Origin: Candidatus Omnitrophota bacterium
GTDB lineage: Bacteria; Omnitrophota; Omnitrophia; Omnitrophales; JACQQS01
NCBI GenBank assembly: GCA_016206925.1
Contig: JACQQS010000036.1
Location: forward strand, 1 to 54,631
DNA length: 54,631 nt
Direction of reading: 5' to 3'
Position 1 is the first letter of the stretch; the number at the start of each line of letters is the position of its first letter. Shown in pieces: positions 1 to 54,631 of this stretch. Below the pieces are notes generated by a model, which ran no database searches, was not told the origin of the DNA, and saw only the letters and a list, made by a program, of their open reading frames with translations. The position numbers and the translations under genes are program-made.

Positions 1-21
1 GGATGCTTGGGATTGTTTCGC

Positions 22-129
22 AAAGAGAAAAGAGAGAAAAATTCCATCCCTCTGTCTCTCTTTAACTTCGGCCAATTCGTTAAAAAAATTTCCTGCTTTG
101 AGATTTTTACTTTCTCTTTTCTCTCTTTA
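22..129. repeat. Purine/pyrimidine inverted repeat upstream of the first gene
   Basis: A purine tract (22-42, made of AAAGAGAAA-type runs) is answered by a pyrimidine tract (about 104-129, made of TTTCTCTTTT-type runs), which gives an imperfect inverted repeat. It could be a terminator or junction of an upstream gene lying outside the window. I see no coding sequence with a supporting ribosome binding site in 1-288. A similar purine/pyrimidine junction occurs near 31.7 kb. Confidence 0.4.
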
Positions 130-288
130 GGTAAGGTGCCGCCGCCTAAGAAAAATTTTAAAGATCGTTCACTCTTGGGGAATTTCTGCATTTGACTTCT
201 ACCGCAATAGATTCTATGATTCTACGCTTGGCAAATTTATTACCCCGATCCCCTGCTTTTTGTAGATGTCCGAACATAGGAGCTTTCC

Positions 289-1227
289 ATGAAATTGAAA
301 AAGAGTCTTATTCGCATAACGCTGTTAATCGCTATTGCCATTGCTTCCGTATATCTTTATATCCAAACTATTAACAGAAAAGCTGCTCACCGAGATTATT
401 TGTCTCAAACCGAAAAGTATCACTTTACTTCGGACTGGTTTTCACATGATATTCCAGTCTGGAGAGAATATCTGAGCCCGCTTAAGGGAAAACCGAATCT
501 CCGTTATCTGGAAATAGGCCTTTTTGAAGGCCGATCGGCGCTTTGGATGCTGGAAAACATTCTCACGCACCCAACGTCAACGCTTACCGGCATAGACATA
601 TTCACGGGCGAGTTAAAAGAAAGATATCTGTCTAATTTGGAAAAATCAGGATTTGCCGAAAAGGCAACCACCATTGTTGGTTATTCGCAGCAAGAGCTAA
701 AGAAACTCCCGCTCGAGTCATTCGACATAATTTATGTGGATGGCGCTCATAGAGCACAGGACGTTTTAGCAGATGCGGTGCTGAGCTGGGATTTGCTTAA
801 AGCAGGCGGATTGATTATCTTCGATGACTACTTATGGGAACGAGGTGAGCTTCCGGATGAGCTCAGACCGCAAATTGCGATTGATGCTTTTATAACAGCA
901 TTCAGCAACACTATTGAAATTATTTACAAAGGGTATCAGATCATCTTGAAAAAAATAGCCAGTCCCTGTGGCGAGTTTTTCAGCTGTACTCCGATGGGCC
1001 AATACATTTATGTCTGGCCCTGGGATAAGAAAGGTTATCTCTACGATCCGAAGAGCCAAACTCAAGTGGTCCTTTCCGAAGATGAGAAGCGTTTGATTGA
1101 ATCGCTGGCCAAATCCAGACGGTTAGGCCAAACTCAGCTTTTTCTCAGCGCTGAACTGGCAGGAGACAAAGCGTTCCAAGAATTAAGCAAGAGGCTAGAT
1201 CTGAATTACTCGAACATAGAAAGGTAA
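289..1227 (+). CDS. Membrane-anchored class I SAM-dependent methyltransferase
   Basis: The product has 312 residues. Residues 6-26 form one hydrophobic helix, so the enzyme is probably anchored in the inner membrane. A Rossmann-type methyltransferase domain follows: motif I LEIGLFEGR (74-82) binds S-adenosylmethionine, an acidic residue (D103) ends strand 2, DGAH lies at 151-154 and FDDY at 178-181. This pattern matches the Methyltransf_24 group, often found in surface-glycan or small-molecule methylation. The substrate is unknown. The start is supported by AGGAG at 278-282, seven bases before the ATG. The gene ends convergently with the permease at 1206-2615, and the two overlap by 22 bases. 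No biosynthetic partner is adjacent. Confidence 0.8.
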   Translation: MKLKKSLIRITLLIAIAIASVYLYIQTINRKAAHRDYLSQTEKYHFTSDWFSHDIPVWREYLSPLKGKPNLRYLEIGLFEGRSALWMLENILTHPTSTLTGIDIFTGELKERYLSNLEKSGFAEKATTIVGYSQQELKKLPLESFDIIYVDGAHRAQDVLADAVLSWDLLKAGGLIIFDDYLWERGELPDELRPQIAIDAFITAFSNTIEIIYKGYQIILKKIASPCGEFFSCTPMGQYIYVWPWDKKGYLYDPKSQTQVVLSEDEKRLIESLAKSRRLGQTQLFLSAELAGDKAFQELSKRLDLNYSNIER

Positions 1228-2615
1228 CGGGACGTTTTGAACACTTTCCCGATCGTTTTGGCTCGCCGGTTGAAATATTCATAAACGATTAAACCGGCCG
1301 CAACAGTTCCCGCTCCCCAGAAAAAAGTTTCCAAATTATTTCTAACGCTGAAGACTACAATCCACACGTTCATCGAAATAAACACAATGGGGGGCCACGG
1401 ATAACCAAACGCATTGTAAGGACGGCGTAAATCTGGTCTTTTAAAGCGCAAAAACATCATCCCAGCCACCGTTAAGGCTGAAAAGACAGCGAGCACAAAA
1501 CCCGAATAGACCAGGAGCGTATAAAAGGTGGACGTTAAAGTAAGGATGGCGGCGACAATCCCTTGCAGAATAACGGAGAAGCGAGGTACACGGGATGATT
1601 TATCAACGGTTCCGCACATTCTAATAAACAACTTATTCCTTGCCATTGCATAATAAACTCGGGGTCCACTTATAATCATCGAACTTAGGGTCGAAAGGAG
1701 GCCAAACGCGATCAGGGCAGCAAAAATGAAGCCGGCGTTTTTGCCAAACAATCGCTCAGCGGCCAGCCCCCCGATTTTCTCGACCGCATACATTTCCCTT
1801 GCTGGAATAGCATAAACGTAAAGGATATTGAGTAACACATACATCCCCATTACAAAAAGTGTCCCCGCGATAATCGACAGAGGGATATTTCGCTCGGCCT
1901 TCTCAGCCTCGCTTCCCAAATAGGCCGCGGCATTCCAGCCGCTGTAGGCAAATGAAACAAAAATGAGCGATACTGAAAATTTCTCGGAGAAAATAAAGGA
2001 ATAGTCAAAAGCTGCGTCAAAATGAGTATACGACCCTTTACCAACCGTTAAACCAAACCCAACGAGAAAAAAAATAAGAACAACCTTAAGGAACGTTATT
2101 ACATTTTGAACGCCGACGCCGATGGCCAGTCCTTGAGCATGCAGCCACGTAAACAATATGATCGAAAGAAGCGCCAAAAAGATGGGTGTGTGAACCGAAA
2201 CCACGTTTGACGGAAGCAAAACGGTGCAATACTTTCCAAAAGCAATAGCGGTGGCCGCAATAGGTGCGGAGAATCCTACCCAAAGAGAAACCCAGCCGGA
2301 TAAGAAGGCGGCACGCTTCCCGAAGCTTTCCCGCAAAAAAACGTAGTCGCCGCCCGCTTCCGGAAACATGGCTCCAAGTTCACCGTAACAAAGCGCTCCG
2401 GAAAGAGCTATGAAACCGCCCAGAACCCAGCACAAAAGCATGGCCCACGGATTTTCGACATCCCGCATGATGAAGCCTGAAGTCGTAAATATACCGGTAC
2501 CCACCATGCTGGCTGCAACGGTGAAAAAAAGGGAAGGAAACGACAAAGTGCGTTGAAGTTTCGCTTTGTACTGTCGAACGGCTTTCCCCATAATCAAGTC
2601 AAATGAGCGCGCCAT
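1206..2615 (-). CDS. APC-superfamily amino acid permease
   Basis: The product has 469 residues with about twelve hydrophobic segments. Near the N-terminus MVGTGIF (37-43) matches the glycine-rich unwound helix 1 through which amino acid-polyamine-organocation (APC) transporters bind substrate. The protein should sit in the inner membrane and carry an amino acid or polyamine by proton or exchange coupling; the substrate cannot be read from sequence. The start is uncertain. The first ATG lies inside the right arm of a perfect inverted repeat (2611-2633), no Shine-Dalgarno sequence is visible, and a second in-frame ATG (residue 9) is an alternative. The 3' end overlaps the convergent methyltransferase gene. 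Confidence 0.85.
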   Translation of the reverse strand: MARSFDLIMGKAVRQYKAKLQRTLSFPSLFFTVAASMVGTGIFTTSGFIMRDVENPWAMLLCWVLGGFIALSGALCYGELGAMFPEAGGDYVFLRESFGKRAAFLSGWVSLWVGFSAPIAATAIAFGKYCTVLLPSNVVSVHTPIFLALLSIILFTWLHAQGLAIGVGVQNVITFLKVVLIFFLVGFGLTVGKGSYTHFDAAFDYSFIFSEKFSVSLIFVSFAYSGWNAAAYLGSEAEKAERNIPLSIIAGTLFVMGMYVLLNILYVYAIPAREMYAVEKIGGLAAERLFGKNAGFIFAALIAFGLLSTLSSMIISGPRVYYAMARNKLFIRMCGTVDKSSRVPRFSVILQGIVAAILTLTSTFYTLLVYSGFVLAVFSALTVAGMMFLRFKRPDLRRPYNAFGYPWPPIVFISMNVWIVVFSVRNNLETFFWGAGTVAAGLIVYEYFNRRAKTIGKVFKTSRYLSMFE

Positions 2616-2633
2616 TTACGGAACGTAAATGGC
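2611..2633. promoter_or_regulatory. Perfect inverted repeat spanning the permease start codon
   Basis: GCCATTTACG and CGTAAATGGC form two 10-base arms around a GAA spacer. On the reverse strand the ATG of the permease is inside one arm. It could be an operator or a hairpin that hides the start codon. Both roles are inference. Confidence 0.4.
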
Positions 2634-2917
2634 AGCGCGAATTTTCCCTGATCCCAAACGAATAGGAGAACGAGTGCCTGAGTTCGCATACCAGAATGAC
2701 TCATCATGTTTATCGACATTCTTTCGGTGAAACGTAGCGTTAATTGGGGAGCCCACGAGGATTTAATTGAATATAAGCAATTACAGGAAAATCACTTATA
2801 AAAATACGTTCGAGTCCGATAAACGATGTTCAACTTTAACAAGCTTCGTGGTAATATACAGACTATTGGGACTGGGCGTACGGTACTGCGGCCTTAGACT
2901 GTAGAAGGCGGCGGATT
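2634..2917. other. Intergenic region between permease and giant gene
   Basis: No convincing gene is present. The stretch should hold the divergent promoters of the permease and the giant gene. It contains GTCCGATAA (2816-2824) and AACTTTAACAA (2832-2842), both of which recur upstream of the exported methyltransferase-like gene near 35 kb. Confidence 0.4.
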
Positions 2918-2971
2918 CTCGCCCTGGGGCGAGTATTGGGGCGTTGCACGAAAACGGGCAACGCTCTTTTT
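2918..2971 (+). terminator. Tandem hairpins with T-run just before the giant gene
   Basis: A first hairpin has arms CTCGCCC and GGGCGAG (2918-2933). A second has arms GCGTTGC (2941-2947) and GCAACGC (2958-2964), followed by TCTTTTT. The second resembles an intrinsic terminator and ends only 15 bases before the chosen start codon at 2987. It may act as a leader attenuator. An upstream gene ending here is unlikely because the neighbouring permease reads away. Confidence 0.5.
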
Positions 2972-2986
2972 CTGCCTAGAACATTT

Positions 2987-5900
2987 ATGAATCTTTTGCG
3001 AACACATAAAGGAATGATGGCTCGACTCACAGCTCTCGTACTCTGTTTAACCGTTCCGCTATCTGAGATCGGGCCGGCAATCTCATACGCAGCAACAGCC
3101 GCGGGGACAACAAGCCCCATCCCCCAAGCCCGCGCAAACTACGGCGAAACCCTCGCCATCCCGGAAACAATGGCAGAGATCCGGGACGGGCAGGCGATGA
3201 TTTTGCCGGAAGACAAGCCCGTCATATTTCTTATCGAAGACGCGCACAACCAATTTCACGCCCAGCAAAGCATAGAAAAACTCCTCCATTTTCTGTCGGA
3301 AAATCATGGGGTGGAAACAATTTTTCTGGAAGGCGGCTTGCCGAACCGCATTTCCCCCGATCTGCTCCGATTCTTTAATGACGAGACCCTCAACATGAAG
3401 ATTGGCGAGCGGCTTCTGCGGGAAGGGGAAATCGGAGGAGCGGAACTTTTTCTGCTGAAGTCAGGACGCGGCGTAACGGCGTACGGAATTGAAAATCCTT
3501 TTCTCTACAAGAAGAACCTGCGTTCGTTCCAAAACGTTTACGCGGCAAAGCAAACCGCATCCGCCTTGCTCAGGCATGTCGAAAGAAAGCTAAACACGCT
3601 TGTGCCCCGATTCCGGCGCCCCGTTCTGCAAAAACTCCTGAAAGTTTGGGTGCGTCTCCAGCGGAGCCGGGCCTACATGGAAGGATACTTGGAAATGTTG
3701 AAGAATCTCGCCGAGGATCATCTCGACTTAAATCTGAGCGACCCCGTCAACCAAAATGCGTACCCGCAGCTCGTGCGGTATTCCAAGCTGAGAGAGATTG
3801 AAAAGAACACCTCGATTAATGCAGATAATAATAAGGCCTTCAAATCAGAACGGATTGCCCTCCTAAACTGGCTGGATGAAAACCATTTTCCTAAACAAAT
3901 TATCGAGACTTTTCAAAGCTTGCTTGAAAACCGTTCGGGAAACAACGCGGTCAGGGACATTCGCGGTTTTCTAGAAGCTTTTTACGAGCAGGCCCGCCGC
4001 AAGAAATTTGACTTTGCCGAATACCCGGCGGCCACCGCAACGCTCGGGAAATTGGTGATCCAACAGGAAATAAAGGCCCTCGATTTTTCACGAGAAACGA
4101 ACGCGCTGACAGAACAGCTTTTCTCCCGGCTGACGGAAACCGGGGAAGAAAAAAAATTGCTGACACTTTATACCGACTTTGGAATCCTGAAAAGTCTGTT
4201 GGCTTTGGAGCTGACCAAGGAAGCCTGGGGGAAAGTTAAAGAGAGACCGAACAGATTTTTGCCGAGCGCTTTCCAGCGTCGTCTCGGTGACAAGTTCGAT
4301 ACAGCGCGCGCCGGGAACCAGCTCGACGCCTTGTTCAACGAAGCGCTGCGGTTTTACGATCTCGCCGGAGACCGTGACACGGCCATTTTCGAAAATGTCT
4401 CTGCCAGGCTGAGACAATCCGGCGTGCAAAAATCTGCCTTGGTGACCGGAGGGTTCCACACCGGGGGCCTGAAGGGTCTTTTCGAGAAAAGGGGAATCGC
4501 CGTTCTTGAAATCACCCCCAGAATAACGGAGGTCGGGCCAAATAAAAATTATCTAAGACAAATGCTCCCCGGCAGCCGCGCGCATACCATGCTAAAACCC
4601 GTTTCGCCGGCAGCCATTCCCTTGCCGGTGATCCGCCGTCTTTTGGGAGAGGATGTTTTCACTTTCCACCGCAATCGTCTTCTAGGCGCTGTTTCTGCCG
4701 AGACAAGATGGCTCCAAGCTCTGCCCCCGCCCGGGCCGGGCCTTAAGGAGCAGGGGATTGCACTAAACGAGATTGCTGCCGCAGGTTTCGGGACAACGCA
4801 CTCGGACGGTGAAAAGGAGCCCGGAGGAACGCTGACGCCTCACCGCGCAAGGAAATGGTTTTACCCAGGCAATATTGTGTCCAAGACCATCGCACGGCTT
4901 GCCTACATCGCGTTTCTCAATTTCCTGGCCATCCCGCTGACGGTGGCCTTACCCATATTTATTCTCGAAAGCCCGCTCGGCGCACTCCCGGCGGACACAA
5001 AATCTTACATCGTCGTCTCGCTTGCGCTCATTCCGCTCATCGAGATTGGAACGTTTTCACTCCGTAATCTCGCCCGCGAGAAATATCGCATACGCATTCT
5101 AATGCTGAGGCTTAAGGTATGGGCCTCCGAAAAAATCCCGACTTTTCTCCCGGCGATAAAAGGTTTATTCAAACTCAGAAATGTTCTTATCCCGCTCGCC
5201 GTCTTGCTGCTGCTCGAAGCAACAGAAACGCATGTCCCGTTCTGGCCAGTTGTTTGGAGCGCGCTCTTTCTCATTTCTGTAGCGCCGCTCATTTATCTCG
5301 ACAAAACTGTTGAAAAACGCCTGCCGGCAATCCGGTTGTTTAAGAATCCTTTAATTAATTACTTGTGGCGGATGATCGAAAAGATTCCCTTTGTTTTCCT
5401 GCATTTCGAATGGGTTAAGTTCTATTATGTGCCTTGGTTTTTCTTAATATGGCCGTGGTCGATCGAATTGGAAGGGAATAGAACGCTGGAGGTCCACGGA
5501 CTCCCGGGGTCGTCCGCTGCCAAAGCTGCGCTCAAGTCTACAGCGGAAGGATTGCCGTTCCCCAATGAGCACCCGAGCCTATTTTTCCATCCCTGGTATC
5601 CGCATACCTCGACACCCCACAGGGGGCTTTATTCTCCATGGTTCAAGCAAACGAAGCTAACATCTTATTTTTCGCTCCCCGCCGGGAAGCCCGAGTACAA
5701 CACCATTGCGCATGAAACAGGGCATCAGATGTACTTTGCCTCGTGGTTTCAAAAATGGAGAGTGATGTGGGGTGAAGCCTACGCCGAATATAAGAAAGAC
5801 ACAAAGGGGTTTATTATCTCCCCTTATTCCCTGCAGGATGAGCTCGAAGGATTTGCGGAATGGTTCGTTGAATTTTACCGAAACGCGCCTTATCGACTGA

Positions 5901-7498
5901 CAGCTGATTTCCTTAACCGCTCCGATAAGTCACAGCAGAAAATGTGGCTCGCTGCCGCGCGGGCCTTTATTGAACACCGTGATGGCATTCCTTATTTGAA
6001 AGTAAATTTTCCCGAAACAGACACGCGCTTCTTAATCCCCGTAAGCCTGGATCAGGAAGGCGGAATCACCCTGGATGAATTAGCCGACGCCATTAAAGAA
6101 GCGCGGCGCCGCCAAATGGAATTCATTTCGGGAAGTACGAATATTCCAAAAAGCTTACTTTCTCTAAAAGAACTGCTTACCTCTGTAAATATCGAGGCTG
6201 AAGCGCCGCTTTTCGCCCGCCTGCTCTCCTGGGCAAAATTAATTGACCGAACGACGCTGTCTGAAATCGAACCGGATGAATCGCGGCTCACCCAGACTTT
6301 AACCGAGATTGTGTTAAGCCAGCCAGGTTCAAAAGCTTCTGCTCTTGCCATCGAGCTTTTAGGAAAAATCGGAAATGAGGAGGCAATCGATACGCTTGGA
6401 AAGCTTCTTGTGCGCGAATACGAGGAGAAAGGGGAAAAGCATGTCGAACTTAACAAACGCGCCGTTCTTATCTTAAAAGAAAGCGGCGGCCGGGCTGCTA
6501 AGCAAGCGCTCTCTTCCGCGCTCACGCGCCTATTAGAAAAGCGCACTTCCACTTCTGACGGCTCGCCGGAAAGGCTCAGGCTTGATGACGATGTCGTTTT
6601 TATCGTCTTCACCCGTTACCGGCTTTCTGAAGAGGACGCTGAACAGGTTCGGCAGATCCATTCCAGATACCCAGACCCAATTTTTAGAAACAACAACGTC
6701 GGAAATCTGGCGGATCAGTATCTGCGGGAAATCGAATCCAAGAGAGGCGCGAAAAAAGAAAATGGCAATTCTGGTTTTGGAATCACCGCCGGCACAGAAA
6801 CCATTTTTGCTGTGGCTCGCGCCGTTACCGGCGGTATTTTACGCGTTGGTCAAGCGCGCGAGAAAACGCCTGTCCCCACGACGGAAGCTCAAACTGCCTT
6901 GCCATTGCCCGCCGAAGTTCCCCAGCGAAACGATCTGCTTCTTTTTAAAAACCATGCCGATGCTGAAAATCTGCCGCTACGCATTTCGGTGGGATTTACC
7001 AAAACTCCATTGCCGGAAGACCCGAGCCTCGGGGTCCTCATTAATCTCCTGGCCCGCAATCAACTTGCCCAAGTCCGAATAGAAGTGCCGGACGTCCCTA
7101 ATTACCGCTGGCTTGAAGCGCAAGTCCGAGAAGCAGTGCTCGATCTGAGGAAAGAACTTGGCGTGGAAAATAGAAACGTGGCGCTTCGGTTAACGAACAA
7201 TCCTTTGTCTCTGAAAAAATTCGCTGGGGATCAATATGTTAAGACGCTGGTTTACGACACGCGGAGGGAGGTTCTTGAATCGCTAAGCGATGCGCATCAT
7301 GTCTTTCTGGTTGAAAACGACATTCAGGCCAGCGCACCGCTTGACCTTGAGGCGCTTGCGCTTCTTAATGCTCTCGATCAACTGCTCACGCAAAACGCGG
7401 CGCCCCAAGGTATCCGGAAGGCGCTCGATCTCTTGCGGCTCAGCGAAAACCTGAGCATTCGCTTACGCGCTGAATCCCTATTCAAAGAAGCTGCGTAA
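2987..7498 (+). CDS. Giant exported protein with ChaN/TraB/EreA-like domain and HEXXH metalloprotease motif
   Basis: The product has 1503 residues from this ATG; an earlier in-frame start (2936) would only prefix the signal peptide. Residues 1-36 look like a signal peptide. Residues about 75-510 carry a domain with DAH (H87), H91 and GGFHT (H491) that recurs in the partial giant protein at 51760 and resembles the ChaN/TraB/erythromycin-esterase fold (inference). AAAGFG (597-602) follows. Residues 630-780 hold about four membrane helices. HETGH (909-913) plus GFAEW with E958 looks like a gluzincin zinc site, similar to the anthrax lethal-factor type. Helical HEAT-like repeats (about 1090-1190), a second SGFG (1262-1265) and an unknown C-terminal domain complete it. 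Function is unknown; a cell-envelope protease is the best guess. Confidence 0.7.
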   Translation: MNLLRTHKGMMARLTALVLCLTVPLSEIGPAISYAATAAGTTSPIPQARANYGETLAIPETMAEIRDGQAMILPEDKPVIFLIEDAHNQFHAQQSIEKLLHFLSENHGVETIFLEGGLPNRISPDLLRFFNDETLNMKIGERLLREGEIGGAELFLLKSGRGVTAYGIENPFLYKKNLRSFQNVYAAKQTASALLRHVERKLNTLVPRFRRPVLQKLLKVWVRLQRSRAYMEGYLEMLKNLAEDHLDLNLSDPVNQNAYPQLVRYSKLREIEKNTSINADNNKAFKSERIALLNWLDENHFPKQIIETFQSLLENRSGNNAVRDIRGFLEAFYEQARRKKFDFAEYPAATATLGKLVIQQEIKALDFSRETNALTEQLFSRLTETGEEKKLLTLYTDFGILKSLLALELTKEAWGKVKERPNRFLPSAFQRRLGDKFDTARAGNQLDALFNEALRFYDLAGDRDTAIFENVSARLRQSGVQKSALVTGGFHTGGLKGLFEKRGIAVLEITPRITEVGPNKNYLRQMLPGSRAHTMLKPVSPAAIPLPVIRRLLGEDVFTFHRNRLLGAVSAETRWLQALPPPGPGLKEQGIALNEIAAAGFGTTHSDGEKEPGGTLTPHRARKWFYPGNIVSKTIARLAYIAFLNFLAIPLTVALPIFILESPLGALPADTKSYIVVSLALIPLIEIGTFSLRNLAREKYRIRILMLRLKVWASEKIPTFLPAIKGLFKLRNVLIPLAVLLLLEATETHVPFWPVVWSALFLISVAPLIYLDKTVEKRLPAIRLFKNPLINYLWRMIEKIPFVFLHFEWVKFYYVPWFFLIWPWSIELEGNRTLEVHGLPGSSAAKAALKSTAEGLPFPNEHPSLFFHPWYPHTSTPHRGLYSPWFKQTKLTSYFSLPAGKPEYNTIAHETGHQMYFASWFQKWRVMWGEAYAEYKKDTKGFIISPYSLQDELEGFAEWFVEFYRNAPYRLTADFLNRSDKSQQKMWLAAARAFIEHRDGIPYLKVNFPETDTRFLIPVSLDQEGGITLDELADAIKEARRRQMEFISGSTNIPKSLLSLKELLTSVNIEAEAPLFARLLSWAKLIDRTTLSEIEPDESRLTQTLTEIVLSQPGSKASALAIELLGKIGNEEAIDTLGKLLVREYEEKGEKHVELNKRAVLILKESGGRAAKQALSSALTRLLEKRTSTSDGSPERLRLDDDVVFIVFTRYRLSEEDAEQVRQIHSRYPDPIFRNNNVGNLADQYLREIESKRGAKKENGNSGFGITAGTETIFAVARAVTGGILRVGQAREKTPVPTTEAQTALPLPAEVPQRNDLLLFKNHADAENLPLRISVGFTKTPLPEDPSLGVLINLLARNQLAQVRIEVPDVPNYRWLEAQVREAVLDLRKELGVENRNVALRLTNNPLSLKKFAGDQYVKTLVYDTRREVLESLSDAHHVFLVENDIQASAPLDLEALALLNALDQLLTQNAAPQGIRKALDLLRLSENLSIRLRAESLFKEAA

Positions 7499-7503
7499 TT
7501 GAA

Positions 7504-7539
7504 AAAATACCTCACCGCTGCTCAGCGGTGAGGTATTTT
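7504..7539. terminator. Bidirectional intrinsic terminator
   Basis: AAAATACCTCACCGCTG pairs perfectly with CAGCGGTGAGGTATTTT across a two-base loop. The A and T tracts at the ends let it stop both the giant gene (stop at 7498) and the reverse-strand Cys-rich gene (stop at 7600). Confidence 0.9.
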
Positions 7540-7599
7540 AGCAATCCAGACTCGTAAATTATTGATTTTACTCGCATCTCAACAGAGATGCATGAACAT

Positions 7600-7905
7600 T
7601 TACTGAGCGCGGCACTCCCCCGTCTCGGAATCCCTAAAGCCCCAAACTTGCTCACACTCCCAATGACCCTGCTCGCACTTACCACCACCAGGAGGACAAT
7701 ACGTCGTGCAATCCCAAAAAAGACAACCGAACGTACTGTCGGCCTCCCATGTGCATTTTTCCCCTACATAACATCCGCCTATGTAAGCATTAAGTTGATT
7801 TCCGCAACCACTGCATCCTCCGCTCACGGCTTCCCCCGGATAGAAGAATGTCCCCGCAAGTAAGAAAATTATGATCAAGAGAAAAGCGATTTCATTTCGT
7901 TTCAT
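7600..7905 (-). CDS. Small Cys-rich exported protein
   Basis: The product has 101 residues: a signal peptide or N-terminal helix (about 6-26) and then a compact domain with ten cysteines, including CSGCG and several C-x(5-8)-C spacings. It is glycine- and tryptophan-containing, as expected for a disulfide-bonded extracytoplasmic protein. I do not recognise a family. The start ATG at 7905 is chosen because AGGAGGTGA lies seven bases upstream; a GTG at 7914 would fall inside that site. The gene is transcribed away from dnaA, and the terminator at 7504-7539 lies downstream. Expression is therefore probably strong. Metal binding, for example through CSGCG, is possible but not shown. Confidence 0.75.
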   Translation of the reverse strand: MKRNEIAFLLIIIFLLAGTFFYPGEAVSGGCSGCGNQLNAYIGGCYVGEKCTWEADSTFGCLFWDCTTYCPPGGGKCEQGHWECEQVWGFRDSETGECRAQ

Positions 7906-8327
7906 TTTAATCACCTCCTGCCGCAGATGGGCTCAAACAGCGTTGCATTTTATCACTGCGCACACAAAATTTTCAATTTGATTCTAGACAGCGCGCTGTT
8001 TTAGATGGGAACGTTTGCAGGTTATATAACCACGTTGGTGTCGCGAGTTCAACATCGTCCTTCTCCTGCCCAGATCCGGTCATTAAGGAGCTGCGCGATG
8101 GAAGATATTGTTTGTTGCAAAGTTTTTGAAAATTCGCTTGATCGGAAATTTTCCGCTTGCTATAATGCGCACTCTCAATGGATTATTTTGTTGATAAATT
8201 GTTGATAATTTATGGGTTTTGAGAGTCTTTTATTTTTAGTAAGTTATTGATAAGAAATGTTTTGCGTCATTAATATAAGCCGCACTCATAATTCCCCCGT
8301 TTGTTGATAAGGACGTAACCGCACCGT
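7906..8327. other. Probable oriC segment upstream of dnaA
   Basis: This 420-base gap lies between divergent genes. It has two 12-base palindromes (ACAGCGCGCTGT at 7988, GGTTATATAACC at 8020). Close to dnaA there are three copies of TGTTGATAA (8189-8197, 8200-8208, 8302-8310), which read TTATCAACA on the reverse strand, one base from the DnaA box TTATCCACA. A related TTATTGATAA lies at 8244-8253. The segment 8180-8280 is AT-rich, as expected of an unwinding element. No gene is supported here. Confidence 0.6.
8138..8166 (+). promoter_or_regulatory. Sigma-70-type promoter for dnaA
   Basis: TTGATC (8138-8143) and a perfect TATAAT (8161-8166) are separated by 17 bases and lie about 160 bases upstream of dnaA. 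The DnaA-box-like repeats start just downstream, which would allow DnaA to repress its own gene. Confidence 0.7.
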
Positions 8328-9692
8328 ATGGATAATCCCGTGCAAGCGAAAAGCACCGCCCTTTCTCCGGCTGAGCTGTGGCCCGCCATTAAAGACCGCA
8401 TCCGCGGATCCTTGGGCGAGCAAAGTTTTCGAACCTGGTTTGGCCCCGTCGAATTCGCGAGTTTTGAAGATAACATTCTCTCGCTCTCTGTCCCGGATGA
8501 ATTTTACGCGGATTGGCTCAGAGAATATTATGAGGAACTCATCCGCACCTCCGCGGATCTGCTCGGTGTTAAGCCCGTCCTGCACTTCATCGTCAAACAA
8601 ACGCCGAGATTGATTACCACACCTTCATCAATGGGCCAACGGAACGAACCGTCTCCTGCGCCGCCCTCCCAGCGCTACGGGCTGAACGGAAACTTCACAT
8701 TCGACCGCTTCGTGGTTGGGCCCAGCAACCGGTTTGCCCATGCCGCTTCCGCCGCGGTCTCCGAAGCGCCCGCCAAGGCTTACAACCCCCTCTTCATCTA
8801 CGGCCCCGTCGGCCTTGGGAAAACGCATCTCATGCAGGCTATTGCTCACAAGATGATCGAGGACCATAGAGAAGTCAAGGTGCTTTATATCTCAAGTGAG
8901 CGCTTTACAAACCTTTTGATCACATCGATCCAGAACCGGGGCATGGAAAGGTTCCGCGAACGTTTCCGGGAGGTTGACATTTTGCTCGTCGATGACATAC
9001 ATTTTATCGCCGGCAAGGAAACTACCATGGAAGAGTTTTTCCATACATTTAACACCTTATACGACGCGCATAAGCAAATTGTTGTTTCAAGCGACCGCCC
9101 GCCCAAGGAAATTTCCGGGCTAGAGGAAAGGCTGATCTCGCGATTTGCTTGGGGGCTCGTGACGGATATCCAGCCGCCGGATCTCGAAACCCGCATTGCG
9201 ATAGTCCGGTCGAAACTTGCGCGGACGAAAACTTTTATGCCACAGGAAGTTGTCGACTTCATCGCGCAACATATCAAATCCAATATCCGCGAACTTGAGG
9301 GTGCTCTCGTGCGTATCTCTGCCTATTCCTCCCTAACAAACACTTCTATCGGTTTAAATATGGCGAAGGAAGTTCTAAAGGACACCGTCCGCGAAGAGTC
9401 GGGCCGCATAAGCATCGACGGGATCCAGAAGGAAGTTGCAGATTTTTTCCATTTAAAAGTCGCAGATTTGAGGGCAAAACGGCGCACAAAAAACATTGTA
9501 CACCCCAGGCAGGTCGCTATGTTCCTAGCTAGAGATCTCACGAATTATTCCCTCCTAGAAATAGGCCAATATTTTGGGGGGAGAGATCACTCAACAGTTC
9601 TTTATGCCTGTTCCAAGGTTGAGAGGTTGAGTGGTAAAGACTCTGGTTTTTTTGAAACCCTCGCCTTTTTGAAGCGGAAAATTCTTGGTTGA
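8328..9692 (+). CDS. dnaA: Chromosomal replication initiator protein DnaA
   Basis: The product has 454 residues, normal for the family. DnaA binds oriC boxes, melts the origin and recruits the replicative helicase. Domain I (about 10-90) has the expected SFRTWFGP motif. After a short Pro/Ser linker, the AAA+ domain carries Walker A GPVGLGKTH (159-167) and Walker B ILLVDDIHF (218-226). Domain IV ends with the box-binding helix-turn-helix signature GGRDHSTVLYA (about 430-440). It heads the block dnaA-dnaN-DUF721-gyrB-gyrA on one strand. The start ATG at 8328 has no strong Shine-Dalgarno sequence; translation may be modest. The perfect TATAAT promoter and the DnaA-box-like repeats upstream suggest autoregulation. 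Confidence 0.98.
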   Translation: MDNPVQAKSTALSPAELWPAIKDRIRGSLGEQSFRTWFGPVEFASFEDNILSLSVPDEFYADWLREYYEELIRTSADLLGVKPVLHFIVKQTPRLITTPSSMGQRNEPSPAPPSQRYGLNGNFTFDRFVVGPSNRFAHAASAAVSEAPAKAYNPLFIYGPVGLGKTHLMQAIAHKMIEDHREVKVLYISSERFTNLLITSIQNRGMERFRERFREVDILLVDDIHFIAGKETTMEEFFHTFNTLYDAHKQIVVSSDRPPKEISGLEERLISRFAWGLVTDIQPPDLETRIAIVRSKLARTKTFMPQEVVDFIAQHIKSNIRELEGALVRISAYSSLTNTSIGLNMAKEVLKDTVREESGRISIDGIQKEVADFFHLKVADLRAKRRTKNIVHPRQVAMFLARDLTNYSLLEIGQYFGGRDHSTVLYACSKVERLSGKDSGFFETLAFLKRKILG

Positions 9693-9945
9693 TTGTTGTG
9701 TACAAGCCGTGTGTTGGGTGTGGGGAAAAAAAGTTTTTTGTGGAAATGTGCCTTTTGCTGAGTATAGTGCTTCTGTTTGTTATTGGTGTTTGTTTTTAAG
9801 TAGGGTTTTCCACAGGGATTACACAGTGTTAAGTTTTTATACTGAAAGCGTTTATGAGAAGAATTAACATCTCGAACAGGGCTGCTATTACTCCTACTAT
9901 TTTTTTTAAAAAAATAGCAAAAGCCTTAGTAACCGGAGGGTTCAT
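9693..9945. other. dnaA-dnaN intergenic region with DnaA-box-like sites
   Basis: The spacer contains TTTTCCACA (about 9805), TGTGGAAAT (about 9740) and TTACACA (about 9823), all close to the DnaA box. A 21-base palindrome of ten-base arms CTATTTTTTT and AAAAAAATAG lies at 9897-9917. It may be part of the origin or a weak terminator for dnaA. GGAGGG directly precedes dnaN. Confidence 0.5.
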
Positions 9946-11046
9946 ATGAAGTTCACCATTCCCAGATCAGGATTGCAAAGGGCGCTGAGCAAGGTTGTTG
10001 GAGTTATTGGCTCAAGAGCCACGCTCCCCGTATTAGCAAACGTGCTCCTTGAGTCTGAAGGAAAGGATACTCTCTCGCTGGTGGGAACGGATTTAGAACT
10101 CGGTATTTCCACAAAAACATCGGCTGATGTAAGTGAGGAGGGAAGCATCACTGTCCCGGCAAAAAGATTACACGATATTGTAAGAGAATTACCAGAAACA
10201 ACCATCTGCTTCTCAGTAGCAAAGAATCACAACATTACCCTAGAGACGGGGAGGGGCCAATTCAAAATTATGGGTTTGCCAAAAGATGATTTTCCAAAAC
10301 TACCTGAAGCAGACGAAACGCAACCGGTTGAGGTTGACCAAAGCGTGTTACGGGAGTGTCTTAACCTGACTTCATTTGCAATTTCACACGACCAGACACG
10401 GTATGTGTTGAGCGGAACTCTTTTTGTGTTGCGAAATGGGGAGCTTCGCTTGATTGCTACCGACGGGAGACGACTATCGTTTATTAAACGGCAGGTAGAC
10501 ATCCCCAAAAACTACGAGTTTGAGGCTATTGTGCCCGCTAAAGCGGTGAATGAGCTCGGCAAGCTTCTTGAGGGTGTTGGGCTCGTCAAGATTGCCCCGC
10601 TTAAGAACCAACTTGCGTTCGAAGTGGGCGAAACACGGATTGTTACGCGCCTGATTGAGGGACGCTTTCCGAACTATGAACAAGTTATCCCTAAAGAAGA
10701 GAAAACAAAAATTTCCTTAGACCGGGAAGCGCTTTTGTCGGCTATCCGGCGCGCTGCACTGCTGACCTCTGTAGATACGCAAGTCATCAAACTCGACGTG
10801 TTGGGGGACAAACTGCTCGTTTCTTCAAGAACGCCAAATGTGGGCGAGTCGCAGGAAGAGCTGGGGGCGAAGCTGTCTGGGAGGGAAATAGCGATTGGTT
10901 TTAACCCGCAATACCTTATTGATGTCCTGAAAAATTTAAACGACGACGAAATTTTCCTGTGCTTGACCGACCCGGACAAATCCGGCGTTGTGAAAGGCAC
11001 TTCGGATGATTATCTTTATGTGGTCATGCCGATGCAGCTGGTCTAA
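9946..11046 (+). CDS. dnaN: DNA polymerase III sliding clamp (beta subunit)
   Basis: The product has 366 residues, the standard length for the three-domain beta clamp that encircles DNA and tethers polymerase III. The N-terminus MKFTIPRSGLQRALSKV and the C-terminal end with VVMPMQLV are typical of the family; the last residues form part of the partner-binding pocket. A strong GGAGGG ribosome site lies eight bases upstream of the ATG. In many bacteria recF follows dnaN; here the next gene is DUF721 and no recF is found in the window. An inverted repeat (AAGCGGT with ACCGCTT, about 11061-11125) follows the gene and may attenuate read-through into the DUF721 gene. Confidence 0.97.
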   Translation: MKFTIPRSGLQRALSKVVGVIGSRATLPVLANVLLESEGKDTLSLVGTDLELGISTKTSADVSEEGSITVPAKRLHDIVRELPETTICFSVAKNHNITLETGRGQFKIMGLPKDDFPKLPEADETQPVEVDQSVLRECLNLTSFAISHDQTRYVLSGTLFVLRNGELRLIATDGRRLSFIKRQVDIPKNYEFEAIVPAKAVNELGKLLEGVGLVKIAPLKNQLAFEVGETRIVTRLIEGRFPNYEQVIPKEEKTKISLDREALLSAIRRAALLTSVDTQVIKLDVLGDKLLVSSRTPNVGESQEELGAKLSGREIAIGFNPQYLIDVLKNLNDDEIFLCLTDPDKSGVVKGTSDDYLYVVMPMQLV

Positions 11047-11135
11047 CCGGAAACAAAAAAAGAAGCGGTCTCATGCGTCATTTGCGTCATTCTTCGCTCA
11101 GCACGATAGAGCTCAAAACCGCTTGAGATGATTCG

Positions 11136-14029
<2,894 letters not shown>

Positions 14030-14036
14030 TCAAAAC

Positions 14037-14097
14037 ATGTCATTCCCGCGGAAGCGGGGATCCAGTAACTAGACCCCCGCCTGCGCGGGGGTGACAA
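14037..14097. repeat. REP-like palindromic repeat between gyrB and gyrA
   Basis: The element opens with GTCATTCCCGCGGAAGCGG and closes with CCCCGCCTGCGCGGGGGTGAC, so it can fold as two hairpins. It matches the common GTCATTCCCGC...GGATCC type of dispersed bacterial repeat. A half copy lies inside the coding sequence at about 35182-35234. The GTGAC at its end provides a spurious upstream GTG start for gyrA. Confidence 0.8.
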
Positions 14098-14108
14098 AGT
14101 TTAAGAAT

Positions 14109-16655
14109 ATGGCAGACGACAAAAACAAATCAAAAGAGCCAAAAGAGCCGGCGGAAGAATCCAAAACCGAAGCCGCCGCTGGCGGGCTTAAGCCGCCTTC
14201 GCAATCTGTCTACGCCATCGGCGAGAAAGTAAACCCGCGCCCCATCGAAGATGAGATGCGCGAGTCCTACATTGATTACGCGATGAGTGTAATCGTCGGC
14301 CGCGCGCTTCCGGATATCCGGGACGGTTTAAAACCAGCACATCGGCGCGTGCTTTACGCGATGAACGAGCTCGGGCTCGCTCACAACCGGCCGTTCAAAA
14401 AAGCCGCGCGCGTAGTCGGTGAAGTCCTTGGGAAATACCACCCTCACGGTGATGTGTCTGTTTATGACACCATTGTCCGCATGGTGCAGGACTTTTCTCT
14501 CCGCTATCCGTTAATCGACGGCCAAGGGAATTTCGGGTCGGTCGATGGCGATAATGCGGCCGCGATGCGTTACACCGAAGTGCGCCTCCAGCGCGTGGCC
14601 AACGAGCTTCTGGACGATATCGATAAGAACACCGTTGATTTCGTTCCTAATTTCGATGAAAGCCTGACCGAGCCAAGCATTCTTCCCTCCAAACTTCCGA
14701 ACCTTCTTGTGAACGGTTCAAACGGTATCGCGGTCGGCATGGCTACGAATATCCCGCCGCATAATTTGGGCGAAATTCTGGACGGTCTTATTGCTGTAAT
14801 CGACGATCCGGAGATTGACATCAAGTCCATCAGTAAGATTATCAAAGGCCCGGATTTTCCGACCGGCGGGCTCATTTGCGGCCGGGACGGAATCCGTTCG
14901 GCTTACGAAACGGGCCGGGGCCAACTCAAGATGCGTGCCCGCGTGGCTGTCGAAACCGATCGTAAGGAGCGCGAGTACATTATCGTGACTGAAATCCCTT
15001 ATCAGGTGAACAAGGCCAACTTGATCGCGAACATTGCCACGCTCGTGGAAGACAAGAAAATTGAGGGCATTTCGGATGTGCGCGACGAATCCGACCGTGA
15101 CGGGATGCGCATTGTGATCGAGATCAAGCGGGACCAAAACGCCCAGATCATTTTAAATCAGCTCTACAAACACACGCAGCTCCAGGAGACGTTTGGCGTT
15201 ATTATGCTCGCACTGGTTGACGGCCAGCCGAAAGTTCTCAATATCAAGGAGATGCTTGCGGAATTTCTGCGTTTCCGGTTCGACGTGGTTATGCGCAGAA
15301 CCAAATTCGAATTGGACAAGGCCGAGGCCCGTGCCCATATTCTCGAGGGCTTAAAGAAGGCTATCGCCAACCTGAACGATGTCATCAAAACCATCCGCGC
15401 TTCCAAGGATCCGGAAGTGGCCAAAGCGGCTTTGATGGAGAAGTTCGAATTCACCGAGATTCAGGCAAAAGCCATTCTGGAAATGCAGCTCCAGCGCTTG
15501 ACGTCCCTCGAACGGGACAAGCTCGAGGCGGAGTATCTCGATTTAATAAAGAAGATCGAATATTTCCGGGCTGTTTTGAAATCTCCCAAAAAGGTCTACG
15601 ATATCATTAAACAAGAGTTCGGCGAACTCCGTAAGAACTATAACGACGAGCGGCGTACGCAGATCGTGCAGGACGAGACGGAAGTCGAAATCGAAGACCT
15701 CATCCAGAAAGAAGACGTGCTTATCACGCTTTCCCACATGGGTTATGTCAAGCGGCTTCCCGTGAACGCTTACCGCAAACAGCACCGCGGGGGGAAGGGC
15801 GTAACGGGGAGCGCTATTAAAGAAGAGGACTTTATAGAGCATATGTTCCTGGCTTCCACGCACGATTTTCTTTTGTTCTTTACGGATCAGGGGCGGGTGC
15901 ATTGGCAGAAGGCCTATGAAATTCCCATGGCTTCCCGCATTGCCAAGGGCAAAGCGCTTCGGAGTATTTTGACGCTGGCCGAAGGCGAAAACATCACCAG
16001 TTGTATCCAAGTGAAAGAGTTTGATGACAAGCATTTTCTTATGATGGGGACACAAAACGGCCAGGTGAAAAAGACCAATCTCATGGCATATTCCCGCCCG
16101 CGGCAGAAAGGCATCGCTGCGATCACGCTGAAAGGCAACGATCGTCTCATTGCTTGCAAGTTAACCACGGGCAATAACGAAATGTTTCTCGCCACCAAAC
16201 TTGGCCAGGCCATCCGCTTTCCCGAAAAGCAGGTCCGCGAAATGGGTCGTACCGCCTCCGGCGTCCGCGGCGTCCGCCTCAGCAAGGGAGATTTGGTCGT
16301 CGGAATGGAAGTTGTCCAAAAAGACGCGACCATTCTCACGATTACAAGCAAGGGATTCGGCAAACAGACCAAATTCTCCGAATACCGCCTCCAGTCGCGC
16401 GGCGGCAAGGGCATCCGGAATATCAAGGCGACGGACAAGAATGGTTATGTCGTGCGTGCGCTTACAGTAGAGGACGACGATGAAATCATAATGGTGACCT
16501 CCGGCGCCATGGTTGTCCGGTGCCCCGTCAGCGATATTCGGACCAGCGGCCGCAATGCCCAAGGCGTCCGCGCTATTCGATTAAAGGATAGAGATAAAGT
16601 AGCTTCCGCCGCCCGCGTTGTTGCCCGCGAAGAAGATGAAGAAGAGGGCGGTTAA
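14109..16655 (+). CDS. gyrA: DNA gyrase subunit A
   Basis: The product has 848 residues. GyrA makes and reseals the double-strand break for supercoiling. The catalytic tyrosine is Y155 in [10 protein letters not shown]. The region equivalent to the E. coli quinolone-resistance determinant reads [10 protein letters not shown], placing valine (V116) where E. coli has Ser83 and keeping Asp at the Asp87 position (D120). The C-terminal beta-pinwheel contains the GyrA-box core RGGKG, which identifies a gyrase and not topoisomerase IV. The ATG at 14109 is chosen because an upstream GTG (14091) lies inside the REP-like repeat. An N-terminal extension of about 30 charged residues precedes the conserved core. 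Confidence 0.96.
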
Positions 16656-16706
16656 CCGTATTCTCCGGCCGCAAGGTTTATCATTCATTGCTCCCGCGCT
16701 ATTACC

Positions 16707-17957
16707 ATGCTGGATCTAAAATTCATTCGAGAAAATATAGACAAAGTTAGAGAGAGCTGCCGGGCTAAGTTTGTCGACCCGCCGCTCGATGAGTTTCTCC
16801 GGCTGGATGAGGAAAGGCGCAAGCTTGTCCAGGAGCTAAATGTCTTGCAGGAGCAAAGGAATGTGGCGAATAAAGATATCGGACGGAAGAAGCAACAAGG
16901 GGTATCGACGGGTGATCTCATAAAGGATATGGAGATGATATCCCAAAAAATATCTATTCTTGAAACTAAAGTGGGAGATCTAGACACAAAGCAAGCAAAA
17001 ATACAAATTATCATCCCAAATATACACCATGAATCAGTTCCAAATGGGGATTCTAGCAATAATGCGATAATCCGCGAATTTGGCCAAAAGATGGAGTTTT
17101 CATTTACACCGAAAGATCATATCGAGCTTGGGAGAACACAGAGCCGTTTAAATATGGAAGCCGGCTCCAAGCTGACCGGCTCGGGTTTCGCTGTATTTCA
17201 GGGAGAGTGGGCGAGACTTCAGCGCGGGCTTATTAATTTTATGTTGGATTTCCATACAAAAAAACATGGCTACACAGAAATTTGGCCGCCCGCGCTTGTG
17301 AATCGTCAGAGCATGACTGGGACGGGGCAGCTTCCAAAATTGGAAGAGGATATGTATAAATTAAAGGATGATGATCTTTTCCTCATACCAACGGGCGAGG
17401 TGCCGGTTACTAATCTTTTGCGCGATGAATTAATCGAAGGCGATAAACTGCCGCTTAAGTATTGCGCCTACACGCCCTGCTTCAGGCGGGAAGCGGGGTC
17501 GTACGGGAAGGACACAAAGGGCCTTAGCCGCGTTCATCAATTTGACAAAGTGGAGCTTGTAAAATTTGTCGATCCTGGAAATTCACTTAGTGAGTTAGAA
17601 GATCTCGTGGAAGAAGCGGAAGCGATATTACAAAGTCTCGAACTTCGTTATCGCGTAGTTTTGCTCGCGAGCGGGGATTTGAGCTTTGCCGGAGCAAAAT
17701 GTTACGATCTCGAAGCGTGGGCGCCGGGTTCCAATCGATGGTTTGAAGTTTCAAGCTGCAGTCTCTTTACCGATTTCCAGGCGCGGCGGATGAATATCCG
17801 CTACAAAAAATCGGGGATGAAGAGAAGCGAATTTGTGCACACATTGAACGGTTCCGGCGTAGCGCTTGCGCGCACCGTGATCGCTCTCGTTGAAACGCAC
17901 CAGCAAAGCGACGGCAGTATAAAATACCCGAAAGCTTTAGAGCCCTATCTAACATAG
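16707..17957 (+). CDS. serS: Seryl-tRNA synthetase
   Basis: The product has 416 residues, normal for the bacterial enzyme that charges tRNA-Ser with serine. The N-terminal coiled-coil tRNA-binding arm spans about 30-110. The class II catalytic core shows motif 2 PCFRREAGSYGKDTKGLSRV and motif 3 NGSGVALARTVIALVE. It follows gyrA by 51 bases and is probably cotranscribed from the replication block. A tRNA-Ser-like fragment and then tRNA-Ser(GCT) lie downstream, and tRNA-Ser(TGA) lies 9.3 kb further on, so the serine-decoding genes are clustered around it. No T-box leader is visible in the short upstream spacer. Confidence 0.97.
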   Translation: MLDLKFIRENIDKVRESCRAKFVDPPLDEFLRLDEERRKLVQELNVLQEQRNVANKDIGRKKQQGVSTGDLIKDMEMISQKISILETKVGDLDTKQAKIQIIIPNIHHESVPNGDSSNNAIIREFGQKMEFSFTPKDHIELGRTQSRLNMEAGSKLTGSGFAVFQGEWARLQRGLINFMLDFHTKKHGYTEIWPPALVNRQSMTGTGQLPKLEEDMYKLKDDDLFLIPTGEVPVTNLLRDELIEGDKLPLKYCAYTPCFRREAGSYGKDTKGLSRVHQFDKVELVKFVDPGNSLSELEDLVEEAEAILQSLELRYRVVLLASGDLSFAGAKCYDLEAWAPGSNRWFEVSSCSLFTDFQARRMNIRYKKSGMKRSEFVHTLNGSGVALARTVIALVETHQQSDGSIKYPKALEPYLT

Positions 17958-18048
17958 AACCCGCCGTAGCGAACAGCCATATTCTGTCCTACCAATTATA
18001 GATCGATATTGCGATCACCGAGCTACATGTTAGAATCTTCAACCGCAG

Positions 18049-18091
18049 GGCGGCGGAAAACCGTTAGGGTTACAAGGCCCTCGGGGGCTCA
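18049..18091 (+). pseudogene. tRNA-Ser-like fragment
   Basis: The stretch GCGGCGG followed by AAAACCGTTAGGG and a purine/pyrimidine variable-arm-like segment matches the anticodon stem and long variable arm of the tRNA-Ser(TGA) at 27239-27325, with the anticodon bases (TCTTG) missing. Acceptor and T arms are not recognisable. It looks like a decayed partial copy lying between serS and the intact tRNA-Ser(GCT). Confidence 0.5.
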
Positions 18092-18124
18092 ATTAGTTGC
18101 TGGAACAAGCGATTATTAAAAAAC

Positions 18125-18382
18125 ATGAAAAGCCAAATCAGGTTTCCAAAACAAGAGATCGCTTCTTTTTGTCAACGAAATCATATACGTAGGCTGGCTT
18201 TGTTTGGATCCGTTCACAAGGCTTCTGCAAAATTCACTCAGAAATTCCATGGAAGGCGATTGTAGGTATGCGCCACAAAGTTGTTCATGATTACTATGAA
18301 TGTTGACGAAGATGTCGTCTGGGATACAGTTCAACAGGAGCTTCCCCAGTTGATTGAGAGGTTAGCCAAGATAGTTAAATGA
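18125..18382 (+). pseudogene. Collapsed MNT/HepT toxin-antitoxin remnant
   Basis: The first part (18125 to about 18223) encodes residues such as NHIRRLALFGSV, the start of the nucleotidyltransferase antitoxin MntA up to its GS motif, and then loses the DxD part. The second part (about 18228-18382) encodes SEIPWKAIVGMRHKVVHDYY and, after a frameshift near 18302, VDEDVVWDTVQQELPQLIERL, which is the C-terminal half of a HepT (DUF86, HEPN) toxin with its RxxxxHxY site. The two halves sit next to each other, so an internal deletion joined the two genes of a type VII module. It cannot make either protein. Confidence 0.75.
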
Positions 18383-18450
18383 GCCCTCGGGGAGTTTTTG
18401 TATCTTGAAATGAGGGCTTACCCCAGGGGCCCCTTTAGAGGCGTAGTTAC

Positions 18451-18553
18451 CGCTCCGTTTTTTGGTTACGCCTCCACCCCGAAAGAGACGGCCATCCATG
18501 GCGCGTCCGTGGACTTGATATGAAACGAAGCGACGCATCCGATCCAGGATGGA
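18451..18553 (+). repeat. Diverged third copy of the tRNA-Ser leader repeat
   Basis: It shares CCGTTTTTTGGTTACGCC at the 5' side and TCCGTGGACTTGATATGAAACG followed by GCGACGCATCC at the 3' side (quoted in pieces) with the leaders at 18658-18724 and 27173-27238. It has about 35 extra bases in the middle and no tRNA after it. The closing hairpin is kept in altered form (CATCC with GGATG). Confidence 0.6.
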
Positions 18554-18555
18554 TC

Positions 18556-18634
18556 GCCCCAAATCTCTGATGGACCCAGGAGACTCCGTTCACGATGAAC
18601 GGTAGCAAAGATACCCAGCAGTAAGATTTGGGGC
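18556..18634 (+). ncRNA. Possible structured RNA element
   Basis: An outer stem GCCCCAAATCT (18556-18566) with AGATTTGGGGC (18624-18634), eleven perfect pairs, encloses a hairpin CCGTTCA-cga-TGAACGG (18586-18602) and a small one GGTA...TACC (18601-18615). A T-rich stretch follows (about 18643-18655). The shape is a junction-type RNA. I do not recognise the class; it could be part of a decayed mobile element. Confidence 0.4.
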
Positions 18635-18657
18635 CTTTGGAACTTTATTTTTTGTCT

Positions 18658-18724
18658 GCCCCGTTTTTTAGTTACGCCGTCCCTCCATGGACTTCATGAG
18701 AAACGGGGCGACGCATCCTGCGTC
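18658..18724 (+). repeat. Structured leader repeat in front of tRNA-Ser(GCT)
   Basis: The 67 bases directly before the tRNA form an outer stem GCCCCGTTT with AAACGGGGC, an inner hairpin CATG-gactt-CATG, and a second hairpin GACGCA-tcc-TGCGTC that ends at the first tRNA base. The same element precedes tRNA-Ser(TGA) at 27173-27238 with compensating changes in the inner stem. Confidence 0.75.
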
Positions 18725-18811
18725 GGAGAGGTGGCTGAGCGGCCGAAAGCAGCTGCCTGCTAAGCAGTTGAGGGGGCAACCCCTCCGGGAGTTCGAATCT
18801 CCCCCTCTCCG
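18725..18811 (+). tRNA. tRNA-Ser (anticodon GCT)
   Basis: The 87-base class II tRNA has acceptor stem GGAGAGG with CCTCTCC and discriminator G. The anticodon loop CTGCTAA gives GCT, reading AGC/AGU codons. The long variable arm is GAGGGGG...CCCCTCC-like and the T arm is GGGAG-TTCGAAT-CTCCC. CCA is encoded directly after (18812-18814). Confidence 0.97.
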
Positions 18812-18891
18812 CCATCCTTCCTCGATTTTTCTTCTGTGTGACGCTCAGTAAGGAAGGCTGGCAAATTTACCTGTATTGGGAAATTTGTCTC

Positions 18892-19861
18892 ATGATTCCC
18901 CGCTTGATTTCCCAAACCATTCTCGACCCCACATGGGGTCGGCAAATGCGTTTTATTGTAGGACCACGCCAGTGTGGGAAAACCACACTTTCCAAGGCTA
19001 TTCTCACTCAAGAGGGCTCATCTCCTAAACTTTACTTTGATTGGGATGAGCGCGTTGTCCGGTTACGTTACCAAAACGACCCGGATTTTCTTTCCGAAGA
19101 GCTTACCCTGTACATGAAGAGCAAAATTCTTCCATGGGTAGCGTTTGATGAAATTCACAAATATCCGAAATGGAAGAATGTTTTAAAAGGAATTTTTGAT
19201 AAACACGAGCCGAGATTGAGACTGTTGGTGACAGGAAGCGCGCGGCTGGATTTAATTAGACGTGCCGGCGACAGCCTTTCCGGGCGGTACTTTACATATC
19301 ATTTATTTCCTCTCTGTTTGCGTGAGACGGCCCAGCAGAAAAAGATTTCCATCGTTAAACCTTTGAAAAGCGCGAAAGCTTTTCTTGAGGAGAGATTTTC
19401 TAACGAGAAGTTTTATCAAAGTAATCTCGTTCATCTGCTCGAAGCAGGGGGCTTTCCAGAGCCCTTTTTGAAGAATTCGAAAGCTTTTCAAAGAAAGTGG
19501 CACATGGATTTCGTCGACCGCCTTATTCGGGGCGACCTCAGGGACATGACGCGGATTGAAAAGCTTGAGCATGTGGCTTATTTGCTGAGGCTGATCGCCG
19601 AACGTGTAGGAAGCCCTCTCTCTTTAAATTCCCTCCGTGAGACACTCGAAGACAGTTATAACGCGGTGCGAAACTACAGATGAGAAACCGTGGCTTCTCG
19701 TGGAGGCGAAACTCTCAGACCAGCCGATCGATGCCCACCATTACGACCACGCCGAGGCGTTCGGCGGCGTTCCAATAGTACAACTTGTTAGGGAGGATAA
19801 AGTTGCAAGAGCAGGAAATCGCAAGGACTATCGAATATCCGCGTCGAGATTTTTTGCCTAA
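18892..19861 (+). pseudogene. AAA_14/DUF4143 ATPase with internal deletion
   Basis: Intact family members are about 380-420 residues with an N-terminal AAA_14 ATPase and a C-terminal DUF4143 nuclease-like domain. Here the ATPase part is well kept: Walker A GPRQCGKTT (24-32), Walker B WVAFDEIHK (82-90), and a sensor-like LLVTGSARLD. The reading frame then runs to EDSYNAVRNYR and stops at 19683. The last 60 codons of the family (KPWLLVEAKLSD onward to 19861) continue in another frame. The middle of the DUF4143 domain, roughly 100 residues, is missing. ATG at 18892 matches the usual start; an earlier in-frame start overlaps the tRNA 3' flank. It is part of the decayed segment after tRNA-Ser(GCT). 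Confidence 0.8.
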
Positions 19862-20189
19862 GCCGAGGCGTGGCCGTGTTTCCTAAACAAAAGGCTAGGA
19901 TTTCGTGGACAAGGTGAGTAAGTCAACTTGATCCTCGCTCATTTAGTGCCTCTTCCTTAATTTCTCTACACAACGATCGCTTTCCCCGCAAACACAAAGG
20001 TTAACGACGGCATTTTTGTCACCTTACCAGGGTTTGGTCATTGTTGTGCGATGAACCTGCTCTACCTGGTCCGCTATATTAGACGAGTCTCAAGCTTTAC
20101 CCCTGGCGTGCCGATTATACGCGTGGTCACCAAAGTAATGGGGCGCCTTGCTTTATGCGAACCCGTCATTTGGACAAGAGGAGTGAGAA
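19862..20189. other. Intergenic region without recognisable gene
   Basis: I see no supported gene. The short open frames here lack ribosome sites and family resemblance. The segment must contain the promoter of the barrel-cupredoxin cluster. AGAGGAG (20177-20183) is the ribosome site for the next gene. Confidence 0.5.
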
Positions 20190-21596
20190 TTGAGTCAAGC
20201 GAGGGAAGTAATTCTAATTTCTCTTATCAGTGTTTGTTTTGCGATGATCAGTAGCGAACTTCAGGCTGCTGATGAGGGCGAGATCGAAATCTTAAAACAA
20301 ACTATTCAACAGCAACAGCAGGTTATCGATAAGCAACAGCTGAAACTCGAAGAAGTCTTTAGAAAAATGGCTGTCCTTGAGGCGCGTCTTGACGCACAAG
20401 CTCCCCCTTTAGATGCTGCTCCGCGGCGTGTCGATTTAAACTCAGATGAAGCTGAATCATTTCCGGACTCGTCCCCTGCCAATAACGTTTTGGAAAGACC
20501 CTGGTATAGGAATATACGCGTTGACGGTTTCGGAGGCGCCGGATTTGTTTGGACGGAGGGCGGCGCCCGAAATGAGCAAGGCAATTTTTTGAACTATGAA
20601 GCAACAGTGAATTTAGAAGCCGAGGTGTGGGAAAATATCAGTTATTTTCATGAACTTCAGACCGTTCGACTTGGAGATGAAACAACCAAATTTCTGAGAA
20701 CAGGCGAAGTCTATGTCCATTTCAAGGATTTACTCCGTACTCTTTTCGGATGGGAAGGCAACTACCTTGGTCTAAAGCTCGGACGCATGGACATTCCTGT
20801 TGGAGAAGATTACCTGTTTCAAGATGTAATTGATAATCCTTTAATTACTTTGTCCGCGGCATATCCGTACGGATGGGATGAAGGTTTGGTCCTCTACGGA
20901 AAGCTGCACGGAATCAACTGGGTCGGGGCGGTCATGGATGGGACCGATGACCGTGCTTTTGAGGATGATTCAGAAAAGTTTCTCAGTTTCAAAATCTACG
21001 GCAATCCTACCGAGCATTTGTATCTCAGCGCAAGCGGCTTTCGAAATGGACGGGCGAGTAAGTCGGCCTGGGAATTTGGCGGTTCTCATTTTGAGCCTCT
21101 TGGAACCGGCGCTACAAGCTCGCTGGGGTCGAGCAGCGCAAGCGCCGTAAACGCTTATTCTTATGAATTCGACGCGCGCTACAACTTTGGTTACGAACGG
21201 TACTTGGGGCTGCAGTACGGAGCCGCCTTTGTTAGTGACAGCGGCAATTTTGACCGCACGATTCATTATGTAAAAGTCGAGCCCAAATGGGACTTAGGAG
21301 CTGCCTTTAACCACAAACTTTACATTGTGGGGCGTCTGAGCACCATAGGCACCTTTGACGACGAAGGTTATTCGTTTGATGGAAAGCCGTTTGCAGGCGG
21401 CAAGAGCAAATTTGGTTATGATTTGTCTTCGCTTGTCCGTTGGGCGCTCGGCATCGGCTATTGGTTCAATCCGCATACGTTGGTGAAAATCGAGTATTCA
21501 AGAGACGAATTTCACCTTATCGAGCAGTCCCGTTTGGTTAGATCCGGCGATGGGCGAAATTTCCTGGGCGTTGTCACAGCGCTTAAGTTTGGGTAA
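20190..21596 (+). CDS. Outer-membrane beta-barrel (porin-like) protein with N-terminal coiled coil
   Basis: The product has 468 residues and starts at TTG, six bases after AGAGGAG. A signal peptide (about 1-27, ending in LQA) is followed by a Gln-rich coiled coil (about 30-70) and then alternating hydrophobic/aromatic strands typical of a phosphate-selective-porin-like barrel (for example GNYLGLKLGRMDIPVGEDYLF). The coiled-coil-plus-barrel arrangement is common in diderms where the coil reaches the peptidoglycan. The next gene encodes a cupredoxin, and a second barrel/cupredoxin pair follows, so the barrel may deliver or house a copper protein or its substrate. The transported solute is unknown. 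Confidence 0.75.
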   Translation: MSQAREVILISLISVCFAMISSELQAADEGEIEILKQTIQQQQQVIDKQQLKLEEVFRKMAVLEARLDAQAPPLDAAPRRVDLNSDEAESFPDSSPANNVLERPWYRNIRVDGFGGAGFVWTEGGARNEQGNFLNYEATVNLEAEVWENISYFHELQTVRLGDETTKFLRTGEVYVHFKDLLRTLFGWEGNYLGLKLGRMDIPVGEDYLFQDVIDNPLITLSAAYPYGWDEGLVLYGKLHGINWVGAVMDGTDDRAFEDDSEKFLSFKIYGNPTEHLYLSASGFRNGRASKSAWEFGGSHFEPLGTGATSSLGSSSASAVNAYSYEFDARYNFGYERYLGLQYGAAFVSDSGNFDRTIHYVKVEPKWDLGAAFNHKLYIVGRLSTIGTFDDEGYSFDGKPFAGGKSKFGYDLSSLVRWALGIGYWFNPHTLVKIEYSRDEFHLIEQSRLVRSGDGRNFLGVVTALKFG

Positions 21597-21635
21597 CGGC
21601 CATCGCAGCCTTGTTCAGTTCAAAACGGTGCGCGG

Positions 21636-22391
21636 ATGACCGAAAATAGGGCAAGTAATGAAAAAAGAGGGCGAAGCTTTATAAGCCTGTGCGCAGCAGC
21701 CATTCTGGCGTACGGTGTTGCAGGTGGTTTTGTCGACGGAATCTGCAGCGCTGCCCAAGCGCCATTCTCAATTCGCGGTGCTGTGGGAATTCGAGACCGC
21801 GAAGGAAAGGCGAAGCAAGACCACAGCGGGGTTGTGGTTTTTCTAGATGATTTGACCAACCCTCCACGGCATGAGGCGCCTGCTGAGAATGCCAAGATCA
21901 GTCAAGTCGGAAAACAGTTTGTCCCCAGCGTCCTTCCGATTGCGGCGGGGGCAACAGTCGATTTTCCAAACGACGATATGGTTTATCACAATGTATTCTC
22001 ATTTTCGCAAGCGAAATCCTTCGATCTTGGAATTTATGAGCGAGGGAGCAAACGTTCCGTAACCTTTGATCAGCAGGGTCTTGTAAAAGTGTATTGCAAT
22101 ATTCATCCGCAAATGGTTGCGAACATCCTGGTTTTGCCAAACGCCTTCTTTTCCGTTACAGATTCAAAGGGCGAATTTATTCTTTCAGGGGTACCGCGCG
22201 GTGAAGCAACCGTGAGAACTTGGCACGCACGTAGCAGCGAACAGCCGGAACAGCGCATCTACGTAAAAGAAGAAGGGATTTTCGCTACGGATATGCGGCC
22301 TATCGGGAAAATAGAATTTCAGATTACGGAGGATCGTTTAGCCGTCAAGCACAAGAACAAATGGGGGCAGGATTACCCCGCCAAGTATTGA
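21636..22391 (+). CDS. Exported cupredoxin-domain protein (copy 1)
   Basis: The product has 251 residues with a signal peptide ending near residue 45. The central domain (about 105-180) has type 1 copper ligands: His in DFPNDDMVYHNVF and Cys, His and Met in VYCNIHPQM. The C-terminal part (about 175-220, FSVTDSKGEFILSGVP) looks like a carboxypeptidase-regulatory or beta-sandwich domain. This architecture matches the plastocyanin-like group annotated as methylamine-utilisation proteins. It would carry electrons or sense copper/redox state outside the inner membrane. The copy at 24347-25126 is a close paralogue with the same ending (GQDYPxKY). No strong ribosome site precedes the ATG. Confidence 0.85.
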   Translation: MTENRASNEKRGRSFISLCAAAILAYGVAGGFVDGICSAAQAPFSIRGAVGIRDREGKAKQDHSGVVVFLDDLTNPPRHEAPAENAKISQVGKQFVPSVLPIAAGATVDFPNDDMVYHNVFSFSQAKSFDLGIYERGSKRSVTFDQQGLVKVYCNIHPQMVANILVLPNAFFSVTDSKGEFILSGVPRGEATVRTWHARSSEQPEQRIYVKEEGIFATDMRPIGKIEFQITEDRLAVKHKNKWGQDYPAKY

Positions 22392-22543
22392 TATGTACCC
22401 GCCTTTAAGGAAATATTCGCTTCCATCCCCATCCGGTTACCTTTGATCTACGTCAATTCGGAGGCTATTTTCAACTATTTATAGTTACGATATTTGTGCC
22501 GATAATCTACTCGGGCTTTCATTCTTGGTGTTGTGGGGACTAA

Positions 22544-22954
22544 ATGATGATTAAGGATCAAAAGTTAGTTTTATTCACAGGAGGGGGATTCTTGTGTTTA
22601 TGGTTAGACCTGTTTCTGGGTCACGCGAGCTCAGGAATGACGCATCCGGGAATGTGGGTGCCCCTGATTTATCTGCCATGCGCGGTCATTCTGTCCGTCC
22701 TTTCGGGTTTGCACAGCACGGAGTCTGGCAAACGTCTTTTTTGTCTGGTTTGTAAAGGCGCTATTGTGATCGGACTCGTTGGTTTTTGTTTTCATTCCAT
22801 AAGACTGTGGCACGATGTGAGTAAAAGCGCCATGCAGTGGGAGGTCGTTTTTCGGCTTTTGCGTTATCCGCCTTTGCTTGCGCCTTTGGCTGTTTCTGGC
22901 TTAGGCGTGCTTGGCGTTTTGGTGACCAACTCAAATGGAGGTTCCATAAAATGA
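22544..22954 (+). CDS. Four-helix membrane protein of unknown function
   Basis: The product has 136 residues with about four hydrophobic segments and short loops; His and Cys residues lie near segment ends (LGHASSGMTHPGMW, LVCKG, FCFHSIRLWH). I do not recognise the family. Its stop codon overlaps the start codon of the second barrel (ATGA at 22951-22954), so translation is coupled. It sits between the two barrel/cupredoxin pairs and may be an inner-membrane redox or copper-handling partner; that is inference. Confidence 0.6.
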   Translation: MMIKDQKLVLFTGGGFLCLWLDLFLGHASSGMTHPGMWVPLIYLPCAVILSVLSGLHSTESGKRLFCLVCKGAIVIGLVGFCFHSIRLWHDVSKSAMQWEVVFRLLRYPPLLAPLAVSGLGVLGVLVTNSNGGSIK

Positions 22955-24387
22955 TGCGATCAACAAATAGAAACACAAATCTTGTCATTTTCTGCTTTTT
23001 CACATTTCTATTTCCCGCTGTCTGTCTTGGCGCAGACACCGATCAAACCAATGAAATAGCTCAACTCAAAGCCAAGATCAACGAACAAGACTCGCTCATC
23101 CGACAGCTGGTCGAGCGGGTGGTTCATTTGGAGAACACCGTTCCTGCGTCTTCGGCACCGGCCGCTCCCTCTGCGCTCAACAGAGTAAGCTTAGAGAGCG
23201 AGGAGCTGGGCGCGCTTCCTGCGGGGATAGTTCAGAAGGAGCCTGAAAAATTACCGCTTAAAATCAGCGGCTATATCGATATGGGTTATATAGACCAAAG
23301 CGGCAAAGGCACGGTTTCCACAAGCGCCCTTCACATCAATTCACGCGCGGACACGTTGGCCTCCGTAGGACTGGATGGTGACTCGAGTTACTTGGTGAAT
23401 GAAGTCAACTTGAATATAAAAGCCGGCTTGTCGCCCAAAGCAGAGGCGGTTTCAAATGTCTCGTTTTTGCCGAGAAAATTAACCTTCACCGCTACCGGAG
23501 GAACGGCCTTGACCGACGCGGTCGGAGTGAATCTGGCATATCTGGCCTACCGGCCCTTTGAGGAGGGAAATTTCTGGACGGACACGTTGCTAGGAGATTT
23601 GAACGTTTCCATCGGGAAATTTGATTCACCCTGGGGGATTGAATACCGGTACAATTTTTCACCCGATCGAGTCAATATCTCACGCTCCATGATGTCCATC
23701 TATTGGACGGGGTATCCGGTCGGCGTTAAGGTCCGCGGCAAGCTCTTAAAAGAAATGCTTCAACGATTTCAAAATTCGGAGTTCACTTATAATTTCGCGG
23801 TGGTCAACGGTGAACCTTGGATTGCATCGCTGGTCGATATGGATCGTGCGACCAGCAAGCGGCGCACGCTTGTAGGACGATTGTCGTACGGTTTAGATAT
23901 TTTTGATGGTTTTTTTGAATCCGGCTTCTCGTTTGCCAACGGAGCCAGGATCAATCAGGGGGATGAGGGAACCAATCAATACTCACTCGGTGCTGATGTG
24001 CGATTCGAACGCGGGCCTTGGACTACGCGCGCTGAAATTGATTATTCCGATCTCGACGCGGCTCGTAATGGGTCAAGCCAAGCCATTCGTTTCCAGCACT
24101 GGTACGTGGAGAGTTTTTACGAAATTTCGAAACCAGGGCTTTTGCCTTCCTGGGTACCCGTGGTTAGCTTAACGCCTTATTACCGTTATGACAGGCGCTA
24201 TCTGACCACGCTCTTCTCCGCCGTCTTTCCAGCAGTTTCGGTGACCAATGTAGGTCGAAATACATTGGGCTTGCGCTATATCCTGCGCTCGGGCACTATG
24301 CTGAAGCTTGAGTACGAGCTCGTATCTGAGAAAGGAACCAAGGTTAATGATGACATATTCCTTGCCTCATTTGTTCAGGAGTTTTAA
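22951..24387 (+). CDS. Outer-membrane beta-barrel porin, OmpL/BBP2-like
   Basis: The product has 478 residues from the ATG at 22951, which has GGAGG nine bases upstream. A signal peptide (about 1-29) and a short coiled coil (about 35-65) precede a barrel with FDSPWGIEYRYNFSPDRVN and SMMSIYWTGYPVGVKVRG, features of the putative beta-barrel porin-2 family. It has the same coil-plus-barrel plan as 20190-21596 but is not a close copy. It is followed, with overlap, by the second cupredoxin. The pair of pairs suggests duplication of a module in which a barrel and an extracytoplasmic copper protein act together. Confidence 0.75.
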   Translation: MMRSTNRNTNLVIFCFFTFLFPAVCLGADTDQTNEIAQLKAKINEQDSLIRQLVERVVHLENTVPASSAPAAPSALNRVSLESEELGALPAGIVQKEPEKLPLKISGYIDMGYIDQSGKGTVSTSALHINSRADTLASVGLDGDSSYLVNEVNLNIKAGLSPKAEAVSNVSFLPRKLTFTATGGTALTDAVGVNLAYLAYRPFEEGNFWTDTLLGDLNVSIGKFDSPWGIEYRYNFSPDRVNISRSMMSIYWTGYPVGVKVRGKLLKEMLQRFQNSEFTYNFAVVNGEPWIASLVDMDRATSKRRTLVGRLSYGLDIFDGFFESGFSFANGARINQGDEGTNQYSLGADVRFERGPWTTRAEIDYSDLDAARNGSSQAIRFQHWYVESFYEISKPGLLPSWVPVVSLTPYYRYDRRYLTTLFSAVFPAVSVTNVGRNTLGLRYILRSGTMLKLEYELVSEKGTKVNDDIFLASFVQEF

Positions 24388-25126
24388 CATTTCGCGGAGG
24401 GTTAGAAGGCGCCTTGCCGCGCTTATCGCCGTTTTGTTTTTGGGAACCGTAGGACTGGGCTCAACCGCCGTTCCCGGATTTGCGGCGAGTGCCCCCTCGG
24501 TTCGAGGGTCCGTGACCATTGTAGACAAAGAGGGCCGGCCGAAGTCCAACCACGAGGGTGTTGTGGTGTTTCTGGACGAATTGGAGCAGGGGGCTGTTTC
24601 TGCCGCGCCGTCTCCGCTGGCGCATGCAGAGATCCGGCAGAACAATAAACAGTTTTCCCCCAGGGTGCTGCCTATCTTAGCCGGCACTACCGTTGACTTT
24701 CCCAATGACGACACCGTGCACCATAACGTGTTTTCGCTGTCGCGCACCAAGCCTTTTGATTTGGGGATTTACGGGCAAGCGGTGAAAAAGTCTGTGACAT
24801 TTGACCAGCCTGGTTTGGTGAAAATTTACTGCAACATCCATCCCAATATGGTGGCGTACCTTTTGGTTCTCGCAAATCCCTATTTTACCGTTACCGATTC
24901 CAAAGGAGAATTTGTCATTCACGAAGTACCTTTGGGGGTCGCAATCATCAGAGCGTGGCACTCCAAGAGCCGCCAGGAAGCGGAGCAGAAAATTCATGTG
25001 ACGGCGGAAGGCGTAAGAGACATTCGCTTGAACGTGTCTCAAGACGTGCATTTTGAAATACAGGAAGAAACTATCTCCATCGAGCATAAGAATAAAACCG
25101 GTCAGGATTACCCCGAGAAATATTGA
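24347..25126 (+). CDS. Exported cupredoxin-domain protein (copy 2)
   Basis: The product has 259 residues from ATG 24347, which overlaps the barrel gene by 41 bases; an AAGG sequence lies just upstream. A twin-arginine-free signal peptide with a basic start (RRVRRR) and hydrophobic core ends near residue 48. Copper ligands are conserved: His in DFPNDDTVHHNVF and Cys-His-Met in IYCNIHPNM. The C-terminal beta domain repeats that of copy 1. Expected role is electron transfer or redox sensing in the periplasm. The stop overlaps the start of the sensor kinase by one base, which ties this protein to signalling. Confidence 0.85.
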   Translation: MMTYSLPHLFRSFNISRRVRRRLAALIAVLFLGTVGLGSTAVPGFAASAPSVRGSVTIVDKEGRPKSNHEGVVVFLDELEQGAVSAAPSPLAHAEIRQNNKQFSPRVLPILAGTTVDFPNDDTVHHNVFSLSRTKPFDLGIYGQAVKKSVTFDQPGLVKIYCNIHPNMVAYLLVLANPYFTVTDSKGEFVIHEVPLGVAIIRAWHSKSRQEAEQKIHVTAEGVRDIRLNVSQDVHFEIQEETISIEHKNKTGQDYPEKY

Positions 25127-26964
25127 TGGCGCTTAAACTCGGCCAAAAGCTTTTGATCTGCATTACCCTCTTGGTCACTGGGTTAGTAATGGCTATTATG
25201 GCCACGATTCATTTCTCGATTACCAACGCTGTGCGCGACGAGATTCAAAATGATCTTTCAGGCGTGCAAAAAGTTTTTGAGGAATTCCAGCGTTTGCGCA
25301 GTCAAGAGCTCTTGGCCAACGCCCGAACGGTCGCCGAGATTCCGCAGTTAAAAGCGGTGGTCACGACCCCGGACATCGATCATGCTACGCTTTTGGATAC
25401 GGCGCGGGAAGTTCAAAAGCTTACCAAGAGCGATCTTTTTATGCTGTGTGACGCGCGCGGGGAGCTCCTGGTCAGCGTGACGGAGCCCGACAAATATCAA
25501 GAAGATGTTACCGGCGATCCCGCTTTCGCCGCGGCGCTTCAGAGGAAATTCTATCAAGGCGTGCGGGTGGTAGGAAACCAAATCTACCAAGTAGTTGCCG
25601 GCCCTTTTCTTTTAGAGAACGATGTGGTGGGGGCGTTGCTTGTCGGATTTTCCATTAATTCCATACGGGTACAGTCGCTGGAACAAATGCTGAGTTGTCA
25701 GTTGGCCGTCGTGGGCCCCGGGGCCATGGTTACTTCTCAAAGCTCCGCGGCTTTTTTCGAAAAATTAGAGCAAATGAAACTCCTGAGTAAGAAAGGCCAG
25801 GTTGGTAGCGGTATTCATACGCAGATGGTGGAAGGAGAAAGGTATATCTTCTTCTGGGCACCGTTCGGCCAAGATGAATTTGTTGAAATTTATTATGCGA
25901 TGGCCCGCTCTCTGGATAAGGAGCTGGCTGCTTTTCGCAATTTGCGGAGAAAACTGATCTTTCTTACGATAATAATCCTGTGCGTGGCTCTGGGGATCGG
26001 GTGGTTTTTCTCGCGAGGGATCACGCAATCCATACAGGTGCTCGTTGAAGGGACTAGGAAGATCTCCGGGGGGGACCTCCAGACACGCATCAAGGTTTCT
26101 TCGAAAGACGAGATCGGCGACCTGGGCGTGGCTTTTAATCGTATGGTGGAAGATTTACAGAAAACGACGGTCTCACGCGACGCTTTGGCCAAAGAGATCA
26201 CCGAACGCAAGAGGTACGAGCAAATCGCCATTCAATCCGAAAAAATGGCTATGGCAGGCGAACTGGCCTTTGGAGTTGCCCATGAGGTTAAAAATCCGCT
26301 GGCCATCTTGCTTCAGGGGATCGATTACCTCACCTCATATGCGAAAAGTGACGATAAGAACGTGCCCGGGCTGCTGGAAGACATGACGCGAGCGGTTAAG
26401 CGCGCCGATTATGTCGTCAGAGGGCTGCTTGACTTAGGGAGATCCACGCGTTTTGAGTTCAAGCCCGAAGACTTAAATCCCATTATCGATAGCGTTTTGC
26501 TCCTGCTCAAGCGCCATCTAGAAACAGGCCGGATTCGTATCATCAAGAATTTTGCGGATAACTTTCCAAAAATATCAGTCGATCGGGGGAAAATGATGAG
26601 TGTATTCGTGAATCTTTTGTCCAATGCTGCGGATGCGATGCCTCCCGGCGGATCGATTACGATCACAGCTGCCTTACAGGATCTCACGGAAGTGGGTTCT
26701 CATGTGGGCCGCAGGAAGGAAGATACGTTTAAAGTAGGCCAGGAGGTTGCCGTGATTAAGATTGAGGATACGGGGTCCGGCATTCCAGAGGATGCTTTAC
26801 CGCATATTTTTGACCCTTTTTTTACCACAAGACGCGGCAGAGGGGGGACAGGGCTTGGGCTGTCCGTGGCCAAAAATATCGTAGAAATGCACCATGGGAC
26901 GATTGAGCTTACCAATAGAGAGGAAGGAGGTGCCCGGGCCACCATCATGTTGCCTATGGGATGA
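25126..26964 (+). CDS. Membrane sensor histidine kinase (Cache-HAMP-HisKA-HATPase)
   Basis: The product has 612 residues. A membrane helix (8-29) is followed by a Cache-type extracytoplasmic sensor of about 240 residues, a second helix (about 275-297), a HAMP linker, the phospho-accepting H box VAHEVKNPLAIL (H386), an N box NLLSNAADAMP and G boxes DTGSGIP and GRGGTGLGLSVAKN. It should autophosphorylate on H386 after sensing a ligand outside the inner membrane. The start ATG overlaps the cupredoxin stop, so it is the last gene of the cluster. No response regulator gene is present in the window, which makes it an orphan kinase. Confidence 0.92.
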   Translation: MALKLGQKLLICITLLVTGLVMAIMATIHFSITNAVRDEIQNDLSGVQKVFEEFQRLRSQELLANARTVAEIPQLKAVVTTPDIDHATLLDTAREVQKLTKSDLFMLCDARGELLVSVTEPDKYQEDVTGDPAFAAALQRKFYQGVRVVGNQIYQVVAGPFLLENDVVGALLVGFSINSIRVQSLEQMLSCQLAVVGPGAMVTSQSSAAFFEKLEQMKLLSKKGQVGSGIHTQMVEGERYIFFWAPFGQDEFVEIYYAMARSLDKELAAFRNLRRKLIFLTIIILCVALGIGWFFSRGITQSIQVLVEGTRKISGGDLQTRIKVSSKDEIGDLGVAFNRMVEDLQKTTVSRDALAKEITERKRYEQIAIQSEKMAMAGELAFGVAHEVKNPLAILLQGIDYLTSYAKSDDKNVPGLLEDMTRAVKRADYVVRGLLDLGRSTRFEFKPEDLNPIIDSVLLLLKRHLETGRIRIIKNFADNFPKISVDRGKMMSVFVNLLSNAADAMPPGGSITITAALQDLTEVGSHVGRRKEDTFKVGQEVAVIKIEDTGSGIPEDALPHIFDPFFTTRRGRGGTGLGLSVAKNIVEMHHGTIELTNREEGGARATIMLPMG

Positions 26965-27090
26965 GACAGGGGTAAAAGAGGGGATATGCCCGATAGGTAA
27001 GAATTTATTTTTGGATGACGAACTTAGAACCTGTTAGGTAAACGGCAAGTATTAAAGCGTTGTCTCTTTTGCGCTTTCACCTTTGACTTT

Positions 27091-27139
27091 GTAGGAGAGG
27101 TGGCTGCGTAGCATCCCAAACATGCGCAGTCACCTCTAC
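27091..27139. repeat. Inverted repeat built from tRNA-Ser 5' sequence
   Basis: GGAGAGGTGGCTG, identical to the first 13 bases of both tRNA-Ser genes, is followed 15 bases later by CGCAGTCACCTCT, nearly its reverse complement. The result is a 13-bp stem with one G-T pair. It lies 100 bases before the leader of tRNA-Ser(TGA). There is no T-run. Confidence 0.6.
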
Positions 27140-27172
27140 ATTAATTGATCAAAGCATCGTGCAAGGTGAACG

Positions 27173-27238
27173 GCCCCGTTTTTAGTTTCACCGTCCGCCC
27201 GTGGACTTGACGGGAAACGGGGCGACGCATCCTGCGAC
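27173..27238 (+). repeat. Structured leader repeat in front of tRNA-Ser(TGA)
   Basis: Second good copy of the leader: outer stem GCCCCGTTT with AAACGGGGC, inner hairpin CCCGT-ggactt-gACGGG, then GACGCATCCTGCGAC up to the first tRNA base. Compared with the copy at 18658-18724, the inner stem differs in sequence but still pairs, which suggests selection on RNA structure. Confidence 0.75.
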
Positions 27239-27325
27239 GGAGAGGTGGCTGAGCGGTTGAAAGCGGCGGTCTTGAAAACCGTTAGGGACGCAAGTCTCTC
27301 GTGGGTTCGAATCCTACCCTCTCCG
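27239..27325 (+). tRNA. tRNA-Ser (anticodon TGA)
   Basis: The 87-base class II tRNA has acceptor stem GGAGAGG with CCTCTCC, anticodon loop CTTGAAA (TGA, reading UCA and other UCN), a long variable arm and T arm GTGGG-TTCGAAT-CCTAC. CCA is encoded after the discriminator G (27326-27328). Confidence 0.97.
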
Positions 27326-27404
27326 CCATTAGGGTCTCATTTAACGCAACAGATGCTGGAGAACGAATAAGGTGTCTTCGTGAAACGAGTTCTAGTTAGA
27401 TGCA

Positions 27405-28271
27405 TTAAATCGCTTTAGCGCGCTTGAGGAATGAAGCCCCGGCCATGCCGATACCGAGCAGTATGAACGTGGCAGGTTCGGGAATAACGCCTTGGTTAAC
27501 GCCGCCCTCATCGACTTGGCCTCTTCCTGCGACGGAAAGAATCTGCCCGAATCGATCAATATCAACCGCGTTGAGGCCAAAATCGCCCAGGAAGATATTG
27601 TGTGAAAAATTGCCGTTAACATCGCCGTTTGTTAACCCCAAGCCGGCGCCAAAAGCGGTAACAGCGATACCGGACTCATCTTGATTAAAAGCAGTACTGG
27701 TAGCAACGAAGGGAAGATAACCGAACCACCCGCCGTTTGGGGTCAGGTGGGCCCCACTGTTTCCTTCTGCCATTGCGAATAATCCGCCGCCTGCGTTTAA
27801 GAAACTAATAATGTCGGCAGATCGTGCATTTAGGATATCAAGCTCTGCTTGCCTTAGAAGCCCTCCAAAATCGGAAGCAACGACGATCGCGCTGTAAACA
27901 GAACCCAGATTGTCCAATGCGCCGCCCAACGTTGTGAAATCATGGTGATCGAAATCCACGCCGTTGGTGTACCCGCTTGCAACAATGCCGTTCACGCCGC
28001 GCGTGTGGCCGCCCGGGACGGCGCCTTTGGATTCTACAAAGAGAAGCTTTCCGACAGCGGCAAAAGGGTTAAAGGCCACGTTATTAACGAAATTGATAGC
28101 CGCATTAATAATATTGCGCGCCCCGGCTGCATTCCCGCCGATCGTCGCATGAAAGTCGGGATCGTGTCCGGTTAGGAAAATTGAACCCGCCAAGGCCGGC
28201 GCGATGGTTAAAAAAGGAAATATTAGAGTAAAAACAAGTACACTAAGAAACCTTCGATGAGTTATTCGCAT
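27405..28271 (-). CDS. PEP-CTERM exported protein
   Basis: The product has 288 residues. A signal peptide (about 1-24, ending APALA) starts the protein and the C-terminus carries the exosortase sorting signal: PEPAT, a hydrophobic helix and the basic tail LKRAKAI. In this system the C-terminal segment is cut by an exosortase and the protein is released to the surface or matrix. The body begins IFLTGHDPDFHAT and contains DIISFLNAGGGLFAMAEG, which suggests a ThuA or glutamine-amidotransferase-like fold (weak). The start ATG at 28271 has AAGGGA seven bases upstream; an earlier in-frame start lacks support. No exosortase is in the window. Confidence 0.85.
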   Translation of the reverse strand: MRITHRRFLSVLVFTLIFPFLTIAPALAGSIFLTGHDPDFHATIGGNAAGARNIINAAINFVNNVAFNPFAAVGKLLFVESKGAVPGGHTRGVNGIVASGYTNGVDFDHHDFTTLGGALDNLGSVYSAIVVASDFGGLLRQAELDILNARSADIISFLNAGGGLFAMAEGNSGAHLTPNGGWFGYLPFVATSTAFNQDESGIAVTAFGAGLGLTNGDVNGNFSHNIFLGDFGLNAVDIDRFGQILSVAGRGQVDEGGVNQGVIPEPATFILLGIGMAGASFLKRAKAI

Positions 28272-28522
28272 TTTGAATTCCCTTATCTTTAGGTTAAACC
28301 TGAAAACTGTGAAAATTGAAAGCGTTAAATAAGGTGCAAGCGCCATACCATCCCCTTTTTTCTTTTCTGCGGCGCGGTGTTAAGGGGTTTTACAGTTATG
28401 AGACGTAAAAGAGGTGATAAGTTGAGTAATGTTAAAATTGCTTATCAAGCTGTAGAAATTTTTAGACTTTTGTTTTGGACTAAACAGGAGAGCCAATGGG
28501 AAAGGAAAGACTACGACAAGGC

Positions 28523-29257
28523 TTAATCGTAACGCTCATGAAATATTTGATCCGCCGCGTAACCAAGATCAAGGCAAACTTGCTTGACCGCCTGAATCAT
28601 ATCATTCAAACCGCAGATGTAAACGCGTCTTCGCTTGGGTTCTCGAAAATATTTTCCGATAAGCGCTTGGGCATACCCCTTCTCGCCTTTCCACTCCGGC
28701 GTTGAGCGGCTGACGGTGGGAATGTATTTGAAATTAGGATAACGCTTCTCAAGCGCACGCCATTCATTTTCATAGGGGATCGCGTTGTCAAACCGCACAC
28801 CGAAGAGCAGAGAAAAATCCTTCCGGAAACCGTTTTCAAGAAGCGTGTGGATCATGCTTCGAAACGGTGCGATGCCTGTGCCGGTTGCCACAAACACCGG
28901 TTCGAAATCAATTTCTTCCGGCAGAATGAATTTTCCGTACGGTCCCTGAATCTGGATTTCCTCACCGCCTTTCATATGCCAAAGCCAATGGGTGACGGCG
29001 CCGCCCTCGACCAATTTGATACAGAGGTCGATATGATCGCCGGAAGACGGAGCGGAAGCAATCGAGTAAGGGCGTTTCGTCACGCGGCCGTCATGGGGGT
29101 AAAAAACGGTTATGAATTGGCCCGCCGTAAATTCAAACCGCGTGCCCGGGGCGAAATGGAACTCAATATGGCGCGTCTCGTTGCCAAACTCTTTGATGTT
29201 CTGTGCGGTAGCGAATATTTTGGGGTTGATTTTTCTTGCATGAGTTGTTTGCGTCAC
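28523..29257 (-). CDS. Ferredoxin-NAD(P)+ reductase-like FAD oxidoreductase
   Basis: The product has 244 residues. The FAD domain has RPYSIAS (62-68); the NAD(P) domain has GTGIAPFRS (126-134) and ends with CGLNDMIQAVKQVCLDLGY, and the last residues HERYD are typical for the family. It transfers electrons between NAD(P)H and a one-electron carrier in the cytoplasm. There is no ferredoxin domain or neighbour to define the partner. It stands alone between the PEP-CTERM gene and the divergent AI-2E family transporter. Confidence 0.9.
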   Translation of the reverse strand: MTQTTHARKINPKIFATAQNIKEFGNETRHIEFHFAPGTRFEFTAGQFITVFYPHDGRVTKRPYSIASAPSSGDHIDLCIKLVEGGAVTHWLWHMKGGEEIQIQGPYGKFILPEEIDFEPVFVATGTGIAPFRSMIHTLLENGFRKDFSLLFGVRFDNAIPYENEWRALEKRYPNFKYIPTVSRSTPEWKGEKGYAQALIGKYFREPKRRRVYICGLNDMIQAVKQVCLDLGYAADQIFHERYD

Positions 29258-29363
29258 GGCGCGGATTATACGGTATGGGTTGGGGAAACCCTAGAAAAAT
29301 GATGAAGGGAGCTTAGCAATGATAACGTTTGACCGCAAGCCGAAGGATTGTATCATATAGCCT

Positions 29364-30434
29364 ATGCAGGACACCCAAAAGCAAGTTGTAACCATTTCTT
29401 TCTTCGCGTTTCTCCTGTTCGTCCTTTATCAATTGATGAGGACTTTTTCCCTTTTCTTCGAAGCGCTTTTTTGGGCGGCCGTGCTTTCGTTCACTTTTTA
29501 TCCCGTACATAAATGGTTCACGCGTACAAGCGGAGAGCGCAAGAGCCTGGCCGCCGCGCTTTCAACGGCCGCCATCTTTTTCATCGTGTTCGTGCCGGGA
29601 TTTTTCATCGTGAAAACGCTTGTCTCAGAAGGCATAGACCTTTTCCGGCAGGCAAAGGTTTTTATCACACAGGGCAATTTTCAGCAGATGTTCCTGAATT
29701 TGCAGCAGTATGCATGGTATCAAAACCTCCAGGCGGAAGTGGGAAGCTCTGAATTTTTGCAGCAGCACCTTTCGAACCTGCTTTTGCGCCTGACCCAGTA
29801 TCTCGGCAATTTCACGGCAAATCAAGTGGCGGACATTACCAAAAATCTCTTCGTCGTCGGATTTAATGTCCTGCTGACCATCGTGCTTTTATTTTTCTTT
29901 TTTAGAAACGGCCGGGCCATGTATGAATTCATATACGGACTCACGCCGATGGAAGGACGGGACCGGAAGCGCCTGTTCGAAAAAATTCATAACACGTTTG
30001 CGGGCGTGATCCGCGGTCAGATTTTAACGGGACTTATCCAAGGAGTCATCGCAGGCACCATATTTTTCTTCCTGGGTTTCCCGGCCTCGGCCTTTCTCGG
30101 TCTGATCACATTTTTCACGTCCATGGTGCCGGTGCTGGGCGCTTCTGCGGTGTGGGTGGTTATCATGATTTATCTTTTCCTGATTCAGCAGATGCAGAAG
30201 GCCATCATACTTCTAATTCTCGGTGTTTTCGTTATCAGCATGAGCGACAATATTTTGAAGCCCATTTTCATCAGTGGGAAAACAAAAATTCCGGTTTTCC
30301 TCCTCTTCCTCGGGATCCTTGGCGGCATCAAAACATACGGCCTTCCCGGAATTTTTCTGGGGCCGCTTTTGATCACCATTCTTTTCGTTCTGATCGACAT
30401 TTACCGCGAGCGCTACTCTCTGAAAGAAAACTAA
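29364..30434 (+). CDS. AI-2E family transporter
   Basis: The product has 356 residues with about eight membrane helices and a soluble loop in the middle, the normal plan of the AI-2E/PerM family (PF01594). The C-terminal part (ILGGIKTYGLPGIFLGPLLITI) is the most conserved signature. Substrates differ in the family (autoinducer-2 export, Na+/H+ antiport), so the cargo is unknown. It ends one base before the M48 protease gene and probably shares its transcript. Confidence 0.9.
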   Translation: MQDTQKQVVTISFFAFLLFVLYQLMRTFSLFFEALFWAAVLSFTFYPVHKWFTRTSGERKSLAAALSTAAIFFIVFVPGFFIVKTLVSEGIDLFRQAKVFITQGNFQQMFLNLQQYAWYQNLQAEVGSSEFLQQHLSNLLLRLTQYLGNFTANQVADITKNLFVVGFNVLLTIVLLFFFFRNGRAMYEFIYGLTPMEGRDRKRLFEKIHNTFAGVIRGQILTGLIQGVIAGTIFFFLGFPASAFLGLITFFTSMVPVLGASAVWVVIMIYLFLIQQMQKAIILLILGVFVISMSDNILKPIFISGKTKIPVFLLFLGILGGIKTYGLPGIFLGPLLITILFVLIDIYRERYSLKEN

Positions 30435-30435
30435 A

Positions 30436-31664
30436 ATGCCCCGCCCACGAATATTACGATCAACGCGACCAGAGTCAGTTGTGGCCATTCTGATAATCTG
30501 CTCGCTTGCTTTTAGCTCGGTCTCATGCGCAAGCACGGGGCCGAAAATCACCAAAGAAGACCGCAAGCGGGCGGAAGAAGCCTTCAATACGAAATTTCTA
30601 CAAGCTTCAGGCGGCTGGCTTGAGCGTGTTTACCGCGTAGGCTACCGCCTGCTTACGGCGCGCGTTCCAAATCATGCGGGCAAGGATCCGAAGTACGGAT
30701 TTGTCGGCGTCGGCGTGGATGAATTGAAAGACGCCTCCCGGGAAGTTTATGGAATAGACAGGGAAGTCCGCGGTGTTCTGGTGCGCGGGCTGTATCCGGA
30801 CAGCAAGGCGGAACGTCTTGATCTCAGGGCCGGTGATGTGATTGTAAAACTCGACGGCAAGAAGGTCAAAAATCTCGGCAAATATTTTAAGATCATGCGC
30901 TCTGCCCATGCGGACGAGCTTAAGGCGGAAATTTGGCGCGGTGCCGTTTATTCAAGCACCGGTCGGCGCGGCGGCGAAATCGTGGAGCGGACGCTTCCGG
31001 TTGAACGCGTATTTTACAACGCACAATTTTTCCTTGCGCCAACACCGGACGTGGACGCCTCCGCGGCTTATTCCAAAATCGAAGTCGGCGTGGGGGCGAT
31101 CCGCTATTGTCAGAATGACGATGAGCTCGCGGTCATCATGGGGCACGAGCTGGCTCATACGACGCTAAAGCACGTTATTAAAAGGCGGGCTTAAATATAT
31201 TTACGGGGACGGTGTATGGCGCGGCGGCGAGCGTGATTAATTATTTCACTTTTTCGACGCTCGGCAGTTTGATGGTCTATCCGGCGCACGTAGCAACGGA
31301 CGCCGCTATTTCAAGGCGCTATGAGCGCGAAGCAGATTATTTCGGGATGCGGCATGCCTTCCATGCGGGCTACGATGTGGAGCACGGCACAAAAGTTTTC
31401 AGCCGGCTTGCAACGGATGAGCCCGGTTACAATTTGCTGGCCTACACATTTTCAACTCATCCAAAGTGGCCTGAGCGGTTCCTCAGGCTTGAAAAGATTA
31501 CGCAGGAGCTGGAAGCGCTTTTCCCCGCCGAAGCGCAAGCTCTCGACGAGAGCCCCGACTGGGAAATTACAATGCCGGTAAAGCCGGGGGAGACCATTCA
31601 AGAAGCGCTCGAACGCTTGTCGCAAATGGAAAAACCGCAAATCGCCACGCCCGCCGCCGCTTGA
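30436..31664 (+). pseudogene. M48-family lipoprotein metalloprotease with PDZ domain, split by a frameshift
   Basis: A lipoprotein signal (lipobox SVSC, lipid-accepting C near residue 32) precedes a PDZ-like segment (GVLVRGLYPDSKAERLDLRAGD) and the M48 zinc site HELAH (237-241). The frame stops at 31194 only eleven residues later. The rest of the family (third zinc ligand region YEREADYFGM and the helical C-terminus to 31664) continues in the -1 frame and lacks its own ribosome site. Both halves are otherwise well conserved. Either the gene broke recently near 31180-31186 or there is a sequencing error there. If intact it would be an outer-membrane quality-control protease of the BepA/LoiP type. 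Confidence 0.8.
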
Positions 31665-31674
31665 GTTACGACAG

Positions 31675-31770
31675 AAGAGAGACGAAGAACGAGGGGCGAG
31701 GGACGAAAAATGAAAACGAATGCCTTTTCTCGTCTTTTCGTCTATCTTCCGTCGTCTCTCGGTTCTTTTA
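31675..31770. repeat. Purine-to-pyrimidine imperfect inverted repeat between convergent genes
   Basis: A run of GACGAAG/GACGAGG-type purine-rich sequence (31675-31720) switches to its pyrimidine-rich counterpart (31721-31770). The arms pair imperfectly over about 45 bases. It separates the M48 gene from the reverse-strand operon and may terminate both. Confidence 0.4.
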
Positions 31771-32148
31771 AGACCAGTGGAATAAATACGGCCAGCCCTG
31801 CCAGTCGGGGTAGAGGTCAAGCATTTGCATGTCCGGCACCCAGAACGTTGTCACGTCGAGTACGCCGAGATTCAGCCGGTAAAACGTATTCAGCGCGCCC
31901 GCTGCAAGTGATTCGCTGACTGATTCGGTGCGCGCTTCGCCAAACGGCCTGAGCAAAATCTCCGTCCAGCCCAAACCGGCATTCGTCACGCCGCGGGCAA
32001 TGCGGTAAGGCATTCTCCAGCCATACGGGATATCCTCGTCGCTTGCGTATGAGTTGTTCATGAAGGCCGGCATGAGCAGCAGAGCGAGTACGGTTGCTTT
32101 GATGGCAACCGGGATTCCAGAGACGTGATTTGAGCGCAAAGCAATCAT
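31768..32148 (-). CDS. TIGR04073-like exosortase-associated exported protein
   Basis: The product has 126 residues with a signal peptide (about 1-36). The mature part, YRIARGVTNAGLGWTEILLRP and LNTFYRLNLGVLDVTTFWVP, resembles the small TIGR04073 family that co-occurs with exosortase/PEP-CTERM systems. It starts with an ATGA overlap with the glycosyltransferase stop, so it is the last gene of that operon. Function is unknown. Presence of a PEP-CTERM protein at 27405-28271 agrees with the family call. Confidence 0.65.
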   Translation of the reverse strand: MIALRSNHVSGIPVAIKATVLALLLMPAFMNNSYASDEDIPYGWRMPYRIARGVTNAGLGWTEILLRPFGEARTESVSESLAAGALNTFYRLNLGVLDVTTFWVPDMQMLDLYPDWQGWPYLFHWS

Positions 32149-33230
32149 GAACTTGTAAATGATGGTTCCTGCGGTATTTGTTCGTCGTAAAGGCCGGCCG
32201 GCGGGAATTTCTGGACGGATGCGCGGTGAAGCCAGGAATTCGCCTTAAGCCAATAATAGTCCGATTCGCTTCCAGCGAAAATTTCGTTAAACGGTTTCTT
32301 GCGCTTGGATGTTTTCCAAAGGACGGAAAGTTTCCACCAGAACGGGTTTAATACGAAAAAATCAATGTTGCTGTGGTCCGCGTAATCCATGGGAAGACAC
32401 TCTTCCGTAAGGAAAATCCAGATAAAATTGTTTCTGCAGGCTTTAGCGTAAGCGTCCAGAAGCACTTTGTGCTGGAGCATTTGGTTTGGTTTTGAAATCA
32501 GATAAAGATACCGCTTTGGCCTGCCGTAACGCGCTTCGTAGATGGCGCGGTTTCGTTCCTGGAGCTCGTACCATTCCGGCCTTTTTCGAAAGGAGCTGTG
32601 CTCTTCATGGTAAACGTAAGCGCCTTTGGCAAATGCGATTTTAAATCCGGCCTGTACCGCGCGGCGGCTGTAATCACGGTCCTCGTAATATCCCATTCCG
32701 AATATTTCATCCCAGACGCCGATCGTATCGATGAGTTTGCGGCTGATGAGGAAGCAGAAGCCGACGGCCGTCGCCATTTCCGAATAACAACCGCCCCAGT
32801 CTTTTCGTAACGTTTTTGCGTACTCATCGATCGGGCAGCCCTTTGGCGGCGGCCAGCCGTTCGAATTGCTGATGGGATTGACAATTCCGATATTCGGCTC
32901 CACTTCTGCAATGGCGATCATTTCCGAAAGCCATCCTTCGGTGACGATCGTGTCGTTATCCAGGATGCAGACGTATTCGGCATCGGAGACGTAAATTCCT
33001 TGGTTGGCAGCCTTAATGTTCCCAAGATTTTCCTCGTTGCGGATCAGTTTTACGTTAATGCGCGGGTCGCTTGCAAGCGATTCCAGGTAGGAGCGTGCCG
33101 GTTCATCACTGGCGTTGTCGACGAGAATCAGCCGGAAGGGATAATCCGTGTGCCGTATCAGGCTTTCCACACAGCGCTTTGTCCGTTCAAACTGGTTCCA
33201 AATGGGCGAAACAATGTCGCAGCGCGGCAT
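32145..33230 (-). CDS. GT2-family glycosyltransferase
   Basis: The product has 361 residues. The GT-A nucleotide-binding fold is clear: IVSPIWNQFERTKRCVESL at the start, LVDNASDE (36-43), and the metal-binding DND (91-93). Such enzymes transfer a sugar from a nucleotide donor to a glycan on the cytoplasmic face of the inner membrane. It is in a tight reverse-strand operon after a DegT aminotransferase and a methyltransferase, which suggests synthesis of an amino-sugar-containing surface polysaccharide. Confidence 0.9.
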   Translation of the reverse strand: MPRCDIVSPIWNQFERTKRCVESLIRHTDYPFRLILVDNASDEPARSYLESLASDPRINVKLIRNEENLGNIKAANQGIYVSDAEYVCILDNDTIVTEGWLSEMIAIAEVEPNIGIVNPISNSNGWPPPKGCPIDEYAKTLRKDWGGCYSEMATAVGFCFLISRKLIDTIGVWDEIFGMGYYEDRDYSRRAVQAGFKIAFAKGAYVYHEEHSSFRKRPEWYELQERNRAIYEARYGRPKRYLYLISKPNQMLQHKVLLDAYAKACRNNFIWIFLTEECLPMDYADHSNIDFFVLNPFWWKLSVLWKTSKRKKPFNEIFAGSESDYYWLKANSWLHRASVQKFPPAGLYDEQIPQEPSFTSS

Positions 33231-33235
33231 GAAAA

Positions 33236-33805
33236 TTATTTGACCACTTCGAGTTCAAAATACATATTGTACGGGGGATATCGGTGGCAATAATACTTTT
33301 CGTATCGGCGCGGCGAAATCTTGGCGAGCAAGTTTCCAATTCCGAATTTGCGGTTGAAGATAAATTCCTTTCTGATCATGCGATATTTCCGGTCTGTGTA
33401 CCGGGGGTAACCAAAATCTTCCAGAAAATAATCAAAAGAGTCAAACGCAAGGTGCCATTTGTGAAGCGGGTCTTTCCAAGAATTCGGGTGCGAATAGTGC
33501 GGCGTGCGGATTTTTACCACGGCGCCCGGTTTCGATACGCGGTGGATCTCATTCATCGTATCGAGAATGCTGTCGAGAATCTGAATAGTGTCTTGGCAGG
33601 CTACGAGATCGAAAGTATTGTCGCCGAAAGGCCAGGGGATTTTGTTCAAGTCGTGGACGACGTCAACGCCGGCCTGCGGCATGCGGTCAATTCCGACGGC
33701 GCCGGGGGATTTGCTTCCTCCGCAGCCAATGTCCAAAATTTTCGGATTACCCAATATCTTACCAACCGCTTCGTATGGTCTTGATAACGTGGTCGACAGC
33801 ATCAT
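33236..33805 (-). CDS. SAM-dependent methyltransferase (surface-glycan operon)
   Basis: The product has up to 189 residues. ILDIGCGGSK (about 23-32) is methyltransferase motif I, VGID gives the acidic residue and FDLVACQDTIQIL is motif IV-like, followed by the Methyltransf_11-type IHRVSKPGAVVKIRTPHY. The start is uncertain: the ATG at 33805 lies inside the aminotransferase gene (overlap 47 bases), and a TTG at 33754 would begin just after that gene's stop. It probably methylates a glycan precursor or lipid carrier-linked sugar. Confidence 0.8.
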   Translation of the reverse strand: MMLSTTLSRPYEAVGKILGNPKILDIGCGGSKSPGAVGIDRMPQAGVDVVHDLNKIPWPFGDNTFDLVACQDTIQILDSILDTMNEIHRVSKPGAVVKIRTPHYSHPNSWKDPLHKWHLAFDSFDYFLEDFGYPRYTDRKYRMIRKEFIFNRKFGIGNLLAKISPRRYEKYYCHRYPPYNMYFELEVVK

Positions 33806-34898
33806 CGGAGAGTTGGTTGTTGAGCGGGATACAGATATATTTTTTCTCGACCGTATTCATGGCCGGGAGCGGAAGCCTTTTTCCGCCAAAAATCGGAATG
33901 ACGTCGCATCGGATATGCACCAAGTCACTTTCAACGCCGCGAGAGGCGAGCTTTGCTTTGAAATCATCGCGGCGAGCGACTTTTATGGTAAAGAGCCAGT
34001 TGCCCGAAACGCGATCAGCCGGTGAATCCGCCAGCGTCAAGCCGGGAACATCCTGGAGGCCCCGCCTGTATCGTTCAACAACTTGTCTTCGGCGGGCAAG
34101 TATGCCGGTAAGCTCATCAAGCTGATGCAGAAGAATCGCGGCCGCGATGTCATTCATGTGATATTTGTAGCCAATCTCGTGCATCTGAAATTTTTTGTAA
34201 ATCGAGCCCTTAAATTCGCGGTCGATGCCGTACCAGCGCAGAAGTTTGGCGCGCTTCGCCCAATCCTTTCGGAGCACCGTAAGCATTCCGCCGTCGCCGG
34301 ATGTGATTTGTTTGATGGCCTGGAACGAAAAACAAGTCGCGTCACTTAATGTGCCCACCGGTTTTCCTTTGTAACTTCCGCCAATCGAGTGCGCGGCGTC
34401 TTCGACAACCGGAAGCTTGTGCGCTTTCCCGATTTTACGAATCTCGTCCATATCGCAGGGAAGCCCGGCCCAGTCGACAATAAGGATTGCTTTTGTGCGC
34501 TTCGTAATTTTTTTAACGATGCTTCGCGGGTCGATATTCAGCGTATTTTCCTGGATATCCGCAAAAACCGCTTTCGCGCCGCAGTAAAGTATGGGAATAT
34601 TTGTCGCCGAACAGGTGAGCGGTGTGGCAATGACTTCATCGCCTTGTCCGACGCCGGCGAGAGTGAGTGCCAAATGAAGTGCAGAGGTACATGAATTGAC
34701 AGAAACGGCGTAAGGCGCGCCCGTCAGCGTTTGAAATTTTTGCTCAACCTCTTCCACTTTCGGGCCTTGCCCGATCCAGCGAGTCCTCAGCGTTTCAGAA
34801 ACTGCGGCGATTGCGTTTTCCGACACACGTGGCCAGAAAAGAGGGACATCGCGTTTTGTTTCAATCGGGGCCGGAGGTTCGAGCAATGAAGTTTTCAT
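33759..34898 (-). CDS. DegT/DnrJ/EryC1/StrS aminotransferase
   Basis: The product has 379 residues, typical for the PLP enzymes that aminate nucleotide-linked keto-sugars. EDAAHSIGGSY (166-176) gives the aspartate that contacts the PLP ring nitrogen, and the PLP lysine is K196 in FQAIKQITSGDGG. It heads the reverse-strand operon with methyltransferase, GT2 enzyme and TIGR04073-like gene. The product is likely an amino-deoxy-sugar nucleotide for a surface glycan. No partner dehydratase is in the window. Confidence 0.92.
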   Translation of the reverse strand: MKTSLLEPPAPIETKRDVPLFWPRVSENAIAAVSETLRTRWIGQGPKVEEVEQKFQTLTGAPYAVSVNSCTSALHLALTLAGVGQGDEVIATPLTCSATNIPILYCGAKAVFADIQENTLNIDPRSIVKKITKRTKAILIVDWAGLPCDMDEIRKIGKAHKLPVVEDAAHSIGGSYKGKPVGTLSDATCFSFQAIKQITSGDGGMLTVLRKDWAKRAKLLRWYGIDREFKGSIYKKFQMHEIGYKYHMNDIAAAILLHQLDELTGILARRRQVVERYRRGLQDVPGLTLADSPADRVSGNWLFTIKVARRDDFKAKLASRGVESDLVHIRCDVIPIFGGKRLPLPAMNTVEKKYICIPLNNQLSDDAVDHVIKTIRSGW

Positions 34899-35105
34899 GT
34901 TTAGATGAATTTTACAGTTGGTGATTATAGCACAGAACGCATACAGGCTCTTGTTCGCGCAAATTTGATTTAATCGCTAAGCGCCCATTAATAAACGGCT
35001 TATGGGAATTTTGTGTCCGATAACTGAGCCATTGAATCGCTTGAAAACCTTTGCTACGATTTAGAGCTTAAATCACCCTGTTCTAGATAACTTTAACAAA
35101 AGTGC

Positions 35106-35141
35106 AAAAAGGGCACTTGCCGGAAGGCGAGCGCCCTTTTT
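35106..35141 (+). terminator. Terminator-like hairpin just before the exported methyltransferase gene
   Basis: AAAAAGGGC (35106-35114) pairs with GCCCTTTTT (35133-35141), with an inner stem CTTGCC-ggaa-GGCGAG. The T-run ends 24 bases before the ATG at 35166. As the upstream gene is divergent, the hairpin more likely acts as a leader attenuator. Confidence 0.6.
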
Positions 35142-35165
35142 GTGCGCAGTTCCTTCAGCAATTTT

Positions 35166-36530
35166 ATGATGATTGAATATTTGTCATCCCTGCGTAAGCG
35201 GGGATCCAAAACTTTTGATTCCCGCATTCGCGCCATCGCCCTCATTCTGTGTATCGTTCTGCCTTTGACCGAAATCACTCCGGCCTTTGCCAAATCGGAT
35301 TCCGGAATTCCTCTGCGCGCTGCGTTCGGCAGCAGCGCGGACCCCGAAGCTCTCGCGCGAATGCAGGAATTTAAATTCCGCCTAAACCAAACCTTTATCC
35401 GCGGCCGCCTGCTCCAAGAATTTTCAAGAGAAGAAATCGAACAAATCGCCTCATCCGGTTTCGGCGCGGGGCGGGATGACCGCCAGCTGACCGATGCCAA
35501 ATTAGAAGAAATATTTTTCGCCGCGCAAGTTGTGCGTTATCAGGGATTCCTGGTAAAAACGAGGAGGGGGCTATTTCTGCCCACAGCGCGGGAGGAAATG
35601 TATGACCTGCTTAAGATGCTGCCGATTCCAGCGGACCGCCCGGTGACATTTCTCGACGCCGGTCATGGGCAGGGAGAGTGGGCCATTCTCGTGGCCCATC
35701 GCTTTCCAAACGTCCGAGTCATCGGCATCGAATCAGATTCCAAGAGGTATAGACAAAGCCGGAGCGTTCTCCAGGCCGCCGTGAGAAGGGGATTCGTCAA
35801 GGACGGCCAGGTGACGTTTCTAAACGGAAACTTCAACCACAAGAAATTCTCCGGTTATTTCCGTTTGGCCGATTTTGTTTATTACTACAATTTGGGCACG
35901 AACGATCTCGATGCATTCGGCGGAACTTTGCGCGGCAACTTAAAGCCCGGCGCGCGTGTTGTCCAGTACGGCAAGTCGGATGAACTGAAACTGCAGCTTA
36001 TGCGCCAAGGAGAGCGGCTTTTCGTGGAAGGTCGTCTTGACAAATGGCCCGGTTACTTCAAAGTTTTTACGCGCACCGGATTTGGTGTTGCGGCTGAGCT
36101 TACTTTTGAACATGTGAAAGGGGAATGGGAGCTGGCGAAAGAGGGGCAGACGCTGCTTGTTACGGAGAATTATGACGAAACCGAAGCGGCATTGTTCAGC
36201 ATGCCGGCCAATATGAGGCATTTAATTTTCCGCGGTGTGCGAAACGTGATCGTCGTCAGGCCCGACATGTCCGCGAGAGCTTTACGTTTGGCACGGGAAA
36301 TTGCGCGATTGCTTAAAGTGCCGCTTGATGATGCGTACGGACTTGCCGATTATGATGTACTAAGGGAAGAAGACAATATCATGCTGCTCCGGCAGGAACT
36401 TTTCCATTTTGGCCGTGAAGAACATCTGCCGCCGATGATCCGCCATCTTCGCTCACCGAAATATGCCGCGATCGCCGATTGGCTGGTTTGGGTTGCGCGG
36501 CAGCATAAAGCCGTGAGGATTTCGGCGTAA
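35166..36530 (+). CDS. Exported protein with Rossmann methyltransferase-like domain
   Basis: The product has 454 residues from ATG 35166; a GTG at 35142 is possible. The h-region (IALILCIVLPLTEITPAFA) ends a signal peptide whose n-region is encoded by a REP-like repeat. SSGFG (96-100) matches the motif found in the two giant proteins. The central domain has FLDAGHGQGEW (about 160-170) and VIGIESDSKRY, the SAM-binding motif I and acidic strand-2 residue of class I methyltransferases. A C-terminal domain of about 140 residues is unrecognised. An exported SAM-binding domain is odd, since SAM is not expected outside the cytoplasm; the domain may have another use, or the hydrophobic segment may be an anchor. 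Confidence 0.7.
   Translation: MMIEYLSSLRKRGSKTFDSRIRAIALILCIVLPLTEITPAFAKSDSGIPLRAAFGSSADPEALARMQEFKFRLNQTFIRGRLLQEFSREEIEQIASSGFGAGRDDRQLTDAKLEEIFFAAQVVRYQGFLVKTRRGLFLPTAREEMYDLLKMLPIPADRPVTFLDAGHGQGEWAILVAHRFPNVRVIGIESDSKRYRQSRSVLQAAVRRGFVKDGQVTFLNGNFNHKKFSGYFRLADFVYYYNLGTNDLDAFGGTLRGNLKPGARVVQYGKSDELKLQLMRQGERLFVEGRLDKWPGYFKVFTRTGFGVAAELTFEHVKGEWELAKEGQTLLVTENYDETEAALFSMPANMRHLIFRGVRNVIVVRPDMSARALRLAREIARLLKVPLDDAYGLADYDVLREEDNIMLLRQELFHFGREEHLPPMIRHLRSPKYAAIADWLVWVARQHKAVRISA
35182..35234 (+). repeat. REP-like half repeat inside coding sequence
   Basis: TGTCATCCCTGCGTAAGCGG and GATTCCCGCATTCGCG match the two sides of the dispersed repeat family also seen at 14037-14097. Translated, it gives SSLRKRGSKTFDSRIR, the basic n-region of the signal peptide. 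Confidence 0.75.
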
Positions 36531-36539
36531 CGAGGCCCC

Positions 36540-36770
36540 ATGTTTTGGATTCAAATGGCGCTTGCGATATTTTCAGTGATTCTGGGAAGCTGGCTATTTT
36601 TCTTTCCGCGGCAGGCCATTGATTTCCAAATCGCCTTTTACCACTGCATCAACTGGATCATGCAGCCGGTTTCCATGGAGCGGGAAATTCGGAATACGAA
36701 ATGTATGGGCGGGGGAACGTTAATTCTTGGAATCTCCGGTATTCTTTACCTTCTCTTGGCCGTCAAATAA
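36540..36770 (+). CDS. Small two-helix membrane protein
   Basis: The product has 76 residues with two hydrophobic helices (about 3-24 and 56-74) separated by a loop containing FPRQAIDFQIAFYHCINW. I do not recognise a family. It starts nine bases after the stop of the exported methyltransferase-like gene and probably shares its transcript. No strong ribosome site is seen (GAGGCCCC precedes the ATG). Confidence 0.55.
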   Translation: MFWIQMALAIFSVILGSWLFFFPRQAIDFQIAFYHCINWIMQPVSMEREIRNTKCMGGGTLILGISGILYLLLAVK

Positions 36771-36791
36771 TTGCGCCGAGGCGCAGTTATT

Positions 36792-38264
36792 TCATGAAAC
36801 CCCTGATTTTTCAATGTGCCGGAGTTCCTCGAGATGCAGCCGGGCTTCCTCAAATGAAGGGTCAAGAGCGACGGCTGACTCAAACGATTTTCGCGCTTCC
36901 TCAAGCTTTCCCGTTCTAAAGTAAGCCAGCCCCATGTTGTCGTGCACGAAGGCGCGTTCGGGCCAGGCTTTTAAAACCTCGGCGTAATGTTCGAGCGCTT
37001 TTTCGTATTCTCGCTGCCGGAAATAAGCAACGCCTAGATTGTATTCAGCCAGGTAATTTTTCGGGCCGGCCTTTAAAGAGTGTTCGAGAAAAGCGGTGCT
37101 TGTTTTCCATTTCGCCGTCTGCGCGAAGGTTAAGAATGCCAATACACCGACGGTTATTGCAACAAGGCCGGTCCTCAGCGCGTTAGATTGCTTCGCCCCC
37201 TGCGGGGGGCTCGCAACGACTTCGTTGGCACCCCAAGCGACCATGACGGCAAGACCGATTAAAGGAATGTACATGAACCGGTCGCCCGTGGGGATCAGGC
37301 TGATCATGGGCGAAATGGTTGAAAGAAACCAAAGCCAGCCAAACGCGAGGTGGGGGCGTTTCCGGTGTTGATAGAGGAGGAGGATCGAAATCAAGGCCAG
37401 AAATAAAAACGTTTCTGCCGATAGCCAGAGCGGCGGCATCGTGAGTAGATCCGGGCTCCGGAAACACATTTGCGTGGGCCAGAAGAATTTCCACAGATAC
37501 CATACATAGGAAATGGGAATCTGGAGAAATACGCGGTCCGCCGGCACTTCGAAAAATGCCGAGTTGGGGCCCTGAGTTGCGATAAAGGCAAAGGGTATTG
37601 CGAGCAAGCAGAGCGGAATTTTCTCAAGGAAAATGGTTGAATTTTTTTTGCGTTCAAGCGGCCAGAAATCGATTAGAAGCAATACGAACGGAAGCGTGAT
37701 CAGCATCGGTTTTGACATGAGACTGAGCAAGTAAGCGGCGCAGAGAACGAGGTATCGGAGCAGAGACCTTCTCCTGGTAAATCGAGTGTAAGCCAAAATC
37801 GCAAGAAGTCCAAAAAATGCGCTGAGCAAATCCTTTCGCGCCGTAATCCAGGCAACCGGTTCAACTTGAAAAGGATGCACGGCAAAAATAGCCGCCACAA
37901 ACGCACTTTCCGCGGTCCTTCCGGTCATTCGCCTGAAAAGCAAGAAAAGTAAAATCACGTTCAGGCAGTGAAGAAAAAGATTTGTGGCATGGTGCCCGGC
38001 CGGGTTTAAACCGTAAAGGGCAACGTCCAATATGCGGGAAAGCAATGTGACCGGCTGCCAGTAATCCGTATGAGGCGAATCATAGAGAAGATCCGCTGTA
38101 AAAGCCCAGTGGACAGCTTCCCACGTTATTCCTTGCCGGATGTGCGGATTGTCGCGGACGTAGCTTAGGTCGTCGATCACAAAAAAATCATGGTGCACGA
38201 CTTGAGAAAACACCGCCAGCGCGATCAGAATCAGAAGCGCGTTGATCAGAAGTACTTTATTCAT
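36792..38264 (-). CDS. TMTC-like multispanning protein with C-terminal TPRs (predicted GT-C glycosyltransferase)
   Basis: The product has 490 residues from the ATG at 38264; an earlier in-frame start adds residues that do not look like a helix. About ten membrane helices are followed by three TPRs near the C-terminus (YNLGVAYFRQREYEKALEHY, VHDNMGLAYFRTGKLEEARK). The early loop FVIDDLSYVRDNPHI and the HPFQVEPVAWITARKDLL segment match the bacterial TMTC/O-mannosyltransferase-like family, in which a DD or DxD in the first outer loop binds the lipid-linked donor. It would glycosylate proteins on the outer face of the inner membrane. Acceptor unknown. Confidence 0.85.
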   Translation of the reverse strand: MNKVLLINALLILIALAVFSQVVHHDFFVIDDLSYVRDNPHIRQGITWEAVHWAFTADLLYDSPHTDYWQPVTLLSRILDVALYGLNPAGHHATNLFLHCLNVILLFLLFRRMTGRTAESAFVAAIFAVHPFQVEPVAWITARKDLLSAFFGLLAILAYTRFTRRRSLLRYLVLCAAYLLSLMSKPMLITLPFVLLLIDFWPLERKKNSTIFLEKIPLCLLAIPFAFIATQGPNSAFFEVPADRVFLQIPISYVWYLWKFFWPTQMCFRSPDLLTMPPLWLSAETFLFLALISILLLYQHRKRPHLAFGWLWFLSTISPMISLIPTGDRFMYIPLIGLAVMVAWGANEVVASPPQGAKQSNALRTGLVAITVGVLAFLTFAQTAKWKTSTAFLEHSLKAGPKNYLAEYNLGVAYFRQREYEKALEHYAEVLKAWPERAFVHDNMGLAYFRTGKLEEARKSFESAVALDPSFEEARLHLEELRHIEKSGVS

Positions 38265-38360
38265 GGCTCTACATTCGAAAGAGTCTCTTGTCGATAAATA
38301 ATATCTACTGATACTATGTATCGGCTTAATGCCGGGATACATTCAAATGGGGGGGCAATC

Positions 38361-38828
38361 ATGGATGATAATGCAATTAAGGAAATAAAGAAACGCAAGG
38401 CGCGCTGGGTGGGCTTTTTTGCCGTTGCGATTCTTGCGGCCTCCATGGGCAACATCATTAACTGCTTCTACCTGCTGACCGTACTCAGGACGCTTTACTT
38501 GGACCCTATGACTTCCGAAGCTTTAAAACAAATGGCGCTGAATGTTGCGGCAGCAACCGGCATCGCTACGGTCTGCCTCCTGGTGTATTTTTTGCGCCTT
38601 CCCAAAGCGGTGCAGCAATGGGAATACAAAGAATGGGGCGGAAAATTCATAAAATGGTTCATCATTCTTTCCGTTATTGCTCTGCCGCTTCCACTGCTGA
38701 TCACGCAGCCTTCGCGCGGCTTTCCGGTTTACCTAAGTGCTTATTTGCTTCTGGAAGGCGTTGCCCTTAATTTTCTCGTAGCCTGGTATTTTAGCCGGTC
38801 AAAAATAAAATCCATTTTCATACGATGA
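38361..38828 (+). CDS. Four-helix membrane protein of unknown function
   Basis: The product has 155 residues from ATG 38361, which follows a GGGGGG ribosome site. After a basic N-terminus (KEIKKRKARW) there are four hydrophobic segments. I do not recognise a family. It precedes the fused MFS/spermidine-synthase gene by 22 bases and may be cotranscribed with it. Confidence 0.6.
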   Translation: MDDNAIKEIKKRKARWVGFFAVAILAASMGNIINCFYLLTVLRTLYLDPMTSEALKQMALNVAAATGIATVCLLVYFLRLPKAVQQWEYKEWGGKFIKWFIILSVIALPLPLLITQPSRGFPVYLSAYLLLEGVALNFLVAWYFSRSKIKSIFIR

Positions 38829-38850
38829 CGCAGCGAAAAGCGGGTTCGTT

Positions 38851-40905
38851 GTGAGTCTTGCCTACACAACCATTTCCTTCCTGGCGTCATTTATGCTTTT
38901 TCAAATCGAGCTGATCATCGCCAAACTCCTCCTGCCCCTTTACGGCGGCAGTTATTTTGTCTGGACGACCTGCATGATGTTTTTTACCGCCTTGCTTTTT
39001 CTTGGCTATGTTTACGCGGATTTTATTTTGAGGACAGTCGGTCAGCGTCTCTACGTAAAAATTCACGTTGCCCTTCTGGCGTTGACGGCACTTGCGTTTC
39101 CCATCAGCGTGCAGGAGCCGGACGCGAATCTATCCCCTGTGTTGGACATCATTTTCTCTCTGGCCCGGAACATCGGCGCCCCGTTTCTGGTTTTATGTGT
39201 AACCAGCCCGCTCATCCAGCGCTGGTTTTCGTTTTCAAAACAGCCTTCACGGAGCAACCCCTATTTTCTTTATGCCGCCTCGAACGCCGGGGCGCTTCTT
39301 GCGCTTCTCACGTATCCTACGGTTTTCGAGCCTCTTTTTACGGTTTCCCAACAGCTTTTAATTTGGTACGCCGGCTACGCCGTTTACGTGATCTGTCATT
39401 TCTTCTGCCTGACGGAAGTTTTGACGAGCGCTCCGAAATCGGCAGCTTACGGCACCGGCCGGAGTCAGGCGTGGGCAACTGCCGGTGCGGGCCCGAAAAT
39501 GATTTTCTACTGGACGCTCGTCAGCGCCAGCACGTGTGCGCTCATGCTTGCCGTTACGAATGCGATTACACTCGATATCGCATCGCTGCCGCTCCTTTGG
39601 ATGCTTCCGCTGGGCATTTACTTGCTGACGATTATCCTGAATTTTCAAAGAAAGCCGTGGTACCCGGCGTATCTGAATATTATTTGCCTGGTGCTCGGCT
39701 GCGCCGCCGCAGTTTTTTTGATTCGGACACCCACCGAGCTTTTCTCAAACCGGGCCATCGTTTTTCACTCGGCTATCCTTTTTATTGCCTGCATGATCGG
39801 TCACCGGAATCTTTACCAGTCCAAACCGCCGGCCGCACAGCTTACTACGTACTATGTTTGTATCGGGTTCGGCGGCTCTCTGGCTGCCTTCTTCATCGGC
39901 GTCGGCATTCCCTTCTTCGGCCGGCACCTGGCGCTTTCCCTGGCGGACTATCTTTTGGCCATCGCTTTGGTGGTGGCAAGCCTGCTGGTCCGGGATGCGA
40001 GCCAGATCCAGGCGTTTTACAGGAAAAGAAAAGTGCTTGTGATAGCATTGCCGGTTTTGGCCGTTGGTTTGGTTGCAGCCGGCGTCACGGTTGTTGTGAA
40101 GCGCGGTCAACAAAAGATTTTATATTCAATCCGAAATTTTTACGGAATCAGCCGCGTCATCGATAAAAATGATACGCGGATCTTTTTTCACGGATCGACC
40201 ATTCACGGTGCACAGTTTCTGGACGCCGAAAGAAAAGCAAGACCTTTGCTTTACTTTCATCCGAAATCGCCCGTTGCCGATGTTTTTGAAGCCGCCGGGC
40301 CGCGCAAGCAGATCGGGGTACTGGGACTCGGCGCCGGTTCGCTTTCTGCCTACAGCCGCGAAGGGGAGGAATGGGATTTTTATGAAATCGACCCGGCGGT
40401 TTTGGATATCGCCGAGCGCTTTTTCGGCTATTTGGATATGAGCCGGGTGAGGCCGAGAATTGTCCTCGGGGACGGCAGGCTCTCTCTGGCGCGCGCCGGG
40501 GGGCGTGCCTACGATTTGCTTTTCATGGATGCGTTTAGCAGTGATTCGGTCCCCGTTCATCTGATCACCCGGGAGGCCGTCCGCGTGTATTTAAGCCGCC
40601 TTGCCCAGAATGGTTTGCTCGTCTTTAATATTTCAAACCGGTATTTGAATCTGAGAATCATTTTGCGCGACATCGCCGTGGCCGAAGATTTGCCGGCGGC
40701 TTTCAAAGGACATTACGGCCCGGTTGATGAGAAGGAAGGCGAATCGGCTTCCGAATGGTTCGTCATCAGCCGCAGCACGAATAAGATTGCGGAGTTTGTG
40801 GCAAAATATGGATGGTCGGACGCACGCACGGGAATGCTGGAGCCGGTCCGACGGCCGTGGACTGATCAGTACGTAAACATTCTCACCGCCCTCCTCGCAA
40901 AATGA
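38851..40905 (+). CDS. Fused MFS-like membrane domain and spermidine synthase-like protein
   Basis: The product has 684 residues and starts at GTG. The first 400 residues form ten or more membrane helices. The C-terminal domain is spermidine-synthase-like: VLGLGAGSLSAY (nucleotide-binding glycine motif), FYEIDPAVLDIAERFF (acidic strand-2 residue), and FMDAFSSDSVPVHLITREA, a family hallmark. Members of this fused group are common in bacteria, but their product is not settled; aminopropyl transfer or export of a polyamine-like compound is possible. Confidence 0.88.
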   Translation: MSLAYTTISFLASFMLFQIELIIAKLLLPLYGGSYFVWTTCMMFFTALLFLGYVYADFILRTVGQRLYVKIHVALLALTALAFPISVQEPDANLSPVLDIIFSLARNIGAPFLVLCVTSPLIQRWFSFSKQPSRSNPYFLYAASNAGALLALLTYPTVFEPLFTVSQQLLIWYAGYAVYVICHFFCLTEVLTSAPKSAAYGTGRSQAWATAGAGPKMIFYWTLVSASTCALMLAVTNAITLDIASLPLLWMLPLGIYLLTIILNFQRKPWYPAYLNIICLVLGCAAAVFLIRTPTELFSNRAIVFHSAILFIACMIGHRNLYQSKPPAAQLTTYYVCIGFGGSLAAFFIGVGIPFFGRHLALSLADYLLAIALVVASLLVRDASQIQAFYRKRKVLVIALPVLAVGLVAAGVTVVVKRGQQKILYSIRNFYGISRVIDKNDTRIFFHGSTIHGAQFLDAERKARPLLYFHPKSPVADVFEAAGPRKQIGVLGLGAGSLSAYSREGEEWDFYEIDPAVLDIAERFFGYLDMSRVRPRIVLGDGRLSLARAGGRAYDLLFMDAFSSDSVPVHLITREAVRVYLSRLAQNGLLVFNISNRYLNLRIILRDIAVAEDLPAAFKGHYGPVDEKEGESASEWFVISRSTNKIAEFVAKYGWSDARTGMLEPVRRPWTDQYVNILTALLAK

Positions 40906-40957
40906 GGCAAGCTGCGGGCGAATCGGTTGAAGCATTCCTCAGAGGAATGGTCAAAAA

Positions 40958-40987
40958 GGCAATTTCTGCCGGCCGGCAGAAATTGCC
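40958..40987. terminator. 30-base perfect palindrome, possible reverse-strand terminator
   Basis: GGCAATTTCTGCCGG and CCGGCAGAAATTGCC form a perfect 15-bp stem without loop. An AAAAA tract at its left end reads as TTTTT on the reverse strand. It follows the MFS/spermidine-synthase gene. A smaller palindrome (ATTCCTC-a-GAGGAAT) lies about 20 bases upstream. Confidence 0.5.
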
Positions 40988-41083
40988 TGGAGAAGGCCGT
41001 AAAACATAGAAAAATTCCTCAAAAAATAGCTTGGTTTGGGGCTGTTTTCGGCGTTAGAATCTTCCGCACGCGTGGAGTTATCG

Positions 41084-41866
41084 ATGGATGCGCCAAAAAT
41101 AATTTTCCTGACGTTTGCAATTTTACTCGTCCCCTTTCATTCCTACGCGGCTATTCACACCGAGCTTGTTCCCTATAAACACGGCGAGACGGAACTCGAG
41201 GGGTTTCTTGCTTACGATGATACGCTGCCGGGCAAACGTCCGGGCGTGCTTGTCTTCCATGAATGGAAAGGGCTGAATGATTATGCGAAACGGCGGGCAA
41301 CCATGCTGGCCGAGCTTGGCTATGCGGCTTTTGCCGCCGATATGTATGGGAAGGGCGTCCGCGCCGAAACGCATGAAGAAGCCGCCAAACTTTCGGGCCT
41401 GTATCGCGAGGACCGCGCGCTTATGCGCAGCAGGGCCCATGCGGCTTTGGATTTCTTGCGCAGCAATGAGCGCACGGACGGCGGCCGGATTGCCGCGATC
41501 GGCTATTGCTTTGGCGGCACGACCGTGCTTGAAATGGCGCGCGCGGGTTTTGATTTAAAAGCCGCTGTCAGTTTTCACGGCGGGCTGGGGACACCGATGC
41601 CTGCCGAGCCCGGTAAAATAAAGGCCAAAATCCTTGTTCTGCACGGCGCAGCGGATGAATTTGTGAATGCCGAAGTACCGGCGTTCAGGGAAGAGATGAG
41701 AAACGCGGGCGCCGACTTGCATTTTGAATCGTTTGACGGCGCGGTCCACAGCTTCACCGTGCCGGAAGCGGGGAATGATCCGTCAAAAGGAATGGCGTAC
41801 AATGAAGACGCCGACAGGAGATCTTGGCAAATGATGGAGGCATTTCTTGCCGAGGTTTTGAAGTAA
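41084..41866 (+). CDS. Exported dienelactone hydrolase-family protein
   Basis: The product has 260 residues from ATG 41084, with a signal peptide (about 1-23, HSYAA). The alpha/beta hydrolase triad is complete: C142 in GYCFGG, D191 in HGAADEF and H222 in GAVHSF. Family enzymes use the cysteine nucleophile to open lactones or ester bonds. Export to the periplasm points to cleavage of an environmental ester or lactone; the substrate is unknown. It is followed by a small exported protein in the same direction. Confidence 0.9.
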   Translation: MDAPKIIFLTFAILLVPFHSYAAIHTELVPYKHGETELEGFLAYDDTLPGKRPGVLVFHEWKGLNDYAKRRATMLAELGYAAFAADMYGKGVRAETHEEAAKLSGLYREDRALMRSRAHAALDFLRSNERTDGGRIAAIGYCFGGTTVLEMARAGFDLKAAVSFHGGLGTPMPAEPGKIKAKILVLHGAADEFVNAEVPAFREEMRNAGADLHFESFDGAVHSFTVPEAGNDPSKGMAYNEDADRRSWQMMEAFLAEVLK

Positions 41867-41901
41867 ATGTAATCGGTAAACCAAAAGGAAGGATCGGAAA
41901 T

Positions 41902-42201
41902 ATGAAAAGAGCAAAGCAATTCGCTGCGATTTTACTTGTGCTTCAGCTGTTCGTCTCGTTTGCCCCCTCCGCCGTGTGGGCGGAAAATACGGCTGTGCAC
42001 GGCGACATGACCGGAAAAACTTTTGTCCACGGGCTGGCTTCTTTACTCATTTGGCCCGGCGTTGGTCAGTACCTGAACGACAACAAGCTTGAGAAGAACT
42101 GGACACATGCCGCGCTGGGTCTTACGGGAATTTTCCGCTTGTGGTCGGGCTGGGACGCTATGATTGACCGCAAGGGCGGGCGCTGGGACGGAAAGATTTA
42201 A
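41902..42201 (+). CDS. Small exported or membrane protein of unknown function
   Basis: The product has 99 residues from ATG 41902, preceded by AAGGAAGGA. A signal peptide (about 1-26, AVWAE) is followed by a segment with a second hydrophobic stretch (FVHGLASLLIWPGVGQYLND) and a tail ending DRKGGRWDGKI. The GxGQ part recalls TM2-type or tail-length membrane families, but not enough to assign one. Confidence 0.6.
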   Translation: MKRAKQFAAILLVLQLFVSFAPSAVWAENTAVHGDMTGKTFVHGLASLLIWPGVGQYLNDNKLEKNWTHAALGLTGIFRLWSGWDAMIDRKGGRWDGKI

Positions 42202-42294
42202 TCCGCAAAAATGCGTTAGCGGAAGATAATGATTCGAAGCCCGCGATAGCTTCAAAGTATTGGACAGCCGGACGGAGTCTTTTGGCGATTCAAG

Positions 42295-42609
42295 ATGAAA
42301 ACCCCGAGCACGCGTGAAAAGGAAATCCTGGAAGCCGTTGTGAAAATACTTAAGGATAAATTGAAGCCCGCCAGGATTATCTTGTTCGGTTCACGCGCCA
42401 AGGGCCGTGCCTATACAAGTTCTGACTTTGATTTCGCTGTCGATGCTAAAAGGCCTGGGATTCGAATCGAAACCGAATTGGACGAACAGATTGAACACGT
42501 ATCCGGACTATATTCCGTTGACATTATTTATTTAAGAAGTGTGGAAAAGGAGTTTCGAGATATCGTTCTTAAAACAGGAAAGGTCATGTATGAAAAGCGA
42601 AGAAAATAA
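42295..42609 (+). CDS. MNT-type nucleotidyltransferase (antitoxin of HEPN/MNT module)
   Basis: The product has 104 residues, typical for the minimal nucleotidyltransferase family. The active site is complete: GSRAKG (32-37) and SDFDFAVD with D44 and D46. In type VII toxin-antitoxin systems the MNT protein adenylylates its HEPN partner and blocks its RNase activity. The next gene overlaps by 20 bases and encodes that partner. Homologues of this pair are HI0073/HI0074 of Haemophilus. It is intact, unlike the remnant at 18125-18382. Confidence 0.88.
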   Translation: MKTPSTREKEILEAVVKILKDKLKPARIILFGSRAKGRAYTSSDFDFAVDAKRPGIRIETELDEQIEHVSGLYSVDIIYLRSVEKEFRDIVLKTGKVMYEKRRK

Positions 42610-42979
42610 CCTTTCCTCGAAGAAATTGCGTGATGCCGTATCCCGGTTAAAGGAGGGCGTTAAGGCCGCAAAAGATGAGCTGGATAAGGACGGTGTCATT
42701 AAGAGATTTGAATTCACATTTGAGCTTTTCTGGAAGTCGCTTAAGATCTTTCTTCAAGAGGAGGGAATTGAATGCCGTTCCCCCAAGGGGTGTTTGAAAG
42801 CCGCATTTCGACTGGGGTTTATTCAGGACGAAACCCTATTTCTCGGTATGCTTGAAGATCGGAATAAAATGGCGCATATCTACCATAGGGAAGAGTCGGC
42901 CAGAATATTTGAACTTATCAAAAAAGACTACCTTCCTGCGATCGAAAGTGTGCTGGGGAAATTGGAAAGCTCGGATTGA
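42590..42979 (+). CDS. HI0074-family HEPN protein (toxin or substrate-binding partner of MNT)
   Basis: The product has 129 residues, all helical. DGVIKRFEFTFELFWKSLK and EDRNKMAHIYH are marks of the nucleotidyltransferase substrate-binding HI0074 family; R91 and H96 form the HEPN Rx4H motif, which can act as an RNase site. The start ATG at 42590 has GGAAAGG upstream and lies inside the MNT gene, so translation is coupled. Whether this protein is toxic or only a partner for nucleotide transfer is not settled for the family. Confidence 0.85.
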   Translation: MKSEENNLSSKKLRDAVSRLKEGVKAAKDELDKDGVIKRFEFTFELFWKSLKIFLQEEGIECRSPKGCLKAAFRLGFIQDETLFLGMLEDRNKMAHIYHREESARIFELIKKDYLPAIESVLGKLESSD

Positions 42980-42988
42980 TCTTTTCGG

Positions 42989-43246
42989 ATGATGACTTCA
43001 TTGGATCTTGGAATACCTACCTTAGGCTCCTGCCAGATAAAGTCCCCCGTGCGCGTTTTGCTGGGAACGGATAGCTGCCCGGTAAGTTTTGTCAGTGACA
43101 ATCACAAAGTTGTATTCGACCCTGCCTCAAAAGCAATTGAAGCCGCAAGGGAACGGGGCGGTGAAATCCCGATGTTGGAACTTGCCGGGCCGCGGTGCGA
43201 AATTTATTTTGATTCGGCCGTTTTGCTGAATGCGAGGCATTCTTGA
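42989..43246 (+). pseudogene. N-terminal fragment of ATP/PPi-dependent 6-phosphofructokinase
   Basis: The 85-residue frame has IPTLGSCQIKSPV near the start and EIPMLELAGPRCEIYFDSA near the end. Both match the N-terminal extension of plant-type/PPi-like phosphofructokinases (normally over 400 residues), where AGPR-x-x-I-(FY)-F-D-P leads into the IVTCGGLCPG nucleotide site. Here the frame ends just before that site and overlaps rfbC. It is therefore a truncated remnant left by a deletion or by insertion of rfbC. Confidence 0.7.
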
Positions 43247-43776
43247 AGCTTGAGAAGGCGGCTCCCTTGCCGGAAGTAATCATCATTGATTCCGAAGTGC
43301 ACAAAGATTCCCGCGGATATTTTTTTGAGAGTTTTCAGGAAAAAAAATTCGGGGAGGTCGGACTTCCCACTCGTTTTGTCCAGGATAACGTGTCCCGTTC
43401 TGTGCGAAATACACTCCGGGGCCTTCACGCGCAAATTCGCCGTCCGCAGGGGAAACTGGTTCGCGTGGTTTCAGGCGCGGTGTTTGATGTGGCTGTGGAC
43501 ATACGCACGCAGTCAAAAACGCGCGGCCGGTGGACAACCATTGAACTCTCAGCGGAAAATTTCAGGCAGGTTTACGTGCCGCCCGGCTTCGCGCATGGGT
43601 TTTGCGTAACCAGTGAATTTGCCGTTGTGGAATACAAATGCACCGATTTTTACGATCCTGCCGATGAGATTACCATAATCTGGAACGACCCTGCTTTGAA
43701 AATTCCCTGGCCGGTTAAGGATCCCATCCTCTCTCAAAAAGACCGGGCCGGCGTGAGATTAACCGAGATTCCTTGA
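43243..43776 (+). CDS. rfbC: dTDP-4-dehydrorhamnose 3,5-epimerase
   Basis: The product has 177 residues, normal for RfbC/RmlC, which epimerises dTDP-4-keto-6-deoxyglucose at C3 and C5 on the way to dTDP-L-rhamnose. Conserved residues are present: RGLHAQ with H62, K71 (GKLVRV), DVAVDIR, and VPPGFAHGFCV. The start is a TTG at 43243 that overlaps the stop of the PFK fragment. No rfbA, rfbB or rfbD is in the window. It is terminated together with the next small frame at 43991-44024. Confidence 0.92.
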   Translation: MKLEKAAPLPEVIIIDSEVHKDSRGYFFESFQEKKFGEVGLPTRFVQDNVSRSVRNTLRGLHAQIRRPQGKLVRVVSGAVFDVAVDIRTQSKTRGRWTTIELSAENFRQVYVPPGFAHGFCVTSEFAVVEYKCTDFYDPADEITIIWNDPALKIPWPVKDPILSQKDRAGVRLTEIP

Positions 43777-43816
43777 CGCTCCTGATACAATGATTGTGCT
43801 TACTTGAGAGTACTCT

Positions 43817-43960
43817 ATGAAATACGAACAAGTACACTATTTTACGAATCTGGTGAAACCCGCGGCCGGCACGCGCGGAATGGTCATCCGTGTGTGCAAG
43901 CGGCTTCATGATTGGAGCCGCGCTGTGGGCTTGGAGGTATCTAAAGCAAGCTTAACTTGA
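43817..43960 (+). CDS. Possible 47-residue protein
   Basis: A short frame (MKYEQVHYFTNLVKPAAG and so on) follows rfbC and ends 30 bases before a strong terminator. It is basic and has no hydrophobic segment. No good ribosome site precedes it. It may be a fragment of a larger gene or a small protein; I do not recognise it. Confidence 0.3.
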   Translation: MKYEQVHYFTNLVKPAAGTRGMVIRVCKRLHDWSRAVGLEVSKASLT

Positions 43961-43990
43961 TGTAGGAATCATAAATAGATAGATACAAAT

Positions 43991-44024
43991 AAGCCCATGG
44001 CTCGAAAAAGTCGTGGGCTTTTTT
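43991..44024 (+). terminator. Intrinsic terminator
   Basis: AAGCCCA (43991-43997) pairs with TGGGCTT (44014-44020), followed by a T-run to 44024. It ends the rfbC transcript. Confidence 0.85.
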
Positions 44025-44046
44025 CTTGCAGCGATTGAGGTGAAAT

Positions 44047-44265
44047 ATGGCACCCACAGCAAAAAATAGGATGCGCCCGCCTGGGATTCGCAGAATCAAA
44101 AGGAATCCGCTCAAGCAGACCGCGCTTCTTTATTTACGGGAAGCGCTGCTTGGGGAAAATTATGAGACTTGCGCTGAGCTGATTGAATTCGCCAAAGAAT
44201 TTGGGGCGGACCGGTTTGAGATCGAGAGTCTTTTGGAAGACCCCAGACGGATGCCTTCATTATGA
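44047..44265 (+). CDS. Small basic protein of unknown function
   Basis: The product has 72 residues: a basic N-terminal third (KNRMRPPGIRRIKRNPLK) and a helical acidic C-terminal part (ELIEFAKEFGADRFEIESLLED). GAGGTGA lies seven bases before the ATG, which supports translation. No family is recognised. It begins 22 bases after a terminator, so it needs its own promoter. Confidence 0.55.
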   Translation: MAPTAKNRMRPPGIRRIKRNPLKQTALLYLREALLGENYETCAELIEFAKEFGADRFEIESLLEDPRRMPSL

Positions 44266-44385
44266 TCGTGGTTTGCTTTCCAATGGTGTGCTCTGTGCCG
44301 CACAAGAAGTGTGTCTTATAAGTGTAGAATACCTCCGCTAAACTTTAGCCGCAACATGCCGATATAAAACCAAAAGCCGGCCTTA

Positions 44386-44414
44386 TTGACAAAAGGAATT
44401 TATAAGCTTAAGCT
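44386..44414 (+). promoter_or_regulatory. Sigma-70-type promoter candidate
   Basis: TTGACA (44386-44391) and TAAGCT (44409-44414) are separated by 17 bases and lie 18 bases before the gene at 44432. The -35 box is perfect; the -10 box is weak. Confidence 0.4.
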
Positions 44415-44431
44415 TTGCACCAAAATAACTC

Positions 44432-44881
44432 ATGAGCACCCTTCCCAATAAAAAAAACATAGTATTAAGCCTCATCACTTTTTTTGCATTCACATTCCTT
44501 TATTTTCCCGCATCCATCTTTGCTGTGCCCGTCGATACCGCAACTCCTGAAGAACATGAGTCTGAAAAGGGGCTCATTCAGGAATTAAGCAGTGCCGTTA
44601 AGGAAGTCGACAGCGCCATTTTGGAACAGCAGAATCTATTGGCAAAGTCGGTGTCTGATGGCGAACGTCAGTTGATCAATTCGCAGATCAAAACGCTTGA
44701 GAAGCATAAGAAAATGCTTCAAGGCTTTTTAGACGAATTTACAGGTGGTCTTACCGTAAAAGGCGTTCCTTTGCGAGATCTATTGGAGGAGGAACTTCGC
44801 CAGCAGCGCGAAGACGCGGCCGAAGAGCGAGAACGCCAAATTGTTGAACGCCGCGAGACGGAGCTTTTGGAGCGCACTTAA
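44432..44881 (+). CDS. Exported coiled-coil protein
   Basis: The product has 149 residues: a signal peptide (about 1-31), then a long charged helix with heptad character and a Glu/Arg-rich end (REDAAEERERQIVERRETEL). The middle has LIQELSSAVKEVDSAILEQQNLLAKSV. It stands just before an outer-membrane barrel gene (8-base gap), so the two may form a periplasmic-outer-membrane pair. Family unknown. Confidence 0.65.
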   Translation: MSTLPNKKNIVLSLITFFAFTFLYFPASIFAVPVDTATPEEHESEKGLIQELSSAVKEVDSAILEQQNLLAKSVSDGERQLINSQIKTLEKHKKMLQGFLDEFTGGLTVKGVPLRDLLEEELRQQREDAAEERERQIVERRETELLERT

Positions 44882-44889
44882 GGATTAAC

Positions 44890-45990
44890 GTGCAGAGAAA
44901 ATTCTCTTTTGTTGTTTTAATATTTGTTCTTGCCGCAGCATTTAGAGTAGGCCAATTATACGCTGACGAAGGCGTTCAGAGTTCGCCCCCCCAATCAACC
45001 GCCATTGCTCAATCCGCAGCGAAACAAGCCCCGCCGAAACTCCCTGTTGAACTGATCGTCCAAGCCTTGAAAGTGAAAGCTGAGAAAGCTCTTGAGGAAA
45101 AGCGCAAGAAGGAAGCTTGGAAGATCAATGTCGATGCGGATGTTATTGAAAAATATGAGACAAATCCTAGCCTTACTACAACGAGCAAAGGCGACTGGGC
45201 TACGGTTGAAGATGCCAGTTTAACGATCAAGAAACACGTGTTCGGGCCGTTTACTGGGGAATATTATTACAGCACGAATAATACGCATTACAATGAGTTT
45301 CGAGACAACAATAGCTATTCAAATGTCACCAAAGGAACTTTGATAACCGAATTACCTTTTGACCTTGAGAGCAAAAGTTCCTACGAATTTGAATATCTCC
45401 ATTATCCCTTCGCGCGCGACAGCAACGTTTATTCCCAGCGCTGGAAGGAGCAGTTGACGTGGCGTCCAAACAATGTGTTTTCACACCGAATGTGGTGGCA
45501 GTATCAGTGGCAGCGGTACAGGTTCCGCGACCAGAGGATTCGGGCAGCCGGCTTGAACGTAAGGCAGGATTTCCGCCGTGAGGATACCCGTCAGGAGGCC
45601 GGCTTTGAAGAGACCGTCAGAAAATGGGGCTGGACAGCTAAAATGTCGCACGAGTTTTACCGCAACTGGTCCAATGATCACGCCCTCGGCGAGCCGTTCG
45701 ACAAGTGGTTTTACAAGATGAAGTACACGTTAAGCCGTAATATCACAAAGAAACTCAGCGCCGAAGCGTCTTATGCTTATGATCGTACGATTTTCCTCGA
45801 GAAAAATGTAACGGGTAAAAACGAAGACCAGATTGATAATGCCAATGAGTTTTCCGGCCAGTTGACATACAAGCTTTCAAAGCGTTGGAAAATCAAGAGT
45901 AAATTCAAATACAAAGGCAAAGGATCCAACGCCGATTCCCTCGAATACGAAAATTACACGTTTCAGTCGGGGCTGTATTTTTCGTATTAG
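44890..45990 (+). CDS. Outer-membrane beta-barrel protein of unknown function
   Basis: The product has 366 residues and starts at GTG. After a signal peptide (about 1-25) and a short helical segment (KAEKALEEKRKKEAWK), the rest consists of alternating amphipathic strands ending in an aromatic residue (FQSGLYFSY), the C-terminal signal for barrel assembly. The strands EASYAYDRTIFLEKN and RWKIKSKFKYKGKG are typical of surface-exposed barrels. The substrate is unknown. It is probably cotranscribed with the coiled-coil protein. Confidence 0.7.
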   Translation: MQRKFSFVVLIFVLAAAFRVGQLYADEGVQSSPPQSTAIAQSAAKQAPPKLPVELIVQALKVKAEKALEEKRKKEAWKINVDADVIEKYETNPSLTTTSKGDWATVEDASLTIKKHVFGPFTGEYYYSTNNTHYNEFRDNNSYSNVTKGTLITELPFDLESKSSYEFEYLHYPFARDSNVYSQRWKEQLTWRPNNVFSHRMWWQYQWQRYRFRDQRIRAAGLNVRQDFRREDTRQEAGFEETVRKWGWTAKMSHEFYRNWSNDHALGEPFDKWFYKMKYTLSRNITKKLSAEASYAYDRTIFLEKNVTGKNEDQIDNANEFSGQLTYKLSKRWKIKSKFKYKGKGSNADSLEYENYTFQSGLYFSY

Positions 45991-46001
45991 TTAGGGGGGG
46001 C

Positions 46002-46028
46002 GTAGGGGCGAGGTGACCTCGCCCCTAC
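46002..46028. repeat. GTAGGGGCGAGGT palindromic repeat
   Basis: GTAGGGGCGAGGT and ACCTCGCCCCTAC form perfect 13-base arms around one base. It is a common dispersed-repeat type in many bacterial genomes. It lies between two convergent genes and may act as a terminator. Confidence 0.7.
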
Positions 46029-46046
46029 AATTACAGCAAATTTAAA

Positions 46047-47222
46047 TCACGGCTGCTGGCAATGAGCGTGCCCGTCTGAGTTCGCGTCATGCGGTGGCTG
46101 CTGACTGTGCAGCAGACACTCTCCCATTTGCTGCTGAATGTCTTGGTTACGGTTGTCTATCTGTTCACCGGTGTTGAAATTCTCCCACTCTGTCATGTGC
46201 TCCTGCATCATCGCTTCGAATTCTAGACCCATTGCTTCCATCATTGCGGGATCAAAAACAAATTCCCCCTCATGTTGAAAGAAGTCCATTCCCTCCGGAC
46301 CCCAGTGTTCACCCTCCATCGGAAATCCATAGTCGCCTCCCTCGAAGGAATGTTCCATGAACATTTCTTGGAACATTTCGGGATTAAACTCCATCTGAGA
46401 CGGATCCATGCCTTCGCCGAAGTTTTCCATCATGGCCATTATTTCGGGCGGCACCGGACCGCCTTCATATGCGGCTCCCATAACTTCGGGATGGAATTCA
46501 CCGCCGGCAAATAATTCCTGTCCATGGGTTTCCATTAAGCTAAATGCTTCGCCGAAGAGGTCGCATTGGGCGCCGATAAAATCGGGAACCCCGTTTTCGA
46601 ATAGGGACGCAAATTCCTCGCCATGCTGAGCAAAGAACTCTGCTGCGGCCTGCCTCATAGCTTCCGGATCCCCGCCTCTTTGGTCCATTATGTTTTTCAT
46701 GAAGTCGCCCATGTTTTCGATGCCGGCTTCTTGGAAAGCCATGTTTGCAAGGCCGAACTCAAGCTGTTGGTCAGCCGCGTTTAGCATGCCAACCATTTCC
46801 GGTTGATCGGCGAGAACCTGGGAAGCGGTCCCTAGGAAATTTTGTACCTGTCCGGCTAAATCAACGTTTACCGTTCCATCCTGAGTTTGGGTGACGCTCT
46901 GCACCAGTTGGGGGGCAACTTCGGCAACTGTTTCGACTACCTCAACGGTTGCTTCCTCAATTGAAGTATCGGCTACGGTTTCAGCCAGTTCGGTTAGCTC
47001 CTGAGTGAAAATCTCCGCCACTTCAGGGTTCTCGGCAAGTAATTCATTGTAGGTTTCCGAAATGGCCAGATCGAGCTGCTCGGGGTGCTCACAAACGGTC
47101 TCGATTCCGGTAACATCTATGCTGTGCTCGCCAAGAGTTACTTCCTGCGCGTAAACAGGCAGGGCTGCCAGATTAACGCATGTCATGATCGCCAACATCT
47201 TAGTTAACATACTTGCTTTCAT
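46047..47222 (-). CDS. Exported acidic Met/Glu/His-rich protein
   Basis: The product has 391 residues from ATG 47222, with AAGGAGGAG eight bases upstream. A signal peptide (about 1-24, PVYAQ) leads to a first half with Glu/Val/Thr-rich helices and a second half rich in Met, Glu, Phe and Gly (MMENFGEGMDPSQMEFNPEM; DPAMMEAMGLEFEAMMQEHM). The tail HDANSDGHAHCQQP has His and Cys. No known family. The Met/His clusters suggest metal binding, for example copper, but that is inference. It shares direction with the next upstream gene and is probably cotranscribed. Confidence 0.7.
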   Translation of the reverse strand: MKASMLTKMLAIMTCVNLAALPVYAQEVTLGEHSIDVTGIETVCEHPEQLDLAISETYNELLAENPEVAEIFTQELTELAETVADTSIEEATVEVVETVAEVAPQLVQSVTQTQDGTVNVDLAGQVQNFLGTASQVLADQPEMVGMLNAADQQLEFGLANMAFQEAGIENMGDFMKNIMDQRGGDPEAMRQAAAEFFAQHGEEFASLFENGVPDFIGAQCDLFGEAFSLMETHGQELFAGGEFHPEVMGAAYEGGPVPPEIMAMMENFGEGMDPSQMEFNPEMFQEMFMEHSFEGGDYGFPMEGEHWGPEGMDFFQHEGEFVFDPAMMEAMGLEFEAMMQEHMTEWENFNTGEQIDNRNQDIQQQMGECLLHSQQPPHDANSDGHAHCQQP

Positions 47223-47285
47223 TTTCTTTTCTCCTCCTTGAAGTTTCAGTTTTTCAAAACTCAACGTTCAACTAAACTACAAATT

Positions 47286-48146
47286 TTACGGCTGCGGGGG
47301 TTGATAATCTTGACCCTCCAGCGGCTGATATTCCTGCTGTTCCTGCTCTTGCTGATATTGCTCGTGCTCCATTTCTTGATTTCCCTCAAATTCATTTTGA
47401 TATGCTTCTGGTTCATATTGTTGAGGTTCATATTGTTCCGGTGCTGAAGAATATTCATGGGAGTTGTCATATTCAGATTCAGAAGGCTGCAGGATTTCAT
47501 GATCGCCAGACCATTCTTGGTATGTTTCCTTCCAAGCTTCAGGCCAATCGCCGTCGGGATTATCGCGGAATTCCTGTTCGACGCCATCAGCAAGCCAGAC
47601 TGCTCCCTCGTTGTGGTCACTCTCACCTTCATACTTTTCGTGGAGAGCTTGGACCGTTTCAAAATCGCTGCTTGCTAAAGCTTCTTTGTAAAGCTGGAAA
47701 TCCGCATACTCCGGCGTTCCTTCTTGAGGAGGAACGAAATCTGGAGGTAGCGTGTAACCAGCGGGGCTAACTGAAGGAGTCTCGCTTCCATCAAATACAG
47801 GTACAGGAAGAATGCCAACTGAAGGGTTTTCGATTGCTTCCCCGTATTCGTGTAAACCTGCGACGATGCTCGCCAACTCCTCCGGATTACTTGCTGATTG
47901 CAAAATTTGTTCACGGACTTCTGGAGGGATGTCGGGATTTGCGTCAAGGTAAGCTAGAATTTCTTCTTGGGTAGGAGCGTGTGTTGGGTCAATCGCTGCT
48001 TCTGCTGTTGCTTCTCCATCCGCTGCGAGGGCAAATGTCACTGTGCTTATGAGGCAAAGAGCCATTACAGCGAGAACGAAAATTCCGTGAATTACGATGT
48101 CCTTCCTTCTATCGTTGCATTTCATGGTGTATTTGAATCCTTTCAT
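47286..48146 (-). CDS. Exported Gln/Glu/Tyr-rich low-complexity protein
   Basis: The product has 286 residues. The ATG at 48146 has AAGGAAG seven bases upstream. A signal peptide or helix (about 17-42) precedes a Pro/Glu-rich region and a C-terminal low-complexity part dominated by Gln, Glu, Tyr and Asn (EQYEPQQYEPEAYQNEF; EQEQQEYQPLEGQDYQPPQ). It looks like a disordered, acidic, extracytoplasmic protein. No family is recognised. It is upstream of the Met/Glu/His-rich gene and probably cotranscribed with it. Confidence 0.65.
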   Translation of the reverse strand: MKGFKYTMKCNDRRKDIVIHGIFVLAVMALCLISTVTFALAADGEATAEAAIDPTHAPTQEEILAYLDANPDIPPEVREQILQSASNPEELASIVAGLHEYGEAIENPSVGILPVPVFDGSETPSVSPAGYTLPPDFVPPQEGTPEYADFQLYKEALASSDFETVQALHEKYEGESDHNEGAVWLADGVEQEFRDNPDGDWPEAWKETYQEWSGDHEILQPSESEYDNSHEYSSAPEQYEPQQYEPEAYQNEFEGNQEMEHEQYQQEQEQQEYQPLEGQDYQPPQP

Positions 48147-48184
48147 TTCTGATCTTCCTTGACTGGCTCGGAAGGGCGTACAAC

Positions 48185-48219
48185 AAAAAAGCCCTAACCG
48201 AATGCGGATAGGGCTTTTT
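48185..48219. terminator. Bidirectional intrinsic terminator
   Basis: AAAAAGCCCTA and TAGGGCTTTTT flank a short loop with an inner CCG/CGG pair. On the reverse strand it ends in T6 and follows the stop of the 57-residue frame at 48234 by 15 bases. Confidence 0.85.
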
Positions 48220-48233
48220 GTCCGATGATGCTT

Positions 48234-48407
48234 TCATCTCGCTTTCGGCGGTCTGGCGGCCTTCGGTTTCCCGGTCAGGTCCATGACTTTGCCGATGAAC
48301 GCTTTCGCATCCATCGCCCCGGTACTACCCGGGGGTCCCACCCTTTCGGATGGTTTGCCGTTTATCGTTTCGAGCTGCTTGACAAGGAGCAATAAAACTC
48401 TTACCAA
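48234..48407 (-). CDS. Possible small single-helix membrane protein
   Basis: The frame encodes 57 residues from a TTG (48405-48407): a hydrophobic helix (VRVLLLLVK preceded in frame by IWYF) followed by a polar, Pro/Lys-rich tail (LTGKPKAARPPKAR). A terminator follows the stop directly, as expected for a real transcript end. No Shine-Dalgarno sequence is seen and an upstream in-frame stop lies near 48425, so the start is unclear. Its first part also resembles, only superficially, a c-di-GMP riboswitch. Confidence 0.45.
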   Translation of the reverse strand: MVRVLLLLVKQLETINGKPSERVGPPGSTGAMDAKAFIGKVMDLTGKPKAARPPKAR

Positions 48408-48658
48408 AAAATACCAGATGGCTTATCGGAAATCAATCACGGTTTTACAGCCTTCACCGCAGTAGTTTTCTTCTAAGTCGTTCGATAATAATATGTTACA
48501 ACGTCATAAAAAAACTTACTCACGGCGTTGTCCTTACACCGCGATTTTAACGCTAAGTTATTATGGGAATGGAGATTATGCCTGCCTCTCTTCTTTCTAA
48601 ATTTACCTCTTTTTCAGCTTGCGCAGTTGTAGTATCTTTTTCGAGGAGGATAAAACCC

Positions 48659-49021
48659 ATGAAACTACTTTTACTTGCATTAACGCTCTCTTTCACGGTT
48701 ATTACAGGAAATGGGCAGGTTTTGGCTGTTGAGGATTCCCATGCCGGGCATGAACATCACATGCATGAGGAAGCGTCTGCCGCGCCGGCCGGCAGCGTTG
48801 AAATTCATCCGGTAAAGCGCGAGGACGGGATTATTGATTTGAACAACAAGGTATGCCTCGTATCCGGTAAAGATGTGAGCGGGAAAGATTTCCAGGTACA
48901 TAATGGTGTTAATTATGGTTTTTGCTGCAAGATGTGCGTTCGTGATTTCATGAAAGCGCCTGAAAAATTCGCCTTGGATCAGGAGACTATCGACGCGGCG
49001 TTGGCCAAGCCTGCCGCATGA
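48659..49021 (+). CDS. Exported His-rich YHS/TRASH-like metal-binding protein
   Basis: The product has 120 residues from ATG 48659, preceded by GAGGAGG. After a signal peptide (about 1-23) comes a His-rich stretch (DSHAGHEHHMHEE, 26-38), then a YHS-type domain with VCLVSGKDV (C66) and NYGFCCKMC (C89, C90, C93). YHS/TRASH domains bind heavy metals such as copper or silver. The stop overlaps the start of the DUF2231 gene by four bases (ATGA), so the two are translated together. Likely role: metal handling in the periplasm. Confidence 0.8.
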   Translation: MKLLLLALTLSFTVITGNGQVLAVEDSHAGHEHHMHEEASAAPAGSVEIHPVKREDGIIDLNNKVCLVSGKDVSGKDFQVHNGVNYGFCCKMCVRDFMKAPEKFALDQETIDAALAKPAA

Positions 49022-49410
49022 GTATGCCCATTCATCCGTATCTTGTTCATTTTCCCGTTGCCTTCCTGTTTTTGGAAGTTTTTCTCAATCTCCTGTGGCG
49101 CTGGAAGGGTGAAGAACGATACGAAGCGTTTTCTTATCTTGTTTTAAAAATCGCGCTGGTCTCCATGCCGTTTGTCATGCTGGCCGGCTACATGGACGCA
49201 GGCGGAATTTCGGAACGCGTGCGAGGACATTTTATTTTGGCGGTTTGTCTTATAGCGTTGACGATCGTGAGATTTTACTTAAGGCATGCTCAGAAAATTG
49301 AATTATGGCAGGGAAGTATGAAAAGATTTGCTGCGTTATTATTAGTTCTCAGCGCGATGTTAACCGGCTTTACCGCCCACCTGGGCGGAAGAATCGCATA
49401 TAATTTTTAA
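49018..49410 (+). CDS. DUF2231 membrane protein
   Basis: The product has 130 residues with four hydrophobic helices. The opening IHPYLVHFPVAFLFLEVFLNL and the LAGYMDAGG and GRIAYNF segments match DUF2231. Conserved His residues near the start could bind heme or metal. It is translationally coupled to the YHS-like protein. Function of the family is unsettled. Confidence 0.85.
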   Translation: MSMPIHPYLVHFPVAFLFLEVFLNLLWRWKGEERYEAFSYLVLKIALVSMPFVMLAGYMDAGGISERVRGHFILAVCLIALTIVRFYLRHAQKIELWQGSMKRFAALLLVLSAMLTGFTAHLGGRIAYNF

Positions 49411-49412
49411 GT

Positions 49413-51380
49413 TTATTCCTCCTCTTCGTACTGGTGTTTCAGTTGTTCAACCACAGCAGGATCGGCGAGCGTCGTTGTGTCGCCCAAAACTTTCCCCGTG
49501 GCAATATCGCGTAGAAGCCGGCGCATGATTTTCCCCGAACGGGTTTTGGGGAGATCGCGCGAGAAAAGAATTTCTTCCGGCCGCGCGATTGCGCCTATTT
49601 TCGATTGAACGTGCTCCTTGAGCTCGCCGGCAAGTTTTTTCGTATCCTGCTCCGCTTTGCGTGCACCTTCCTTAAGCGTTACAAAAGCAACAATCGCAAC
49701 ACCTTTGATTTCGTGCGGTCTTGACACCACGGCTGCTTCGGCCACGAGCGGGTGATCGACGAGAGCGCTTTCCACTTCCGCTGTGCCGATGCGGTGGCCG
49801 GAAACATTAATGACATCATCCACGCGGCCTAAAAACCAGAAATAGCCGTCTTCATCCCGCCGCCCGCCGTCGCCTGTAAAATAAATATCCTTCCAGCGGT
49901 TCCAGTACGTCTGTTGATACCGCTCGGGATCCTTGTAAATTCCCCTGAGCATGGCAGGCCAAGGTTTGCGCAGGACAACATAACCGCCGCCGACTGCTAC
50001 AGAATTGCCTTTTTCGTCAACTAAATCCGCTTCGATTCCGGGAAAGGGTTTTGTCGCGGAGCCCGGCTTTAATGTTGTTATTCCGGCCAGCGGCGTAATC
50101 AAGATCATTCCGGTTTCTGTCTGCCACCAAGTGTCGACAATTGGGCAGCGCTCACGTCCGATGTGTTTGTAGTACCACATCCAGGCCTCGGGATTGATCG
50201 GTTCACCGACACTCCCCAGCAGCCTCAAGCTTGAGAGATCGGCTTTTTCCACAAAGTCCGTGCCCCATTTCATGAACGCGCGAATGGCGGTGGGCGCGGT
50301 GTAAAAAACGGTTACGCCATATTTTTCGATGATTTTCCAGAAACGGTCTTTTGACGGCCAATCCGGCGCGCCTTCATACATCACTTGCGTGGCACCGTTT
50401 GCCATCGGGCCGTAAATGATGTAGCTGTGGCCTGTTATCCAGCCGATATCGGCAGTGCACCAGAAAATATCGCTTTCCTTTAAATCAAAAACCCATTTCG
50501 CCGTCGCGTAAGTGCCGGTTAGATATCCGCCGGTTGTATGAATAATGCCTTTGGGCTTACCGGTAGTGCCGGATGTGTAGAGCGTGAAGAGAATATCCTC
50601 CGAGTCCATTTTTTCAGGTTCACAAAATGGCGCTGCCTCGTTCATGAGTTCGTGATACCAGAGGTCGCGCCCGGTTTTCATGCGCTGGGGGATGCCGAGA
50701 CGGCTTACCACGACAACCTTTTCAATCGATGGCGTGCCCATGAGCGCATAATCCGCGTCATGTTTTAGCGGAACAATTTGCCCGCGCCGGTATCCGCCGT
50801 CCGCGGTAACGAGCACTTTTGCTTCGGCGTCGTTAATTCTATCGCGAAGCGCTTCGGCGCTAAACCCGCCGAAGACGACGCTGTGAATGGCTCCGATCCT
50901 CGCAGAGGCCAATACCGCCGTGACCAATTCCGGGATCATCGGCATGTAAATCGCCACGCGATCGCCGCGCTTTACACCGAGCGTTTTAAGCGCGTTGGCG
51001 AATTTGTTGACGTCGCGGTAAAGTGTTCCGTACGTCAGCACGCGTTCTCGGCCGTCCTCGCCTTCCCAAAGTATTGCCGCTTTATTTTTCTTTTCCGTGC
51101 GCACGTGGCGGTCGAGGCAATTGACGCTCGCATTAATTTTCCCGCCGACGAACCATTTTGCGTAGGGAGGATTCCATTCAAGAACTTTATTCCATTTCTC
51201 AAACCAGTCGAGCTGGCTTGCCCAGTCTGCCCAATAGGCTTCTGGATCACGTTTAGCCTTTTCATAAATGGCGGGATCATTGGCCCACGCGTTCTTCTTG
51301 AATTCTTCGCTCGCCTGGAACGCGCGGGATTCTTTTAAGAGTGTAGAAAGCGATTCTTCTTGCTGGGATACGAAAGCCAT
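49413..51380 (-). CDS. acs: Acetyl-CoA synthetase (AMP-forming)
   Basis: The product has 655 residues, the usual length. It activates acetate to acetyl-CoA through acetyl-AMP. The AMP-binding signature [11 protein letters not shown] lies at about 267-277; DTWWQTETG is the adenine/acetate loop; the C-terminal [11 protein letters not shown] holds the lysine (about 615) needed for adenylation and acetylated in many bacteria to switch the enzyme off. ATG at 51380 has GGAGG eight bases upstream; a TTG codon directly before it is less likely. It points away from the second giant gene. Confidence 0.97.
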
Positions 51381-51759
51381 CAAAAAACCTCCACTTAAAA
51401 ATGGGTTTGAAGAGCCGGACTGAAGATTCTAAATCCGGAGGGCAAAAGCTCGGGAGATTATATCGAATCCGCATTCTCATGAATATGTTGGTTTAATGGT
51501 TTTGAACTTGGGCCGGCGGATGTGCGCGTCATTGCGAGGAGGCCCGAAGGGCCGACGAAGCAATGACAACGTTTATTCTTAAGTTATTATCAATATGCAT
51601 GTTACACATATCCATGCACTTGTAATTAACTTTTGTAACATTAACAGCTACGTGATAGAATTTAGCAAAATTAGTTATAAGACCTGGTCTTAACCCGCGT
51701 GCCCCCCCATACAAGGCGGCATAGGCGGGTATTTTGTGTGTCTTTTGCGTTAATCTTTT
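51381..51759. other. Intergenic region between acs and second giant gene
   Basis: This 379-base gap holds the divergent promoters. A REP-like element (51528-51567) has outer arms GTCATTG and CAATGAC and an inner hairpin GGCCC-gaa-GGGCC. Nearer the giant gene, ACCCGC (51693-51698) pairs with GCGGGT (51725-51730), followed by ATTTTGTGTGTCTTTT, a weak terminator-like hairpin 29 bases before the start. No gene is supported. Confidence 0.55.
51528..51567. repeat. GTCATTGCGAGG-type REP element
   Basis: Arms GTCATTG (51528-51534) and CAATGAC (51561-51567) enclose GGCCC-gaa-GGGCC. It belongs to a widespread dispersed palindromic repeat type. Confidence 0.8.
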
Positions 51760-54631
51760 ATGAACATTTTTAGAAGAGTTAACCCTTACAGCTTCCAATC
51801 CTGCCTCACCTGGGCGCTCGTTGTGTGTCTTGTTGCGGCCTCCACACCTTTTTCCGGGGCGCAAATTACCGATCGATCCATCCTTTGGCCGGCCAATCTT
51901 GGAAATATTTCTCTTCCGCCGGAATTCGGCCGCATCAGCGGGCACTTCAATGGCTACACAGGCAAAGCCGTCATTTTCATTCAGGATGCTCACGCGCATT
52001 ACGAAGCGCAGAAAAATATTGTTTCCGCCCTTAAATACATTTCCGAAAATCACAGGCTGGATCTCATCGGTGTTGAAGGGTTCGACGGGCCGGCGGATTT
52101 TTCCCTCGCGCGAAGTTTCCCTCACGCAAAAGCAAGAGAAAAAGTTTTGGACCGGGCCATTAAAGGCGGCGCGACATCGGGAGTGGAATATTTCGCTATG
52201 ACGTCGGCAGAGCCGGTGCGTGTAACAGGTATTGATGATGAGGAGCTTTATGTCCGGAACATCCGGCAGTACGCCGAACTTGTCGGAAATCATTCGGATT
52301 TCGACAAGGAGCTGAAACGCATTTCACAAGCGGTGGCAAATTTGAAAGCGGCGGTTTACTCCGAAAATGCGCGCGAGCTTGACCGCGTTCTATCGCAATA
52401 TGACCGCAATGCGGCGGATCTCTCCGGTTTGCTTCGGGCTCTTCGGAAATTTGTTTCTGAATCGAAGATTCGGGCGGATGATTTTTTGACCGTTACGCGG
52501 GTATTCGAATTGCTCGACTCGCAAGGTGGAAAATCGGAGGAGCGCATTGCGGAAAGTTTCGCAGTCAATGTAGATGATCTTTGGAGTGAGATAGAATTGC
52601 TTGTGAGCCGTCTTAAGCTTGAGTTTGCCGAAACCGCGGCTGAGCGCGAGTTGATTTCCATTGATGAATTTGTGCGTCTTCTCGGGCGCGGCCGGCGGCT
52701 GCAATTGAATCGCGATGAATTTGAACACTTCGCTGCGCTCACCAGGACGGTTGGCAGCCAGAAATTGAACAGGCTGCTTTCGAAGCTTGCGGAAGAGGCG
52801 AACGTCCGCATAGCCGGATTGGCAGAAGGCTCGGACGGGCAGATTTCAATGATCTCCGCGGCCGTTCGGGAGTTTTACGAAACGGCGCGTGAGCGCGACC
52901 GTTCGTTTGTTGAGAAATTAAAAATGGAAATGCGCCGGGAGAATTCATCTGTGGCGGCGCTCGTCGCGGGCGGGTTTCACACCACGGGAATTTTAAATCA
53001 GCTTAGGCGGCAGAAGATTTCCTATCTTGTTGTTACGCCTGTAGTGACTGAGTTTCCGAAAGAGGATCTTTATTCAAAACTCATGCTTGAATTCGGTTCG
53101 GCAATATCGGGCCCGCTCGCTGGTCCAGGCAGAGCCGCAGCACGTCTTCCTACTATGTACACGTCCCTCCCCGTTTTTACGGAAGGCAAAAGCGGTTTCG
53201 GAGTTGTGGATGAGGAACGCACACTGGCATTCTTGGCCAGACAGCGCCGCTACCGGGAAGGTCTTGACCGCGCCATGCTTCGCGAAGCGAAAGCCTCCGG
53301 CATGGGCAATCTGCTCGCACGGTGGATAAAGCAGTTTCAGAACGAAACCGGCGGCAATGCTGTTTTGCTAAGAGGCAAAAACTCACTTTTCGCCGCATCG
53401 ACGGTAAATGCTCGTCGTGTCATTCGTTTCCTCTCCAATTCGTCCCAGCCCGCAGACATTTACCGCGGCGTTGTCGAAACCGGCGACTTAATTCCACTCG
53501 CATCCGCCGGCTTCGGCGCGGAAAGCGAACAGCGTGCCGCGCGAACGGTTACACTAAGCGACATCCTCACTCGCGAATCTGAAGCTGTTGTTTACGATGG
53601 CTTAAAAGCGCAAAAAAAACCCCGTATTGCCAAACTCTTGTATGGCAAGTTTCGGTCCGCATTTGAGCAAGATCTCTCCACTTGGTTTGACCAACATAAA
53701 GCGCAGATGCTGAACCTTTGGTCCAAATTTGTGCAGTTATGGTCCAATCGGGCGGGTTGGGCTGAAGCAAAGTTTTTACTCGGTCATGAAGCTTGGATTG
53801 GAGAACAGTTTATGTTTGCGGAAAGTGAGTTTTGGGAGCCGGATGGGACAGATAATCTGACTGCTTCTACAAAAGGAATTTACGATAGGTGGCAACGACG
53901 GGCCAAAGACCTTTACGACTTCGTTCAGAAACTTTCTGACGAGCAGATTGATCAACTCGATCGTATTTTAAAACCCGAGGAAAGTTCTGTGGACAGCGGC
54001 CAAGACAACTTTAAGAAAACAATTGGAGTACTTGAAGAAGATTTGACCAGGCTCACAAACATTGAAGAGCGGTTCTGGAAAATCGAGCGCAAGATATGGT
54101 CTCCTGAGCAGCCCTTTGTAACGGAAGCGGAGCGGAAATTTTATGAAAAATGGAGCCCGCCGGAGCAATTTGAAGAAAAGCTGACGAAGGAACGGCAAAG
54201 TCTTCAGGAAAAAATTGCGAAACTAAAAAAGCTTCAACGTGAAATCAATCATAGCACAAACTCCACGATTCTAAATTCAGCGGGATTTGGAATAGCAAAG
54301 GTGGGCGTTGTAGGAATTACTTCGGATGCTGGCGGCGGTACTACTTGGAGTTATGAGACCGCTTATTTTTCAACCACTCAAAAAGCGCAACAACGCAAAC
54401 TATTATTCCGATGGAAAGCACCCCGATTATTCCAGGCCACATTTCATTCTCCTTTTGGTGGTATCGCCAGCCAGCCTAATACAAATGTGAAAGGCACAAT
54501 CAATGATAACACAATGCGCGCCGTGTGGGAAGAGCCAGAAAACCAGGATGATGCAAATCCTGCCCCCGCTGTGATTGCCGCAACTGTTAGTAACGAACTT
54601 CCGATTTTATCTCTTCGATATGGTTCAAACA
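51760..54631 (+). CDS. Second giant exported protein with ChaN/TraB/EreA-like domain (partial)
   Basis: At least 957 residues are open to the window end; the C-terminus is missing. A signal peptide spans about 1-34 (ending FSGAQ). Residues about 68-425 carry a domain related to that in the first giant: IFIQDAH with H78, HYEAQ, GVEGFDG, and GGFHTTG with H407. The motif [AS]GFG occurs at 478-481, 583-586 and 841-844. Between 620 and 840 the protein is mostly charged helix, probably coiled coil. The resemblance to the ChaN/TraB/EreA superfamily is inference from the paired His motifs. Function is unknown; secretion suggests an envelope or extracellular role. Confidence 0.7.
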   Translation, partial: MNIFRRVNPYSFQSCLTWALVVCLVAASTPFSGAQITDRSILWPANLGNISLPPEFGRISGHFNGYTGKAVIFIQDAHAHYEAQKNIVSALKYISENHRLDLIGVEGFDGPADFSLARSFPHAKAREKVLDRAIKGGATSGVEYFAMTSAEPVRVTGIDDEELYVRNIRQYAELVGNHSDFDKELKRISQAVANLKAAVYSENARELDRVLSQYDRNAADLSGLLRALRKFVSESKIRADDFLTVTRVFELLDSQGGKSEERIAESFAVNVDDLWSEIELLVSRLKLEFAETAAERELISIDEFVRLLGRGRRLQLNRDEFEHFAALTRTVGSQKLNRLLSKLAEEANVRIAGLAEGSDGQISMISAAVREFYETARERDRSFVEKLKMEMRRENSSVAALVAGGFHTTGILNQLRRQKISYLVVTPVVTEFPKEDLYSKLMLEFGSAISGPLAGPGRAAARLPTMYTSLPVFTEGKSGFGVVDEERTLAFLARQRRYREGLDRAMLREAKASGMGNLLARWIKQFQNETGGNAVLLRGKNSLFAASTVNARRVIRFLSNSSQPADIYRGVVETGDLIPLASAGFGAESEQRAARTVTLSDILTRESEAVVYDGLKAQKKPRIAKLLYGKFRSAFEQDLSTWFDQHKAQMLNLWSKFVQLWSNRAGWAEAKFLLGHEAWIGEQFMFAESEFWEPDGTDNLTASTKGIYDRWQRRAKDLYDFVQKLSDEQIDQLDRILKPEESSVDSGQDNFKKTIGVLEEDLTRLTNIEERFWKIERKIWSPEQPFVTEAERKFYEKWSPPEQFEEKLTKERQSLQEKIAKLKKLQREINHSTNSTILNSAGFGIAKVGVVGITSDAGGGTTWSYETAYFSTTQKAQQRKLLFRWKAPRLFQATFHSPFGGIASQPNTNVKGTINDNTMRAVWEEPENQDDANPAPAVIAATVSNELPILSLRYGSN

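Follow-up and report, generated by a model that had tools for sequence, protein, structure and literature searches.

Several bacterial transducers listen to a periplasmic protein, as in TorT/TorS and LuxP/LuxQ, and CusRS and CopRS are copper-sensing two-component systems. The MtrAB type represents the porin-cytochrome conduits. The established roles of cupredoxins are electron transport and the handling of copper; to our knowledge, none has been described as the dedicated input of a membrane sensor. The arrangement closest to the one analyzed here is a proteobacterial operon encoding DUF3034, a truncated haemoglobin, a 'methylamine utilization protein' and a GGDEF-EAL protein (for example on a plasmid of Caballeronia sp. 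Sq4a, locus L035). It is known from annotation only, and a literature search found no functional paper on it; nor did full-text searches find a description of a module made of a barrel, a cupredoxin and a sensor.

The locus considered here lies in a 54,631-nucleotide stretch of Candidatus Omnitrophota DNA, the whole of which is called the window. All six of its open reading frames were found (Table 1). The TTG start of B1 is preceded by AGAGGAG, the stop of S overlaps the start of B2 (ATGA, 22951-22954), and C2 starts at an ATG within the 3' end of B2. As in the Caballeronia operon, where a homologous cupredoxin (40% identity) directly precedes a dCache_3-HAMP protein and DUF3034, probably an outer-membrane protein, is encoded upstream, an exported cupredoxin is followed by a transducer; the operon differs by its GGDEF-EAL output in place of a kinase, by its truncated haemoglobin and by DUF3034 as the outer-membrane gene. 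With TorT/TorS and LuxP/LuxQ the locus has in common that the gene of an exported protein adjoins that of a transducer with a periplasmic sensor and a HAMP domain, but their accessory is a periplasmic binding protein, whereas here it is a copper protein and an outer-membrane barrel belongs to the set. In CusRS and CopRS, too, a histidine kinase with a periplasmic sensor is linked to copper; unlike them, the six genes have no regulator beside them and no efflux family in the three flank proteins scanned, the sensor is dCache_3-like, and the input probably comes from a dedicated cupredoxin. In conduits of the MtrAB type, a periplasmic redox protein likewise works with an outer-membrane barrel, but the window set lacks a multihaem cytochrome and its conserved partner is a signalling protein.

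Table 1. Features of the six-gene locus, in window positions
Feature	Position	Strand	Description
B1	20190..21596	+	Exported coil and predicted outer-membrane beta-barrel, 468 aa, TTG start
C1	21636..22391	+	Exported type-1 cupredoxin with C-terminal CarboxypepD_reg-like domain, 251 aa
S	22544..22954	+	Small inner-membrane protein, about four hydrophobic segments, 136 aa
B2	22951..24387	+	Exported coil and predicted outer-membrane beta-barrel, 478 aa, last residue F
C2	24347..25126	+	Exported type-1 cupredoxin
HK	25126..26964	+	TM, periplasmic dCache-like sensor, TM, HAMP, HisKA, HATPase_c; 612 aa
C2/HK overlap	25124..25128	+	TGATG stop/start overlap, read from the DNA

The Pfam scores of the two cupredoxins against PF00127 were 1.3e-4 (C1) and 1.4e-3 (C2). 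Both carry all four His-Cys-His-Met copper ligands (H139, C175, H178 and M181 in C2, numbered from the TTG at 24308), and these were intact in 129 of 129 homologues as well. The cupredoxin beta-sandwich forms a confident core in the model of C2 (pLDDT >90), which Foldseek matched with probability 1.00 to 5fc9, NirK and amicyanin. By fold and ligands C1 and C2 are type-1 cupredoxins, with copper binding and redox activity predicted. They share fold and ligands with the purple cupredoxin 5fc9, NirK, amicyanin and plastocyanin, and are set apart from these by a beta segment at the N-terminus, a CarboxypepD_reg-like domain at the C-terminus and their tie to signalling genes. Five plasmid homologues were inspected for methylamine dehydrogenase genes, which would point to a mau cluster; none is annotated within 6 kb of them.

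The first-pass annotation had described a duplicated module of barrel plus cupredoxin. This holds for the exported cupredoxins, which are 51% identical and are sisters in the cupredoxin tree (SH-aLRT 98), but not for the barrels. B1 and B2 are alike in plan, each with a signal peptide, a short coil and a beta-rich body; however, because their similarity is weak (E = 0.002) and their closest relatives differ (Planctomycetota and Verrucomicrobiota for B1, mainly Myxococcota for B2), their sequences assign them to two different barrel families rather than to a recent duplication. B2 matched BBP2 of Pfam weakly (0.0013). The AlphaFold model of B1, built from five sequences, was poor (pLDDT 48) and was used for its strand count only, about 16; its best Foldseek matches were 16-stranded porins, a result given low weight. 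Homologues of B1 were found directly upstream of a cupredoxin and a transducer at L038 to L041 (E = 6e-89 to 2e-69), and homologues of B2 upstream of cupredoxins at the myxobacterial loci L047, L048, L050, L051 and L072 and also at L056 (E = 1e-29 to 5e-25). In the window, too, a predicted outer-membrane barrel thus stands upstream of the cupredoxin. The small protein noted earlier between the two pairs is indeed present as S; it matched no Pfam family and had no convincing homologue in 58 relatives or 80 homologous loci.

The overlap of the last cupredoxin with a Cache-HAMP kinase was borne out. In HK, Pfam recognized HAMP (9e-16), HisKA (6e-5) and HATPase_c (1e-24), and Cache domains weakly (sCache_3_2, 0.0027; dCache_3, 0.024). 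Pfam dCache_3 proved too insensitive for the sensor in the 58 relatives and was replaced by a purpose-built alignment. A sensor model made without the window sequences scored HK at 4e-31; the sensor following C2 is therefore homologous to that of cupredoxin-linked transducers in other phyla.

Conservation of this order was assessed in 80 homologous loci selected by cupredoxin sequence alone. In 65 of them a protein with the same periplasmic sensor was encoded beside the cupredoxin, mostly directly downstream; the 15 without it include some contig ends. Among the 73 loci scored, 51 had the transducer as the next gene after the cupredoxin, frequently at an overlap of -4 bp, and this or comparably tight spacing is usual between the two genes in relatives. 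A reverse search with the sensor only, over the 22 whole genomes behind the cupredoxin-chosen loci, returned 31 homologues. Of these, 25 have a cupredoxin no more than 2.5 kb away, and 20 follow it directly downstream; four of the 25 were extra copies outside the loci by which the genomes had been chosen (G061:C547, G061:C195, G076:C340 and G063:C368, the last on the opposite strand). The gene upstream of the cupredoxin ended in F, W or Y in 42 of 50 cases, against a background of 17%; a terminal aromatic residue is typical of outer-membrane barrels. Linkage of cupredoxin and sensor followed the cupredoxin tree (9 changes, compared to 42 in shuffles). In most relatives the module consists of barrel, cupredoxin and transducer only. 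We conclude that this module is widespread in bacteria, that it has apparently not been described before, and that the six genes are a case of it. The two outcomes that were to speak against the first-pass annotation, absence of synteny and loss of the copper ligands in orthologues, were thus not encountered. A chance position of an ordinary kinase after two unrelated envelope genes, for which only the missing regulator speaks, is refuted by the reverse search and by a gene order conserved in no fewer than twelve named phyla.

The output of the transducer varies, while cupredoxin and sensor remain constant. HisKA-HATPase outputs were found in 41 of 63; other forms of output seen are the LytS type (L106), hybrid kinases (L067, L089, L107), adenylate or guanylate cyclases (L043, L062), a cyclase in the genome G021 of the window's own order, GGDEF-HD (L113) and GGDEF-EAL (L035). 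The description of HK as an orphan is correct locally: among 27 receiver domains in its own genome, none lies on the window contig. In relatives, however, a response regulator is encoded beside the kinase, of NtrC type and downstream at 10 loci, of OmpR type and upstream in Bryobacteria, so that the orphan state of HK looks derived, or a matter of gene scatter. Two NtrC-type proteins of the same genome were considered as partners, one on contig C38, whose gene overlaps that of its own kinase, and one of 454 aa at the start of contig C64; since they cannot be told apart by how closely they resemble the relatives' regulators, we name neither. A scan for sigma-54 promoters, prompted by the NtrC-type regulators, gave no matches above chance.

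We propose, with a probability of about 60%, that the locus encodes an envelope signalling module whose sensor receives its periplasmic input from the cupredoxin; the contact between the two, the role of the barrel, the signal and the regulator are inferred. The barrel would give either a surface partner or some small species (an oxidant, a reductant or a metal) access to the periplasmic type-1 copper protein, whose state would be read by the periplasmic dCache domain; HAMP would relay the signal to the kinase, and HK would phosphorylate a regulator encoded elsewhere in the genome. The state read is most likely the Cu(II)/Cu(I) redox state rather than the amount of copper. More tentatively, and at somewhat less than even odds, the module may exemplify a transmembrane sensor class found across many phyla, with a blue-copper protein as input and an outer-membrane barrel as gate, in which the same input serves histidine kinases, nucleotide cyclases and c-di-GMP enzymes.

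The cupredoxin might instead report copper occupancy (apo or holo) to a kinase governing copper homeostasis. An exported metal protein encoded next to a kinase would suit such a copper-ion sensor, and invariant type-1 ligands fit occupancy sensing as well as redox sensing. We nevertheless consider it unlikely: type-1 sites usually hold copper tightly and act as electron carriers, the haem partners found in several lineages suit redox better, and no copper efflux or copper oxidase was among the commonest 25 of 198 families (118 flanking genes, 27 loci of relatives). Three flank proteins of the window scanned with Pfam showed no efflux family either.

These haem partners are a fused cytochrome c' at L038 to L041, multihaem cytochromes at the myxobacterial L047, L050 and L051, one of the myxobacterial ones with weak similarity to MtrC/MtrF, and the truncated haemoglobin of the proteobacterial plasmid copies. 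They make a redox link of the module plausible. They might also suggest that barrel and cupredoxin, which recall porin-cytochrome conduits, pass electrons across the outer membrane for respiration, the kinase merely regulating. This appears improbable, as most relatives lack any further partner, one copper site placed in a porin-like barrel would not reach across the outer membrane, and GGDEF-EAL and cyclase outputs belong to signalling. The translations of the six genes contain no CxxCH motif, in line with the reported absence of cytochromes, and no haem protein is encoded next to them. Of the two functions first suggested, redox or copper sensing is thus favoured by the joint conservation of barrel, cupredoxin and Cache-type transducer in many phyla, while extracellular electron transfer for energy is not supported, because the six genes include no cytochrome and a sensor, not a respiratory chain, accompanies the cupredoxin across phyla.

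The sensor is not exclusive to cupredoxins, since three strong homologues from genomes of the same order as the window (G021:C50:28572, G029:C40 and G032:C9) have a different, non-copper exported protein upstream. This pairing, together with the CarboxypepD_reg-like domain, would suit a system in which the barrel imports a substrate and the cupredoxin acts as a scaffold or binding protein that the sensor detects once it is loaded, with copper structural only. The four ligands invariant in 129 homologues argue for a working copper site, which makes such a transport role very improbable.

If cupredoxins do act as inputs to these sensors, bacteria would use a copper electron carrier to gauge redox conditions outside the cell, and those of soil, groundwater and sediment would have a means of monitoring redox or copper beyond the cytoplasm. 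The proposal offers one testable hypothesis for many genes named 'hypothetical' or, misleadingly, 'methylamine utilization protein'. Because outputs differ between relatives, the signal could be sought in a cultured one whose transducer ends in GGDEF-EAL or a cyclase.

No relative was found in the viral contigs searched. The idea that the block is an island was considered and set aside: the two tRNA-Ser genes on either side of it differ in anticodon. A shared upstream element was also noticed.

The six genes of the module all lie on the plus strand, in a genome of 2.0 Mb (87 contigs, 86% complete), and their description in the first-pass annotation was correct in nearly all details. B1 and C1 are 39 bp apart; a gap of 152 bp follows, after which S, B2, C2 and HK overlap or abut (ATGA at S/B2, 41 bp at B2/C2, TGATG at C2/HK), a spacing that may reflect two putative transcription units, B1-C1 and S-B2-C2-HK. 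The exported coil-plus-barrel proteins B1 and B2 show marginal similarity (E 0.002) and have different relatives. The small membrane protein S contains about four hydrophobic segments; searches of Pfam families, related genomes and homologous loci found no relatives of it. The cupredoxins C1 and C2 (51% identical) match PF00127 (plastocyanin/azurin models) and, weakly, a CarboxypepD_reg-like domain, and have His, Cys, His and Met at the type-1 copper positions. In structure comparison, the AlphaFold model of C2 (mean pLDDT 84.8, core >90) resembles the purple cupredoxin 5fc9, the cupredoxin part of NirK, and amicyanin. In the kinase HK, a periplasmic region lies between two transmembrane segments, the second of which is followed by HAMP, HisKA and HATPase_c; Pfam recognition of its Cache region is weak, and residues 4-289 match, at 4e-31, a sensor model made from other loci with the window excluded.

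Features of the window and of homologous loci (L-numbers)
Feature	Location	Positions	Remark
B1, barrel	window	20190-21596	468 aa; TTG start, AGAGGAG ahead
C1, cupredoxin	window	21636-22391	
S	window	22544-22954	
B2, barrel	window	22951-24387	
C2, cupredoxin	window	24347-25126	
HK	window	25126-26964	
TGGACTTNANNNGAAACGNNGCGACGCATCC	window	18510-18540, 18688-18718, 27202-27232	31-nt element
AAA_14/DUF4143 ATPase gene	window	18838-19861	appears broken
Exported protein, PEP-CTERM sorting motif	window	27405-28346 (-)	just downstream of module
Apparent cytochrome c'-cupredoxin fusions	L038	9566-10615	
	L039	1456-2508	
	L040	9545-10612	
	L041	9272-10369	
Sensor with other exported protein upstream	L174 (genome G021)	4570-5859	
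	L175 (genome G029)	2707-4839	
	L176 (genome G032)	852-2948	
Cupredoxin, sensor-HAMP-cyclase, barrel-like gene ending in F	L177 (genome G021)	3028-11244	flanked by receiver-domain-like proteins

The arrangement proved to be conserved. When the C1/C2 alignment was used to scan 84,980 genomes, 80 loci were recovered, selected by cupredoxin sequence alone; according to a sensor-model search, 65 of these 80 encode a sensor-HAMP homologue, and so do the proteobacterial plasmid copies. The gene after the cupredoxin was an HK homologue in 51 of the 73 loci with simple gene assignment, frequently overlapping it by 4 bp. All four copper ligands were kept in 129 of 129 cupredoxin homologues. The upstream gene ended in F, W or Y, the usual mark of outer-membrane barrels, in 42 of 50 assignable cases, against 17% of other genes of comparable length; because genes in the relatives were called mechanically as longest ORFs, not all loci could be scored. 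Barrel, cupredoxin (its four ligands included) and sensor are the constant parts. By the record titles of draft genomes, linked loci occur in Acidobacteriota, Planctomycetota, Verrucomicrobiota, Myxococcota, Gemmatimonadota, Bacteroidota, Zixiibacteriota, Latescibacterota, Krumholzibacteriota, Lindowiibacteriota, Armatimonadota and, on plasmids, Pseudomonadota, as well as in one further genome of the window's own order (G021). Two linked records titled Actinomycetota fall among the Acidobacteriota and probably carry a wrong label; a draft titled Bifidobacterium breve (L066), with an acidobacterial-type module, is probably mislabelled or contaminated.

As a reverse control, the 22 whole genomes behind module loci were searched with the sensor region alone, kinase domains left out. 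Among 31 homologues, 25 lay within 2.5 kb of a cupredoxin (20 directly downstream on the same strand), 21 of these 25 being the loci that had selected the genomes. Ten matches fell outside the selecting loci: four were near a cupredoxin, one of them on the opposite strand, and the other six were weaker, none near a cupredoxin. On the cupredoxin tree, sensor linkage required 9 changes, compared with an average of 42 after shuffling. No linked sensor was seen in one well-supported set of 48 rows, an absence less certain for the part of the set made up of short loci, because their flanks are only about 1-1.5 kb. The set also takes in the two further cupredoxin copies from the window's genome, one on contig C35 and one on contig C24, next to cytochrome oxidase genes.

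The output is variable. HisKA and HATPase_c were each found in 41 of 63 downstream genes; other outputs were a LytS-type kinase (L106), hybrid kinases with a receiver domain (L067, L089, L107), adenylate/guanylate cyclases (L043, L062, L177), a GGDEF-HD protein (L113) and, on a Caballeronia plasmid, a dCache_3-HAMP-GGDEF-EAL protein. A response regulator followed the kinase in 10 of 34 next genes scanned, always of NtrC type, and in Bryobacteria (L085) OmpR-type regulators precede the barrel. That the module lacks a regulator, as first reported, holds for the contig of HK: a receiver-domain search of the genome found none there and 27 elsewhere.

The first-pass annotation had proposed copper-based extracellular electron transfer or redox/copper sensing. 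Electron transfer is not supported; sensing is supported well beyond what could be seen from the one sequence. In its probable mode of action the module resembles transducers that rely on a periplasmic accessory protein, a blue-copper protein taking that role here. In genomes of the window's own order, three strong sensor homologues (E 1e-47 or better) have an exported protein of another kind upstream and no cupredoxin, two of these replacements being helix-like and without a Pfam family. Sensors of this family may generally respond to whichever protein is encoded immediately upstream, the cupredoxin being the commonest such protein.

As to what is sensed, the closest relatives of C1 and C2 (L038-L041) have an additional N-terminal domain with a CxxCH motif, weakly similar to cytochrome c' (the two scanned score 1.3e-4 and 1.2e-3, short of the Pfam cut-off); in L047, L050 and L051 the cupredoxin and the kinase are separated by a five-haem protein, and a truncated haemoglobin occurs in proteobacterial copies. 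Such haem partners fit a module that reads redox state, oxygen or nitric oxide better than one that simply senses copper; none of the three is found in the window's module. The hosts of the apparent fusions are Planctomycetota and Verrucomicrobiota. The public name 'methylamine utilization protein', given to the cupredoxin family in L033-L036, is probably misleading, since the neighbours there are DUF3034, truncated haemoglobin and EAL genes, with no mau genes annotated. As no description of the module was found in full-text literature, whose coverage largely excludes subscription papers, its novelty is likely, not proven.

The three copies of TGGACTTNANNNGAAACGNNGCGACGCATCC in the whole genome all lie in the window. 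Two stand 6 nt ahead of tRNA-Ser genes (GCT and TGA anticodons) and the third has no tRNA behind it; with the tRNAs, the element forms 156-nt repeats, 78% identical, on either side of an 8.5-kb block containing the module. In the AAA_14/DUF4143 gene, the first ORF breaks off near the start of DUF4143, and a second ORF, which overlaps the first in a different frame, resembles the gene's C-terminal end.
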